The notes beneath the pieces are model-generated. The model saw nothing but the letters and a program-made list of their open reading frames with translations, ran no database searches and was not told the origin of the DNA. The position numbers and the translations under genes are program-made. A DNA stretch of 64,000 nucleotides from Sipunculus nudus (lineage: Eukaryota > Annelida > Sipuncula > Golfingiida > Sipunculidae): NCBI GenBank assembly GCA_026874595.1, contig CM049319.1, forward strand, positions 3,188,601 to 3,252,600, in the 5' to 3' direction. Shown in pieces: positions 1 to 64,000 of this stretch (positions within the stretch are counted from its first letter, which is position 1; each line of letters starts with the position of its first letter).

Positions 1-2229
1 CACCTTTTCTGTGAACTTTTAATTATCGAACGGACCAAATAAGTGAGTCAGGAATTCCTCCAGTGTAAAACGTGTTGTGAGGTTTTAAAACAACTTGGAT
101 GTTATTTTAGTGATCTCTGAATACCTGAAAGTCTGGAATCAGATCAATCAGATCATATTGTAGTTTTCTCCATTGTCAAATAGACATTTACCCTTATGTC
201 TTTACAAAAATCTATTTTTATATGATTTTTTTTATTATTCATGTTATTGACCACCTAACGTGTACTGTGTCTTTCTGCGCCGTAGCAGGCTTATGTATAT
301 TTACATTATGTTATAGATGGCTCAAACGCAAGGGTTTTTGCGCTTGGGGATAGGGTCAGAAGTTCAAAAATGCTTAGATCTTCCTCCAAGAAGACTTTTG
401 AAAAAACTGATGTTTTCTTCCGTCCAAGAGAAAGTTCTAATGTTTATATACTGCATGGGCTGCTGCGCTAAAGCTAGAAAAATCGCAGGCTGGGGATCTG
501 AGGCCAATACTGACAGTGTACAGTGTATCCATCTATCTATCTATCTCAGAGGAGTGAATGTATCTAGTCACTTGTCAGCTTTACCAAAGATTTAATAAAA
601 TATATTTTTAATATGTTTAATTAGACGCAAGTCGTCAAGTATTAGTGAATATTGCCATAATATATGATATGTGGTAATAATGTACATGAGTTTAATGTAT
701 TACCATTGTATAAAAATAGAGTATTTTGTAAACAGTATACATATATAGTATGCTTTTAATCATGATTATGTGTATGCCAAGCGTGCCTTTTAACAGATGG
801 ACCGTATGTGTATATAAACAGAATCTGCATGTTATTTATCCAAGTGAATATACACAGCGAATTCTTTTATTTTCTTGTCAAAATATAAGATCAACACCTA
901 TAAAATATACTTTTCTCATGAAAATCTTATCATTTGAATCTGAGACGGCGGCAATAAACGTGTTCCCTTTATGTGGGTACCATAATATCAATGCCTCCAT
1001 ATAGAGTTCTCTGATTCCTAAAGATTTGGCTCGGGGGGGGGGGGGGGGTCTGTCACGAAGCCGCACCACACATTTTGACCTTGATTGTTATATCTGTCCT
1101 GTTTACAAGTCTGAAAACCATGCTGTACCCTACATAACCAGGATACTAAAAAAACAGGCTGTACTTGGGTATCAGCTGTACTAAGACGATCCTGACGCAC
1201 TTTAGCCGACCAGGCACTGGGCAAAATGCTTTCTGTTTCTGGTGTCCTGTTTAAAGAAAAATAACATACTCAGTAACCTTGCAACACGCTGCACTTTGTT
1301 CAGACTACCTTCTCCGGCATTAGTCAATATATATATATATTGCAAGACTCAAGGTCACAAGATTTGAGAGGCCGACCGCGAGTAAAAGCTGGTTCCAAAC
1401 AGAGGGCGAGTTTTATAATGCTATGTTTCGATGTGGGGGTCATGTTTCATAAAAACTGACGGCGTAACATGTTGCTCAGCCTATTCTCAAGTGTGTGGCC
1501 AGTTGCCTGTTGTAACCAGCATCAGTTTGTTACCTCTTTATATATCACACTAGTGTTAACTGACTTAAATTTCAATTGGCAAAAGGAATAACATGTCATT
1601 TTTATGGGACACTATCCTAAACTTATACACTCACTCGCTCACAATCGAAAGTAAAATGGCTGCAATTCTGTTTTCAATGTCATGAATTTATGTGATTTAT
1701 TTTTCAGTGGCCGATAAAAAAATTATCAAATGCTTGCCAGTTCCTTGAAATAGATCATTCAGTTAGATATTTGACTTTGGAAAAAGTGTAACAAAATCTA
1801 TACAGGCAATACAGTAAACACTGATTCATGCAATGAGAAATGTCAGGATCACAGGTTATTTCTTTGGTATGTTCTTCCAAATGCAAGAGAGTCCGATTCT
1901 CGATTCGAGAGCAAAGCATTTTTAGAAATCAACTTCTTTTAATGACCTGCATTACATTTCATGGTGTACTGTTTCTATTAAAAGAATCGAAAGATAATTA
2001 TTCATTGAATTATCTTTAACATTAACCATAACGTCCAATAAACAGCTGTAGCTGTAACTCAGATATTAACCTTAGTTACAAATGTTCTGTAAACACGTGT
2101 CGTTCCAATGTAAATATATGCATGATAAACTGTTATATAGGCTCTAAATTATAGCAAATGTGTACTTTGTATTTTGGGATAATTTATGTTTAATCTGAGA
2201 GTTAATCATCGATTCAAAGTATGAATAAT
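1..2229. other. Intergenic, no gene recognised
   Basis: AT-rich sequence with only short, unrelated open frames, none with splice sites or a recognisable domain. A poly-G run lies near 1036-1049 and a short TA repeat near 1328-1340. I see nothing that supports a gene here. Confidence 0.5.
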
Positions 2230-5200
2230 TTTTAGCTCAGCTGACTGAAAGTCATCTGAGCTATAGGGATCACCTTTTGTCCGTCGTCCGTCCGGCCGTC
2301 CGGCCGTCCGGGCGTCTGTCCGTTAACAGGGCACAAATCGTAACCGCTTGAACTGGAATCTTCTTACTTGACATCCTGGTAGGTCCATGAAAAATCTCCT
2401 TGGAAACCAGAAATTAGGTCTCTGTTACCCATATCCTTCGAGCTATGGGGCCCCAAACTACCCCCCAGAAAAGTAAAAAATTTCATACAAAAACTTCAAT
2501 ATCTCATTAACTACTTGATTGATGGTCATGATTTTTGGCATACATATTGATCATGAGAGGTTCCATCAGTTCCTGAAGACTGGTGGCGCCACCTGTATTT
2601 TTCGATTTTTTACGAATTTTTTTCTCTATTTTTGAGACCTTTAAAAATGTGAACATCTGTTAACAAGGCACAAATCGTAATGACTGGACTTAGAATCTTC
2701 ATTCTCGACACATTGAGAGACCTATGAAAAATCTCCATGGAAACCAGAAATTAGGTCTCTGTTACCCATATCCTTCCAGCTATGGGGCCCCAAACTACCC
2801 CCCAGAAAAGTAAAAAATTTCATACAAAAACTTCAATATCTCATTAAATACTTGACTGAAAGGTGATGTTTTTTGTCATACATATTGATCATGAGATGTT
2901 CCATCACTTCCTGCAGACTGGTGGCGCCACCTATATCGTTCAATTTTTTACGAATTTTTTTCTCTATTTTTGAGACCTTTCAAAATGTAAACATCTGTTA
3001 ACAAGGCACAAATCGTAAAGACTGGACCTAGAATCTTCATTCTTGACACACTGAGAGACCTATAAAAGTCTCCATGGAAACCAGAAATTAGGTCTCTGTT
3101 ACCCATATTCTTCGAGCTATGGAGCCCCAAAGTACCCCCAAGAAAAGTAAAAAATTTCATACAAAAACTTCAGTATCTCATTAACTACTTGAATGATGGT
3201 CATGATTTGTGGCATAACTATTGATCATGAGATGTGTCATCTGTTCCTGCAGACTGGTGGCGCCACCTGTATCGTTCAATTTTTTACGATTTTTTCCTCT
3301 ATTTTTGAGACCTTTAAGGATGCTGTCATCTGTTAGCATGGCACAAATAGTAACGACTGGACCTAGAATCTTCATTCTTGACACACAGGGAGACCCATGA
3401 AAAGTCTCCATGGAAATATGAAATTAGGTCTCTGTTACCCATATCCTTTAAGCTGTGGCACTCCAAAGTACAGCTCAGATTAATGGAAAATTTGATATAA
3501 AAGCTGAAGTATCTGAACAACGAATGCAGGGATGACTATAATTGTTTGCATGGATTTTGATCATGGAGTGTGTCATCAGTTTCTGCAGCCTGGGTGCGCC
3601 AAATCTATTTTTTTTTTTTATTATTTTTTACGAATTGTTTTCTCTTTTTTTTTGAGACCTTTAAAAATGTGAACATCTGTTAGCATGGCACAAATCGTAA
3701 CGACTGGACCTAGAATCTTCATTCTCAATACACTGAGAGACCTATGAAAAGTCTCCATGGAAACCAGAAATTAGGTCTCTGTTACCCATATCCTTCGAGC
3801 TATGGGGCCTCAAAGTACCCCCCCAGAGTAGTCAAAAATTTCATACAAAAACTTCAATATCTCAATAACTACATCACTGATGGTCATGATTTTTGGCATA
3901 CATATTGATTATGAGATGTTCCATCAGTTCCTGCAGACTGGTGGCGCCACCTATATTGTTTCATTTTTTACGATTTCTTCCTCTATTTTTGAGACCTTTA
4001 AGGATGCTGTCATCTGTTAGCATGGCACATATCGTAACGACTTGACCTAGAATCTTCATTCTCAATACACTGAGAGACCTATGAAAAGTCTCCATGGAAA
4101 CCAGAAATTAGGTCTCTGTTACCCATATCCTTTAAGCTATGGGGCCCCAAAGTATCCCCCAGAGTAGTCAAAAATTTCATACAAAAACTTCAATATCTCA
4201 ATAACTACATCCCTGATGGTCATGATTTGTGGCATAACTATTGATCAAGAGGTGTTCCATCAGTTCCTGCAGACTGGTGGCGCCACCTATATTGTTTGAT
4301 TTATTTACGATTTCTTCCTCTATTTTTGAGAGCTTTAAGGATGCTGTCATCTGTTAGCATGGCACAAATCATAACGACTGGACCTAGAATCTTCATTCTT
4401 GACACACAGGGAGACCCATGAAAATTCTCCATTGAAACCTGAAATTAGGTCTCTGTTACCCATATTCTTTAGGCTGTATGGCTCCAAAATACCCCCCAGA
4501 ATAATGGAAAATTTGATTCAAAAAGTGCAGTATCTCAATAACTACAACACTGATGGTCATGATTTTTGGCATACATATTGATCATGAGCTGTTCCTTCAG
4601 TTTCTGCAGAGAGGGTGCGCCACCTCTATTTTTTTCAAATTTTTACGAATTTTTTTCTCTTTTTTCGAGACCTTTGAAGATGTGGTTATCTATCAAGAGG
4701 GTACAAATTGCAACAACTGGACCTAGAAACTTCATTCTTGTCATGCAAGGAGGCCCATGAAGAGTGCCTGTGGAAACTTGAAATTAGGTCTCTGTTACCC
4801 ATATCCTTCAAGCTATAGGACTCTGAAGTATCCCTTAGAATAATGGACAATTTGATACAAGAGCTGAAGTATCTGAACAACTAATACGGAGATCATCATG
4901 ATTCTTTGTATGGATATTGACCATCAAGTGTTTTTAGCTCAGCTGACTGTAAGTCATCTGAAGTATCCCTCAGAATAATGGACAATTTGATACAAAAGCT
5001 CAAGTATCTGAACAACTAATGCATTAATCACCATGATTCTTTGCATGGATATTGATCATGGAGTGTTTTATCAATTTCTGGAGATTGGTGGCGCCACCTA
5101 TATTTTTTTTATTTTTTACGATTTTTTTTCTCTACTTTTGTGATCTTTAAACATTTGGTCATCTGTAAACAGGGCACAAATCATAATGACTGGACCTAGA

Positions 5201-5965
5201 ATCTTCTGTCCTCACCTCCAGGGAAGCCCATAAAAGGTCTACATGGAAACCCGAAATAAGGTCCCTGTTACCCATATTCTGTGAGCTATGGGGCTCTGAA
5301 GTACCCCCCCCCCCCCCCCCCCAGAATAAAGATTTGGTCATATATTAACAGGGCACAAATCATAATGACTGGACCTAGAATCTTCTGTCCTCACCTCCAG
5401 GGAAGCCCATAAAAGGTCTACATGGAAACCCGAAATAAGGTCCCTGTTACCCATATCCTTCATGCTCTGGGGCTCCGAAGTACTCCCCAGAATAAAGATT
5501 TGGTCATCTGTTAACAGAGCACAAATTATAATGACTTGACCTAGAATCTCCTTTCTTGATATGCTGGGAGGCCCCTGAAAAGTCTCCTTGTGCACCTGAA
5601 ATTACATCTCTGTTATCCATATCCTTCATCCTATGCGGCTTTGAAATACCCCCCAGAATAAACATTTGGATTTGTTAACAGGGCACAAATCATAATAACT
5701 GGACCTAGAATTTTATTTTTTGACATGCTGGGAGACCCCTGAAAAGTCATCTTGTAAACCTTGAAAATAGGTGTCTGTTACCCATATCCTTCATGCTACA
5801 GAGCTCCATAGTACCCCAATGAATATTGGATGATTTTATACAAAATATTTTATATCAAGTTTGGAAAAAGTATTTCATTCAAATTTGACATTCAGATGAT
5901 AAAATTACTTTTGTCAATGTCTTCCTGGTCAGCTGAGCGTCATGACCCCTGGGTCACTTGTTATA
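2230..5965. repeat. Array of ~335-bp dispersed-repeat units
   Basis: The block opens with a motif like AGCTCAGCTGACTG and a GTCCGTCGTCCGTCCG tract, and closes near 5931-5960 with GTCAGCTGAGCGTCATGACC followed by ACTTGTT. Inside are about twelve tandem units, recognised by the anchor AACAGGGCACAAATC, spaced about 335 bp at first and about 170 bp toward the end. Most units contain the 12-bp palindrome GGTGGCGCCACC and a C-run (ACCCCCCAGAA) that expands to a long poly-C near 5305-5322. A second opening motif near 4933 suggests an internal restart. The short minus-strand frames sharing GNRDLISGFH are by-products of the repeat, not genes. Confidence 0.85.
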
Positions 5966-8293
5966 AACTGACTCTAATAATATAAATACAATAAGATAAA
6001 CATGTATATATTCTCTTTTGGTGTACGTTTTGGTACATGTTGGAGAGGTACATGACAAAAACTTTTTTGGTCTATATTTAGGGTCTATATTTATACAAGT
6101 CGAGGTAACATACCGAGACATATTAGAGAATATTATTGTAAACATGTCATTTAACTCGTGACGGAAAAATGTATTTTTTTCTAATATGATTTTCATTAAC
6201 TATACGTATATGATTAATTCTTTCAAACAGTGTTTTGGTGCTCTTATCAGTTTCCACAGAAACGGTGCCACCTAGCATAGCCTTGTGGGAAATTTTATAA
6301 ATAATAATAAAAGAAAATTGACTGAAGTGATCTGCTGCATGTGGTTGCTTGCATATATATATGACGCCTTGTAAAAAGGAATAGAACATAGTTGTATGGG
6401 TTTATCAACTATTCATATTCACAAACGGCTATATTTTCGGAGACTTTTTTTATCAAACTGCTTTGGCAATTAATTCAGGAATAATGAAGATACCGCAGGT
6501 TAGGGGTGGGGACTAAATCATTACGGCCGATCAAGTCGTATAAATTAATAAATGTAAACGGTACCTTAAACAGTAGTCAGAACTGTTGACATGCCCTCTT
6601 ATCAAGAACACGTGCACCAGTAGCGGTATAGATTTACAAGCTTTTATTTGCTCGATCAGGTTATCAATGCCCTTCTTGCAACGATAGAGACGTGTTATGT
6701 GAGTATTTGTTGAAACTTGCTCCTCACATGACACTGTGATGTGAGAGAGGGGATAATTGTTTACAGTTCACCAGAACACTGTTAGAAGAAATCTTTATTT
6801 TTATATATTTATACAACAGGTGCTATTTAAAATAAACACGATTTCTTGTATTTTCTTATTTGTAATAACCAAATAAAACTCTCTTTCGGTTTCGTGGTTA
6901 TACTTGTGTCATACTTGCTGGTACGTGCATGTTTCTAGCTCAGATCAGTAATCTGAGCCTTTACTCCGTCTGCCTGTTAACAGGGCACACATCACAACTA
7001 CTTGACCCAGAAATTTTAAGTTCATCATATCATCCATGGATGTCTTCCCCCAAAGATTGGTTCTTCTCCGACCAGAAATTTGCATTCTAATGAAATTAAG
7101 TTCCACCAGGCGTCACTCAAACGAATCTCTTCCTGACAGTTACTGTGGAACGGCCGGGACTACTTTTCTCAACTGTCAAATTTTAAAATAAGAAATTTGA
7201 TATTTTTCAAGGCAACATTTTCTGTTTATATTTCACATTCGTTTGCGTACAAAGTATAACTTATCCCGTGAAGTCCTTTCCATAAAAACACCCTCGCTTA
7301 AGTAATTTGGCTTTAAATAATTCAAATCCAAAATATTTGACTTACATTACCCTCATCACTACACTTTTTCCTAGTGTACGTAGTGTATGTAGAAGTGTAT
7401 GTAGAACCCGGGTTATTCGGCCCATATTTCCAGGTTCATTCGTGCAAAATGACTGTACATTTTTAATATTCCTTAATGAAATTCCTGAATCCGTAATATG
7501 TGCCGGATCCAAACCAAAATCTAATCAAATTAAAAGCGGCTCATTCCCGGAATGCCCTGAAAATGTCATAAAATTCCGTTGAAGACTGCATGAGTTATAT
7601 AGTAAACAAGCACGCACACACAAACATTCTCACGTACGGGGATGAACGCTCACCACCCTGACGAAGACGACAAACCTTTTCTATTTGTGGATTGTGCGAC
7701 GGCCGGAACCACGTGACCAGCCGTGAAACTTGAAATTCAATATTTGTCACAAGAAAAACTAACTAAAAACATTTATGTGCATGTATTTTGCCTTGAAACA
7801 ATGCATATCTCAAATAATTTATGGTTCATGTCTACTTTCTCCATTAGCTTGATATCTGCATATTCTGCGAGGTACACTGACAAACAAATACACAGGTTTG
7901 AGCACCCTAAAGTCAGCTTCTGTATTCATTTCTATGCATATTAAAGTGCTGCATCTGTCATTTTTCCAAGATTTATGCCCATGTAATATCCCGAAACTTG
8001 CTCTGTTTATATCTTATGAATATATTTCAAGGTAAATCACAAAGCATAAATAATTTTTTATACTGTGCTTATCAATGCTTAGGACGTTTTATAATGTGAA
8101 GTGTTTTCACAGTACAACATACGTATTTAAGAATTTTTGAATTCGTTTGATTCATGTCTCAGTTTTCTCTGTACGAGTGGTACATTCATATTCTCGTTCC
8201 CTGGCCTGTGATAAAAAATGTGGCAAGTGCCGCTGAAACATGGCCTTCTTGAAATATCATGTATACTATTGTTATAATATATAAATATGCAAT

Positions 8294-8339
<46 letters not shown>

Positions 8340-9690
8340 AATATATGCCACCTTGAGATGGGTCTAAACAATACGGGGTCAGACCCATGGTTAGGGTGTA
8401 CGGATTGGTATGTGTGTACTGCTTTTTCAATTTAATTATATTTGGCTTTGAAATTCATATTTTTTGTCTTATTGGTTACTCAACGGAAGTGATTTTCTAC
8501 AAATGCTCCCTTAGCTATATTTTAGGACTAGACCACGGATTTCACGGATATAAGTATTTATGCGTACACCGGGTCCCCTGATAAATGTTTCCATATGTAT
8601 ACTACACGCGCTTTTGTTAACTTAATATTAATGTCATGTGTAATGTAATGAGTGTCATGTACTTTCTCTGTATATTATCCAAAATGAATGTTTGTTCCGG
8701 GTTCTTTGTTGCGCTTGAAGTCATATATTACTGCTTAATAATTAGGATCATTTACATACATGTATTTTTCATTTATTTATTTATTTGTTGCTGAGCGAAG
8801 TTGGGTCATATGAGCTATTAGAATCACTTTGTTCGTATATTCCTTAAGGGGACACAAATCTTAGCCGTTTGACCTAGAAGCTGCTAAAGTTTCTTCCTCG
8901 GAAGTCTTTTTTTTCGGGAACTTTAAACTAGGGTCTTCGAATTTTAGTGACATATATTCTGCGAGGTATAGGACAAAACACGATTCTGAGCATCCTGAAA
9001 GCCATACTCGTAAAAACGTTCTCGGTACCTAATTATATATTTGTGTTAGTTCATAAAATGACAATATCATCTGTATCATTAAATTTACATAAAAAGTTGC
9101 AATAGTATGTGTACTGTCTCACGCTGATAGCTTAATTTGGCTCAGTACAAAACCATCACGGACTTACCATCGCCAGTTCACCTGTTATTATGCTGTCATG
9201 ATTCTGTGATTACGGAGTGTGGTTATTAACCATAACAATACTGTGACCGGGAGGGCTCATCTTGCTCATCCGAGACATCTCCAATACAATAAATAGACAC
9301 GTAAAAGAAGAAAAAATATCCATGGAGATTCCCTCAGCAGCAAATCAAAGCATACGAGCACTGGGACATTGAAGAATAGAACAATCCGAGTTGTTCATAA
9401 TCCGTATCAAAAGATTTCAGTTTCTTCACTGAGTAAAATGACTGCCGCCCTATACGGTATAATATGTTTTTATTATCATCCCATTTAAGCCAATCATCTT
9501 TAATTATAGTAGTATTTATAGTAGTATTTATACTACTTCTATTTCATCATTAGATACAGGAAATTGACAAAATTATCTATGCCCAAATCAATTTGAAATC
9601 GTTTTGAAGCATTACACAAAAATCGGTTATTCCTGCATCAAGTTACTACATGTCTAAGTTCGGTTTTTTTTATGTTAAATTCATTTGATA
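5966..9690. other. Intergenic; two short repeat fragments and a TA microsatellite
   Basis: No gene is recognised. Fragments of the ~335-bp repeat family are visible near 6933-7030 (AACAGGGCACACATC) and 8791-8960 (GCTGAGCGAAGTTGG). A (TA)n microsatellite occupies about 8297-8335. The remainder is unassigned AT-rich sequence. Confidence 0.5.
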
Positions 9691-9694
9691 TTTT

Positions 9695-12465
9695 AGCTCA
9701 TCTGAGATAAAGGTATGGCGCATTGTCCGTCGTCGGTCCGGTCGTCCGTTAGCAGGGCACAAATTGTTACCGCTTACCGTAGAAGCCTGTTACAAAAAAT
9801 CTCCTTGGAAACCTAAAATAAGGTCACTGCGACCCATATCCTCCAAGCTATGGGGCTTGTTAATACCCCCCCCCCCCCCGAAATAATAAAAAAATTGATA
9901 CTTAACCTCCAATATCTTGATAATTAATACATGGATTGTCATGAATCTTGCCTTGAATATTGGCCATGAATAGTTTTGTCAATAAAAGAAAAGTGGTGGC
10001 GCCACGTGTATTTATCATATTTTACGAATATTTTTATTTTTTAGCTCAGCTGACTGTAAGTCACCTGAGCTATAGCGATCACGCTTTGTCCGTCGTCCGT
10101 CCGGCACAAATCCTAAGGACTGGACCTAGAATCTTCTCTCTTGACAAGCAGGGTGGCCCATGAAAAGTCTCTGTGGAAACCTGGAATAAGGTCTCTGTTA
10201 CCCATATTCTTCGAGCTATGGGGCTCCGAAGTACCCTCCCCCCCCCCCCCCCAGAATAATGGAAAATTTGAAACAAAAGCTCAAGTATCTGAACAACTAA
10301 TGAATTGATCACCATGATTCTTTGTATAGATATTGATCATGGAGTGTTTCATCAGTTTCTGCAGACTGGTAGCGCCACCTGTATTTTTTATATTTTACGA
10401 TTTTTGAAACAAAAGCTCCAGTATCTGAACAACATTATGCATTGACAACCTAACGATTGTTTTCTCTATTTTTGAGACCTCTTAAGATGCAGTCATCTGT
10501 TAACAGGGCACAAATCCTAAAGACTGGACCTAGAATCTTCTTTCTTGACATGCAGGGAGGCCCATAAAATGTCTCTGTGGAAACCAGGAAAAAGGTCTGT
10601 TACCCACATTCTTCGAGCTGTGGGGTTCTGAAGTACTCCCCTGAATAATGGAAAATTTGATACAAAATCTCAAATATCTGAACTAATGCATGGATAACCA
10701 TGATTTTTTGCGTGGCTATTGGTCATGGAATGTTTCATTAGTTTCTGCGGACTGGTGGCGCCACCTCTATTTTTTAACAAATTTTTTTCTCTATTTTTGA
10801 GACCTCTTAAGATGCGGTCATCTGTTAACAGGGCACAAATCCTAAGGACTGGATCTAGAATCTTCTTTCTTGACATCCAGGGAGGCCCATGAAATGTCTC
10901 TGTGGTAACCAGGAAAAAGGTTTCTGTTACCCATATTCTTCGAGCTGTGTGGCTCTGAAGAACCCCCCTGAATTATGGAAAATTTAATACAAAAGCTCAA
11001 GTATCTGAACAACTAATGCATGGATAACCATGATTTTTTGCGTGGCTAATGGTCATGGAATGTTTCATTAGTTTCTGCAGACTGGTGGCGCCACCTGAAT
11101 TTTTTTACGAATATTTTCTTTTTTTTTTTTAGACCTCTTAAGATGGGGTCATCTGTTAACAGGGCTCAAGTCCTAAGAACTGGACCTAGAATCTTCTCTC
11201 TTGAAATGCAGGAATGCCAATGAAAAGACTCTGTGCAAACCTGGAATAAGGTCTCTGTTATTCATATTCATCGAGCTATGGGGCTCCGAAGTACCTCTCG
11301 AATGGAACATTTGAAACAAAAGCTCAATTATCTGAACAACTGATGCATTGATCACCACGATTCTTTTCATAGATATTGATCATGAAGTGTTTATCAGTTT
11401 CTGCAGGCTGGTGGCGCTACCTGTATTTTTTTTATTTTTTACGATTTTTTCTCTATTTTTGAGACCTTGAAAATGCGGTCATCTGTTAACAAGGCACAAA
11501 TCATAACAACTAGACCTAGAATCTTCTCTCTTAATATGCAAGGAGGTCCATGCAAAGTCTCCTTGGAAACCTAACATTATGTCTCTGTTACCCATATCCT
11601 CTGAGCTATGGGGCTCAGTAGACCCCAAAGAATAACTTAAAATTTGATACAAAAGCTCTAGTATCTCAACAAATTGTGCATTGATTGCCATAATTCTTTG
11701 CATGCATTTTCATCATGGAGTGTTTAATCTGTTCTTGCAGACTGGTCGCGTCACCTGGATTTTTCCCAATTTTTATGCATTTTCTCTCTTTTTTGAGACT
11801 TTCAAAGATGCGGCCGTCTGTAGTCAGGGCAGGGAGGTCATTGAAAAATATCCTTGGAAACCTGAAATTAGGTCTCTGGTACCCATATTCTCTGAGCTGT
11901 GGGGCTTATTAGCGCCTCTAGCATATTTGAAAATTTGATAACAAAGCAGAGCACAAATTATAACCATTGGACCTAGAATCTTCAAACTTAAAATCCAGGG
12001 AGGTCCATGAAAAGTCTCCTTGAAAACATGAAATTAGGTCTCTGATACCCATAATCTTTGAGCAATGTGGCTTATAAGCACACCCCAGAATATTTGAAAA
12101 TTTCAGACTAAAGTAGGGCGCAAATGGTAACCATTGGACCAAGAATCTTCTCACTTGGCATCCTGAGAATTCCTCAAATGTTCTCTCCTCAAAACCTGAA
12201 ATTGGGTCACTGTGACCTATATACCAGAGTTTTGGGGTATGTTTGAGCATTCCAGAAATAATGAAAAATACACACAAATTGCCAGGTTACTCAGGAAAGG
12301 CTGGTAGGATTGTCATCACATTTGGTGTGCTTATGGGTCTTGACGAACTTAAGCTAATATGCATGAATGATGATGCCACCTATCTTATCTTAATTAGTTT
12401 TCTGTGCAAGGGCATATTGTCAACATGTCAGTCGGCAGAGCGTCATGACCCACTTGTTCCCCTAT
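9695..12465. repeat. Second array of ~335-bp repeat units
   Basis: Same family as the array at 2.2-6.0 kb. It opens with TTTTAGCTCATCTGAG and GTCCGTCGTCGGTCCG, repeats the anchor GGGCACAAATC about eight times, and closes near 12435-12455 with GCGTCATGACCCACTTGTT. A second opening motif occurs near 10040. GGTGGCGCCAC palindromes recur near 9994, 10754 and 11083. Poly-C expansions occur near 9866-9879 and 10236-10252. It has no coding potential beyond repeat-derived frames. Confidence 0.8.
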
Positions 12466-12529
12466 AAAATTACAACAATCATGTCAGTTTCTCAGCTGTG
12501 ATTCCATCTCGTGTCCCAAAACCTGGCGT

Positions 12530-13330
12530 GTTCATTGATCACAAGTGGATGCCCTAATAGTAACCTCCCTGTCTGTTCGTCTATTCGTGTGTCTGTCTCT
12601 CTGTCTATCCGTCCATCCACACAAATTTGTTTCCACATGATAACTCAAAATTGGATCGACATATGAATTTCAAACTTGACTAACATATAGCCCACCATTA
12701 AAGCAAGAACCTGTATGATGTTTGGGTCATGATGACAAAGGTCTAGGTCACAGGACTCATTTATTTAAAAAGATTATTGCTGCGTTTTAAGCAGTAAGAT
12801 TCTTTACGATTTCTGGGTCATAGGGTCAAAGGTCAAGGTCACAGGGCCCATCCATACACAAATTAGTTTATGTATGATAATACTAGTTTGGAAAGACAGG
12901 TTGGTCTCAATTTTGATTTATTTAATACCCATCACTTAACTAAGAAACATTTTGATTTTCAATGAACATAGGTCAAAGGTGAAGGTAATAGGAGCCACAA
13001 ATTTAAAAGATGTGGATGCACTGTAAATCAAACTTATCATCCCAAACTTTCCATCTTTCATACATGGCTTAACTGTCAAAAGTGGAAGAAATCTGTAGAT
13101 TTTGAGGTTACCTGGTCAGAGTTCAAGATCACTGGACCCACCATTTTTAAAAGATTGTTACAATAATCAAAATGCTGCAAGTTCAAGGATACGAAATTCC
13201 CAGATTTTGGTCGCAAGGTCATTGGTTAAGGCCACAGGACCATCATTTTGAAATATTTTTTTTAAATATCCTTATAGACAAATTCAGCTTAGCGTCGAGA
13301 CCCATTGGTCTAGTTTTTATCAATATTTGG
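12530..13330. repeat. AGGTCA-rich dispersed repeat
   Basis: A diverged repeat with successive blocks of the type GGTCAAAGGTCAAGGTCACA near 12735-12755, 12815-12850, 12970, 13115 and 13205. It ends in AGCTTAGCGTCGAGACCCATTGG, related to the closing motif of the ~335-bp family. A related copy lies at 53.76-54.22 kb. The motif is a direct repeat of AGGTCA half-sites; whether this matters for regulation is not shown by the sequence. Confidence 0.6.
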
Positions 13331-15207
13331 GTTCATCTTTTGTGGATGGACTGTCTTAGGTCTCCAAACGTGTGCGCTATGTTTTAATTTTTTTTAATTT
13401 ATTTTTTTTTTCTCTCTCTCTTTATTTTGTCCTTCTTTGAATTAAATCTCCAAAATGACTGATTTTGCCAAACTGACATTAGGGCACAATATTTTTTACT
13501 GTGACCTTATTTCCAACGTGATGGGACAATGTCAACTTTTCCTCCTTTTCTGTCTGCTTCAGTTGGTTCTTTCCCTCTCTTCTAAAACAACCCCCCCCCC
13601 CCCCCAAAAAAAAAAAAATGATTGACTTAAAATTGTGTATTCAACCCGATTCAGGCCTTTTAATTAAATAAGGAGCTGTTTTAATGCGTTTTCCCCCTAG
13701 GCGGGGCAAATTAATAAACAGTGAAGTATGGGTATGTACACCTGCTGATTTCCATTTCAATTTTAGCAGTACTACAGTGCATGCAAGTCCTAGTGTCGGC
13801 CAGGCCCTATAGGTCTCTTCGGTTCTTCGGTAATAACACGGAGGAACCAATCAACCCCCCCCCCCCCCCCAGCATTATACACGGCCATTTGGCACAGCTT
13901 ATCCATAATGCCTGCAGAGCGCTCACCGCGGTGTGTGTCGACGGTAAAATACCACTGCTCCTCGGCTCTGTTTGATATTCAAGATCTCCTAGCTTCCACT
14001 TCTTGTGACAAATACATCGCATTGGTGCCTCACATACAGCTAGAACTCTTATATATCCTTACCAGATATTTTCGGGAAAAAATCTGTTGGTATATCAAAA
14101 TAGGGAACTATATTTATCTTAATTCGTGTATCTGACAATCCTCTATTTACAGACGTTATATGTATACTCTATTTACGAGAGATCCAAATGCACGTTCGGA
14201 GGTAGAACATTTCTTTAAAATTGTATAACTAAAAATTTGACAGAGTTATGTATGGATTACACAATGACTTTCTCCTATACACGATAACTCATTATAATGA
14301 AAATTTGCATATGTTGTCCGCCAAGTTCAGGTTCTAGTGTATTGATTAGGATGTGTTCATGATCAGTTAATTCTGGGATTCTCTGCGATATTTCTTTTTT
14401 TTTCACATGTAACTGGCGTTCATAATTTTTATATCATTTGTCGAAAGTAAAAGGTCAAAATTTTATTATTCTAACTCAGCGGGTTATGACTACATAGAAA
14501 TGTATTTCTAGCTCTGACTGCAGAATTCAACTTTTTTTTACGTCAACGAAAAAAAAGTTTATTACTTGAGTCAGTATACCGAGCGCAGTCTCAATACCAG
14601 ACCTGTTACTGGCAGCTGATAAAATCATGTTGGTATTATTTGTTTCAGAAGAGGAACTGGTATCGTTTGGATGATTGTGACGGTTTTACAGTTCCGAAAG
14701 CCATTTTGAAAGGTCAGTTGTCAAATATATCCTGCACGTATCATGTAATAACTGTCGTAATCTTATCAAATATATCATGATGGCTTATCGTGATATTTAC
14801 ACTGAAAGCGGAATAAAGAACTGATGTCGGGAAATGACTGGTAACATTTTTCCGAGAATGATAATTTATTTATCTTTTGACGTGACTGCCCCAAGGTCCC
14901 TGGAGCTGTATCTCACACAAATATTGACAGAGAACAAGCATACACAGTAAAAGGCGAATCATCTCGGGTGTGTTCCGACTTTATATCTGTGTATTCTCGT
15001 CCTATATCTCTAAAAAATGGACCAACATTGCCACTCCAACATGTCTCTACAAAAATTGACATGTTAACTTGGAAGTGTACTTCCAGGATACAAAGTTCTT
15101 TGGTTTTCGCCCGCCGTTAACTGGTTCAAAATACAATTCTTCAAAACGCAAAGTATTCCTACGCCCTGTTTGGCCAAACATAATACTCCTAGGACCAATA
15201 CTCGTCC
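13331..15207. other. Intergenic, one doubtful orphan exon
   Basis: Contains poly-C runs near 13589-13606 and 13855-13871. A single possible exon at 14649-14712 is listed separately. Otherwise no gene, RNA or repeat is recognised. Confidence 0.4.
14649..14712 (+). CDS. Possible orphan exon
   Basis: TTGTTTCAG precedes an open 64-nt block whose translation begins KRNWYRLDDCDGF and which is followed by GTCAGT. The composition looks more protein-like than its surroundings. No neighbouring exon, family match or second copy was seen, and GTCAGT is a weak donor. It may be a chance frame or a pseudogene fragment. Confidence 0.2.
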
Positions 15208-15210
15208 TAA

Positions 15211-16406
15211 AGCCCCAGTCACACTGTCCCGGATTAGCCTACGGTTCACCACGGACGGCCATGGACTTGCGATTGGTGAATGATGGCGGATCGATATTCG
15301 CTACGGTGTTGTCAGGGATCACCAGGGTTTCAGTACGGACCACTAAGGTTTCAGTACGGAACACCAGGGTTTCAATACGGACACAGGGCGGATTCACCAA
15401 GGATCTCTGTAACTCTTCCGTGAACATTCACGGAATGACTAAGGATCATGAGGGTTTTAGTACGGACCATGACGGATAGATACGGAGGTACTACGGCATG
15501 TGCCGGAAGTGTTAGGGTCGTGCTACGGATTAAGCTGCGCTGTTTTTTCGTATAAAAAGGGCAGTCTCCGCTTGTCAGCCCTCTTTCACATGTTTCACAT
15601 GGTACAAGTCTCATAAAGTTCTTTAAAGCATTTATATATTCTACTCTAATTTCAGACATGAGGCGGTCATATTGGCCGAAAAGTGGTCTTCTTTGTAGCA
15701 ATTTACGGACCCACACTGCTCTTCTCCTTCTCCTTCTTTTTCTTACAGTTTTCAAATAGTTTATTGCCACTATATTGTTTTCAAATTGTTACCTGTAAAC
15801 TATGTGGATCCATGATGAGATATGACACAAGACATTGGGAGGGAATATATATACCCAAGCCCTAGTCATCTATCTTCCGTACATGACCGTGGCGTGACCT
15901 GAGACAGACCCTCGTGGTCCGTACAGAAACCTTGATGATTCCGTCGTCGTCCGTATGTATCCCTGCATGGTGGTGATTGTCCCTCACCGCTCCGTATTCG
16001 GCTAGGGATCCTACGACGGTGGCACTACGGTCAACCACGGATTACCCTAACGCTGCCGTACACAACCGTAGCGCAACCCTAACACGTCCGTTCTGTTTTA
16101 GCGACGGATGGCCAGGGAGCACCAAGGATGGGTACGGATCAATGCAGGGACGCGTGACGGATGATGAGGAACGCGCTACGGTGAATCAGGGACACGCCAC
16201 GGCAGGAGTACGGCGGACCCAGACCGTAGACGCCGCTACGGAAGTTTTGAACAGTTCAAAACTTCCGTAGAGGTTCCCGGACCACGAGGGATCACAACGG
16301 ATAAGCATGGATGGAACCAAGGATGACGGCGGACGCTGTACGGAACACCAGGGATCGCTCATCCGTGGGCATCCGTGGGCTGATCCGGGACAGTGTGACT
16401 GGGGCT
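15211..16406. mobile_element. Non-autonomous inverted-repeat DNA transposon, PIF/Harbinger-like
   Basis: The left end AGCCCCAGTCACACTGTCCC is repeated as its reverse complement at the right end (about 16383-16406), and similarity continues inward for roughly 35 bp. The trinucleotide TAA flanks both ends (15208-15210 and 16407-16409), as expected of a 3-bp target duplication, typical of PIF/Harbinger elements. The interior is full of ACGGA/CCAGGG subrepeats in both orientations, giving a foldback character. No transposase frame is visible, so it is probably non-autonomous. The superfamily rests only on the duplication length. Confidence 0.8.
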
Positions 16407-16409
16407 TAA

Positions 16410-18440
16410 CGCGGTAATTTAAATAACACTCCGTCTGGTGCAAATCTACAACTCGCAATGCGTCTCTCCTTCTAATTGCTTGACTGGCTCCCTCCTTGCG
16501 GCTTTGGAGCCGGCTTTTATATATACCTGCCTCAAACAAATTTCGAGAAAGTTCTTGTCAAAGAATGATCTTGACCCTTCGTGGGAGCATGAAAAGGCGC
16601 AGGGGTCTGTAATTTGTTTAATTAGGACTTGGCCCCTGTGTGGAGGTCCCGTTTACTCATGAAGCCACAGATACTCAAAATTATGATTAATGGTCATTGC
16701 AGTCAATTGTATATTAACGGAATACTAAACACATTGTTACAGTATGTATTTGGCAGACTGATAAAAGAAGACTGATAAACGAGAGATATTTTGTCATTTT
16801 ATGAGTTACTGCGACATGTTTTGGATTTCGACGCAGCATTTTAGGTACATATAACAGATTCTCTATTCACAGATTTATGAATATTACAATATTATTACAA
16901 TACCATTTTTTTATTTACGATATTTTTATATTTATATTTAATAATATTTTATTACAAGTCCCCCTACATTAGAGCACTGACTTCTGGTGAGCAAAACATG
17001 AACAAAAGCTGGGTGCGATATTTCTTTTGTTTATTGAAAAATGGCAACAGAAATATGTTTTTCAGAAAAATCACTTTTCAGCTGAGAACATCATAGTTGA
17101 TAAAAACACGATGAAGTCTTTATAACAGACACAGGGCATGGCGATATTGATGTGACATTACCTGGGACATATCTCATCGGGATAAATATTTTCAAGGCAT
17201 ATATTTATGTTAAGATTACTATGACATGAACAACAACAAATCTAAATTTTGACCCTGACAATTTTTAGGTGACTGTGATTTTGTATTTAGAATGTAATAT
17301 TTTCGAGTGTAAGTAGGCCTTAAATGGAAAGCTGCTGTCTTTTCAGTCACAGTTCTGGTCTAAATGAAGTGAAGCCAAAAATGGGTCCTTACCATTGGTC
17401 TCAAAGTCTTCCATACCATGTCGGTGTGTTCTTGGTATGTTGCAGTTTTTGACAAAAAATATCCAGCTTATCCGGGATAAATATCCCAGATTAATCCAAA
17501 CATAAATTATTTCTTTTAAAATCAAGTACGCTTTTATATGTTAAATGGAATGATGAGCCACAGAACCCAGAACCAACATAGCCATTTACTGCTCCATCTC
17601 ATCATCGTGTTCCGTTTTATTTTCACGACTATTTTTTTATGAATTTGTGACCTCTACTACAGTGATCACCTCAATTAGCATCATCCTGATGTCCTATATC
17701 TCCTTATGTTATAATTTACTGAAATTTTTGTAATCTCTGTATGTCTATTAAAAAATGCACATGCGATGTTTCTTGCAAGCACTCCTCAGTAAATTTACCT
17801 TTTCCACCTTCATAATACAGCAAGTGGCAGCAAATAGAATTCCTGTACCCTTAAAGAAACAAAGAATACCCCGTGAGCCGCGAGGCCTATGTTTATAAAT
17901 ATAACGCCTTATTCATACGTATCTGATCTTATCTTTAAACATTTTATTTTAATTCAAAACAGATAACCGATGTCGGTATGCTGCACGTACGATCATGGTG
18001 CATATTTTGATTACTTTGATTAGCTATGTTTCGTATATCCATAAGGAGAACTTTCTGCTAAATTCAGTATATATAACTTCATGTCTTTTACTAGAAAACA
18101 AAATCAGTAAGGTATAAAGCAAAGTTTTATTAAATATTCACTAAGCACACAGATCAATGGGTATTTTTTAATACATGTCGTAACTTATTAACCACAGTTA
18201 GTTCTGTCAACAGATATCCAGCAATAGTTCAGATTTCTGCTCAACCATGGGTAAATTGATATCCTATAATCTAATATTCAACACTTGTTTCAATATTCAC
18301 GAACTATGAATTCAGCTTTCGTGTAATTAACCTGGAGTTCTGTAGCGAAGAATTCAACCAGGACTTAAAATGATTTAATTAGCAACGAGGTTGATTATGG
18401 GCAGCAAACAATAGCAAGATACTATGTACGGTGCGTCCCA
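16410..18440. other. Intergenic, nothing recognised
   Basis: AT-rich sequence without recognisable exons, repeats or RNA genes. Confidence 0.4.
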
Positions 18441-19319
18441 CGTGGCCACCAAGATATCGTCAGATAAACTTTATACACGGTTCCAGACATTGCTCAATGG
18501 ACTACGTTTCAAAACTGTTGTGCACAACAAGTACAAAGAAACTTATCTAACGACCCACATGCCTTTGTCAGCATTAGCGCATTGAAAATGCACGCAAATA
18601 AACCTAAAACAGTGCTCGATACATGCTCTTCAATCCATGCAGTTGAAATAAATGAAACGCATGTATCATAAAAAAGAGTGATGTCTGAACACCAGACAAT
18701 TGAAAATAAAACAATAACTTTATATATACTCGCCAATTTTAATTGCGATCAAAATAATGTGACGTTTTAGCATTTGTTTAACGAGTTGTTTGCTCCTGAT
18801 GTTATTTATAATGATTAATTTTTTCCATGTTTTTAATTTTGCTTCGGAGAGATATTAGAATAATCATTTCATTATACTTATATAATTATCATTAGGTACT
18901 ACTGATATCACGATAATGTATAAGTAGCTCATGATCTTGCCTTAATTTATTTCCACCCGGAGGCATTATCTTTTTGCCATTGTTCGTTAGCTACTTTGGC
19001 CGTCTGTTAGCTGGTGACTTTGTTGGGGTAGAGGATTTGCCTTTAACCGACTTTACTCATAAAGCTTTTGAAAGGATCTTGGTGAAATTTGTTGAGGCTA
19101 AGGGTAACAGCTGAAGAACAATCCAATAAATGTTAAAGGTAATCTGGATCACCATAGTATAGTTTTTATTCAAAGGATACTTTCAATTGTCATTTTGAGT
19201 TCTGAGACAATATCTTCACTGCAAACAGTGTATATAAATCCCAACGTCTATAATATATACAATTACGCATATATCTTCACATTAAAGTTAATAGAAATAA
19301 ACATATTTACATTCCATAC

Positions 19320-19412
19320 TTTCTCTTGCTGTAACATCTACTGGATGGCTCCTCTCAAAGCCGGCGAGATTTTGTACTCGGTAGCGGTAAATTTCATCGT
19401 TTTCATTGGTTG
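19320..19412 (-). CDS. Ig gene exon 4: second half of C2-type domain
   Basis: After ATATACAG the frame reads ATNENDEIYRYRVQNLAG (first residue split), then FERSHPVDVTARE, matching the F-G strands of an Ig domain. The canonical Y-x-C is Y-x-Y here, a one-base change away from TGC, so the domain disulphide cannot form as usual. Donor GAGAAA|GTATGG. This exon is absent from the duplicate. Confidence 0.65.
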
Positions 19413-21174
19413 CTGTATATAATCAAAAACATTAGCGATGACTATTACTTATGATGTTTTATTTTATATCCTATTCATTTCAGGTGTATTATTTTTGCTA
19501 ACATGCTTAAAGGAATTAATGTACCAATTATCATGTGGGTTTATCAAAGGCTGAGGTATTGACCTGCCTCGTCAACCGAACATGTACTGTATATCAATTT
19601 AATAACATTCTGGATAATACGGACTATATATGAATGGCGCTTTGAAACTATGATATTTTTCCGAAAATGTTATTTATGCAGTTATTGTGCTAAACCATGG
19701 AGTAGTAATATTGTTCTTACCTTACCACAGACATGTAATACAAATCATACATCATTCAATATATACAATATATACGAAATATACAATTTTATAAAATCTC
19801 ATATATTCGATTTCCTTCCAACTGTCCAACGAGCTGTTTAATGAACGCACATATGACAAGAGATAATGTATATAAAAATACAGTTATGAAGTGTTTCAGG
19901 TATACAGATATATTAATAAGCCTGTGTAGATATACACATATGCACAAATGGGACGCCCGGACCGCCATGGTGACTCGGCACCTTGGTTTAGATACAGAGA
20001 CCCCTCTGTTTCTCCCGTTATCTCTTCCCCGTTTCTCTGCCACGAGTAGGTAACCGGAAGTCCCTGCACATTGACGTCACACGTCAGGGTTACTGACGAA
20101 TCGTTCGCACGTGACCTGACAATAACCCTCGGTTTGGGTGGTGATTCTTTCATGAATATAATCGTCGATACGTTAGTTTATTTTTTTTATTAATAGAATA
20201 TCAATATTATATGGAGATAGTTTTATACCCTCAGGCTGCCTTTCCATGATCACGGGGCCTTCACCGCGCGGTCCCGCGTTGGCTTTGCCTGACGAGGATA
20301 TACCAGTACCTAACGGCTCGGTGGTACGCTATACCTGAGCGATTTTCGACGATTTTGGGTGTCCAGCTAGCATGGAAGCCCGCATACATGGAAAAGCGTC
20401 ATGAATAAAAAAAACTGGAGCGATCCGCCAAAGCAACGTCATCGCACAGCAAAAAATGGCGTTCATGGAAAGGCTCTGGCCGCGCGGGATGCCGCGCATT
20501 ACATCCCCCGGCGAAACGCCCCGTGCTCATGGAAAGGCAGAATATTAAAATTTGTTTTCAATTGGTATAGTACTAATTATGATTAATTTGATTAATGGCC
20601 TCTTTTACAATTATAGTTTATACCGGAAGTACGACAGTATTTGTCCGTATTTTGTAAGACACGAGTGTATGATAAATGTGCATGATTTTCAGTGTATACA
20701 TACCAACAACGGTTAAGCTGTGTGTGCTTTCCGTTAGCATTTTTCCATTTACGCCAAAGACCACTGCGCATGCGTAAACACCGTCATCAGTCAACACTGC
20801 ATTTGTTAACAGAATAAAACTTTTGTTATACGACAAACAGCGGCGGTCACATGGGAAGTCCCACAACACAACTTGACCTGGGTTATGAACGGCCACAAGA
20901 CGTCTCTTTTCTTTCCGGTTCCGGTCTGACCAATAAAGTGCACGTGACCTTGGCGTTTTGTTGACTCCGTACATCGGACATGGAATTCGTGCATTACCAC
21001 TAACATGTTTTCCTCCGAGCTGTTATATAATGCTGTTAACAAGAAATATAAAAGGAATATTATAGCCACTGGGGTAACGTTATAACGTTTTCAAAGAAAA
21101 CAGAAGTATTCCAGAAAGGACTCAATAAACTTATTAAAGAATGAAGTAATTTCGATAACTTGACCAACACAGTC

Positions 21175-21238
<64 letters not shown>

Positions 21239-21637
21239 GTCTCTCTCTCTCTCTCATATTAAGCATTCGGGCAATCATCACTCACATGTAACTTGTGTAA
21301 ACAATGTGTTGTCCATGCAAACAATAATATATTTAAATGTCACTTTGATGAAATAAATAGCGGTGGTTTTTACCAAGTGATTATCTGACATGTTTGACAC
21401 TGTAGCAAAACGTGTGAATTTTAAAGTGTATCTGTGCAATCTTTCACTTTCAGTTTGCTCAACGCATATTGCATATATTCTGTTTAAGCATATAATTGCT
21501 TAAAAGTTTTGCGGAGAAATCTATTCAATTTGTTTTCTATGAACCGTCAAGGAATATATGTATATAGATCAACGTAGATTTTACTCACCATTGGAGCTAA
21601 CCAGAGCGAGGCAAAGGTAGATCACGTGATTTATCAT
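19320..21637 (-). CDS. Small immunoglobulin-superfamily protein (V-set + C2), gene span
   Basis: Minus-strand exons, in transcript order: 21637-21589 (signal peptide), 21012-20704 (V-set), 20146-19982 (first half of a C2-type domain), 19412-19320 (second half). Junction phases agree (1, 1, 1) if the V-set exon starts at 21012; an AG at 21020 would break phase with exon 1. The product looks like a secreted or single-pass Ig receptor or adhesion protein. No transmembrane exon was found downstream, so the 3' end is incomplete. The V domain keeps its cysteines (IPC and DDGVYACAV) and the LYW tryptophan. The second domain has TLTC and SWQRNG, but the later cysteine is replaced by tyrosine (IYRYRVQN). 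The gene lies 3.4 kb downstream of SLC5-A on the same strand. Function is unknown. Confidence 0.75.
19982..20146 (-). CDS. Ig gene exon 3: first half of C2-type domain
   Basis: Reads ESPPKPRVIVRS, then SSVTLTCDVN (cysteine), YSWQRNG (core tryptophan), then EGSLYLNQ, ending in CAAG|GTGCCG (phase 1). Typical proline-rich inter-domain start followed by the B to E strands of an Ig fold. Confidence 0.75.
20236..20540. mobile_element. 305-bp inverted-repeat MITE in the Ig gene intron
   Basis: The left end CTGCCTTTCCATGATCACGG is mirrored at the right end as GTGCTCATGGAAAGGCAG. The element is GC-rich compared with its surroundings and is missing from the equivalent intron of the duplicate (56.19-56.38 kb), so it inserted after the duplication or was lost there. 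No target duplication could be read with certainty. Confidence 0.65.
20704..21012 (-). CDS. Ig gene exon 2: V-set immunoglobulin domain
   Basis: Open throughout. Key features in order: GNARIPCP (first disulphide cysteine), ALYWS (core tryptophan), an extra cysteine pair in FPCDRRC, ILLTNAVLTDDGVYACAV (D-x-G-x-Y-x-C signature) and a closing LTVV strand. Donor G|GTATGT. The acceptor is either the AG before 21012, which fits the phase of exon 1, or the one before 21019, which has a better upstream tract. Confidence 0.75.
21177..21255. repeat. (CT)n microsatellite
   Basis: About 75 bp of nearly pure CT in intron 1 of the Ig gene, broken once by GTCTGT. Absent from the duplicate. Confidence 0.95.
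21589..21637 (-). CDS. Ig gene exon 1: signal peptide
   Basis: ATG at 21637 starts a hydrophobic leader, MINHVIYLCLALVSSN, followed directly by the donor G|GTGAGT (phase 1). The start is chosen because the frame has a typical short signal-peptide core. In the duplicate near 58.3 kb the same block is conserved, but the start codon is destroyed (ACATAAAAA). Confidence 0.7.
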
Positions 21638-23067
21638 GTTTATTTCCCACAAGAGAAAACTAAAGAGGCTCGAGGGAGGAAATAATGGAAAATGGTTAAC
21701 TGATTTATAAATGTGGACTGAGGAATAAAAAACACATTTAAACCAAGAGACTCCCTATCGTAAAATCAATCTTTTACACTTTTAAAACTTGAATTTGATA
21801 TATCACCAAAGATGTTCTTTGTCGGTATACCGGGCAATAACAGTCCATATCCTTCGCCGCCAAGGTGTCACTAGATCTGTATCAATGCATGGCGTAAAGC
21901 GGTCGACTCGTTTGAAATCCTTACATACAATTTCAAGGTGGAAATTCACACACCGGTAAAGGGATATATTTAATGACATGTTTTTCTTTAAATGGTAAAA
22001 CGTCATTCATTTACTGAATCGTAATATTTCACGTAGCTAACGTTAATACAGATATCTAAGTTCGAAAACACCAATTTGAGTGGTTGCCGTGATGTTACTT
22101 TCTTTAAAGATCTTAAATATCAGAAAAACTTATAATCACTTGTGTACAGTAGTAAGCAAACGGTTTTAGAACCAAACTTTGTCATATATCAAGAATATGA
22201 TTAGAACACACATTTCATATATATCTAACATACCTGTAATGTGAATACATCCCATTAATCCATGATAATTTTATTTTCAGAGAATTGGACAATGGTCTGT
22301 CTTTCAGATGAATTTAGAAACGTAGGCCTAACATAAAACAAATGCAAAGAAAAACCCTTGGGTTTTTTATAAAAAGGCGCCCATGCAGCCTGAAGTCACG
22401 TGCCATCTATGTTAACGTATGTCAGACGTTGAGATATATGTACACCTGGCTTAACAAGGACATCATTTGGATTAATATACAAACCCCGTGGCCTGAGAAT
22501 CAGAAGTCCTTTTTCATAACCATCCTGTTCTGTTGTGAAAGTATAGATACCTTTTTTTGGTGATGTTTCGTATTAAATGACATAATGAATTGTTCATACT
22601 GTTGGCTTTTTTATGGGATTGAGGTGAGATGGTAATTTATGTACTCAGAACAAGTAGGATAACTTGAGTATATAAAGCATTATAGACCAATTACTGTATG
22701 TACTTAATGTGCACTTCACTGAAAATTATATCTGTGTGTTGTTGTAGACATTTCCAACAGATAATTATCTACATTTTGTTCAGACACATAGGAAGGTACA
22801 GCAAAATGTTGTATTTACGATGTAATAACCGAATAAAAGCAGTAACAATTACATATGTTTGCATTATAACTGCTGCTGCATGATAAGTGACAAAATGATT
22901 GACGTTTATTCGTGAGCATACATTTCTTGCTATACCATCGGAGACAGATTAATAAAAATAATTATGGTAAGATAATTATGTTCCGCGCGCTTTACATCCA
23001 TCAAGATTTGTCACATACGAAGCTTTACATGACAGCTTGTAAAATATAAAAAAATATATATTATTAT

Positions 23068-23069
23068 AG

Positions 23070-23104
<35 letters not shown>
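23068..23104. repeat. (TA)n microsatellite
   Basis: A simple AT tract between the Ig gene and SLC5-A. Confidence 0.9.
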
Positions 23105-23108
<4 letters not shown>

Positions 23109-23419
23109 ACTGGACAGTAATAAACATAAGCAGCACTATCAAAATATTTTATCTGCAAACGTGTCACATCATAAATATTCCTATAAATGCAAATGTTCAG
23201 AGATGTTAGGTAAAATTATTAACGGAAATACACAGTCTTCACACTGTGATAGGAAAACTAGATAATTAATATTTTCCAATTTAAATATAAAAGTGTATTT
23301 TAAATAGAAAAGTGTATAATATTTTGGTTAACAGGAAAAACAGATTGATATAGGTTATGGAAACTCAAATATTTTTCCATACTATTATACCATTTTTTCA
23401 GAAATGTTAAATGACCCTG

Positions 23420-24010
23420 AAAACATAAGCAAAAACCTCAGAATTGTAGTGCTGATAGCTTCATTGACCAAGTTATGATGATGTAACTGATTTTGGCGGC
23501 CATTTTGGAAAAATGCGGCCTCTTTGGATCACCCACCGCTCGCTAACGAATTTGCTTACAATCTGAATTCATAACCTTAACACGTAAAGTTTACAAAATA
23601 ACTATCTTTTATTACTGCCAGTGATTTAATGTTATAAAAGATGAAAATACACAGCAATATGCAGGAAATTTGAACAGATGGCCGCCATCTTGAAATTCAA
23701 TATGGCAGCCATCTTGGCAGCAAACCAAAGCTAGGTACAAGTTTTGTAGTAGTCAACATTGGTTCATCAGTATCACAAACATAGACATGACACCACTTCT
23801 AACCTTGTATGTTGCATTCAACCGAAGTAAGTTTGGTTACAGATTGTGTTGAAATGGCGGCCATTTTGTTTTTCGAATTTTGAAGGTGAAGACCTCATCA
23901 TCAATCCTGTAAACAGTCATTTTCGGATTCAGCACCCTCGAAATACCCTAAAACACTTGCTTTACCACTTTTAACAGGACTTTAATTGGGCACATATATT
24001 CAATTTTTGA
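23420..24010. repeat. CCATCTTG-rich dispersed segment, present only in copy 1
   Basis: Contains repeated GGCGGCCATTTTGG, ATGGCCGCCATCTTGAAA, ATGGCAGCCATCTTGG and GGCGGCCATTTTG between about 23495 and 23870. The corresponding interval of the duplicate (around 61.5 kb) lacks it. Probably part of a dispersed element; its ends are not clear. Confidence 0.45.
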
Positions 24011-24773
24011 CTTGTCTTACAATAAATCGATTTTCTTTTTGCAATAAGTAAAATTTTAGTTATTGGATTTTTTTTATTATTTTCACTTTTCTTTGCACTT
24101 ATATGTAAATGATGATATAAATGGTGGAAAGTCCATATCCTCTGAATACTGCAGGATAGTGAACATATCTTTTTGGCTTAGAGAAAACAGTTGATTATTC
24201 ACATCAACAATATTGTGTTATGGTTAATTCTGATAGCTGCAGTGCCTTTTCAACAAAAGACAACAAAATATATAATAAAACAGCATCAAGTCGTCAGATA
24301 TTGAGGTTAGTGGAATTTAAATTTTCTGCTGACGATATATTCAAATGATTCAAATCTTTCCATACAATTTTAAAATGTAAAAATATTTATTTAGGCTGAC
24401 AGAAAGTGGGTTATCATAGTGTAGCCCAGTGTCAGCTAATGATGACCGTTTGGTCGAGGTTTTGGTGTTTCTTTGGCTAAAAGTATATCAAGTACGGTAC
24501 ATCATTTTTATTAGAAAATATTTTATAATAAAGTACAATATAGATTGATATCGTGGTTTGTAGATAAAGAAAATATAATATTCCTGAAATCACACAAATT
24601 CCTGAATATATTATTGATGCTTATACAAACATCCATTACCTTACATTCTTGTATAATTTTTATTCCAATTATCGTGATAAGTTAATCATAGACATGGTCA
24701 TTAAACGAAAAAAAAAAAAACAAAACTAAAAAGACGCAAATACTGTCACGAAGAGATATGTGAAAATATAAAA

Positions 24774-24992
24774 TACAGTAAAACCTGTGTTATGAGACCA
24801 CCGATGGGACTGACCAAAAGTGGTCTTAATTCACGGGTAGTCTTATTAGCAAGGTGAGTAATTACCAATGGGAATGCTTTCGGTTAACTCAAATGTGATC
24901 TTAATAGATAGGTGGTCTTTCAGAATGCTTTCGTTTCACTGAAATGTGGTCTTAATATATTGGTGGTCTTTCAGACAGTTTCCACTGTATAT
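24774..24992. mobile_element. Short inverted-repeat MITE in the SLC5-A 3' flank
   Basis: TACAGTAAAACCTGTG at the left end and CAGTTTCCACTGTATA at the right are inverted copies, and the GACCACC/GGTGGTC blocks continue the symmetry for about 30 bp. The TA at each end suggests a Tc1/mariner-type target. It begins only about 40 bp after the SLC5-A stop codon, so it probably lies in the 3' UTR. The orthologous element sits in the same place beside SLC5-B, so it predates the duplication. Confidence 0.65.
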
Positions 24993-25031
24993 GCTATTAA
25001 CCCTGTACATATATAATCCTAGTATTGTTCT

Positions 25032-25255
25032 TTAAGCAAAAAACGCGTGCAGGAAGACGCAGGCCGCCAGGGCCAGCACGGCGTTGTAGTCCAACATTTT
25101 CTTCCACCAGGGGTCCTCCTTCATGTTTGTAGCCTTCCGCTGAAGGTCTATCATTTCCTGTCTGGTCTGACAAGGTTTTGGGGCCTTGTCTATACCACAC
25201 ACGAACTTCAAGAATTGTTTAAGCGAAAGTTTCCCGTCCGTTGGGATGTCAACCA
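25032..25255 (-). CDS. SLC5-A exon 15, C-terminus
   Basis: Codes residues 572-645: [49 protein letters not shown], and HAFFA then TAA. The last helix and HA(F/Y)FA ending are typical of SGLT proteins. Acceptor TTTTTTTTTCAG. Confidence 0.95.
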
Positions 25256-28200
25256 CTGAAAAAAAAATATTATAAACGGTCAGTCAATGTTGGGAGCAAG
25301 ACCATTGTATAAACAAAATACAATATTTTCTTAAACCAAAGGTCCCGAGTTATGTACTGGGCACTGTTACGAAACAATTTGCTCTTAGAAATTGCGATTC
25401 AGTGATCGTTTCGGTGAGGCTTGATGTAATTTCAACTCGGAACTATAGCCATCAGACATTTTTGCGCCGCTGATGAGGTAGCTTCAAGCCGAACCGAGTG
25501 TAAATTTAGTCGCCGCCGATAAACCTATGGTTAATGTAATTAAAATAGCTGACTTAAGTAAAAAAAAAGTTCTCCAAAATATTTAAACAACCAACAGACT
25601 GATATATACAAAGTAAACTTCTCGCCTAATAATTTTTTTCTCAAGTAATAATATTCAGGGCCAGCCTTCTTTTGCAAAGTCAAATTGTGCCATTAAAGTC
25701 ACTGACTACTAAACTCGAATATGTTTTGTCCCAACCAGCCGCAGTTGTTTGACCGAACCGACTGTACGCTATGATATACGGCGCCACCTACCGGGCTCCT
25801 TATTATCCTTTTCGTCAGCTCGTGTAAAGTCGTCATCTTCCTGAAGCTCAGGGTCCGTGCTCGTCCAGAACGTCACGCGCCGTAACTATAAGCAGCGAAG
25901 GCATTGTGCATAATAAAACATTCAGTATAAAAAAAACAAGAAAGTGGTCAGAGACCGCAATTCAGCCCCGTCAGAATTAAAAAAAACTACACAGCTAAAA
26001 AGGAAATGCTTGTCACAGTTCAACATCTCCATTGACTGGATCTGGACCTCTACAACGACAACGGGGATTACTTTATGTCACAATGCACACGCATGTGCTT
26101 CAAATCGTTTTCGTATATACTTGCACATGGGTTTAAGCTTAATTTTAGTCAATAGGGCCGCAATACCACAGACGAACAGACCGATAGAAAAAAAAGGCAG
26201 TTGAAGTATTATCGCAATGATAATAAATACAACTGCCTTTTGTACAAGAATGATGAAAGATTCCAATGATTAAATCACTTTACATTTACTGAAACATATG
26301 TAGATTCAACAGAGCTGAATTTGACAACAAAATAACTGATCCGGATCTTCACTCACATTATATCAAATTAAGCCATTAATGAATCAAGCTATCTTAAGGC
26401 GATTAGTATAAAAATAAGTAAGCTTTATCATGACTTCTAGTTTTCCTGGGAAGGCTTGCGACTTTTTGCGTTACGAGTCCTATCGCTAAATGCTGCTTTT
26501 CTGCCAACTTCGAGATTTGAAAATATGAGAATGGATTTAGAGTTGTTAGAAAAACCAGCTTTTGAATATTACCTGTCCGGGCGTCCTGGGTTCTGTGACC
26601 AGACTAACTATGATGATGACGAACATGCAAACAAAGAGGCTGATGATGGCGTAGTGAAGGTAGTTCACATCGGTTACTATGGAGATGCTGTTGTCTGGTT
26701 CTGTGCTCCCACAAGGTGGAGAAGGACGACTGAAGGCCATAACAAACCTGGTAATCCCAACACAAAGACCGGCAAGGATCCCACAGAAAGCACCCTGTAT
26801 TTCAAAAATATAGATTATTATTATATATAACTGTAATATGTTGATTCCAAGACAAGGGGATTTGGCCTGTGGTACATCAGGGTGCTTATATTTACGATAT
26901 ACAAACAAGAGTGAAAGGTCACCGGGGGGGGGGGAATCTCACAAGCACACAATCTTCATATATCATATCATTTCAAGTTAAACGAATAAATTACAATAAT
27001 GCATGGAGCCACAACCAACCAAACCCCCCCCCCCCCCCCCGCAAATTTAGAATCATATAAATACGTCGCTCCTGCTAGAGATGCATTAAAAATGCTCAGT
27101 ACACAGTTAAAATTGCATTATGAAATATCAGTTTTAAATATCTGACAAATAATTCCCTTATCATCCGATGCATATTATATTCTTAACAGTGACAAAAATA
27201 TTTTACAGCAATATATTTACGTTGGTTAGCTGTTTGGTTCATTCTTTTTCTTTCATTTTTTTCTTTCTTTCTATATCTTACTCAACGTAGGTCAGTTTAA
27301 GAGAAATTGTACCGTGGATGTGAGTTTCTCTTGGATATGTTCCCTTTTTGTTTTATATTATCACAGATTAACAACCTGAGATGAGTACCTTTTCCGTCGC
27401 CCGAGGCCAGAAGAGACCCAGGTAGAAGCATGCAACGAAAGGGGGCAGAATGTAGGAATTCATGCCCTGTGCGTAGGTCCACAGCTGAGCTCCTTGTAGA
27501 GCCTACAGAGATTCAAATACAAAAACACATACTCTCTGTTTTGTCCACGAACAACACAGTTGTAGTTGTAGAGTTACTTTTTTAAATTGCAACTTAACTT
27601 CCTGATCAATAACTTTATAAACTTTGTCAAGAAGGATATTTTAGGATAACATAGGGATAACTCAACATTTACTAAACCGGTGTCATTGATAGTTTATGGG
27701 GAGGGGTGACATAGTTCAGACAACATAATCAAATTTTGATGCGGATCCAAACCAAGTAACACTTCCAACAAGACTGTTTTCGGAGGTGTGCAAATTTCTC
27801 AAAGCCATTTAATTAATAAAATGACCATGGGAACCGTCGGCTCTATTTGAGGGGATTATGCATTTGCAAAGAAAGATTGAAGAAAGAGTTCCCAAATAAC
27901 TTGGGCCTTAGGAAATTTTTAAAAGACATAAGTGCAATACCGCTCTTAGACAATTTATGATGAACTGATTTATATAAATATCGTACATAAAAAAGAAACT
28001 CATATAACTCTTATCGCGTGACGTCCGTGGTCTTTATTGAATATACAGTGTCCATGCACTCATTCAAAATACAGTGCCCGAAAGATGAGATCAGCCTTTT
28101 CGTTTAATACTAATCTTGTATTTTATGTATTCACCTGCAGAATCGGGACCCAGAGTACGCTCCAGAGTACGGCGACCAGGATATACACTCGTCCGACCAC

Positions 28201-31200
28201 TATGAGTTCCCTCTCCGACGCCTTGGACCGGATCCTTTTGTAGATGTCCAGAGTAAACAGCGTGCTGGCAGAGTTCATGATGGCCTTCAATGAACTCATC
28301 AACGCCGACAGCAACGCAGCCAACATCAGACCCCGTAAACCTTATGAGAACAATAATACGTGTCACGTGATGTTACAAGCATACATAGTTGTATGCTTTT
28401 ATGTATCCCTAACAAAGGTTTTAAGTGTAGAATGGTCGAGAAGTCTGCAATCACCATGCGAACACTGACCGATGAGTTAATTTCTGGAGTATGGGATTTG
28501 AATCGAAGAGTCCAAATTTGAGTAAAAGGCCTCTTCCATTCTATATATTTGAAAAGAAAGTATTAAAATGAAATATATTATACAAAAACAACTTATTCAT
28601 TTGATAATTATATTATTCCTTTTCTCTCTTATTAGGATAACTTAGAGTGGCGCTAGAAAAGAACGCTGGCAAAAGCCTTAATTGTTTGCTAAACATTATT
28701 TCAAAAGAGTTCTCAGTTATACTTTAAACTTTATTTATTTTTCATAGATTTTACAACTAGCTGTGCTATTTAATGCAAGGAACTATCCATGGTCTGGATG
28801 GTAGCGCTCGGTAGGGTTATGTAGTGACAGACAAACTTTTTCATACCGCGGAGCAACTACTAAGTCATTTACCTGTCTCGGAGCACACTATAAGAAAAAA
28901 GGCTTCTAGCTAGAATCCAAAAGGGTTCTTCGAAGTGGGCTGAGTGGGGAACCTTTAAAGGTTTCAGCCAGAACCTTAAAGACGGGGTTATTTTTGGAAC
29001 CTCCATATGACACGTTGTAAGGTTATAAAATGAACAACACGAGCAGCTGATTAAACCCAGGTTTTTCTATGGCACACAAATACAGCGGAAGCACACGATG
29101 TCACGTAAAAATGTGTACTAACTGAAGTTCCGGTGTTACGTCAAAACAGTTCTCACTTCAGTTTTACGGTGTTATATACAATACATCACACCATAGGGTT
29201 CTTTTATAGAACTTATAAGGTTCCTATAGAACCTCTTTAGAGGTTCTGAGAGGAATCCTCAAAGGTTCTTAACAACGGACTAACTGGGAAACCCCATATG
29301 TACAGTTCTTTATAGAACCTTCAATGCAGTTAATTTTAAAAAACAGTCATGAATGTCATATCATACGTTAAGGTTAAATTAATCACAGGCCATATGTCCA
29401 TATTTAAGTGGAATAGTATTGATAATTAATTTGAAAAATTATAAAAGAATTTCTTATAGAAAGTGTGTAACTGCAGGATCATAGCTGTATCCTGTAAATA
29501 TGATAAATCTTTCCAGTTGAAATAAAAACAAGTTTTTAGGGGAACACATTTTTTTTATTTAGTTGTAAAGATCCACGTGTGAAAAACTTGTGCAACAGCC
29601 AAAAAGCATTAGCATATGAATGCACGTAAGTAATATAATTTGTCATTTGCGATACTGAGTTCGTGAACACCTCGCACAGTTCCGAGCCGTTTTCTCAAAA
29701 TTATACTTCAAAATTTCATTCTCTTTTGGAATCGTTCAGCTTAGGTGTTTTTGCCTGAATTTAACATTTCTTGTTATACAAACAACGAAATTGCATACTT
29801 CGCACTGTCTATCTCACCCGCACACACAAAATTGCGACAAGTATGAACATCTGAGGTGCACCAGTGTGCCGTTATTTGTTGGTTTGATAGCTAGTGTGCA
29901 CCGAGAATACAATGTTAATCTTTTGTGACTCCATCTCGTGCCCAGGTCTCCTCTGTTTTTTCTTCATTTGCATTCTTGCTAACCAGGCAGATGTATCTGG
30001 AGAAAGAGAAAGAATGACGGACTTCGTGACCACACCTTGAGAGACTCCGTTTTCTCCCTGTGTTTGAAAAACCCCAATATTAAAGTTTCTAAAACATAGT
30101 ATAAACAAAACTATCATATATTTGTGTGCATTTTATTACAACCATATATCAATATATACAACATGTAACCATATTATTTAAAATGTATTTGTAGGTTCCT
30201 CATGATAAGATGTAAATACAGACATAACAATCTTAGATTTTTGCTTTGTGATATCCGATTCCATGTGCATTATTAACATTTAACGTTACAATTTAGGAAT
30301 AACTTACCATGTTATATTCATTAACCTTTTCGAATGAAAAATCCTTTCTTCTTTTTCATGCGCACACTTGCTTGCCAGGCAGATGTATATTGTTACTGAA
30401 AAGAGAAAGAATGGATGGGTGACTTTAGTAAAGTCTACGTTTTGTAATAATAAGTCAATATAACACCACGTTAATGAGAGAACACCTTCAACGAATGTGC
30501 AATTTAGCGTGACCAAACATTCCCCCTCGTTTGTCCCTTAGGCCGATGTGTTGAAATCCCAAATTAAAACAACGCTTCAACCTGTCCTATTTACTAATTT
30601 TATTCAAAATAGGCTCGGCGATGTGTCCTTACGCCCTTTGGATGATAAATATTTGTCAGACAGTTTAAAGAAACGAAAAGGATAGAGTAATTCTGTAAAC
30701 ACTATACTAGAAGTTATGAATGTATTCCATGGATAGTCACCTTGCTTGTTTATCGTTTCAATCACTGACGCCGAATTCTAATTTTGTCAGGTAAATGTTG
30801 TTAAAGGCGATCATTTTTCTTTACACTGCTGGGACTGTTTCAAATTCTACAAGACTGGTATTACTAGAAACTGGTATTACTGTCTGTAACTGACTGTAAC
30901 AATTCATGCACGCAAAGCATGTTTATCACCGGCCTTTATCCACGTTTAGATTAAATGAACGTAAATTATTTTGCAGACAGAGACTAATTTGATAAATTAA
31001 GTGACTTAACAGTCAAACCCTAGACATAACTTCCACATTCTTCACATGAAATATATATATATATATATATATTGTATATATATATTGTATATATATATAA
31101 TAATAAAAAACATAGGTCTTACCTTATACAATTCCCTCTTCTATTAGTTCGGGAGTCCAAAACATCCGACCGTGAACAGTTAACCTCATTAGTTCTAAGA

Positions 31201-34200
31201 ACGTACGTATGCAGGTCGTAATCGTCGGAACATCCGGTTAACACCGGTTCCATTAGGAACCTTGTACTAAGTTATGGTCAGGGCACGAAACTTCAAGTGT
31301 CAGATGGAACCTCCTAACGGAGAAAAGAGTTCTAGATGGCAATATGTAAGTTCTTAACAGAACCTTCAAAAACCCTTTTTTAGAATGTAGGGCCTTGTCG
31401 GTGAGGTAACACGACTGTTATTTGCAGACCCTACAAGAAGGGGGGGGGGGGTTAGTCGGTTCAATAACGGGACCCGCCCCGGCCAGGAATTTCCTTAAGG
31501 GCAAATGTTATAAACTTTAGAAGGCTCATTTTTTTGTATTGATATAATATTGTCAGGGTAATCTCAGAGGGCCTGGACGGGCCAGGACTGTGTCCTATAT
31601 AAGGCTCTAGACAACGCAAAAAAAAGTTTGTTTTTCCATTGTGCTCAGTCTTACTTCAGATTGGAGGAAACCGGAGGACCAGTAGAAATCAATCGAATTA
31701 GGATGGGCTTAAACGAAACACTCTATAGTTACACTGTTATAACAGCCACACCGGGGATCGATCCCGGTTCCAGCGGAAAGTATTATACCATTGTCCAGGT
31801 CTTAGGGTTCACATGCAGTATCACTGTGACAATGCCAGCAAAAAAAACCTGTCTCCATCAGTAAATTTGAAATACACCACTTGACTTGCAAGTAGGCAGC
31901 ATTCCTTATATTTAAACAACGTGACTTACCTGTTGGCAGTATTCATTTCAAATAAAAAAACGAGACTTAATGACCAATGGGCAGTAATTCTTTTAAACAA
32001 AGCACGTGATTTACTTGTAGGAAGTACTCCTTTTAGATAATTTAGGTGACTTTCAAGTAGGCAGTATTTCTTTTAAAAAAATTACGTGACTAACCACAAG
32101 GCGGTATTCCTTTCATATAAACCACGTGACTTACCAGTAGGCAGTATTCTTGACACCAGGTAGGGGTAGGCGTTATTGGCACATCCGCTCGGGTTTCCAC
32201 ACACCTCTTGGCACTTCTGTGGGTTTGCACAGGCGACCTCGTCTGAAACGGAATGTATATAGTCAGAGTGTAACGTTCACAAATACCAGAGCAATGTCGG
32301 ACAATTCAAAAACCAAGGAAAGAACTTATTTACATCTACGGAAATAATTTTCATTCTCAGACTTATTTATATCATGGTTTATTTTGATTTATCAGCATAT
32401 AAGCTTCACTTCACCGCACCGGCGTGCTTAAGAAGACTCGGATACCCGAGTATGATTATATGACATTAATTATGGTAAAGCTGAACTAGGTTTAAATGAC
32501 GCACATACATACATTATGGGATGGACATTAAACACACCAAGTGTTTGTAGCAACGTAGGCCAATGTTATTTCGAGACTATTATGTTCTTCATACGGTATT
32601 ATTATAGAATATTTACCTGGGTACAAGATTCTGCTTGTCATTCCCGGGATGATAAAGAACAGGAACGGTAGAACCTTCAGGTAGGCCGCCAGTAGGACGC
32701 CGCCCTTAGCGTGGGATACGCTCTTAGCTGACAGCGACCTCTGTACGCAGGCCTGGAAAAATATTATAGCCAGATACATCATCATCCTCAGTTATTCACA
32801 TTTGACAGTTCTTTAAATAGAATAAGAGACTAGCAGACTAATATGAGATGAGCCACCCAAGACAAGAACCAACATCAGATGTGCATTGCTCAAACAGGAT
32901 TATTCTGGGTATTGTGACCAGGTGTCATGGCGTCTCACATGGGTTACCAAACATTCTGGGTAATTACAAACATACACATACATAGAGTAGAACGACCAAT
33001 GGTTGGAGTTTAACAGAGCTCGGCAGGCGTCATTTTGCCTAGGATTAAGCAAGACAGTAATATTTTTCCGAGTGACACTTGTCGATAACTGTAAAACACC
33101 AGTCAAGAGCTTAGATTATTCTGAAATAAAAATAGACGCGTTTTAAACGGAAAGTTTATATTTTTCATATACATATGTAATAAGAGGAAAAATGGAATTA
33201 TTACGTGTATCTGGATCTCGACTTTTCTGTTATTAACTCTAAACTCTGTCAAAGAATTTAGCTTCATTCTCATGTAAAACGCACTATTTTCACCAGAGAA
33301 CTGTCACTTGTTTTTTTTTTTTTTATTATTATCTTGGAACTGTACATTTAAGTAAGGAGAGTATATTCAGATGATTGGTACTATAAATTATTGTATATTA
33401 GTATGCCGTATCATGTATCGAAGTTAGACTGGGAACGTAGGTTCAGGGAACTCAGGTGTTTCATTTGATGTTGGTTTCAGTTCAGTCATAATTCAGTGAG
33501 AATTGTTCCTTGTCAGATTCGTCAGCGTTAGTATAGACGGTTTCCTGAAATAAGATTGTTAACTATAGATTTCAAAGGCAACGCACCTGAAACATAATTT
33601 CTCATAATTTTTGTCTCCGGGGGCGTTTTCATTTAAATATTCATGCATTGAACAACAGGTATAATAATAGTAAGGCGATAGGCCAACATCGTTTCGGATG
33701 TGTGACGTAGGCATTAGCATATCAGCTGAAGAAACAAGAGTAAAGGCACATTTCTCATCATCATCTGCGCGCTATATGGTGGCGTATGGCAAATTTGTAG
33801 GTCCAGGGTTGTCTGTAAACTGATCAGCTAAGGGACGGTGTATTGTATGTCAGAGTCTTCGGGCGGCCAACATAATCTCAGTAACGGACGTGTAAGTTGT
33901 TTTTATAGAAAGACTTATAAACAGCCGATGTTTATCTGCCGTGGTGAAGCCCATGCAGCGAACAGTCCAGAGGACAAATGATATGCTGAGCTGCGTATGT
34001 GGTACCGAATATTGTAATGTGCGGTGGCATATTTGGGTACTGATTACTGGATTTACCCAGCGTGATACTACAGTGATAGACATTGTCTGAGTGATGCTAC
34101 ATTGAAGGCTGTCAGCCTGTCTGTCAGTGATTGAGAGTACTACCTCAAGTGTAGACATTGTGTCAAGCCAGTGATTTGTTTGACGGCAAGAAGCGCTTGT

Positions 34201-34506
34201 GTATCGTTTGTATGTTTGTAAACCACCAGAACTCGAGAAGTACATTCCCAAGTCACGTGCGCGATGATGTGACCAGTGGCCTTACTGCCAGGCTAACTCT
34301 GTACGTACTATGCTTACAGCGAGTGTCCTGATTAATCTGGACTCTGTGCATTTTTGTATTTATATGGACGCTATGGATTTTGTAGCATGAGGGTGGAACG
34401 CCTCTCCAAATAAGTGTTTATTTATTTTTATAATACTTTTATTGTTTATGTTACACACGTCTTTATCATCTTTTTGAGTGAATGTGCGAGCTTCACCCAT
34501 CGCAGT

Positions 34507-34569
<63 letters not shown>

Positions 34570-37500
34570 TGGTCTGTGCACCATGAATATGTTGCTAGGA
34601 TAGTGATACCGAAAACCATCCCTGGCCAGGGATAGTCCGCCTCGGGGGACCGGAAGATGTGGAAAGCGTCCTCCCGTGGCAAACCGCAAGTCCGGTTACC
34701 GTAATGTGAGTAATCTAGAATAGTTTCATTCGATGCCGACATAGGGTACTGCTTTGTAATGCCTTCCCAACCTCCAACACGGTTCAGGCCTTTAAAAAAG
34801 AAACAAGTTGTAGAAAACCATGTGGTATTATCCACTAAGGGTCTTTACACTACAGTTTCCTCGTAATAACTTTTTTTATGAAATATAAGAAAACAAATAA
34901 GCGAAATAGGCGCTAATCTGCTGGTACTTTCTTGTATCCACTGTGTGGTGATATTTTTTAAAGCTGACATAAAATGGTGAATTAAATCATAACTAATAAA
35001 TTGATGTTAACACCTTTTTTGATAATTCATAATAGTGTTTGAAGAATGAATTATAAATTTAAAACAATCATATTTATCAAATCTTTGATTAGTAAATTAT
35101 AAATAAAAACAAAAATAAATAACAATTTTCAATAATAAGCTAAGATAAATAATAACTGTTGAGTAATAAAGAATGATATTAAGATCGTAATATGAAGAAT
35201 GAAAACAAGAACAAAGAAACCTGGAAATTGGTAGAATTGTCAGCACAGATGAGTACATGATTTGTTATTTCTACCTATTATTGCAGTGACGAATGCCCCT
35301 ATGATCAAGATGACGGTCTGAATGGCTTCCGTCCACAGTACTGCAGTGAAGCCACCTATAGGTGGATAAGTGAAATATCCCTTGAAACGCTCTTCACAAC
35401 ATAACGATTTACGTGAACGGTCACATGGTTTGCTTGAGCGGTTTTCACACTTATGGCTTAAACCGTCACATGTTACCAAAATGAACTTGATATATCTTTA
35501 CCATTTTGTATAATCATAGTGGCAAATACGCTATACCGTTAACGTATATGAAGGACGTCTCGAGTTCGAGGTTACGTGGTTACGTGGTATGCATTATTTC
35601 AACTCGTAATTCATCTGCTACAGATGTTTTAATTATAATTTTTACTGGCTTAATTAAACTCGTAAAATGCTACTTGTTTTCTCACTGTCTAGTATATTTT
35701 ACTGAGTCTGATCATTTTCTGCAGAACAAGTAACTTACCGATCATCGTGTAGAGAGCCGTTAACCCAACGATCGAAACCACTGACAAGTATAAGTCTAAT
35801 TTGAAGATCTCCGTGATAAAAAGTGCTCCTGCATACAGCTGAATCTAAAGGATTAGAAGTATAAAAAAATGCAAATTCATATTTGTGAATTATATCATAT
35901 TTTCATTAAAAAATTGTTCCCATGTAATAATATACCTTCTTTATCTGTTACTTGTTTTTTATCGATATTTATCCGTCCATTTTCCCCCTTATTAACAAAC
36001 TAAATGTTCTTAAAATATACAGTTCATCGAAAGTATGAATGAAATTTGTATGTGTATAAACATATACAAAAAAATAACATTTAAATTAAAAAAGGAATTT
36101 TACCATCATTTATGATTATATGATGTCGTGCAACCTGGTAACATGCGGTCAAAAAAAAGTTGTTAACTACATTATAAAAACAATATGAGTATATGAACCT
36201 CATCAATAAATTTGTATCGCATGGAATGTTTTGCTTGACTTTTGCAGGAATAATGACGCGAGTTTTTCAATTTAATATTAATTTTTTTTGCTATGAACTT
36301 GAGAAAGTGTTTTAAAGTTGAAAAAAAATACACAAACCGGAGTCACGCCCAAGATCGCCATTAATACGGTAATCCCGGCAAGTAGCACATGCGTCCTGAC
36401 TCCTCCGTACCGTAGTTTTAGGTACTGCAGCAAGGTATAGCACTGAAATAGAAAGTTATCCTATATTTAGCCTCATCCTGTAGGTGTGAGAGGCGTGTAG
36501 GGGTTGATGAGATTGTTTAATATATGTGTCAAGTTATTTTTCGGGGGACTTCTCAGGACGCATTAAAAGCAAAACCACTGGATTTTTTTCTTCTTTTTTT
36601 TTCTCTACCGAGTCTGTGCTAAACTTCCAATACGATACGATTATCCAAACGGACGTTTGGTTATGATTACAGTAAAAGGTAACAGATTTGCTCCTGATAT
36701 TCATTTTTAGCAAACCTGTGAGCTTATGCTGTGGCGCAGCGTCGTCCATCCTCCGCCCGCCGTCGTCCGTACGCTTTTAAGACACCAGGCCTATACCTGC
36801 CACCCTTCTTATCTATATTGGAATGACCCATTAGTAGGCCATCTTATTGTAAACTGGCTGGCCCTGAGTGCCGGGCGCAAAGATAGAAAACTCTTCTGGT
36901 TGCCCTTGAATGATGCAGACGTGGACCACTGGTCAGCACTAGGTTTAGTCATTTATACGTATTAAGGGGCTAAAGGATAATCGACATGAGGCGAAGTTCA
37001 GTAGCCTGCCGCGACCCTTCTAGCTCGCTTTTTTGTCACGTTAAACTATCAGACTGGAAGTATAATGTTATGGGCAGATCTTTCGGAAATTCTGGCATTT
37101 AAACCTTTAATTCTGCACGTTAACCCATGCTATCTCAAAAACCGTTGGAGCAAGCATTACCAAATTTTTATTCATCTACAAAACTCCTTCGGATTTTGTT
37201 TATTTTTTTTTTTTTGCTATCTGCATTTACTTGGATTTTATAGAGGAAAAAAGCAAAAAATAAATTAAAAAAAAAAATCTTCTTCTCCGAAATTGTCCAG
37301 CCAAATGTGTAATATTTCATAGAAACAATCTCTGAAACTATCTCTCCAAAGTGTGTTCGAATGGTTCCAGTTAGGTGAATTTCGGCCGAGTTACAGGATG
37401 CTGAACTTAATCATTTGGCTAAAAAAGAATACTAAAGTAACAATATCAGAAACGGCTAGATCTATCATCAACAAATGTTATGCAAATATTGGTCATATGA

Positions 37501-40500
37501 CTCATATATGAATTTCTGTACAAGGGTGATCGGTCATCAGGACATTAACCCATTATTTTTCAAGAATAGAAGGAGCTACCATCCCCATATTTTATGCAAA
37601 AATCTGTCATATATCAAATGTTCTGGGATTGAGCGTCTTGTGGCGCCACATGCAATAACTTTTAAAATAAAATTTTACCTTTAGAAATCTTCTTCTCTGA
37701 AATCATTCAGCCAAATTGTTCAACATTTCACAGAAATTATCCCAGAGATAAGCTCTCTCAAGTTTGTTCAAATGATTTGATGAATTTAGGCCGAGTCACA
37801 GGAATTTGAATTTGGCAAAATAGGATTACTGACATAACGATCTCAGAAACGACAGGAGCAAGTTTTGTGCAAATGTTGGTCACATGACTCATATTTGAAA
37901 ATGCAGTTTTTGTGGTGCCACCTATATCGATCCTTTTTTTACCGACAAAAAAACTCATAATTTTAATCGCGTTTAGACTCCTTATAATTTTAGACGTGTT
38001 ATAATTTAAGACTCCTTCAGTTTAAAATGTTTCATGATGAAACTGTCAAGCTGAATCGTTCAATTTTTTCCAGTATTATCCTAGGGTAGGGTTCTTTTAA
38101 TTGTATAAGAATAGATTGGATTTGTTGATTTTTGAAAGAGTCACAGAAAGCTGAAGTTGGTCTTGCGGCAATTAGTAAGCCTATTTCAAAGCCAGGAACA
38201 GGTCAAGAGTTTACTTATTGCAGCCAGGTACAGGTCAAGAGTTTACTCAGCGCAGTTGCTGGAGCAAGCAATTCCTTCCAGTTCACTTGGGGCAACTGCC
38301 TTTCTCACCTAAGCCTGGCTAGCCCAAGCATCTTTGATGGCTTTCTCGTTCACAAGACTGGTGTCGCCACCTTCAAAGACTTTACCACAATGTATGTGCC
38401 TGCTTATTTCTAAGGAGGAATTTTATATGTCAGCCTAAAATCGCGCATATTTATACATAACGGATTACTTTGTCGTATACAAGACTGGTGGTGCCACCTA
38501 CAATAGTTTTTGCACAGTTTTTTGTCCCTGCTTATTTCTTAAGAAGGGTTTGATATATCAGCCTGAAATTGGGCATATGTATACATCTCGGATAGCCACT
38601 TAGAAGCATTTTTGTGTTGTGTGCACCCATGCCAGTATTTCAGCAGTGATGTATCTGTAATTGGTTTTTGTTTAAATTGCTTAGTACTTGCATTGTTCAT
38701 GTACATATATTACACATGTCTTTGAAAGGTATTGGTTCAGCATTGAAGCATTATATTTGGTGTATATATCCCATTGCACAGGTACGCATTAGGCCTGTAG
38801 GCCTTGTTTATCCTGATCTGATTTTCCCGGTAATACACTATATAGCCTAATAATCCAAATCAAATTTTCCGGAAACTGCTCTTATGAACTAAGGATATGG
38901 CCATACCCGGTTGCTTTAAATGGTTTCATGATATTTACATTACATCACATAGGACACCAAATAGTTTCTTTATTATGTATTTAAGGAAAATGGTCATTAG
39001 ACACATCGTATTATAATCGTTATGGATTTTTAAATTTAGTTTGGAAGTAGTTACCTCCACTTTTCTAATGTATTTTTACTGTTCCTTGGCGGGCACTGAA
39101 GTGGTACGTGTATCTTCCTGTAAGATTTCGCAGCATGCAATTATCCCAGGGGTCGCTCTGGGCCAGCCAGCACTAGTATATACTGGGGCAAGGGTTGTGC
39201 TTATCACGCAACGAATATAAACCCAGGCCATCGATTGGGCGGGGGAAAGCCAAGTACCTGTCACTGTCGGATTTGGACTCGCAGCTCCCGATATACCAGA
39301 TCAGTGTTCAGATATTCTAACAACTCAGCCTTAGAGTAAAAAATTAGGAGGACCTTGCCCAAGAAATTTGAACAACATGACTAAACGTTACATGTAAATG
39401 TTAATGCAGAAATATTTTTTGTATCTTACCCCACTGGATCTGTACACAGGTAGAAGAATCCAACCAAACGCTACCAACATAAACATGGCCTACAAAGACA
39501 ACGTTACCGACATGAACATCGCCTACAAAGCAACGCTGCCAACATTAACATGGCCTACAAAGACAACGCTACCAACATTAACATGGCTTACAACGACAAC
39601 GCTACCAACATAGACATGGCCTACAAAGACAACACTACCAACATTAACATGGCCTACAAAGACAACACTACCAACATTAACATGGCCTACAAAGACAACG
39701 CTACCAACATAAATATGGCCTACAAAGACTATGCTACCAACATAAACATGGCCTACAAAGACAATGCTACCAACATAACATGGCCTACAAAGACAATGCT
39801 ACCAACATGACATGGCCTACAAAGACAACGCTACCAACATAAACATGGCCTACAAAGACAACGCTACCAACATAAACATGGCCTACAAAGACAACGCTAC
39901 CAACATAAACATGGCCTACAAAGACGACGCTACCAACATAAACATGGCCTACAAAGACAACGCTCCCAACATAAACATGGCCTACAAAGACAACGCTACC
40001 AACATTAACATGGCCTACAAAGACAACGCTACCAACATTAACATGGCCTACAAAGACAACGCTACCAACATAAACATGACCTTTAAAGACGACGCTACCA
40101 ACATAAACATGGCCTACAAAGACAACGCTACCAACATAAACATGGCCTACAAAGACAACGCTACCAACAAAAACATGGCCTACAAAGACAACGCTACCAA
40201 CATTAACATGGCCTACAAAGACAACGCTACCAACATAAACATGGCCTACAAAGACAACGCTACCAACATAAACATGACCTTCAAAGACAACGCAACCAAC
40301 ATTAACATGGCCTACAAAGACAACGCTGCCAACATGAACATCGCCTACAAAGACAACGCTGCCAACATTAACATGGCCTACAAAGACAACGCTGCCAACA
40401 TTATCATGGCCTACAAAGACAACGCTACCAATATAAACATGGCCTACAAAGACAACGCTACCAACATAAACATGGCCTACAAAGACAACGCTACCAACAT

Positions 40501-43500
40501 TAACATGGCCTACAAAGACAACGCTACCAACATTAACATGGCTTACAAAGACAACGCTACCAACATAGACATGGCCTACAAAGACAACACTACCAACATT
40601 AACATGGCCTACAAAGACAACACTACCAACATTAACATGGCCTACAAAGACAACGCTACCAACATAAACATGGCCTACAAAGACAACGCTACCAACATAA
40701 ACATGGCCTACAAAGACAACGCTACCAACATAAACATGGCCTACAAAGACTATGCTACCAACATAAACATGGCCTACAAAGACAATGCTACCAACATGAC
40801 ATGGCCTACAAAGACAATGCTACCAACATGACATGGCCTACAAAGACAACGCTACCAACATAAACATGGCCTACAAAGACAACGCTACCAACATAAACAT
40901 GGCCTACAAAGACAACGCTACCAACAAAAACATGGCCTACAAAGACAACGCTACCAACATAAACATGGCCTACAAAGACGGCGCTACCAACATAAACATG
41001 GCCTACAAAGACAACGCTACCAACATAAACATGGCCTACAAAGACAACGCTACCAACATAAACATGGCCTACAAAGACAACGCTACCAACATTAACATGG
41101 TCTACAAAGACAACGCTACCAACATTAACATGGCCTACAAAGACAACGCTACCAACATAAACATGACCTTCAAAGACAACGCTACCAACATAAACATGGC
41201 CTACAAGGAAAGAGTTTGTAGAATATCCTTTAATCAATTTAGATTGATCATAAAGACTGCATAGTAATTAATAAGTTTTTTTATGTAAAATTGAAATTTT
41301 AAATTGTACAATAATATAATTAAAGATGCAGATAACTGAACAAAAGTTTTAGTGAGCTGCCACAAGTTTAAGCTCAGGACGCTTACAGCAACCAGTATCG
41401 CCTACTCCTCATACTTTTTTAACTGTAATTCTCGTGCTTGAAACAAAACCAAACTTGCGTCTATGTATGTGCGTCACTGTGCTAGTTTTCTCGTGTGTAC
41501 GTGTGTGAGAGTGCGTGAGCGTGCCTGCGTGCGCGTGATACCTACATGCCACTCAAACATGACGACAGATATACCGGAAGCCGCGGCGGACCCAGCCAGA
41601 CCAATAAACAAGGGAGCTCCCATATTGGTGGCGAAAGTAGGCGTGCAAATCTAGGTACGTGAAATGCGTGATAAAGGATATATCAGGTATTAACCAACAC
41701 CCATAACATACAGGTTATCTATCCTTAAAAATAAAGGTAATATTGTCATTGTTAAAAAAAATAAAGAAATACATCATGTTAAATTTATTAAATCAAATAT
41801 AGTATTCAGCGACCAATAATGTGCAAGACAAAACTTGGCCGATATTAATACCATCCAGAAAGCGTACCTTCTAAACATTAGCAACAATGTATTATCTTTC
41901 ACTCGGAGGCGCTAGAGTTAGGATATGTTCTTTTATCGTATGGCTACGTTCCTCATCACTATTCGGACAACGCTTATTACAGGTCTAGGATTTACCATTG
42001 AAGACTGAAATAAACTCACCAGCCACAAGTTGCTGCACTGTCCAGCCATGAAGTTTTGGGCGCTTCCTGTTTTGGCTCTACATGTTGTCTAGATGTAATT
42101 ATACATATATTCACGTATATAAGTTTGGAATATATATGTTTATATTATTTTACATGTATATATGCTAAAATATAATATATTATGTTGTAACCTATTATAT
42201 TATGTTATATCATGTTTCATAATGATATAATTATATTATATTATATATTATTATATTATTTAAGGTTTATGAAAAATGACTGAACGCTTAAACATTGTAT
42301 ATTAAGCCTATTATAAAGGTACTTGGTACCTTCCTTGACCTCCCTTAATTAAAACGTTCATTTCTCAGTATATCTAGATTTTCGGATGAACTCCGACACT
42401 TATGTTGCTGTATCTTTGGGAATCGCGGCTTCAATGTACTCTTTAGCGGAGTAGATTTTTCATAAGTAAAGGTTCCAACAACAATTTAACCGCATCGCTC
42501 TTCTGGTTCTTGAAAAGTGGAAACTTAAGGACATGTCTGTATGTTCTAAGACTTCTGTAAACCCCCTCACCGGGTGGTACCGTCATGGGTTCTACCTGAA
42601 ACCCAAGTTTTATTGCTCTGTTTTATTCTCCAGGTTGATATCAAACGATGGAATTTTGATTACTGTTACGTTGATTAACCGTAATTCATCTTAATGTTTT
42701 GCATTTTACCCTTTCAGCGGGTCACCAGTGCTTTGTTTATAATTTTCTAAATGTCCCGTTGTGCACATGTAGGTAATAAATAAAAGATTAGTATTTATTA
42801 TTTGTGCCGTGATAAACTTGCCCATATTAAGATTATCATATAAACATTTATGAAAAAAATAACCAGACCAGTTATTCAAATGTGTGTGGAGATATAAAGC
42901 GATGCTCAGCAAAATTTCCATCAGACGGCCGGTAAATAGTTAAACAAACGAAGTAATTAAAAATGGTCTGTTTCATATTAGAAATTAGTTTGAAAATTAA
43001 ACTTTTTTTATTTCTTAATGGAACATTATATGGCTTCGGAAGGCATTTGAAGGGCTTGTTTGTGTGATTATGCTTGTTCCCAGATGATCATAGCACTCTG
43101 TGAACCGCAGGCCGCACAATAGGTGTACAACAATTACAGAGGAAACGGTACCCCCTACACGGGGTATGACAACACTTCTGTATTGATTACATGTCATCAG
43201 AGTGATTACGTACTTATCATTCCTAGTTCTGTCAAGTAAGTATCTACAAGTACATCAGCGCCAGCATGATAGAGAAGTGACAACGAGAACGCATGTTGTT
43301 CTCAGACGCTAGACAACTAGCAATTTAAATAGAAACTGGTCATCAGATACATTAAGTTATTTACAATTTAAGGTCTACCTCTAGGATCTGCAATGTTTGC
43401 ACAGTTTGCGCTGGGTAGTATGTTGACATATTTGTTTGCTTAAATATTTTTTATTAACGCATTATAACTTGAGTTATAAGAGCGCTTTAAATGCTCTCTG

Positions 43501-44081
43501 TAAGGAAGAAAGATTTCTTGTTTACAGAAATAATATCTCTTAAAGTTCCCGATGAATGGTAATAAAATTTTCTGCAAGGCTGAGCTATATAGAACAGGGG
43601 TGTAGTTATTACATTTTGTGTAAATATACATCCAGGAAATTTCGTTGGAGGAGGTATGTGCTCTTTGACTGCACTCTAGCAGTTATATTAATGATGTCTG
43701 TTTATTTAGATAAGGGGAGATAACCTCGTTCGGAAAGCCTGTCTGATAAACATCTGTAACTTTGATATATAATGTAGATATATTTTTCCTCGTATTAAAA
43801 TGTATAAATACAGTAAACTCCCGCCAGGAAGACGACAACCCCTACATGACCACGACCTTTTGCTCTTGCTAGTTACTTACACTACTGACTCGGTCAGTGC
43901 TGATAGTCTCGCATGTATAGTTTTCTGTGTTATATTGTATGCGGGGTTTTTACTCTGGTACATAGAAAATTGGTTTTAACATTGTGTCTCTTACCCAGAA
44001 TCCGACGCCGAGAATCAACGCAAAATAAACCACCATAGCCAGTATGTCCGGCCAGCCGAACTGCGGTGTCGCTGTGGCCAT
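25032..44081 (-). CDS. SLC5-A: SGLT-like sodium/solute cotransporter, 15 coding exons, 645 aa
   Basis: Membrane cotransporter of the SLC5 (SGLT) family, which couples Na+ entry to uptake of sugars or related small solutes. Exons, in transcript order: 44081-43995, 42088-42020, 41650-41546, 39489-39430, 36442-36338, 35844-35739, 35355-35275, 34789-34569, 32752-32617, 32242-32135, 28340-28135, 27502-27389, 26794-26573, 25885-25792, 25255-25032. Lengths sum to 1938 nt, all phases agree and all introns are GT-AG. Family landmarks: [29 protein letters not shown], and a C-terminal membrane segment ending HAFFA. Compared with the human SGLT1 sugar site (N78, H83, E102, Y290, W291, K321, Q457), the equivalents are N61, L66, E85, S273, W274, K304 and Q440. 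Two of seven differ, so the substrate may not be glucose. The exact SLC5 subfamily is not assigned. Confidence 0.93.
25792..25885 (-). CDS. SLC5-A exon 14
   Basis: Codes residues 541-571: [19 protein letters not shown], then an acidic/basic intracellular stretch. Acceptor TTATAG, donor CCCG|GTAGGT (phase 1). Seven codons shorter than the equivalent SLC5-B exon; an acidic block is missing. Confidence 0.92.
26573..26794 (-). CDS. SLC5-A exon 13
   Basis: Codes residues 467-540: [52 protein letters not shown], and [11 protein letters not shown]. Contains two membrane helices and the family's NYLHYAI motif. Acceptor ATACAG, donor CAG|GTAATA. SLC5-B has a clearly homologous exon at 63676-63897. 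Confidence 0.95.
26924..27041. repeat. Poly-G and poly-C runs in an SLC5-A intron
   Basis: A G-run (about 26924-26933) and a C-run (about 27026-27040) lie 90 bp apart in the intron between exons 12 and 13, able to pair or to form quadruplex or i-motif structures. No repeat family recognised. Confidence 0.7.
27389..27502 (-). CDS. SLC5-A exon 12
   Basis: Codes residues 429-466: [20 protein letters not shown], then a helix ending FWPRATEK. Matches SGLT SGQLFDYIQSITSYLGPP..IFWKRVNE; Q440 is the sugar-site glutamine. Acceptor CTGTAG, donor AAG|GTACTC, phase 0. Confidence 0.94.
28135..28340 (-). CDS. SLC5-A exon 11
   Basis: Codes residues 360-428: [20 protein letters not shown], then [12 protein letters not shown] (Na+-site serines S375/S376), [14 protein letters not shown] and a membrane segment ending WVPILQ. 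One of the best conserved exons in the family. Acceptor CATAAG, donor CAG|GTGAAT (phase 0). It equals two SGLT1 exons fused. Confidence 0.95.
28888..31395. repeat. AGGTTCTATAGAACC-rich repeat patches in an intron
   Basis: Two patches (28.89-29.33 and 31.14-31.39 kb) are rich in AGGTTCT/AGAACCT in both orientations; the outer edges CTATAAGAAAAAAGGCTT and ACCCTTTTTTAGAATG are weakly inverted. This suggests a foldback or MITE family, possibly one element interrupted by 29.33-31.14 kb. That middle part contains a diverged local duplication (CCAGGCAGATGTAT near 29985 and 30375) and a TA tract near 31050-31100. Confidence 0.4.
31735..31800 (-). other. tRNA-like fragment in an intron
   Basis: On the minus strand GGGATCGATCCCCGG resembles a pol III B box, preceded in tRNA-like spacing by TGGACAATGG. 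No complete cloverleaf can be drawn, so this is more likely a SINE or tRNA relic than a functional tRNA gene. Confidence 0.3.
31865..32155 (-). repeat. 39-46 bp array built from the exon ending at 32135 and its donor, ~7 copies
   Basis: On the gene strand the true junction AATACTGCCTACTG|GTAAG with TCACGTGG is followed by about six diverged copies of the same block, each with an AAyACTGCC core, a donor-like stretch and a T-rich tail. One distal copy (junction 31930/31929) reads CCAACAG|GTAAGTCACG, a better donor than the genuine one. Read-through past the true donor meets a stop (TAA) in the second copy. Copies are less similar to each other than those of the 33-bp array, so this is older or less homogenised. 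Confidence 0.85.
32135..32242 (-). CDS. SLC5-A exon 10, donor end amplified
   Basis: Codes residues 324-360: [20 protein letters not shown], then [15 protein letters not shown]. The four cysteines match the extracellular loop of SGLT proteins. Acceptor CCGTTTCAG, donor ACTG|GTAAGT (phase 1). The last ~15 nt of this exon and the donor form the unit of the tandem array immediately downstream. Confidence 0.94.
32617..32752 (-). CDS. SLC5-A exon 9 in transcript order
   Basis: Codes residues 279-324: [18 protein letters not shown], then [15 protein letters not shown] and SRILYP. Matches SGLT VIVQRCLSAKNMSHVKGG..YLKLMPM..PGMISRILY. Lysine K304 corresponds to the sugar-site lysine. Acceptor TTTTTCCAG, donor CCAG|GTAAAT (phase 1). 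Confidence 0.94.
33285..34440. repeat. Dispersed repeat, partial match at 59.78-60.46 kb
   Basis: Lies in the intron between the exons at 34569 and 32752. Shared blocks with 59.78-60.46 kb include GAACTGT..ACTTGTT, AACTGTACAT, a TAGATTTCAAAGG / TAGATTTCGAAGG block and GGTGGAACGCCTCTCC versus TGGAGCGCCACTCC. A minus-strand open frame of 133 codons (33850-34251) has no recognisable domain. Family unknown. Confidence 0.4.
34510..34568 (-). repeat. (GA)n microsatellite starting at a splice donor
   Basis: About 55 bp of uninterrupted CT on the plus strand, that is (GA)n on the gene strand, beginning within the donor GTGAGAGA of the exon ending at 34569. The 5' splice site is thus the edge of a length-variable microsatellite. 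Confidence 0.93.
34569..34789 (-). CDS. SLC5-A exon 8
   Basis: Codes residues 205-278: [10 protein letters not shown], an extracellular loop with NET and NRT glycosylation sequons, then [19 protein letters not shown] and SWCTDQ. The SGLT sugar-site tyrosine before tryptophan (YW) is SW here. Acceptor TTTAAAG. The donor CAG|GTGAGAGAGAGA opens straight into a (GA)n tract. In the short text this is also called the exon with the GA donor. Confidence 0.93.
35275..35355 (-). CDS. SLC5-A exon 7
   Basis: Codes residues 178-205: [20 protein letters not shown], then AFVTAII. Equivalent to SGLT [20 protein letters not shown]. Acceptor CCTATAG, donor ATAG|GTAGAA, phases 1/1. Confidence 0.93.
35739..35844 (-). 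CDS. SLC5-A exon 6
   Basis: Codes residues 143-178 (last split): [20 protein letters not shown], then a helix ending GLTALYTMI. Matches SGLT DIFSGAIFI..NLYLA..ITALYTI. Acceptor CTTTAG, donor ATCG|GTAAGT (phase 1). Confidence 0.93.
36338..36442 (-). CDS. SLC5-A exon 5
   Basis: Codes residues 108-142: [14 protein letters not shown], then a membrane segment ending GVTP. Equivalent to SGLT VVTMPEYLRKRFGG. Acceptor TATTTCAG, donor CCG|GTTTGT (a weak donor), phase 0. Confidence 0.88.
36700..38600. repeat. Diverged dispersed repeat in an SLC5-A intron
   Basis: Opens with TGTGAGCTTATGCTGTGGC and GTCGTCCATCCTCCGCCC, a form common in bivalve dispersed repeats, and continues with blocks such as TTCTTCTCCGAAATTGTCCA / TTCTTCTCTGAAATCATTCA, TGGTCATATGACTCATAT / TGGTCACATGACTCATAT and GTGGTGCCACC. 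Non-coding; ends not resolved. Confidence 0.55.
39075..39350 (-). repeat. tRNA-derived SINE-like sequence
   Basis: On the minus strand AAGGCTGAGTTGTTAGAA resembles an A box and GAGTCCAAATCC, about 40 nt later, resembles a B box, followed by an unrelated body to about 39075. This arrangement is typical of a tRNA-derived SINE. It lies in the intron after exon 4. The frame containing APVYTSAG in its body looks transporter-like but has no splice sites. Confidence 0.5.
39430..39489 (-). CDS. SLC5-A exon 4, fed by the acceptor array
   Basis: Only 60 nt, residues 88-107: [20 protein letters not shown], matching the SGLT segment ALxLxxxLGWxFxPxYxxxG. Acceptor CTTTGTAG|GCC, donor GGG|GTAAGA, phase 0. 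The first 18-20 nt of this exon together with the preceding acceptor are the unit of the minisatellite that fills the upstream intron. Only this last acceptor copy is joined to the FGWILLP coding sequence. Confidence 0.88.
39484..41206 (-). repeat. 33-bp minisatellite built from the intron 3 / exon 4 splice acceptor, ~52 copies
   Basis: On the gene strand each unit reads TTGTCTTTGTAG followed by GCCATGTTTATGTTGGTAGC, that is, acceptor plus exon start. The unit is 33 bp (11 codons). A plausible branch-point motif (TTTAT) lies about 23 nt before each AG. In the exon 4 frame the acceptor TAG is a stop codon, so use of most upstream copies gives about ten codons and a stop; units with AAG instead (near 40080, 40280, 41165) read on to the next unit. 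The outermost copy at 41200/41201 has a better tract (CTCTTTCCTTGTAG) and is probably the original acceptor. The opposite strand is open in one frame (repeats of [11 protein letters not shown]), which I regard as a by-product. Confidence 0.95.
41546..41650 (-). CDS. SLC5-A exon 3
   Basis: Codes residues 53-87: [16 protein letters not shown], then [14 protein letters not shown]. Equivalent to SGLT1 FASNIGSGHF..GFEWN, with the Na+-site A and N kept but the sugar-site histidine replaced by leucine. Acceptor ACCTAG, donor CAT|GTAGGT, phase 0. The downstream intron is mostly the 33-bp acceptor array. Confidence 0.9.
42020..42088 (-). CDS. SLC5-A exon 2
   Basis: Codes residues 30-52, including [20 protein letters not shown], equivalent to the family's KNRG..xxFFLAGRSMxWW region. 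Acceptor CATCTAG, donor CTG|GTGAGT, phase 0 at both ends. The family's FLAGRSM motif is changed to FMAGQCS, the most divergent part of the protein. Confidence 0.72.
43995..44081 (-). CDS. SLC5-A exon 1
   Basis: Codes residues 1-29: [16 protein letters not shown], then a hydrophobic stretch ending VGFW, followed by GTAAGA (phase 0). This is the first membrane helix. The start is the first ATG, close to the expected family N-terminus. Confidence 0.88.
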
Positions 44082-44301
44082 TGTCCAAATAACCCCCCGG
44101 AAAGATCACACTGTTGGTATCTGTTATCCTTCAATGCAATATATAAAAAAATGAAAATACTGTGCTAGTGGCTTTCCGAAGTCAGTGATGATAAATTTTT
44201 AAATTGTTGATAAAAATTAATGTTAAACTTTCATACCTCAACCTTATATATATATATGTGTGTGTGTGTATGAATGGCCATGCTGGTCCACTGTATATAG
44301 A

Positions 44302-44415
44302 TGGAAAGGGTATACACAGAAATATCGGTTTACGGCAGCCAAACCGGAAATCGGAAGATCGTGGGTTCGAATCCAACCAACCGGCAGTTACCCTGACTTT
44401 TCTGTGTATACCCTT

Positions 44416-44419
<4 letters not shown>
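44302..44419. mobile_element. 118-bp hairpin element with perfect 20-bp inverted repeats and a pol III B box
   Basis: TGGAAAGGGTATACACAGAA at 44302 is exactly inverted at 44400-44419, flanked by TA-rich sequence. The interior holds GTGGGTTCGAATCC, a perfect tRNA B box. It sits 220 bp upstream of the SLC5-A start codon, next to a (TA)n tract. Confidence 0.75.

Positions 44420-44481
<62 letters not shown>
44420..44481. repeat. (TA)n microsatellite
   Basis: About 60 bp of uninterrupted TA, directly after the 118-bp hairpin element. Confidence 0.97.
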
Positions 44482-44525
44482 CTCAGTATATGAGTTACAG
44501 TTTATGTAGATAAGTTATCAATAGT

Positions 44526-46633
44526 GGTAAATGTTGCCTAACAGAGGCACCCAGCTTTCCTTAATAGAGCATTATTAACTGAATTTTAAAATCGTTGACC
44601 TTGCATCGAGTTACAACTCTGAGTGTCACGCCTAAGGTGAAGATGATGTTTGCACTCCGGCAATCGTCAGGTAACTTTTGACTAACACAGGCACCCAGCT
44701 GTTCCTGTTATTTCTTTTTAGCACGGTTTAGTGTCTATGGGGAGTGGCGGCATTTTGAAATAAGCTCATTACGCTTGTTGAGACTACTCTGTGCTTGGTC
44801 GCTCTTGTTGCGCTATATGTGGTATTGCTCTTCTATACAATGGTTTCATTGTCCCGATGTGCGCTTCGCTGTGTTGGATTTATTGATTATTTCCTGGGTG
44901 ATTTAATAGTTGATATTGCTTCGTTTTAGATTCCATATGTATTTAGAAAGTTCTGTTTCCTTTGCGTATTGTTCTTTGCTCAATGATTTTTTTTGTTATT
45001 GTATCTTGTTTTAAACGGGCCCAATCACCTGTCGGACCTTTATAAACTAAAGATAATCCCTTGGAGCTTTTATAAAAATAGTTCAGAAAACGTGGATATC
45101 AAAGCAAACAGGCTGCTTGTTTTGTTTGTATCAACGTGTTTATATCATGTTGGGGCCTGCCAAAATAATCAGAACAAATTCAACAAGGGTATCTGGCAGC
45201 AAGTTACATAAGCCTTGCAAATGGCGTTTTGCAACAAGTGACCTTTTCAACTATGGATAGATGAAACCTGCCACTTACATGTTTTTCACATTTTTTCAAC
45301 ATTGCTTTGTTTACAATCATGCTGTTGATAAACAAGTTCATACATCTTCACAAAGGCATTATAAGAACTTTTCTCAACCAAAATAACCCTTAGATCATTG
45401 ATATATACACAGAGGAAGCCAGAAATCTCAAAAATTATTTTTTTTTCAAAAGGAAGGCGAATGGGCACTTTTAAAACTTCCGCTTGCTAACCCGATGTAG
45501 CAGGCGGTTTGCTGGTCAGTTATCATCTGGCTCTATAAATTATGTCCGTGGCTTGGCAGTTTCCGTCTAGGAGGCAACTGTTTCCTCCCTGCAGTTACAG
45601 TTTTTTACGGGGGACGTTTAGTTGGGTTGCGTAATGATTCTTTTGTTGTGTGCTGTAATTTTTTGCATCACGTTCCTCATGCAACAGTAGCTTATTTTGA
45701 TCGAGTATTTTTTGGAATATTTTATACAATTTGCGGGTTTCTTGAAATTTTGGTCGATTAATTTAAAAAATTTTCTACCTACGTTTGTCTGGACATCTTT
45801 ACGGTAGATTGTGGCCAATTATTTTCCTTGTTCTGCGTTTATTTTTTCTTTTCTCGCCCCTCTGTGTCACTGTTTCGGGAATGTAAATAGCGTTTTCTTC
45901 ACATCCGGTTTATTTAATTCGGAGTTGTATGCTGGCACTGAATTTTGGAAGATTGTTTGGTTTGATGATGGCCTTTTTGCTAGGGGGGGGGGGGGGTATT
46001 GGTACTTGGAGGAAGGTTTTAGTGGTAGTTTATATAAGTGGGGTTAATTCTTCACATGTTAGAGACCACCTAGTAAATAAAACTGCAACTGAAGGCAGAA
46101 AAAACAGTTGCCCCTTGACGTAAACTGCCAAGCCACGGACATAATTTGACCAACAGACCGCCTGCTACATCGGGTTAGCAAGCGGAAGTTTTAAAATAAG
46201 ATACAATAAACACCAAAAAATTCACTTCGCAATGAACGATACGTAAAGGAAAAAGAACTATCTAAATACATATGGAATTTAAAACGAAGCAATAACAACT
46301 ATTCAATCATCTGGAAAATAATCAATAAACCCAACACAGCGACGCGCACATCGGGACAATGCTACCTCTAACTTAAAAACCACCACATATTGTGCAACAA
46401 AAACAAAGGCATAGAAATGCCGCCACTCCCCAAAGACACTTAACCGTCCTAAAAAGCAGCTGGGTGTCTGTATTTGGCGACAGTTACCTGACGATCGCAG
46501 GATGGTAAACATCGCCTTCACCTTAGGCGTAAAACTCAGAGTGGTAACTCGATGCAAGGTCAACGAGTTTAAAATTTAGTTAATCATGCTCTACTAAGGA
46601 ATGCTGGGTGCATCTGTTAGGCAAGAGTTACCA
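44526..46633. mobile_element. 2.1-kb palindromic element with a nested insertion
   Basis: Outer arms (44526-45016 and about 46190-46633) are inverted copies: GCCTAACAGAGGCACCCAGC matches CTGGGTGCATCTGTTAGGC on the other side. Inner arms pair 45470-45620 with 46080-46195 (CCGATGTAGCAGGCGGT versus CCGCCTGCTACATCGGG). The left arm is interrupted by about 450 bp (45017-45468) flanked by TTTTAAA on both sides, probably a later insertion. The loop (45.62-46.08 kb) holds a poly-G run. No transposase seen. Confidence 0.8.
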
Positions 46634-46635
46634 GT

Positions 46636-49600
46636 TACCAGGCGGGTTTTAAATTCGCCCAGACGAGATTGCGATTGTGATCTCGTCTAGACGGATTTTA
46701 AACTCACCTAGACGAGATTGTGACTGTGATCTTGCCTAGGCGAGATAAAAATCCGTCAAGGAGCAGGCCAGGATTTCAGTCTCGCCTGGGCGATTTTAAA
46801 GTCCATCTGGTATCATCCAAGCGAGTTTAAAAACCGCCTGATATCACTTAGGCGAGTTTTAAATTTGCCTAGGCGATATTAAAATAGTGATCTGTTCTAA
46901 TTTTCTGATATATTATGCATTGTAATTTACATATGAAAGATGTTTTCAGTCATCTTTTCAATATTTTAACACTGAATGGTTATATATACTTCACAAGTAA
47001 TATATTAATTAGAATAAAAGAATATTAAAATATTAATGTAATAATAAATATTAATTTTTACAGTAATGTAATAATTATTAATGTTATAATTAACATTAAT
47101 TTTGGAAATGGAATTATTAAATAAGTATTTGATGATTACTTGCACCTTTGATGTGTTTCATGTGTCTACAGCATCCTTTTTATACCAATTGTTTGCTAAA
47201 AAATTAATTAATTTTTATTTTTGCCAGTTTTCTTAACAACCTTGGAGTTGTAAAAATCACTAATAATTCAAACAAAAAAATTATTTGTAATTGTAGTTTA
47301 TATATGGCAATTAGAGAGTAACAAGAGTTATTGAAGCACATTTATGAGATTTATGAAGAGCAAAGCTTGGGGAAAAGAGTCATCCGCTTGCATATTGGAT
47401 CAATCATAGATATGTAGATAGATAGATTAGTCTAGAAAGATATTACTTCAATATTTTAAGAGTTTATTTCACATTAACATAAAAAATCATCCTATTTGAT
47501 AATTCTTACAGAACAAAAAGAACAAATCATTTGGTAGATCTAGTTCAAATGTTTCTTTTCACCCAGGCATTCAACACTCAACAGTCAAAACATGTACACT
47601 CATGGTATAAAATATGCAGGGTATCATTCTCTATGATGGACTTTGATACACCATCCCTTTTTTTGGTAATTAAACATTATATGAGAATAGGTAAAGGTTG
47701 ATACACAAATGTATGCATGTGAAAACTTATTTGTCTTATGCGGTCTAATGTATAAAATATTCTTCTGATCTTTTTTTTAATGTTTTGTGAGGGATTTTGT
47801 GAAGCTTCATTATTTATGTAGACTGTGATACAAGATAACTGCCTTTTTGTGCAGATATATCATATAAAAAAGGTATGATTTCTAGATTCATAGATTCACA
47901 GATCATTTATGCATGTGAACGTGCATTGAATTATATTGATAAATAATAAATGTGTTATATTCAGTCTCCTTTTATATTTGTTAAAATACTGCATAACTAT
48001 TATTACTAATACAAGTTTCACTTACAATTAATATTAACAACAAAATTATCATGTAAATAATCAGCATCGGCCTACATCATATGTCATTTAAATATGCCAT
48101 GTACAATAGCCATGTTAGTTTCTTATTACTTAGTTTATTAATAAAAATATAAAATAAAATAAACTAATGTTAATTATTACATAATAAAATAATATTATGC
48201 AAATATTAATAATAATATTACTTGTGAACTATACATAACCATTCAGTGTTAAAATATTGAAAAGCTCACTGAAAACATCTTTCATATATGTCAATTACAA
48301 TGCATAATATACTAGGAAATTAGATCAGATCACTATTTGTATCTCGCCTAGGCAGATTTTAAACTCGCCAATATTGTATCAGGCGTATTTTAAACTCGCC
48401 TGGATGATACCAGACGAATTTTAAACTCGCCTAGGCTAGATTGAAATCCCGGCATGCTCCATGATGGATTTTAAGCATAAGCATTAGCATTAGCATATTT
48501 ATTTATATTACGCAACATATCCAGTAATAAAACCGCTTAAAGCACATAACCTAAAATCCTAGATATTTAAAATCATTACAAGTAAGCACATGCAAACAGA
48601 TATGTTTTCAACTTTGATTTGAAGCATTTGAGGGATTACGCATCTATGATACTGGCTGGTAACTTATTCCAATTTGATGCTGCAGCACATGCAAATGCTC
48701 TATCACCATGTGAAAAGGTTCGTGACTTAGGCTGCACAAGAACAATACTGGGACTGGATCTTAGAGTACGACTAGGCTGGTGAATAGATATCAATTCTGA
48801 AATGTATTCAGGAGCGATATTGTTAATGGCACGGAAGTGAACATCAAAATTTTATATAAGATCCTCTGTTTTATTGGCAAACAATGTAGTGATAGTAATA
48901 ATGGAGTAATGTGTTCACGACTTTTTGTCTTTGTAACCAGACGTGCCGCATTGTTCTGAATGCGTTGTGGCCTATCCAACTGCACTGACCATATAAGATG
49001 GAATTGCAGTAGTCCAACCGTTATGTAATCAGGGCATGAAATCAACGCTTTGTCGCTTCCTGTGTCAGATACTTTCTTATCCTACCAATGTTACGCAAGT
49101 GAAACTGCGGTTAACTGATATCAATTCATTCTTGCTATCTGGTACAAAGGACAAACAGAGCTCAGTATCATCCGCATACTGATGAAAACATATACCATGG
49201 TTTCTGAGTTAATTGCCCAAAGGTAGCATGTAAATGCTGAACAGCATGGGTTCCAGAATTGAACCCTGGTTCCAGACTGGAACCACATATTGTGCTATCA
49301 ATTTTAGCATACAGGTAGGGATAGGGTCAAGTCTACATACTTTGCTGGGCATTCCAGTAACTAGTTTGGTAACTTCTGCGATGGTTGTTTTCTCAAAACA
49401 TTTAAAAGCAGGTACATTTTCCCCGACCATCTCTTCATCAGCTGCAGCCTCTGTCCCTAAATTTTCTAAGCCAGATCACTCTAGTTTTGTTGTAAAAGAA
49501 AAGACCGGATCTATCTGCCAGCTCTTTTGAGGTTTCTGAAGATGGCAAAGAGCCACATTTGCCGTTACATAAAAGATTATTTATGGTGGTGAAAAGTGCT

Positions 49601-50010
49601 CGACAGTTTCCAGTAACCTCTAGTACTTTTCCAGTGAATTGGACAGTCTTTACACTGTCTATAAGTAACCGAAGTTTAGAACGCTCTGCCATGAATATCT
49701 CTCTGTCAACAATTAACTGGGTTTTACACCATCTTCTTTCGCTGCGTCAAAGACTTTGCTTTACTAGCCTCACGTCAGCTGTATTCCAGGGAATTTCCTG
49801 TTTAAGACGGATGTTCTTAGTCTTTTGAGGTGCATGCAAGTCTAAAATATATTTTTAGAAATTTTTTAATCTCGCCTAGGCCAGATTGCGATTGTGATCT
49901 CGTTTAGGGGAGTTAAAAATCCGTCTGGGCGAGATAACAATCGCAATCTCGTCTAGGCGAGATCACAATTGCAATCTCGTCTAGGCGAATTTAAATTCCG
50001 TCTGGATATC
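46636..50010. mobile_element. Foldback element with CTCGTCTAGGCGAGAT motifs, split by a LINE
   Basis: Both outer ends (46.64-46.88 and 49.87-50.01 kb) carry several copies of a self-complementary block such as ATCTCGTCTAGACGG and CTCGTCTAGGCGAGATC. An inner pair of arms (about 46.85-47.10 and 48.11-48.47 kb) is inverted: GAAAGATGTTTTCAGT matches ACTGAAAACATCTTTC. The segment 48.47-49.85 kb is a LINE fragment inserted in the right part. The AT-rich centre (47.1-48.1 kb) has no coding frame. Confidence 0.75.
48472..49850 (-). mobile_element. CR1/L2-type LINE fragment, broken
   Basis: Minus-strand fragments of a non-LTR reverse-transcriptase ORF: ERRWCKTQ..VDREIF, AERSKLRLLIDSVKT, GNCRALFTTINNLL, AEVTKLVTGMPSK, then (after an internal deletion) NQGSILEPMLFSIYMLPLG, and QRIQNNAARLVTKTKSREHI with LHCLPIKQRILYKIL. 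Several frame breaks and loss of most of the catalytic core make it inactive. The 3' end has a short (TAATGC)n-like tail near 48475-48497, as CR1/L2 elements do. Confidence 0.8.
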
Positions 50011-50214
50011 AATCTTGTCTCTGACATATATAAATAGTATATAAGTGTTGGATGAATCCAACAGTGCTCTGTAGCCTGATGCTTAGAGCTGATGCACAGA
50101 ATTTACAACGAAAATGTTCAGTTACACCTTAACACGTGCTTTAATGCTGTCGCAATCATCAGATGTGAAATATTAAGGAACAGTGGGTGACATTATGTAA
50201 TAACGTGCCGAAGA

Positions 50215-50620
50215 ACTCAGCCATGGTCTGGTGGGTGTGTATGGGGATTATGATTATGTCTCTTGTTGAGCCTATGTGTCTTGGGGAACGTTATGATTTG
50301 GACCTTTTCTTCCAGGCAAAGATTATAACTTCCACTGGGGAGCTTCCTCGGGGGTGCGCGCTTGAGGACCCGCCAGTTTATTGAATATGGGGTGTTTGTT
50401 TCTGTTGGAGTCAAATGAATTTTGAGAGTACCGAGTCTTTTTCGTAATTGAGGTGGCTGAATGATTTCTTGTGGTTCCTGTAGCGGGATATAAATTCGGT
50501 GCCGGCAAGTCCCATGTAGGTTTCTCCGAGGTTGGGGTTGTGACGTCAGCGGCATAGATTATGACAGCTTGTAGGCATTCTCCTTGAAGGGGGCACTCTG
50601 GTGTTTACGTCAATTGCATC
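50215..50620 (-). pseudogene. GIY-YIG endonuclease relic of a Penelope-like retroelement
   Basis: Minus-strand pieces: KENAY and VIYAADVTTPTSE, TYMGLAGTEFISRYRNHKKS, FSHLNYEKDSVLSKFI, then a stop and frame change to INWRVLKRAPPRKLPSGSYN and LCLEEKVQIITF. This is the order found in GIY-YIG domains attached to Penelope-like reverse transcriptases. No reverse transcriptase was seen upstream. The broken frame shows it is dead. Confidence 0.65.
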
Positions 50621-51001
50621 CGCTGGGTTGCGTTTTGTTATGACCGCTCGGCAGCTGGTTGTTATGCCTCATAATTATAGATTACATGTTTGGCATGGTG
50701 CTGTAGCTAACTTTGACCGAGTTCTTGTTGAATGGTGTTGAATGGTTGGTGGGAAGTGCTTTTGGGCTAGTTTAAGAAATATTCTGCTTACGTTTGTTTT
50801 TACATTGCAGCTGAATGGTGGGTTGAACCATATTTCGTCTTCAACGTTTTATTGGTCACTTTGATTTTTTAGTGTTGGTTCGTATGTCATTCCCTGTGCG
50901 TGTTAATGGTGTCCACTTGCATCGCTGTAGATTTGTTTTGTGTTCTCGAAAGCTTCTTTATTAACTTGGAGTTGTGATATGTCCTGTGAGACTCCGACGG
51001 G

Positions 51002-51006
<5 letters not shown>

Positions 51007-51062
<56 letters not shown>
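51007..51062. repeat. (TA)n microsatellite
   Basis: About 55 bp of TA. A second, similar tract follows at about 51230-51280. Confidence 0.97.
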
Positions 51063-51065
<3 letters not shown>

Positions 51066-51225
51066 TGTATAATGTCTCAAACGATTATAAACATCGTGTT
51101 GACTAATTAGTTTCGTACCCTCCTTACAAACTTTTGATTCCTTATACATGATATATATTTATACGCTCTGGTTATACCATCGAGCACTTTGCCTTCAGTG
51201 CATTGCAAACAACCTAGAAAGAACA

Positions 51226-51229
<4 letters not shown>

Positions 51230-51281
<52 letters not shown>
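51230..51281. repeat. (TA)n microsatellite
   Basis: About 50 bp of TA, 170 bp from the preceding tract; the sequence between them is unassigned. Confidence 0.97.
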
Positions 51282-51285
<4 letters not shown>

Positions 51286-51289
51286 CTCT

Positions 51290-53750
51290 CAGGGTAACTT
51301 TGGTGAAAACTCTTCCGGAATTTTGAAGAGAAAGAGACCTAAAGCAGGACGGGTATAAGGAGGGGAGTCGAAAGGCATGCCAGACCCATTTTCGATCTGC
51401 TGAAATTGTGGAAAACAGAACAATACAGGTTACACCATAACAGCCTGAATTTTAAATTAAATTTCTGCATCTCCATGGCTTCCATAAATGACGAACCATA
51501 GATCATCTATACACTGGATTGAATATCCGTGCACTATTTTCCTACATAATGATCTGAGGGAAATCTGTTTAAATATTGACCTGCATAAAAACCGAAATAA
51601 AAGACGCCTCATTTATTTTCTGCATTCAGTAAAAATGACTAAATGCAATGACGACCAGAGGTTTTGCGTGGTCACACGAACATTTCTCATGTCATTGTAT
51701 ATTAAGAACTGTTTATTACCGATAATTCATATAATACACTCTTATCATTTAACACTACATTCACTACATAGTCTCAATTGATTACAATCTAATTAAATTG
51801 AATCACTTTCCAAAGATGTATAAAACTTTCATGAAAACGGGCTTACTTGAGGGATGTTCGACCTGTCGCCTCTGCTGTACGAGTAACGATTTCATGGTAT
51901 AAGGTTCAAAGCATACTTATCGCCACAAGTGTACCGCCCGCCTCTTTACAAGTAATGCTCAGCTCTCAAGTCACCAAACATTTTACTAATCCCCAGGAGA
52001 CCCCTAAATGGTCCTTTACATTAAAAAAATCAAAAGTGTAAGGTATTCAAACGGTGCGTATGACGTATACGATAAATAAACTGACTTGTTGAGTCTCAAT
52101 TTAGCCGATTACAGTGAATGTTTTGAAAATCAAACAGTTCGAATTGCAATGCGGCTCAATTGAACCTGGTTTCTCCTGTTGTACAAAATTACATACTTTG
52201 CATGAATTATAACCTGTATCTTACTCTACGCTATTGTATACATACAACTTATATCGTCCAAGTTCTGTGTATAGTATTTGTGTAACGCAAATATCGTCAG
52301 TAGAGTAGGGTACACTTGACAATATGACAGTGTGCCCAGTGCCATGGAACAGGTTTTTGTTTCAACCATATTTTGTAAATATAGTTAATTCAACCGCTAA
52401 TACTTATTCAAAAATGTATATTTCAATGGAATAAAAACTTTAACAATTATCTGATATTTATTTTATGTTTGTGTTTTAATTGACCAACGTATGAGAACAA
52501 TACGTTTTGGGTAGACTCCCCTACTTTTAACCTAAATAATCATGCACTAGTATTATCATTTAGATTAGTTCTCTAACTCAGTAACCACTCGTGTATTTTA
52601 AAGTTATTACATGATTTCTATGAAAATGATATGCACTTCTGTTGCAAAAGTGGACTGAACATGTGACTGAACAACTCCAAACCCTTCACCCCCACCCATC
52701 TCTTATATATCATCTGATAGAACAGACACACTCATTGTTTCTGCCCTTAACATGTTTGACGGAGGAGTTCCCACCCATTGTTGTTTGCCTGTCCGTCTAT
52801 GTCCGTCGTTTTCTTAATAAATCTACAATAAGGATATAGGAAATTGACGAAGCACGTAACACAAGTCGATCAATATAGTTAAACCTATGCCTCGGCACTT
52901 AATAATGTGATTCAATGGTATTATATTTACATGATTTTTCGTTCCTGTAATGTCTTTTTAACCTGCTGTTCGGTCTCTCTGTTTGTCTCTCTGTTCGCTC
53001 TTTGTCTCTTTGTCTGTCTCCTTTTCAAACGAAGGATATCCCAGAAAAAAAGGTTGCAGGGCAATGCATCAGCAAATATCATTTGGTGACATTTAAAATG
53101 TTAGTAAGTGCTTTTTAAACTTATATCATTCAGTCTTGGGAAAATAAAGTGCAACATGAAATTATAGTGGTTAGATTAAGGGTAATAAACAGCAACGGAT
53201 TTACAATTATAATTGCAGTTAATATTTAGAGTAATATCGTCTATTGTATCAGTATCTCGATAAAAGTAATGCTTACGTTGATTTTTGAAGGTGTATCACT
53301 TTTTGATCTTACCAGGAAAAATTGGTATTTTGTAACAAGTAACATCCAACAGAAAAAAGGTGTTTTTTGTCTTGTACAAGTATGTTTGTATGTCGCTTTC
53401 TAATTAGATTTTGCTTGATAAAATACAAATTAAAGAGCTCTTCTTAAGATAAATGATTACAGACTAGGCAATGACATATGGTTTAAAATTCGTTTGCCTA
53501 AAATGCTATCAGCCAATTGTTCTGTCCAATAATTTTGGTGATAAATCTTTTTTTATCGAATTTTGTAAATATATCGAACCATCGGATTTAATATCATTGA
53601 ATAGGAAGTTGAACCACCACTATCATTTTACAGTAAAGTTTGTAGTTTTTTAATTTTTAAATTGTGCATTTATAATTTGTTTCATAATGTATTATATTGA
53701 TACTATCAGATTAACTACTGTTGTTTCATCTTGTGTCCTGAAACTTCTGT
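51290..53750. other. Intergenic, nothing recognised
   Basis: AT-rich, with short unrelated frames only. No splice-flanked exon or repeat family identified. Confidence 0.4.
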
Positions 53751-53754
53751 ATTG

Positions 53755-54430
53755 TTAGGGCCCCGATTGAATAAGCGGATGCCTTGTAGTTATCACCCTG
53801 CCGTCTGTTCGTCTTTCTGTATGCCTGTCAAATTTGTTTCCTAAAGACAACTCCAGTTTGGATGGACATATCGATTTTAAACTTGAGTTATATACGGCCC
53901 ACCTCTAAAGCAAAAACTTCATTGATTTTTGGGCCACAAGGTCAAAGGTCAAGGTCTCAGGACCCGCTTATTAAGAAAGATTATGGTTGATTGAGGCCAA
54001 ACATTTCATCCAAAACCTTGTATTTAACACATATAGGTGACTTTCAAATAAGAGATGAAACTGACTGATTTTGGGGTAACAAGGTTTATTTGTTTCTGAA
54101 TGATAACTCCAGTTTGGATTAACATATTGGTTTTAACATGATTATATAAGGCCCACCAATAAAGTAAGAACCCTTTTTATCCTTGGGTGATGAGGGCAAA
54201 GGTCAAGGTCACAGGGTAGAAGGCGTTATTCAGTAATAAGTCAAATCACAGTCTGAATCAGGATATGGCTGGACCAGGTTCCAGATTGGTCAAAACCAAT
54301 TGGAGATTGTTCTAGACCAAATCCCGTTCGGGATCTTGTCCAGCCCAAATCCTCTTCTGTGTTTTGGCCAGAATCTCGATCGGGTCCAGAACCCGATTGG
54401 TCCCGATCGGGATCTGGGCCTTGACATATA
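53755..54430. repeat. AGGTCA-rich repeat plus GATCGGGAT-rich tract
   Basis: 53.76-54.22 kb is related to 12.53-12.86 kb, sharing GCGGATGCC, GTCTGTTCGTC and AGGTCAAAGGTCAAGGTC (near 53940 and 54193). It is followed at 54.24-54.42 kb by a low-complexity tract with periodic CCCGATCGGGATC and GGACCAGGTTCC palindromes, then a short TA run. Confidence 0.55.
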
Positions 54431-55986
54431 TATATATATGTCACGACAACACATCATTTTAAAATTGATAAGATGACAACAGTCACTACATGATACGTGC
54501 GTGATATATTTGCTGACGATTTAAAACGGTGTTCAGAAGTGTAAAAAACGGTCAGAATCGTCAAGCCGATGACAGTTAGTAATTAGACTCTCCAAATACA
54601 AAGAATACATCAAATGCCAGTAAATGTTTAATTTATCCAAGATTAGTCCAAATAAAAATAAATATTTTTTTAAGTAAAAATATAAAAAAGACTTTTTTTC
54701 TGTACCAAATAAGATGATCGCCTTCAGCCAACCAGAGCCTGCAGGACTTCATGTGCAACGACATTTTTTAACAGCTACAAGACACGTAACACTTCAGTCT
54801 CTTAAAGGTTCACTCTGTGCCATGGGTACCATGTTTCCTATATTTATGCACTAGGATGACGTCACACGAACATTCAAGACAATGCTCACACGGTTTTGTT
54901 TACACAACAAGTACAAAAGACACATAATTATGTAATTACACAAAAGGCATGTGTCAGCGTTGGATTGTTCATAATTTATTCAAATAACCAAGAAAAATGA
55001 ACTTTTATTCTTCCGATCCTTATATTTATACATATCCATGTTCAAAACGTGCTTTTCAATCAGTGCAGATATAAGAAATGAAACATGTATAGAATAAAAT
55101 GTATAACTGACAACATCAAAAGAGTGAATACAAAGACTGAAATGAAATTGAAATTTACAAAAAAGCGACTGTAGGCGGCGTACTTTCGAGCTGTAATCAA
55201 CATCCCCTTATCTTTACGTTCAAACTTTTTTTCCTGGTCTTATCCATAACAACAAATATCAGATAGATATTTTACAGGCATTTTATTATTATTAATGCTA
55301 CTTCTCATATCAGGGTTATATATAAATATCTCATGAACATCTAACATTTGTTATCTTGCTTAAATATACATCCGGCATTACGTTTTTGTCTTGCTTCATT
55401 TGTTACTTGGTTGGCACTTAAGTTTGTTGGTTAAGTTGTTTGTTAGGTGGTTTGTCTGTAAGCAACTTTACTCAAACAAATTTTGTGGACACAAATTGAA
55501 ACAAGCCAGGAAGAATCCAGTAAATATATAATGGTAATCTGGAGCCCATAGTGTATTTAAAGAATTCTTTTTCACTTTGCCATTTTTTTCACCATAAGTA
55601 TATAAAACATAATAATTCAGTATAATCAGTATAGACCTCCCTCGTCAACCCCTTAAATAACACTCATTGGAACTCTAATCCTTGTTCAAGCGTTTATTTT
55701 TTGCATTTATTATTTTTAATGTTAAATCATGGAGCAGTTATATTGTTTTTATACTACAACATACAATTAATAAAAATCATATAACTTTTAAGAGATATAA
55801 ATTTTAAAATCATATAACTTTAAGAGGTAAAATCTTACGCATTAGATTCCCTGTACCTACTGTCAAGCAAGATGTTTAATAAACGTATATATGACACGGG
55901 ATTATAGATAAATATATTTATAAGGAGAGTTTTAGAAATACAGATATACAGATATATAGATTTGTAGAAAAAACATATATGCACAA

Positions 55987-58320
55987 ATGGGACCGCAATG
56001 ATGACTCGGCACCTTGGTTTAGATACAGAGACCCCTCTGTTTCTCCCGTTATCTCTTCCCCGTTTCTCTGCCCCGAAGTCTCTGCACTCTGACGTCACAC
56101 GTCAGGGTTACTGACGAATCATTTGCACGTGACCTGAAAAAAAACCCTCGGTTTGGGTGGTGCTACATTCATGAATAAACTTATTAAAGCGTTTGTTTTC
56201 TTTAGAATATATATATATATATATTATATGGATCATATGGAGAAAATTTTACATAACTTTTCTACCTTAAATCTAAATTATCATCCCACGTAACGAGTGG
56301 TTAGACATTTGTTTTCTATTTATGCGGTACAAATTATGCATAATTTGCTTAATGACTTAGTTTTCAAGTAACGTTTATACCGGAAGTAAGGTAGTATTTG
56401 TCCGTTATATTTTACAATAAAGACACAGTGTATGAAAATGTTGCTTGACTTTCACTGTATACATCCCAACAACGTGTAACCTGTGTGTGCTTTCCATGGA
56501 AATTTCCTTATTTATGTATTAGGCCACTGCGCATGCTCAAATATTGTTATCAGCCAGCACAGCATTGGATAACAGAATAGCACTGTTGTTATACAACAAA
56601 CAGCGGCGGTCACATGAGAAGTCGCACAACACAACTTGACCTGGTTTATGAACGGCCACCAAAAAAAATATATATATATATATAAATCTATACCCACTGG
56701 TCTAAGGTTATAACAACTTCAGGAAATAAGCAGTATTTCAAAAGGAACTAAATACACGTATTAAAGGATGATGTAATTCCAATACCTTGGCGCTCATGGC
56801 GCTCCCATAATTATTATCTGATTTTGTGCTATATCTGCATATCTGACGTGTTAACGTTGTAGCCATGCGTGTGAATTTTAAAGTGTATCTGCTTAAACTT
56901 ATATATTGCACGAATTCATTTAACCACATACATGTATCTCCTATAATTTTGGCGGAAAAATGTATATTTTTCGGTTATCCATGAACATAAAAGAAAATGT
57001 TATAGGCAAACTGTGTAATCAGACATTTCGTGTAATGACTGAGCCATAAAACCAGGCATTACACGTAATGCCAGGACATTGTAGTCACTTCATAAAATGC
57101 CGGACTTATTGGCATGTAAGTTACTGCTGAATGACAACACACACTTTCGGGTGAAAATGAGTTTATTTGATTGTTTTGTTCGTGTAACAGTGATTAATGC
57201 ACTTTAAATAAGCTTTAATGCAGAGACACCTATAAGAACTACATATCAAGTACAAATAATATAATGGAATGATTGTTTAGTCGATTTAGTCCACATTTTA
57301 ATATGGAATGAACCCACTAAGTCATGAATCAAACCACTCCTTATTGTATTTATTTATTATATACTACTATTTAATACTATATGGTCCACACTACAAATGT
57401 CTGTCCTTATAAGGAATGAAGCATTCTTCAATACATATTTATACTACGGTATACCAATATATTTACTTACAAATTAGTTAATTTTATATTTGCTGTTATG
57501 ACAAGGATCAGTGCACTTCAATTCAGCTTTAGATCACCGGCACCTATTACATCTACATATATTGTACATGGTTACAAGTACATTGTCAGTCATCCAGAGT
57601 TGTAAGTGTAAGCAAATTAAAAAATGTTTATCATGATGGCAAATTATTTGGTAAAACAAAATGACAGTATGCAAAATATTCACAATAAGTACCCATTAAT
57701 TAGAAAATCACAAACAAATCTCTTATACTCTCTATAATATTCAGAGAAAATACAGATTTTCAACAAAATCCCTGAAAAAGCTTGAAAAACTGGCTTTGTT
57801 AAGGCTATCCCGGACAATCAATTTTATACCAAACAAAGTTAAAAAAATTGCCTAACCTAATTGATATTCTTTACTTCACAGAGATCAAAGAACTGGGTGT
57901 TAGTAATCAACCGGGCCTTGGGTAGCTTAATTGAAACAATCCAGATATGCGAAAGCAAAATGGTGGTATAAAATGAAAAACAAAAACAAAATATTCAACA
58001 CGTATTGAGGAATGGAAATTATTAATATGTCATAAAACTGGGTCTATAACAGCGCGGTCATGTCGGTGATTGTTCTCAAACATTCTAAATATGACTAGGC
58101 TATGTGCGAAAATGCTCAATTAAAATTAAAAAAAAATAAAATAAAATAATGATATCTGACTTACTTTTTTATTATGTAATAACCATGCCTGAAATTTACA
58201 GTCATTTCACGTTATGCCTGATTACACAGTTTGCCTGTAACACACACACACACATATATATATATACGTATATTTCACTCACCATAGGAGCTAACTAGAA
58301 CGAGGCAAAGGTCGATCACG
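55987..58320 (-). pseudogene. Decayed copy of the Ig-superfamily gene
   Basis: Remains of three exons match the intact gene at 19.3-21.6 kb. The leader block (near 58276-58320) has lost its ATG. The V-set exon (near 56460-56660) lacks its first half and has a stop where DDGVYAC should be, though VAVHKPGQVVL and CDRRCLLYN remain. The C2 exon (near 55990-56160) has a deletion of roughly 14-20 nt that removes YSW and shifts the frame. The fourth exon is missing altogether. Confidence 0.8.
57004..58236. mobile_element. 1.23-kb inverted-repeat element, recent insertion in copy 2
   Basis: The left end AGGCAAACTGTGTAATCAG is inverted at the right end as CTGATTACACAGTTTGCCT, with similarity continuing about 40 bp inward (TCGTGTAATGACTG versus CAGTCATTTCACG). 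The equivalent point in copy 1 (near 21540-21550) has no such sequence, giving an empty site. No transposase frame is visible. GTTAT and GTAAC flank the ends; a target duplication is not clear. Confidence 0.75.
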
Positions 58321-59780
58321 TGATTTTTTATGTTCATTTCCCATTGGAGAAAACTAAGGAAAATGGACACAATGGAGAATGGTGAAACTGATTTATAATG
58401 TGGACGAAGGAATAAAAACCACATTTAAACCAATATATAGACTCCAGCAGGAATCCCAACGTCAAATAAGTCTAACTTTATACTTTTAAACTTGAATTTG
58501 ATGTATGACAAAGTTTTTTATCTTTCGATCTACCGGACCCAAACAGTCTATAGTCATATCCGTGTCACTAGTCCGGCCAATATTCATCTATATAAAGCAT
58601 ATCTTATAAAGAATAACTTGAAAATGAGTACATACATTTCCCAGGAAAAAAGTGAAACCATCACTGAGGGATTTTATTAAATGACATGTTCTTCTTTAAT
58701 GGTAAAACATCATCGTGTACTGAATCGTCACATTTCATGTAGCTTTCATTAATATAGGTACTTACCTCAGTGCGTTAACCAATGTGGTTTCCGTGAAGTA
58801 ACTTTCTTTCAAGATCTTAAATTTCATAAAAGCTTATAATAATTTGAGTACAGTAGTAAGCAAACAGTTTTAGAGCCACACTTTGTCATATATCAAGAAT
58901 ATTATTAGAAGTGCACACTACGTTTAATATATATTTAACATACCTGTTATGTGAATACGTCCTTTAATTCATGGTACTTAAGATTTGGAGAATTGGACCA
59001 TGGTCAGTCTTGTAGATGATGCATCAACAATTCAGATGTCTGAGGTTCTACCGAGTTTTAATGATTTCGCTTTTGAGACGCTGATAGAAATCGTTGTAGG
59101 ACCTTCAGGTAGGACGTTAATATCTTAATCACACGTAATCTGAATGTAACAGAAGAATCGCAAAAACACTTGCTTGTTTTATAAACGTGCGCCATTGCAG
59201 CCTAATGTCGGGATCGTTGACTTATGTCAGGTGTAGAGCTATATGTAAACTTGGATATCAAGCACATAATTGGGATTTATATACAAACCATGTGGCCTAA
59301 GAATCAGAAGTCCCGTTTCATATCCATCCTCGTCTGTGGTGAAAGTTTAGGTACTTGTATTGGTATTGGTATTGTGTCGTGTTTAATTGACAAAATGAAA
59401 TGTTCAGACTGTTGGCTTCTTTATAGGATTTAGTTGAGATGTTCTTTTTTTGTACTCAGAACACCCAGGATAACTTAAAGTATATAAAGCATTACAGACC
59501 ATTTACTGTGTGAACTTAATGCGTAAATGACTGTAAATTATATCTGTGTTGTTATAAACATTTCTAATAGATTACTATGTATATTTTGTTCAACCGCATT
59601 AGAAGGTACAGCAATATATTGAATTTAGGATGTAATAACCGAATAAAAGTAGTAAAAAATATGTATGTTTGCATTATAATTGCAGCTGCTTTATAAGTTA
59701 CAAAATGACCAACATTAATTCATTCTTTGTTATACCATCGGAGGCAGATCGTAATTAATACAAATAATTATGATAATATA

Positions 59781-60460
59781 TTATCACCACAGAACTGTTA
59801 CTTAGTTGCTATATTGCATATTCAAGCAGGGAGTATAACCAGATGATTGTTTTCGTAATTAACTGTACATTGATATGCAGTGTCATGTTTAGGTATAAGC
59901 GTGAGAAATATGGTTGGAGAGCACACGTGTCTCGTTTGATATTAATTCCAGTACAGTTTAATTCCGTCTGTTTGGCAGTCTCTATAGTAACGAGTGTTTG
60001 TTGTAGATTTCGAAGGATCAACACCTGTTCAGTTTTCTCAGGGTTTTATCTCTGAAGGCATGTTCAAATGAGGATTCATGTTGATATTGACGGTCGACAT
60101 AATTGGGAGTGGTGATTGGCCAGAGGACGGTCGGGACGACAAGTGCAATATATGTGCGATGGTCATGTGATCAGCAGAAGTGTAAACGAAGGGACTGCTG
60201 TGTATAGTGTGTCTATAACGGACTTGGTGCTTATTCAGTGTTGATTATCGGACGTTAGTGATAATCAATGTTAATAATAATCAATGCTTGTACAAATGGA
60301 GCGCCACTCCAGGGAATGTGTCTTCTTTCTTTAATATATTGTTTTGTTTTGTTAACATATATGGCTTATTCAGTTTTTCAAGTGTACGTATGTGTGTGTT
60401 TCTGCCATTTTATATGATTTAAATAAAGTTCCGCACTTTATTTAAGTTCCGCACTATAAT
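59781..60460. repeat. Insertion in copy 2 related to 33.3-34.4 kb
   Basis: The flanks (ATAATTATG..., TTCCGCACGCTTTATATCC) are contiguous in copy 1 near 22965-22990, so this block is extra here. It shares several blocks with the dispersed repeat at 33.3-34.4 kb. No domain recognised. Confidence 0.45.
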
Positions 60461-60599
60461 AATGTTCCGCACGCTTTATATCCATAAAGATTTATCACAT
60501 AGAAAGTTTTACATGACAGCTTGTAAAACATATAAAAGATAGAAGATACATTTTTCAGTCGCTCGACAGTAATAAACATAAGCAACACTGTCTTTTATA

Positions 60600-61370
60600 T
60601 TAAAATGTCATGTTTATCATATGTTAAGCAAATTCATGGACGGAAATACCCAGTCTTCACACTTTGTCTGTCTGTCCGTCAAGTTTTCGTTTCATTCAGA
60701 TTTTGGTCATTGATTGCTCTCATACTTTGGTTGGGATTGGTTTTGGTGTGTCCGTCTATAAATTTCCAAAACAATCCAAAAATCTTCCCAATTCACATAT
60801 AACATGACATGGGGAGACCTCTTCAGGGCACAATGAAAACTAAAACACAGCCACCATAACATGTGGAGACATCTTCAGGTGATAATAAAAACAAAGCGGA
60901 GGACATAAATTCCACGAAGTTGCTTGTTTCTAATTTTGATAAGAAAAAGTGTGGAACATAACTCAGATAACTTATTCAAAATTATTTTTTCTAATTTTTT
61001 AATAATCTCCAATTTCTTTAAAAAACAGGTGAATAAATATGCAAGTAAATGTCATGTACTATGTGTTGTTGGAACTGGTGAAAAAACATATTCTAGAAGT
61101 AAATTTTACAGAAATGTTCCCCTATTGTGATTGATAGGTATGTCTTATCATCATGTTTAATAATGGAAAACGTTTCATAAGTGTATTCAAAATTCAATAG
61201 TAGAGAGAATGTGTACATAGAAATAACTGGACGTAGTTCCTCATGTTGTTGTGGGTTTGATTTTGTCTATCAATTGTATGTGTGTATATTGTCTATTGTT
61301 CAATGTACATTGTTGTTATTGTTGTAATGTATATATAATGGAATAAAGAATTGTTAAAACAAAAAAAAAG
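60600..61370. other. Segment present only in copy 2, no family recognised
   Basis: Contains a near repeat, ACATGGGGAGACCTCTTCAG-like and ACATGTGGAGACATCTTCAG (near 60806 and 60859), and ends in a poly-A run at about 61360, which suggests a retroposed sequence. No coding frame of note. Confidence 0.35.
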
Positions 61371-62000
61371 TTTGGAACATTATGGTTCACGGAAAACAGA
61401 TTGATATAAGTGATGAAACCTTAACCTATTTTGCATACTATTATACCATTTACACGATCAAAACAGATATAACCAGGTGGCTGCGCCTACAAACCATATT
61501 AAAAAATGTTAAATGAGCCATTTCACTATGACTGGGAAAGGTGTAGCCGTGTTGTTAAAGCTAGAGAGTACTGTACCAATCATGAAAGTAGTGGCGCCAC
61601 CTGCAGCTTATCTTTAGACAGCAGTCGCATAACCAATACAATGATGTCTTCCTCGAGGAATTTGACAAGAGACAATGATATATATTTGAATACAAGAAAT
61701 AGTATTTTTTTTTTTTTTGCAATCAGCGAACTTAAAGTTTTTATTTTACTTTACTTTGCACTCATATGTAACACATTATATAAAAGCTGGAGAGTAAATA
61801 TTGTTTGACTAATCTTTTTGGCTCACAGAAAGTAGTTGATTCTATTTACAGCTGATATTAACATATCGGTCACATCAACGATATGGCCATAGCAGCTTTT
61901 GCAGTTAGTAAAATTTCATTTCATTTTTATGTTTGAAGCAATTTTTAATGATTCAACTTTTTTCACTCTTTTACATTCTATATACCTTTTATAGCTAAAA

Positions 62001-62002
<2 letters not shown>

Positions 62003-62062
<60 letters not shown>
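62003..62062. repeat. (TA)n microsatellite
   Basis: About 60 bp of TA in copy 2; copy 1 lacks it at the corresponding place. Confidence 0.97.
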
Positions 62063-62064
<2 letters not shown>

Positions 62065-62454
62065 CGCCTGACAGAAAGTTTGTCATCATAAATAGTGCAA
62101 CCAAATTCTTAGCTTTTCCTAATGTGGACCGACTGGTCGTTTGAAGCGGGGTTTTTGTCATGAATAAATCAAGTACTGTATATCAAATTTTATCAGAAAA
62201 TATTTTATTATAAAGTACGATGCAGATTGATATCATTGACGGTAGATGGATGAAATGTAATATTCCTCAATTCACACTAATTCTTTAATACATGTACATC
62301 ATTCATGCTTACATAGATATATATTACCTATATTATGGTATAATTTTTATTCCTATCAAAGTTAAATGTAAATCATAGACATGGTCATTTAACGAAAAAC
62401 CAAAATACTAAAAAGACACAAATACTGACACAAGGAGATATGAGAAAATTTAAA

Positions 62455-62622
62455 ATATAGTGTAACCTGTGTGAAGGACCACTCATTGAACTGACCAAAA
62501 GTGGTCTCAATTCAAGGTCGTCTTATAAGACAGGTCAGTTATAACCAGTGTAAATGCTTTCAGTTCACTCAAGGGTGGTCTTGATAGACAGGTGGTCTTT
62601 CAGACAGGTTCCACTGTATATG
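62455..62622. mobile_element. MITE in the SLC5-B 3' flank
   Basis: Same element as at 24774-24992: TATAGTGTAACCTGTGTG at the left and CAGGTTCCACTGTATA at the right, with AAGTGGTCT and GGTGGTCTTTCAGA inside. It lies just after the SLC5-B stop codon and is partly deleted relative to copy 1. Confidence 0.6.
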
Positions 62623-62661
62623 CTATAAACCCTGTACATAAAATAATCCTAGTGTTTATCT

Positions 62662-62888
62662 TTAAGCGAAGAACGCGTGCAGGAAGACGCAGGCCGCCAG
62701 GGCCAGCACGGCGTTGTAGTCCAACATTTTCTTCCACCAGGGGTTTTCCTTTATGTTTGTAGCCTTCCGCTGAAGGTCTATCATTTCCTGTCTGGTCAGA
62801 CGAGGTTTCGGGGCCTTGTCTATACCACACACGTACTTCAAGAATTGTTGTTTAAGCGACAGCTTCCCGTCCGTTGGGTTCTCATCCA
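62662..62888 (-). CDS. SLC5-B terminal exon
   Basis: One codon longer than in SLC5-A (an extra Q in LKQQF). Ends in the same HAFFA then TAA. Strong synonymous-level similarity over the last 60 codons suggests constraint or recent gene conversion. Confidence 0.94.
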
Positions 62889-63897
62889 CTGAAAATATAT
62901 TAAAATTTGCCAATTAACATTGTGAGATGGTACACGACCTTTGAATAAAACTATACCCGAGCATCCTTTATCAATTTGTACCCTAGGTTCTGATTTAAGT
63001 ACTGAGTACTGTCACAGGACAGTTTGCTCTTAGAAGATGCGTTCCTGTGCCTCTTTTCTGTGTGGCATGATGTAACTTCACCTTGGAAACATATCCTAGC
63101 GCTACAAGGTGGCTTCAAGCCGAGCCAAGTTTAACTGTAGTCGCCGCCTCAATATCATGTAGTTTAAGATAACTTCACTATCTGACTTGAGCAAAAATGG
63201 TTCTCCAAAAATATGAAAACAACAAACAGGCTAATTTCGACAATTATATTAAACGCCAAAGTAATTTTTTTTTTTACTTCGTTCAAAACCAGACGATTTG
63301 CAAAGTCAAGGTGAGACACTCAAGTCGCACTCTGAAATGTGATGTACCAACGAGCCACAGGTGTGTGACCGAACAACCTCTCGGTTATGATATACGGCGC
63401 CACCTACCGGGCTGCTTTTCATCCTTTTCATCATCTCGTGTAAAGTCGTCATCTTCCTTATCTTCTTCAGTGACTTCCTGAAGCTCAGGGTCCGTCCTCG
63501 TCCAGAACGTCACGCGCCGTAACTGAAAGCGGGCGAAAATATCATGCCTTATAACATATCTAAAGTAAACAATTTTAGCTATCAAGAATTATAATGCAAT
63601 TTACGTGTATTTATATTCATTTTCAAATTCAACATTTGAGATTGTTGAAGGTGTGCTTTCCTGTAAATGTCTTACCTGTCCGGGCGTCCTTGGTTCTGTG
63701 ACCAGACTAACTAAGATTATGACGAACATACTGACAACGAGGCTGATGACGGCGTAGTGAAGGTAGTTTACGTTGGTTACTATGGCGAAGCTGTTGTCCG
63801 GTTCTGTGCTCCCACAAGGTGGAGAAGGACGACTGAAGGTCAAACCAATCCTGATTATTCCCATTCCGAGTCCGACAAGAATCCCGCAAAACGCGCC
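62662..63897 (-). CDS. SLC5-B: second SGLT-like cotransporter, last three exons (partial)
   Basis: Exons, in transcript order: 63897-63676, 63522-63408, 62888-62662; earlier exons lie beyond the right edge. They correspond one to one, with the same phases, to SLC5-A exons 13-15. Reading: [47 protein letters not shown]; then [20 protein letters not shown] with an acidic tail; then [36 protein letters not shown] and HAFFA-stop. All frames are intact and acceptors/donors are canonical, so this copy is probably functional. Confidence 0.93.
63408..63522 (-). CDS. SLC5-B exon homologous to SLC5-A exon 14
   Basis: 38 codons plus one base against 31 plus one in SLC5-A; the extra codons are an acidic block, VTEEDKE. 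Acceptor CTTTCAG, donor CCCG|GTAGGTGG identical to SLC5-A. Confidence 0.92.
63676..63897 (-). CDS. SLC5-B exon homologous to SLC5-A exon 13
   Basis: 74 codons as in SLC5-A, acceptor TTACAG, donor CAG|GTAAGA. Keeps [14 protein letters not shown] and NYLHYA. Differences from SLC5-A are mostly conservative changes in membrane segments. Confidence 0.94.
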
Positions 63898-64000
63898 CTG
63901 TAATATTCACAAATATAGATTGTTAATAAATATCTATGTAATATCTTTAATCTTAGATGAGGGGAAATAACTTTGCAAATCGGAATGCCTACGTTTACTT

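Follow-up and report, generated by a model that had tools for sequence, protein, structure and literature searches.

The third intron of a sugar-transporter gene in the DNA analysed here (a stretch of 64,000 nucleotides, the window) consists largely of tandem copies of its own 3' splice junction, which raises the questions of how such an array arose and how one acceptor is chosen from it.

The transporter gene and the array in intron 3

By sequence analysis, gene A is an intact-looking animal sugar transporter of the SLC5/SGLT type, with a reading frame open over all 12 modelled exons (466 codons; Table 1). Comparison of the joined exons 3, 4 and 5 with human SGLT1 (7sl8), using a query with V rather than C as the first residue of exon 5, gave an E value of 1e-30. 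The alignment was free of gaps at both the 3/4 and the 4/5 junctions, and the boundary of exon 4 is therefore secure. A PF00083 search returned only nine matches, which were single-exon-like, and no known RNA family was found in the 64-kb window at gathering scores.

Table 1. Modelled exons of gene A and repeat features within it
Feature	Position in window	Strand	Remarks
Exon 1	43995..44081	-	starts at ATG
Exon 2	42020..42088	-	
Exon 3	41546..41650	-	donor CAT/GTAGGT at 41545
Unique part of intron 3	41201..41545	-	ends in upstream-most acceptor CTCTTTCCTTGTAG/GCC
Minisatellite of intron 3	39490..41200	-	52 units, 47 of 33 nt and 5 of 32 nt
Exon 4	39430..39489	-	60 nt, phase 0/0; acceptor AG 39491-39490, donor GTAAGA at 39429
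Exon 5	36338..36442	-	without array in gene A
Exons 6-12	35844-35739, 35355-35275, 34789-34569, 32752-32617, 32242-32135, 28340-28135, 27502-27389	-	
Decayed array of exon 10 splice donor	31980..32149	-	units of ~40 bp, ACTGCCTACTG/GTAAGTCACGTGG...

Tandem Repeats Finder reported a repeat at 39467-41206 with a period of 33, 52.9 copies and a 94% match. Wrap-around alignment resolved it into 52 full units, running from 41200 down to 39490, and a 53rd copy which is the start of exon 4 itself (39489-39467). Each unit comprises GCCATGTTTATGTTGGTAGCGTT, the 23-nt coding start of exon 4, and GTCTTTGTAG, the 10-nt end of the intron. This anatomy bears out the preliminary description of the units as derived from the 3' splice junction of gene A itself, and its figures of about 52 copies and 84% of the intron agree with the 1,711 of 2,056 nt (83%) measured here. 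A chance origin is excluded by the length of the array, the identity of its units and the agreement of the final copy with coding sequence that is conserved. The upstream-most acceptor, at 41201, differs from the plain unit, ending in CTCTTTCCTTGTAG, and is probably the old native acceptor. Reading frames of up to 350 amino acids on both strands are a by-product of 33 bp being divisible by three, and a protein-coding repeat was rejected.

The AG had been described as retained in every copy inspected. It was found in register in 50 of the 52 units, while the remaining two read TAA/G, with the AG shifted by one base; 47 of the 52 units end in TAG. Among the 104 AGs within the array only the last is followed by an open, in-frame exon 4, and the median distance to a stop is 10 codons, as expected from the earlier proposal that only the copy nearest to exon 4 yields full-length protein.

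We consider it probable, at about 75%, that the array belongs to the splice-junction minisatellites known as "mirages", with the exon-proximal acceptor in use and leakage limited. Several features that mark this kind of repeat were observed: a unit containing both intron end and exon start, an array running directly up to the exon, with the exon's own edge as its final copy, and splice signals preserved in many units (in-register AG in 353 of 363 units when gene A is taken together with paralogues B, C and D). A 33-bp stretch spanning the intron 3/exon 4 boundary would have been duplicated in tandem, and the array then multiplied through unequal exchange or slippage, block duplications included. 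Since gain or loss of whole units would always leave an intact acceptor and exon start beside exon 4, growth of the array would be tolerated. The spliceosome would mostly take the last, exon-proximal acceptor, with the remaining copies removed as part of the intron. Leakage to neighbouring copies would give early-stop transcripts of a kind that fits nonsense-mediated decay, probably a minor loss.

Age and recurrence of junction arrays

An array of the same acceptor was present in the three nearby paralogues, with 90 units in B, 118 in C and 103 in D. Because exon 4 of B has diverged from the unit common to the arrays, the array is older than the A/B duplication. The divergence between A and B (dS 0.25, dN 0.07, dN/dS 0.28 over 437 codons) indicates that the protein stayed under purifying selection across this duplication, and the genes thus evidently tolerate the array. 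Length instability was apparent from the contrast between A and C, which have flanks about 96% identical, yet 52 and 118 units, respectively, and this holds whether they are alleles or duplicates.

Other junctions in this genome were also found to be repeated. The donor of exon 10 forms an array in gene A (Table 1) and in paralogue C (7.0 copies, 67% match). The distant paralogues M1 to M3 carry different arrays, made from the exon 5 acceptor. Junction copies were seen at 3 of 20 SLC6 loci, one of which had been picked for it, and the SLC6 loci L029 and L031 have junction arrays. A repeat at M3:328-661 was considered as an exon 9 donor array and rejected by eye, as it begins about 230 nt beyond the exon end and includes no exon edge.

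It was considered whether junction arrays simply arise wherever minisatellites are dense, with splice sites not favoured, a reading that we regard as quite possible, though at somewhat less than even odds. Of 166 kb, 8% is taken up by arrays with a period of 20 or more and 2.5 copies or more (junction arrays included), which is consistent with such an origin. The absence of junction copies from all 20 P450 loci, which indicates that junctions are not hit uniformly, points the same way. Against this, 3 of the 5 arrays in M1 to M3 with a period of 20 to 60 and 4 or more copies lie across a splice acceptor. If each array is given a chance of 4.5%, a figure estimated by hand, P is about 0.0009 for independent arrays and about 0.13 if those of M1 to M3 share one origin. 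One null model took in homologous flanks of the paralogues, and no P value was drawn from it.

Choice among the acceptors and its possible cost

A crude acceptor matrix was built from 10 acceptors of gene A, which score from -5.9 to 6.9 when left out in turn. With this matrix, the terminal acceptor scored 5.1, the decoys had a mean of 4.1 and the upstream edge scored 8.0; 8 of the 51 decoys equalled or exceeded the terminal acceptor. These scores give the terminal acceptor no clear advantage over the decoys, so that its presumed preference is not accounted for by local strength. An AG-exclusion zone was rejected as its mark, being 31 nt in A and C (12 for most decoys) but 12 nt in B and D. The sole distinction of the terminal acceptor found in all four genes was its closeness to the body of exon 4 and the donor of that exon.

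Three other uses of the units were considered and are not favoured by the sequence. Internal donors that would make micro-exons of the array were judged unlikely, with scores of -5.1 to 1.5 for the GT sites of the unit. Dual-specific sites of the UBC type would need AGGT motifs usable as both 5' and 3' sites; the consensus unit reads AG/GC, AG/GT was found in 3 of 52 units in A, 11 of 90 in B, 0 of 118 in C and 14 of 103 in D, and the donor scores were weak (-0.5 and 0.6, compared with 5.3 for the exon 3 donor). These data, with the low scores of the other GT sites, also speak against a ratchet point of recursive splicing, which calls for juxtaposed acceptor and donor.

The array might instead act as a copy-number rheostat: a substantial fraction of transcripts would be joined to upstream copies and then degraded, and transporter output would be set by array length, which may be under selection for this. 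This appears unlikely, despite several observations that favour it. Many decoys lie near the terminal site in crude score, and each of the four arrays has a single AG that gives an open, in-frame exon 4, all others failing, with a median of 10 codons to a stop. The AG is in register in nearly all units of the four genes. A donor-side junction repeat in human CBS has reportedly been associated with reduced activity. The AG columns vary less (0.004 to 0.019) than the column mean (0.033 to 0.064) in all four arrays, and in the pooled data the AG pair ranks 4 of 32 for low variability against neighbouring column pairs. However, neither this pooled rank nor the individual ranks of the AG pair (A 17, B 5, C 12, D 6, each of 32) give a clear sign of selection, the arrays of A and C, like those of B and D, are not independent of each other, and selection on the AG was not considered convincing. 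The mirages of amphioxus are reported to occur without disturbance of splicing. This, together with the purifying selection between A and B after the array arose, also argues against the earlier suggestion that most transcripts may be aborted. We also consider unlikely the wider proposal that junction minisatellites are recurrent and long-lived here, repeatedly seeded at SLC5 and SLC6 splice sites, and that the longest are copy-number-variable sinks lowering output by unproductive splicing.

Two further readings seem highly improbable. That the arrays are a damaging load, mostly ruining paralogues which are decaying genes, would agree with the large predicted decoy load, but A to D each have stop-free matches for all 12 exons, and dN/dS is low between A and B and lower still between B and D (0.03). 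An assembly artefact or inflated copy number, with C-D-F perhaps a second haplotype laid end to end with A-B-E, is suggested by the adjacency of the blocks, their identity of 92 to 97.7% among the long alignments listed and a dS of 0.009 to 0.032, a value within the range of high heterozygosity; yet the units differ in patterned ways, the B and D arrays contain 56 and 58 unit types, further junction arrays exist elsewhere, and allelic status of C would leave the array in A unaffected.

If some 50 decoys, near-identical over 33 bp, are indeed ignored, as expected for a mirage-like array spliced at its exon-proximal end, the locus would be a natural test of non-local cues for acceptor choice, with A to D as a ready length series. 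The locus also shows that minisatellites of this kind can outlast a gene duplication while the host genes remain under purifying selection. That they recur, at further exons and in a second gene family, is relevant to intron lengthening, intron gain and annotation errors.

Relation to known junction repeats

The preliminary description held that no class of tandem splice-site arrays had been described. Such a class is known, though little noticed, and what is new here is the size, recurrence and long retention of the arrays. The cases found under the name of mirages are from a cephalochordate, amphioxus, and include Adh3, the globins BflGb6 and BflGb9, troponin C and PGBD5. As a guide to the lineage of the present genome, the GFP and molluscan haemocyanin families were searched for; neither gave a match, and nor did the controls. 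The amphioxus mirages are reported as minisatellite-like tandem duplications across an intron-exon boundary, on the acceptor or the donor side, in which splice signals are kept in many units and regular splicing is reported; the BflGb6 mirage varies between haplotypes (6 versus 3 units). The array in gene A resembles them in its boundary-spanning units, its preserved splice signals and its variable length. It differs from BflGb6, with 3 to 6 units of 150 to 160 bp, in that the units are of 33 bp, number 52 to 118 across the four genes and run in frame with exon 4, and in having been kept through a gene duplication.

Donor-side counterparts are found in two human genes. The 31-bp CBS repeat (c.1444_1467+7; 16 to 21 copies) consists, by its name, of 24 nt of exon end and 7 nt of intron, and its copy number is reported to go with reduced enzyme activity (Lievers 2001). 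Like the unit described here, it joins exon to intron sequence, but it is donor-side and shorter. In the CBS 844ins68 insertion the exon-proximal copy is used, with only two copies to choose from rather than 52 units. The 25-bp repeat in intron 18 of ABCA7 (about 12 to 427 units) starts with the splice donor; retention of a single unit leads to a stop codon and decay, and longer arrays give more skipping of exon 19. This repeat is also donor-side and its unit begins at the GT, so that, unlike in gene A, no exon sequence is repeated. The tandem dual-specific splice sites of UBC form a regular array of usable sites in one gene, but they sit between coding repeats, where removal or retention of a unit is frame-neutral, whereas in the array described here all AGs but one lose the frame.

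Anatomy and coding consequences of the array in gene A

The array in intron 3 of gene A, an SLC5/SGLT-like gene, is genuine: a striking, intact representative of a structure already known, which recurs in this genome. When joined, exons 3, 4 and 5 of A matched human SGLT1 with an E value of 1e-30 and without a gap at the 3/4 or 4/5 junction. Intron 3 consists of 345 nt of unique sequence followed by 1711 nt of tandem repeat, each unit of which copies the opening 23 nt of exon 4 and then has GTCTTTGTAG, an intron end. A 53rd copy, identical to the unit consensus, is formed by the corresponding 23 nt of the real exon 4.

The unit length corresponds to eleven codons, and the consensus unit closes with TAG in the exon frame. 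The preliminary description had claimed that only the copy nearest exon 4 allows full-length protein, and this was borne out: the array of A contains 104 AG dinucleotides, and only 1, the final one, is followed by an exon 4 that is open and in frame; from an array AG to a stop the median is 10 codons. The corresponding counts in the neighbouring paralogues were 1/182 (B), 1/221 (C) and 1/204 (D).

A (GA)29 run was also observed to start right at the exon-8 donor of A (CAG, then GTGAGAGAGAG...), so a microsatellite too occupies a splice site of this gene. Two other tandem arrays in the window have the common sequence GTTAACA.GGCACAAATC...ACTGGACCTAGAATCTTC.

Features of the window, the paralogous loci and the whole genome (G000)
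Feature	Sequence	Position	Strand	Size, unit and copies
Gene A, 12 exons modelled	window	44081 to 27389	minus	466 codons, without stop
Further C-terminal pieces of A, beyond the modelled exons	window	starting at 26803, 26689, 26221		
Exon 4 of A	window		minus	60 nt, phase 0/0
Array of A	window	39490-41200	minus	52 units of 33 bp
(GA)29 run	window	34509-34566		
Tandem array	window	2322-4816		337-bp units
Tandem array	window	10453-11821		330-bp units
First SLC5 block (end = cut-off set for comparison)	G000	C14:3210830-3285000		~80 kb, three SLC5 genes
Second SLC5 block, adjacent	G000	C14:3288219-3366622		~80 kb, three SLC5 genes
SLC5 exon-8 matches	G000	C7:62790159-62792781	one strand	three within 2.7 kb
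Exon-5 acceptor array	M1 (SLC5)			20.9 copies of 41 bp, 74% match
Exon-5 acceptor array	M2 (SLC5)			8.0 copies of 45 bp
Exon-5 acceptor array	M3 (SLC5)			10.6 copies of 41 bp
Acceptor array	L029 (SLC6)			3.3 copies of 117 bp
Donor array	L031 (SLC6)			2.8 copies of 126 bp, 75% match
Old acceptor copy	L038 (SLC6)	~143 bp upstream		one copy, 78%
Minisatellite	L032 (SLC6)	52-690		15-bp units

Choice of acceptor

We infer that the last acceptor, the copy adjoining exon 4, is the one used. A crude matrix derived from ten acceptors of gene A, which themselves scored -5.9 to 6.9 when left out in turn, gave 5.1 for the terminal site, 8.0 for the acceptor at the upstream edge (41201) and a mean of 4.1 for the decoy copies, 8 of 51 decoys scoring at least 5.1; local strength therefore fails to single out the correct acceptor. 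Loss of an internal AG from the last unit of A and C leaves a 31-nt AG-free stretch; 45/51 decoys in A and 94/117 in C have a stretch of 12 nt, and the ten other acceptors of gene A have 16-89 nt. As a general mark of the last acceptor this feature fails in B and D, where the last unit has 12 nt. The sole distinction found in all of A, B, C and D was the nearness of the last acceptor to the exon-4 body and donor, which points to exon definition as what would select it. A regulatory role of the array is possible.

Age of the array within a six-gene cluster

Whole-genome search and the fetched neighbourhood placed A in a cluster of six genes, with A, B and E followed in tandem by a second block of C, D and F. 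Identity between A/C, B/D and E/F was 92-97.7% (long alignments among the matches listed), with dS of 0.022, 0.032 and 0.009, respectively, and the blocks either arose by segmental duplication in the recent past or represent two haplotypes set in line. By alignment, the exon-4 acceptor arrays contained 52 (A), 90 (B), 118 (C) and 103 (D) units; Tandem Repeats Finder, whose copy numbers include degenerate edge units, gave 52.9, 92.6, 118.9 and 105.6. No such array was found in the short corresponding introns of E (614 nt) and F (641 nt).

Exon 4 of B and D starts GCCATGATAATGTTGGTGGCG but their arrays keep the consensus of A, which argues that the array predates the A/B split, although units may possibly have passed between the genes after it. 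An array older than the split, combined with a dN/dS ratio of 0.28 between A and B (dN 0.07, dS 0.25; 437 codons), indicates that the gene remained under purifying selection despite dozens of decoy acceptors before exon 4. The native upstream acceptor of B seems to have been lost, its array adjoining other intron sequence by eye. Only 6 unit types are common to A and C, and 33 to B and D. The anatomy, tolerance and unit turnover of the array are established.

Recurrence at other junctions and known counterparts

Junction arrays are recurrent in the genome, though not everywhere. M1, M2 and M3, more distant paralogues of A fetched solely for that relationship, carry different arrays, built from the exon-5 acceptor and each continuing into the real exon 5. 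Among the matches listed for a degenerate exon-5-start pattern (one mismatch allowed), which is blind to arrays of the M1 kind, tandem repetition was confined to M2 and M3. A decayed exon-10 donor array is also present in A and C, and exon 8 of M1 has a single old acceptor-junction copy ~226 bp upstream (88%). Among 20 SLC6 loci fetched, L029, L031 and L038 have the junction copies tabulated above, L029 having been picked since three matches in a row had been noticed there; the minisatellite of L032 fills an intron nearly to the acceptor, exon start not included. Ten of 238 exon edges (120 acceptors and 118 donors, near-identical paralogues counted) scored >30 when compared with the flank of the same edge; 9 were acceptors and 1 a donor, a skew that is weak evidence, the SLC6 donor flanks being short (~300 nt). 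Junction copies were absent from 20 P450 loci, tested at family-match edges.

Arrays with a period of at least 20 and at least 2.5 copies occupied 8% of 166 kb, junction arrays counted. Of the five arrays in M1-M3 with a period of 20-60 and at least 4 copies, three straddle an acceptor, where ~4.5% per array is expected by a hand estimate assuming about 22 junctions in 20 kb and a seed of 41 bp; the binomial P is 0.0009 if origins were separate and 0.13 if one event was inherited. A shared origin of the M2 and M3 arrays is favoured because, by eye, their units break at the same exon-5 codon. A simple filter could be enough to explain arrays at junctions: a junction-spanning duplication would keep one intact junction at the exon, and a within-exon duplication would alter the protein.

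Two further observations concern the genome-wide matches. The clustered exon-8 matches on C7 are possibly alternative exons. Long intronless SNF-transporter matches, some with one stop, lie on high-numbered contigs (C61, C62, C72, C83, C89, C102, C122, C131 and C133), which are perhaps bacterial, contaminant or symbiont.

Tandem duplications of an intron-exon boundary have been described in amphioxus globin genes as mirages, which occur at either exon side, leave regular splicing undisturbed by RT-PCR and, in BflGb6, differ between two haplotypes (6 versus 3 units) (PMC3087553). Further mirage cases are PGBD5 and troponin C (PMC3902484). Human CBS has a 31-bp VNTR of 16-21 copies spanning exon 13/intron 13 (PMC2630376, PMC1395315), tied to reduced activity in the title of Lievers 2001 (cited in PMC5188458); ABCA7 has a 25-bp VNTR beginning at a donor (PMC5954066), and UBC has dual-specific splice sites in a tandem array (PMC10809524). 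For human segmental duplications, too, a count of tandem repeats lying at exon-intron boundaries has been published (PMC2812944). No report of an acceptor-side mirage with this many units was found in the open-licence literature. The exon-4 array of A has the structural features of a mirage and is larger than the described globin mirages.
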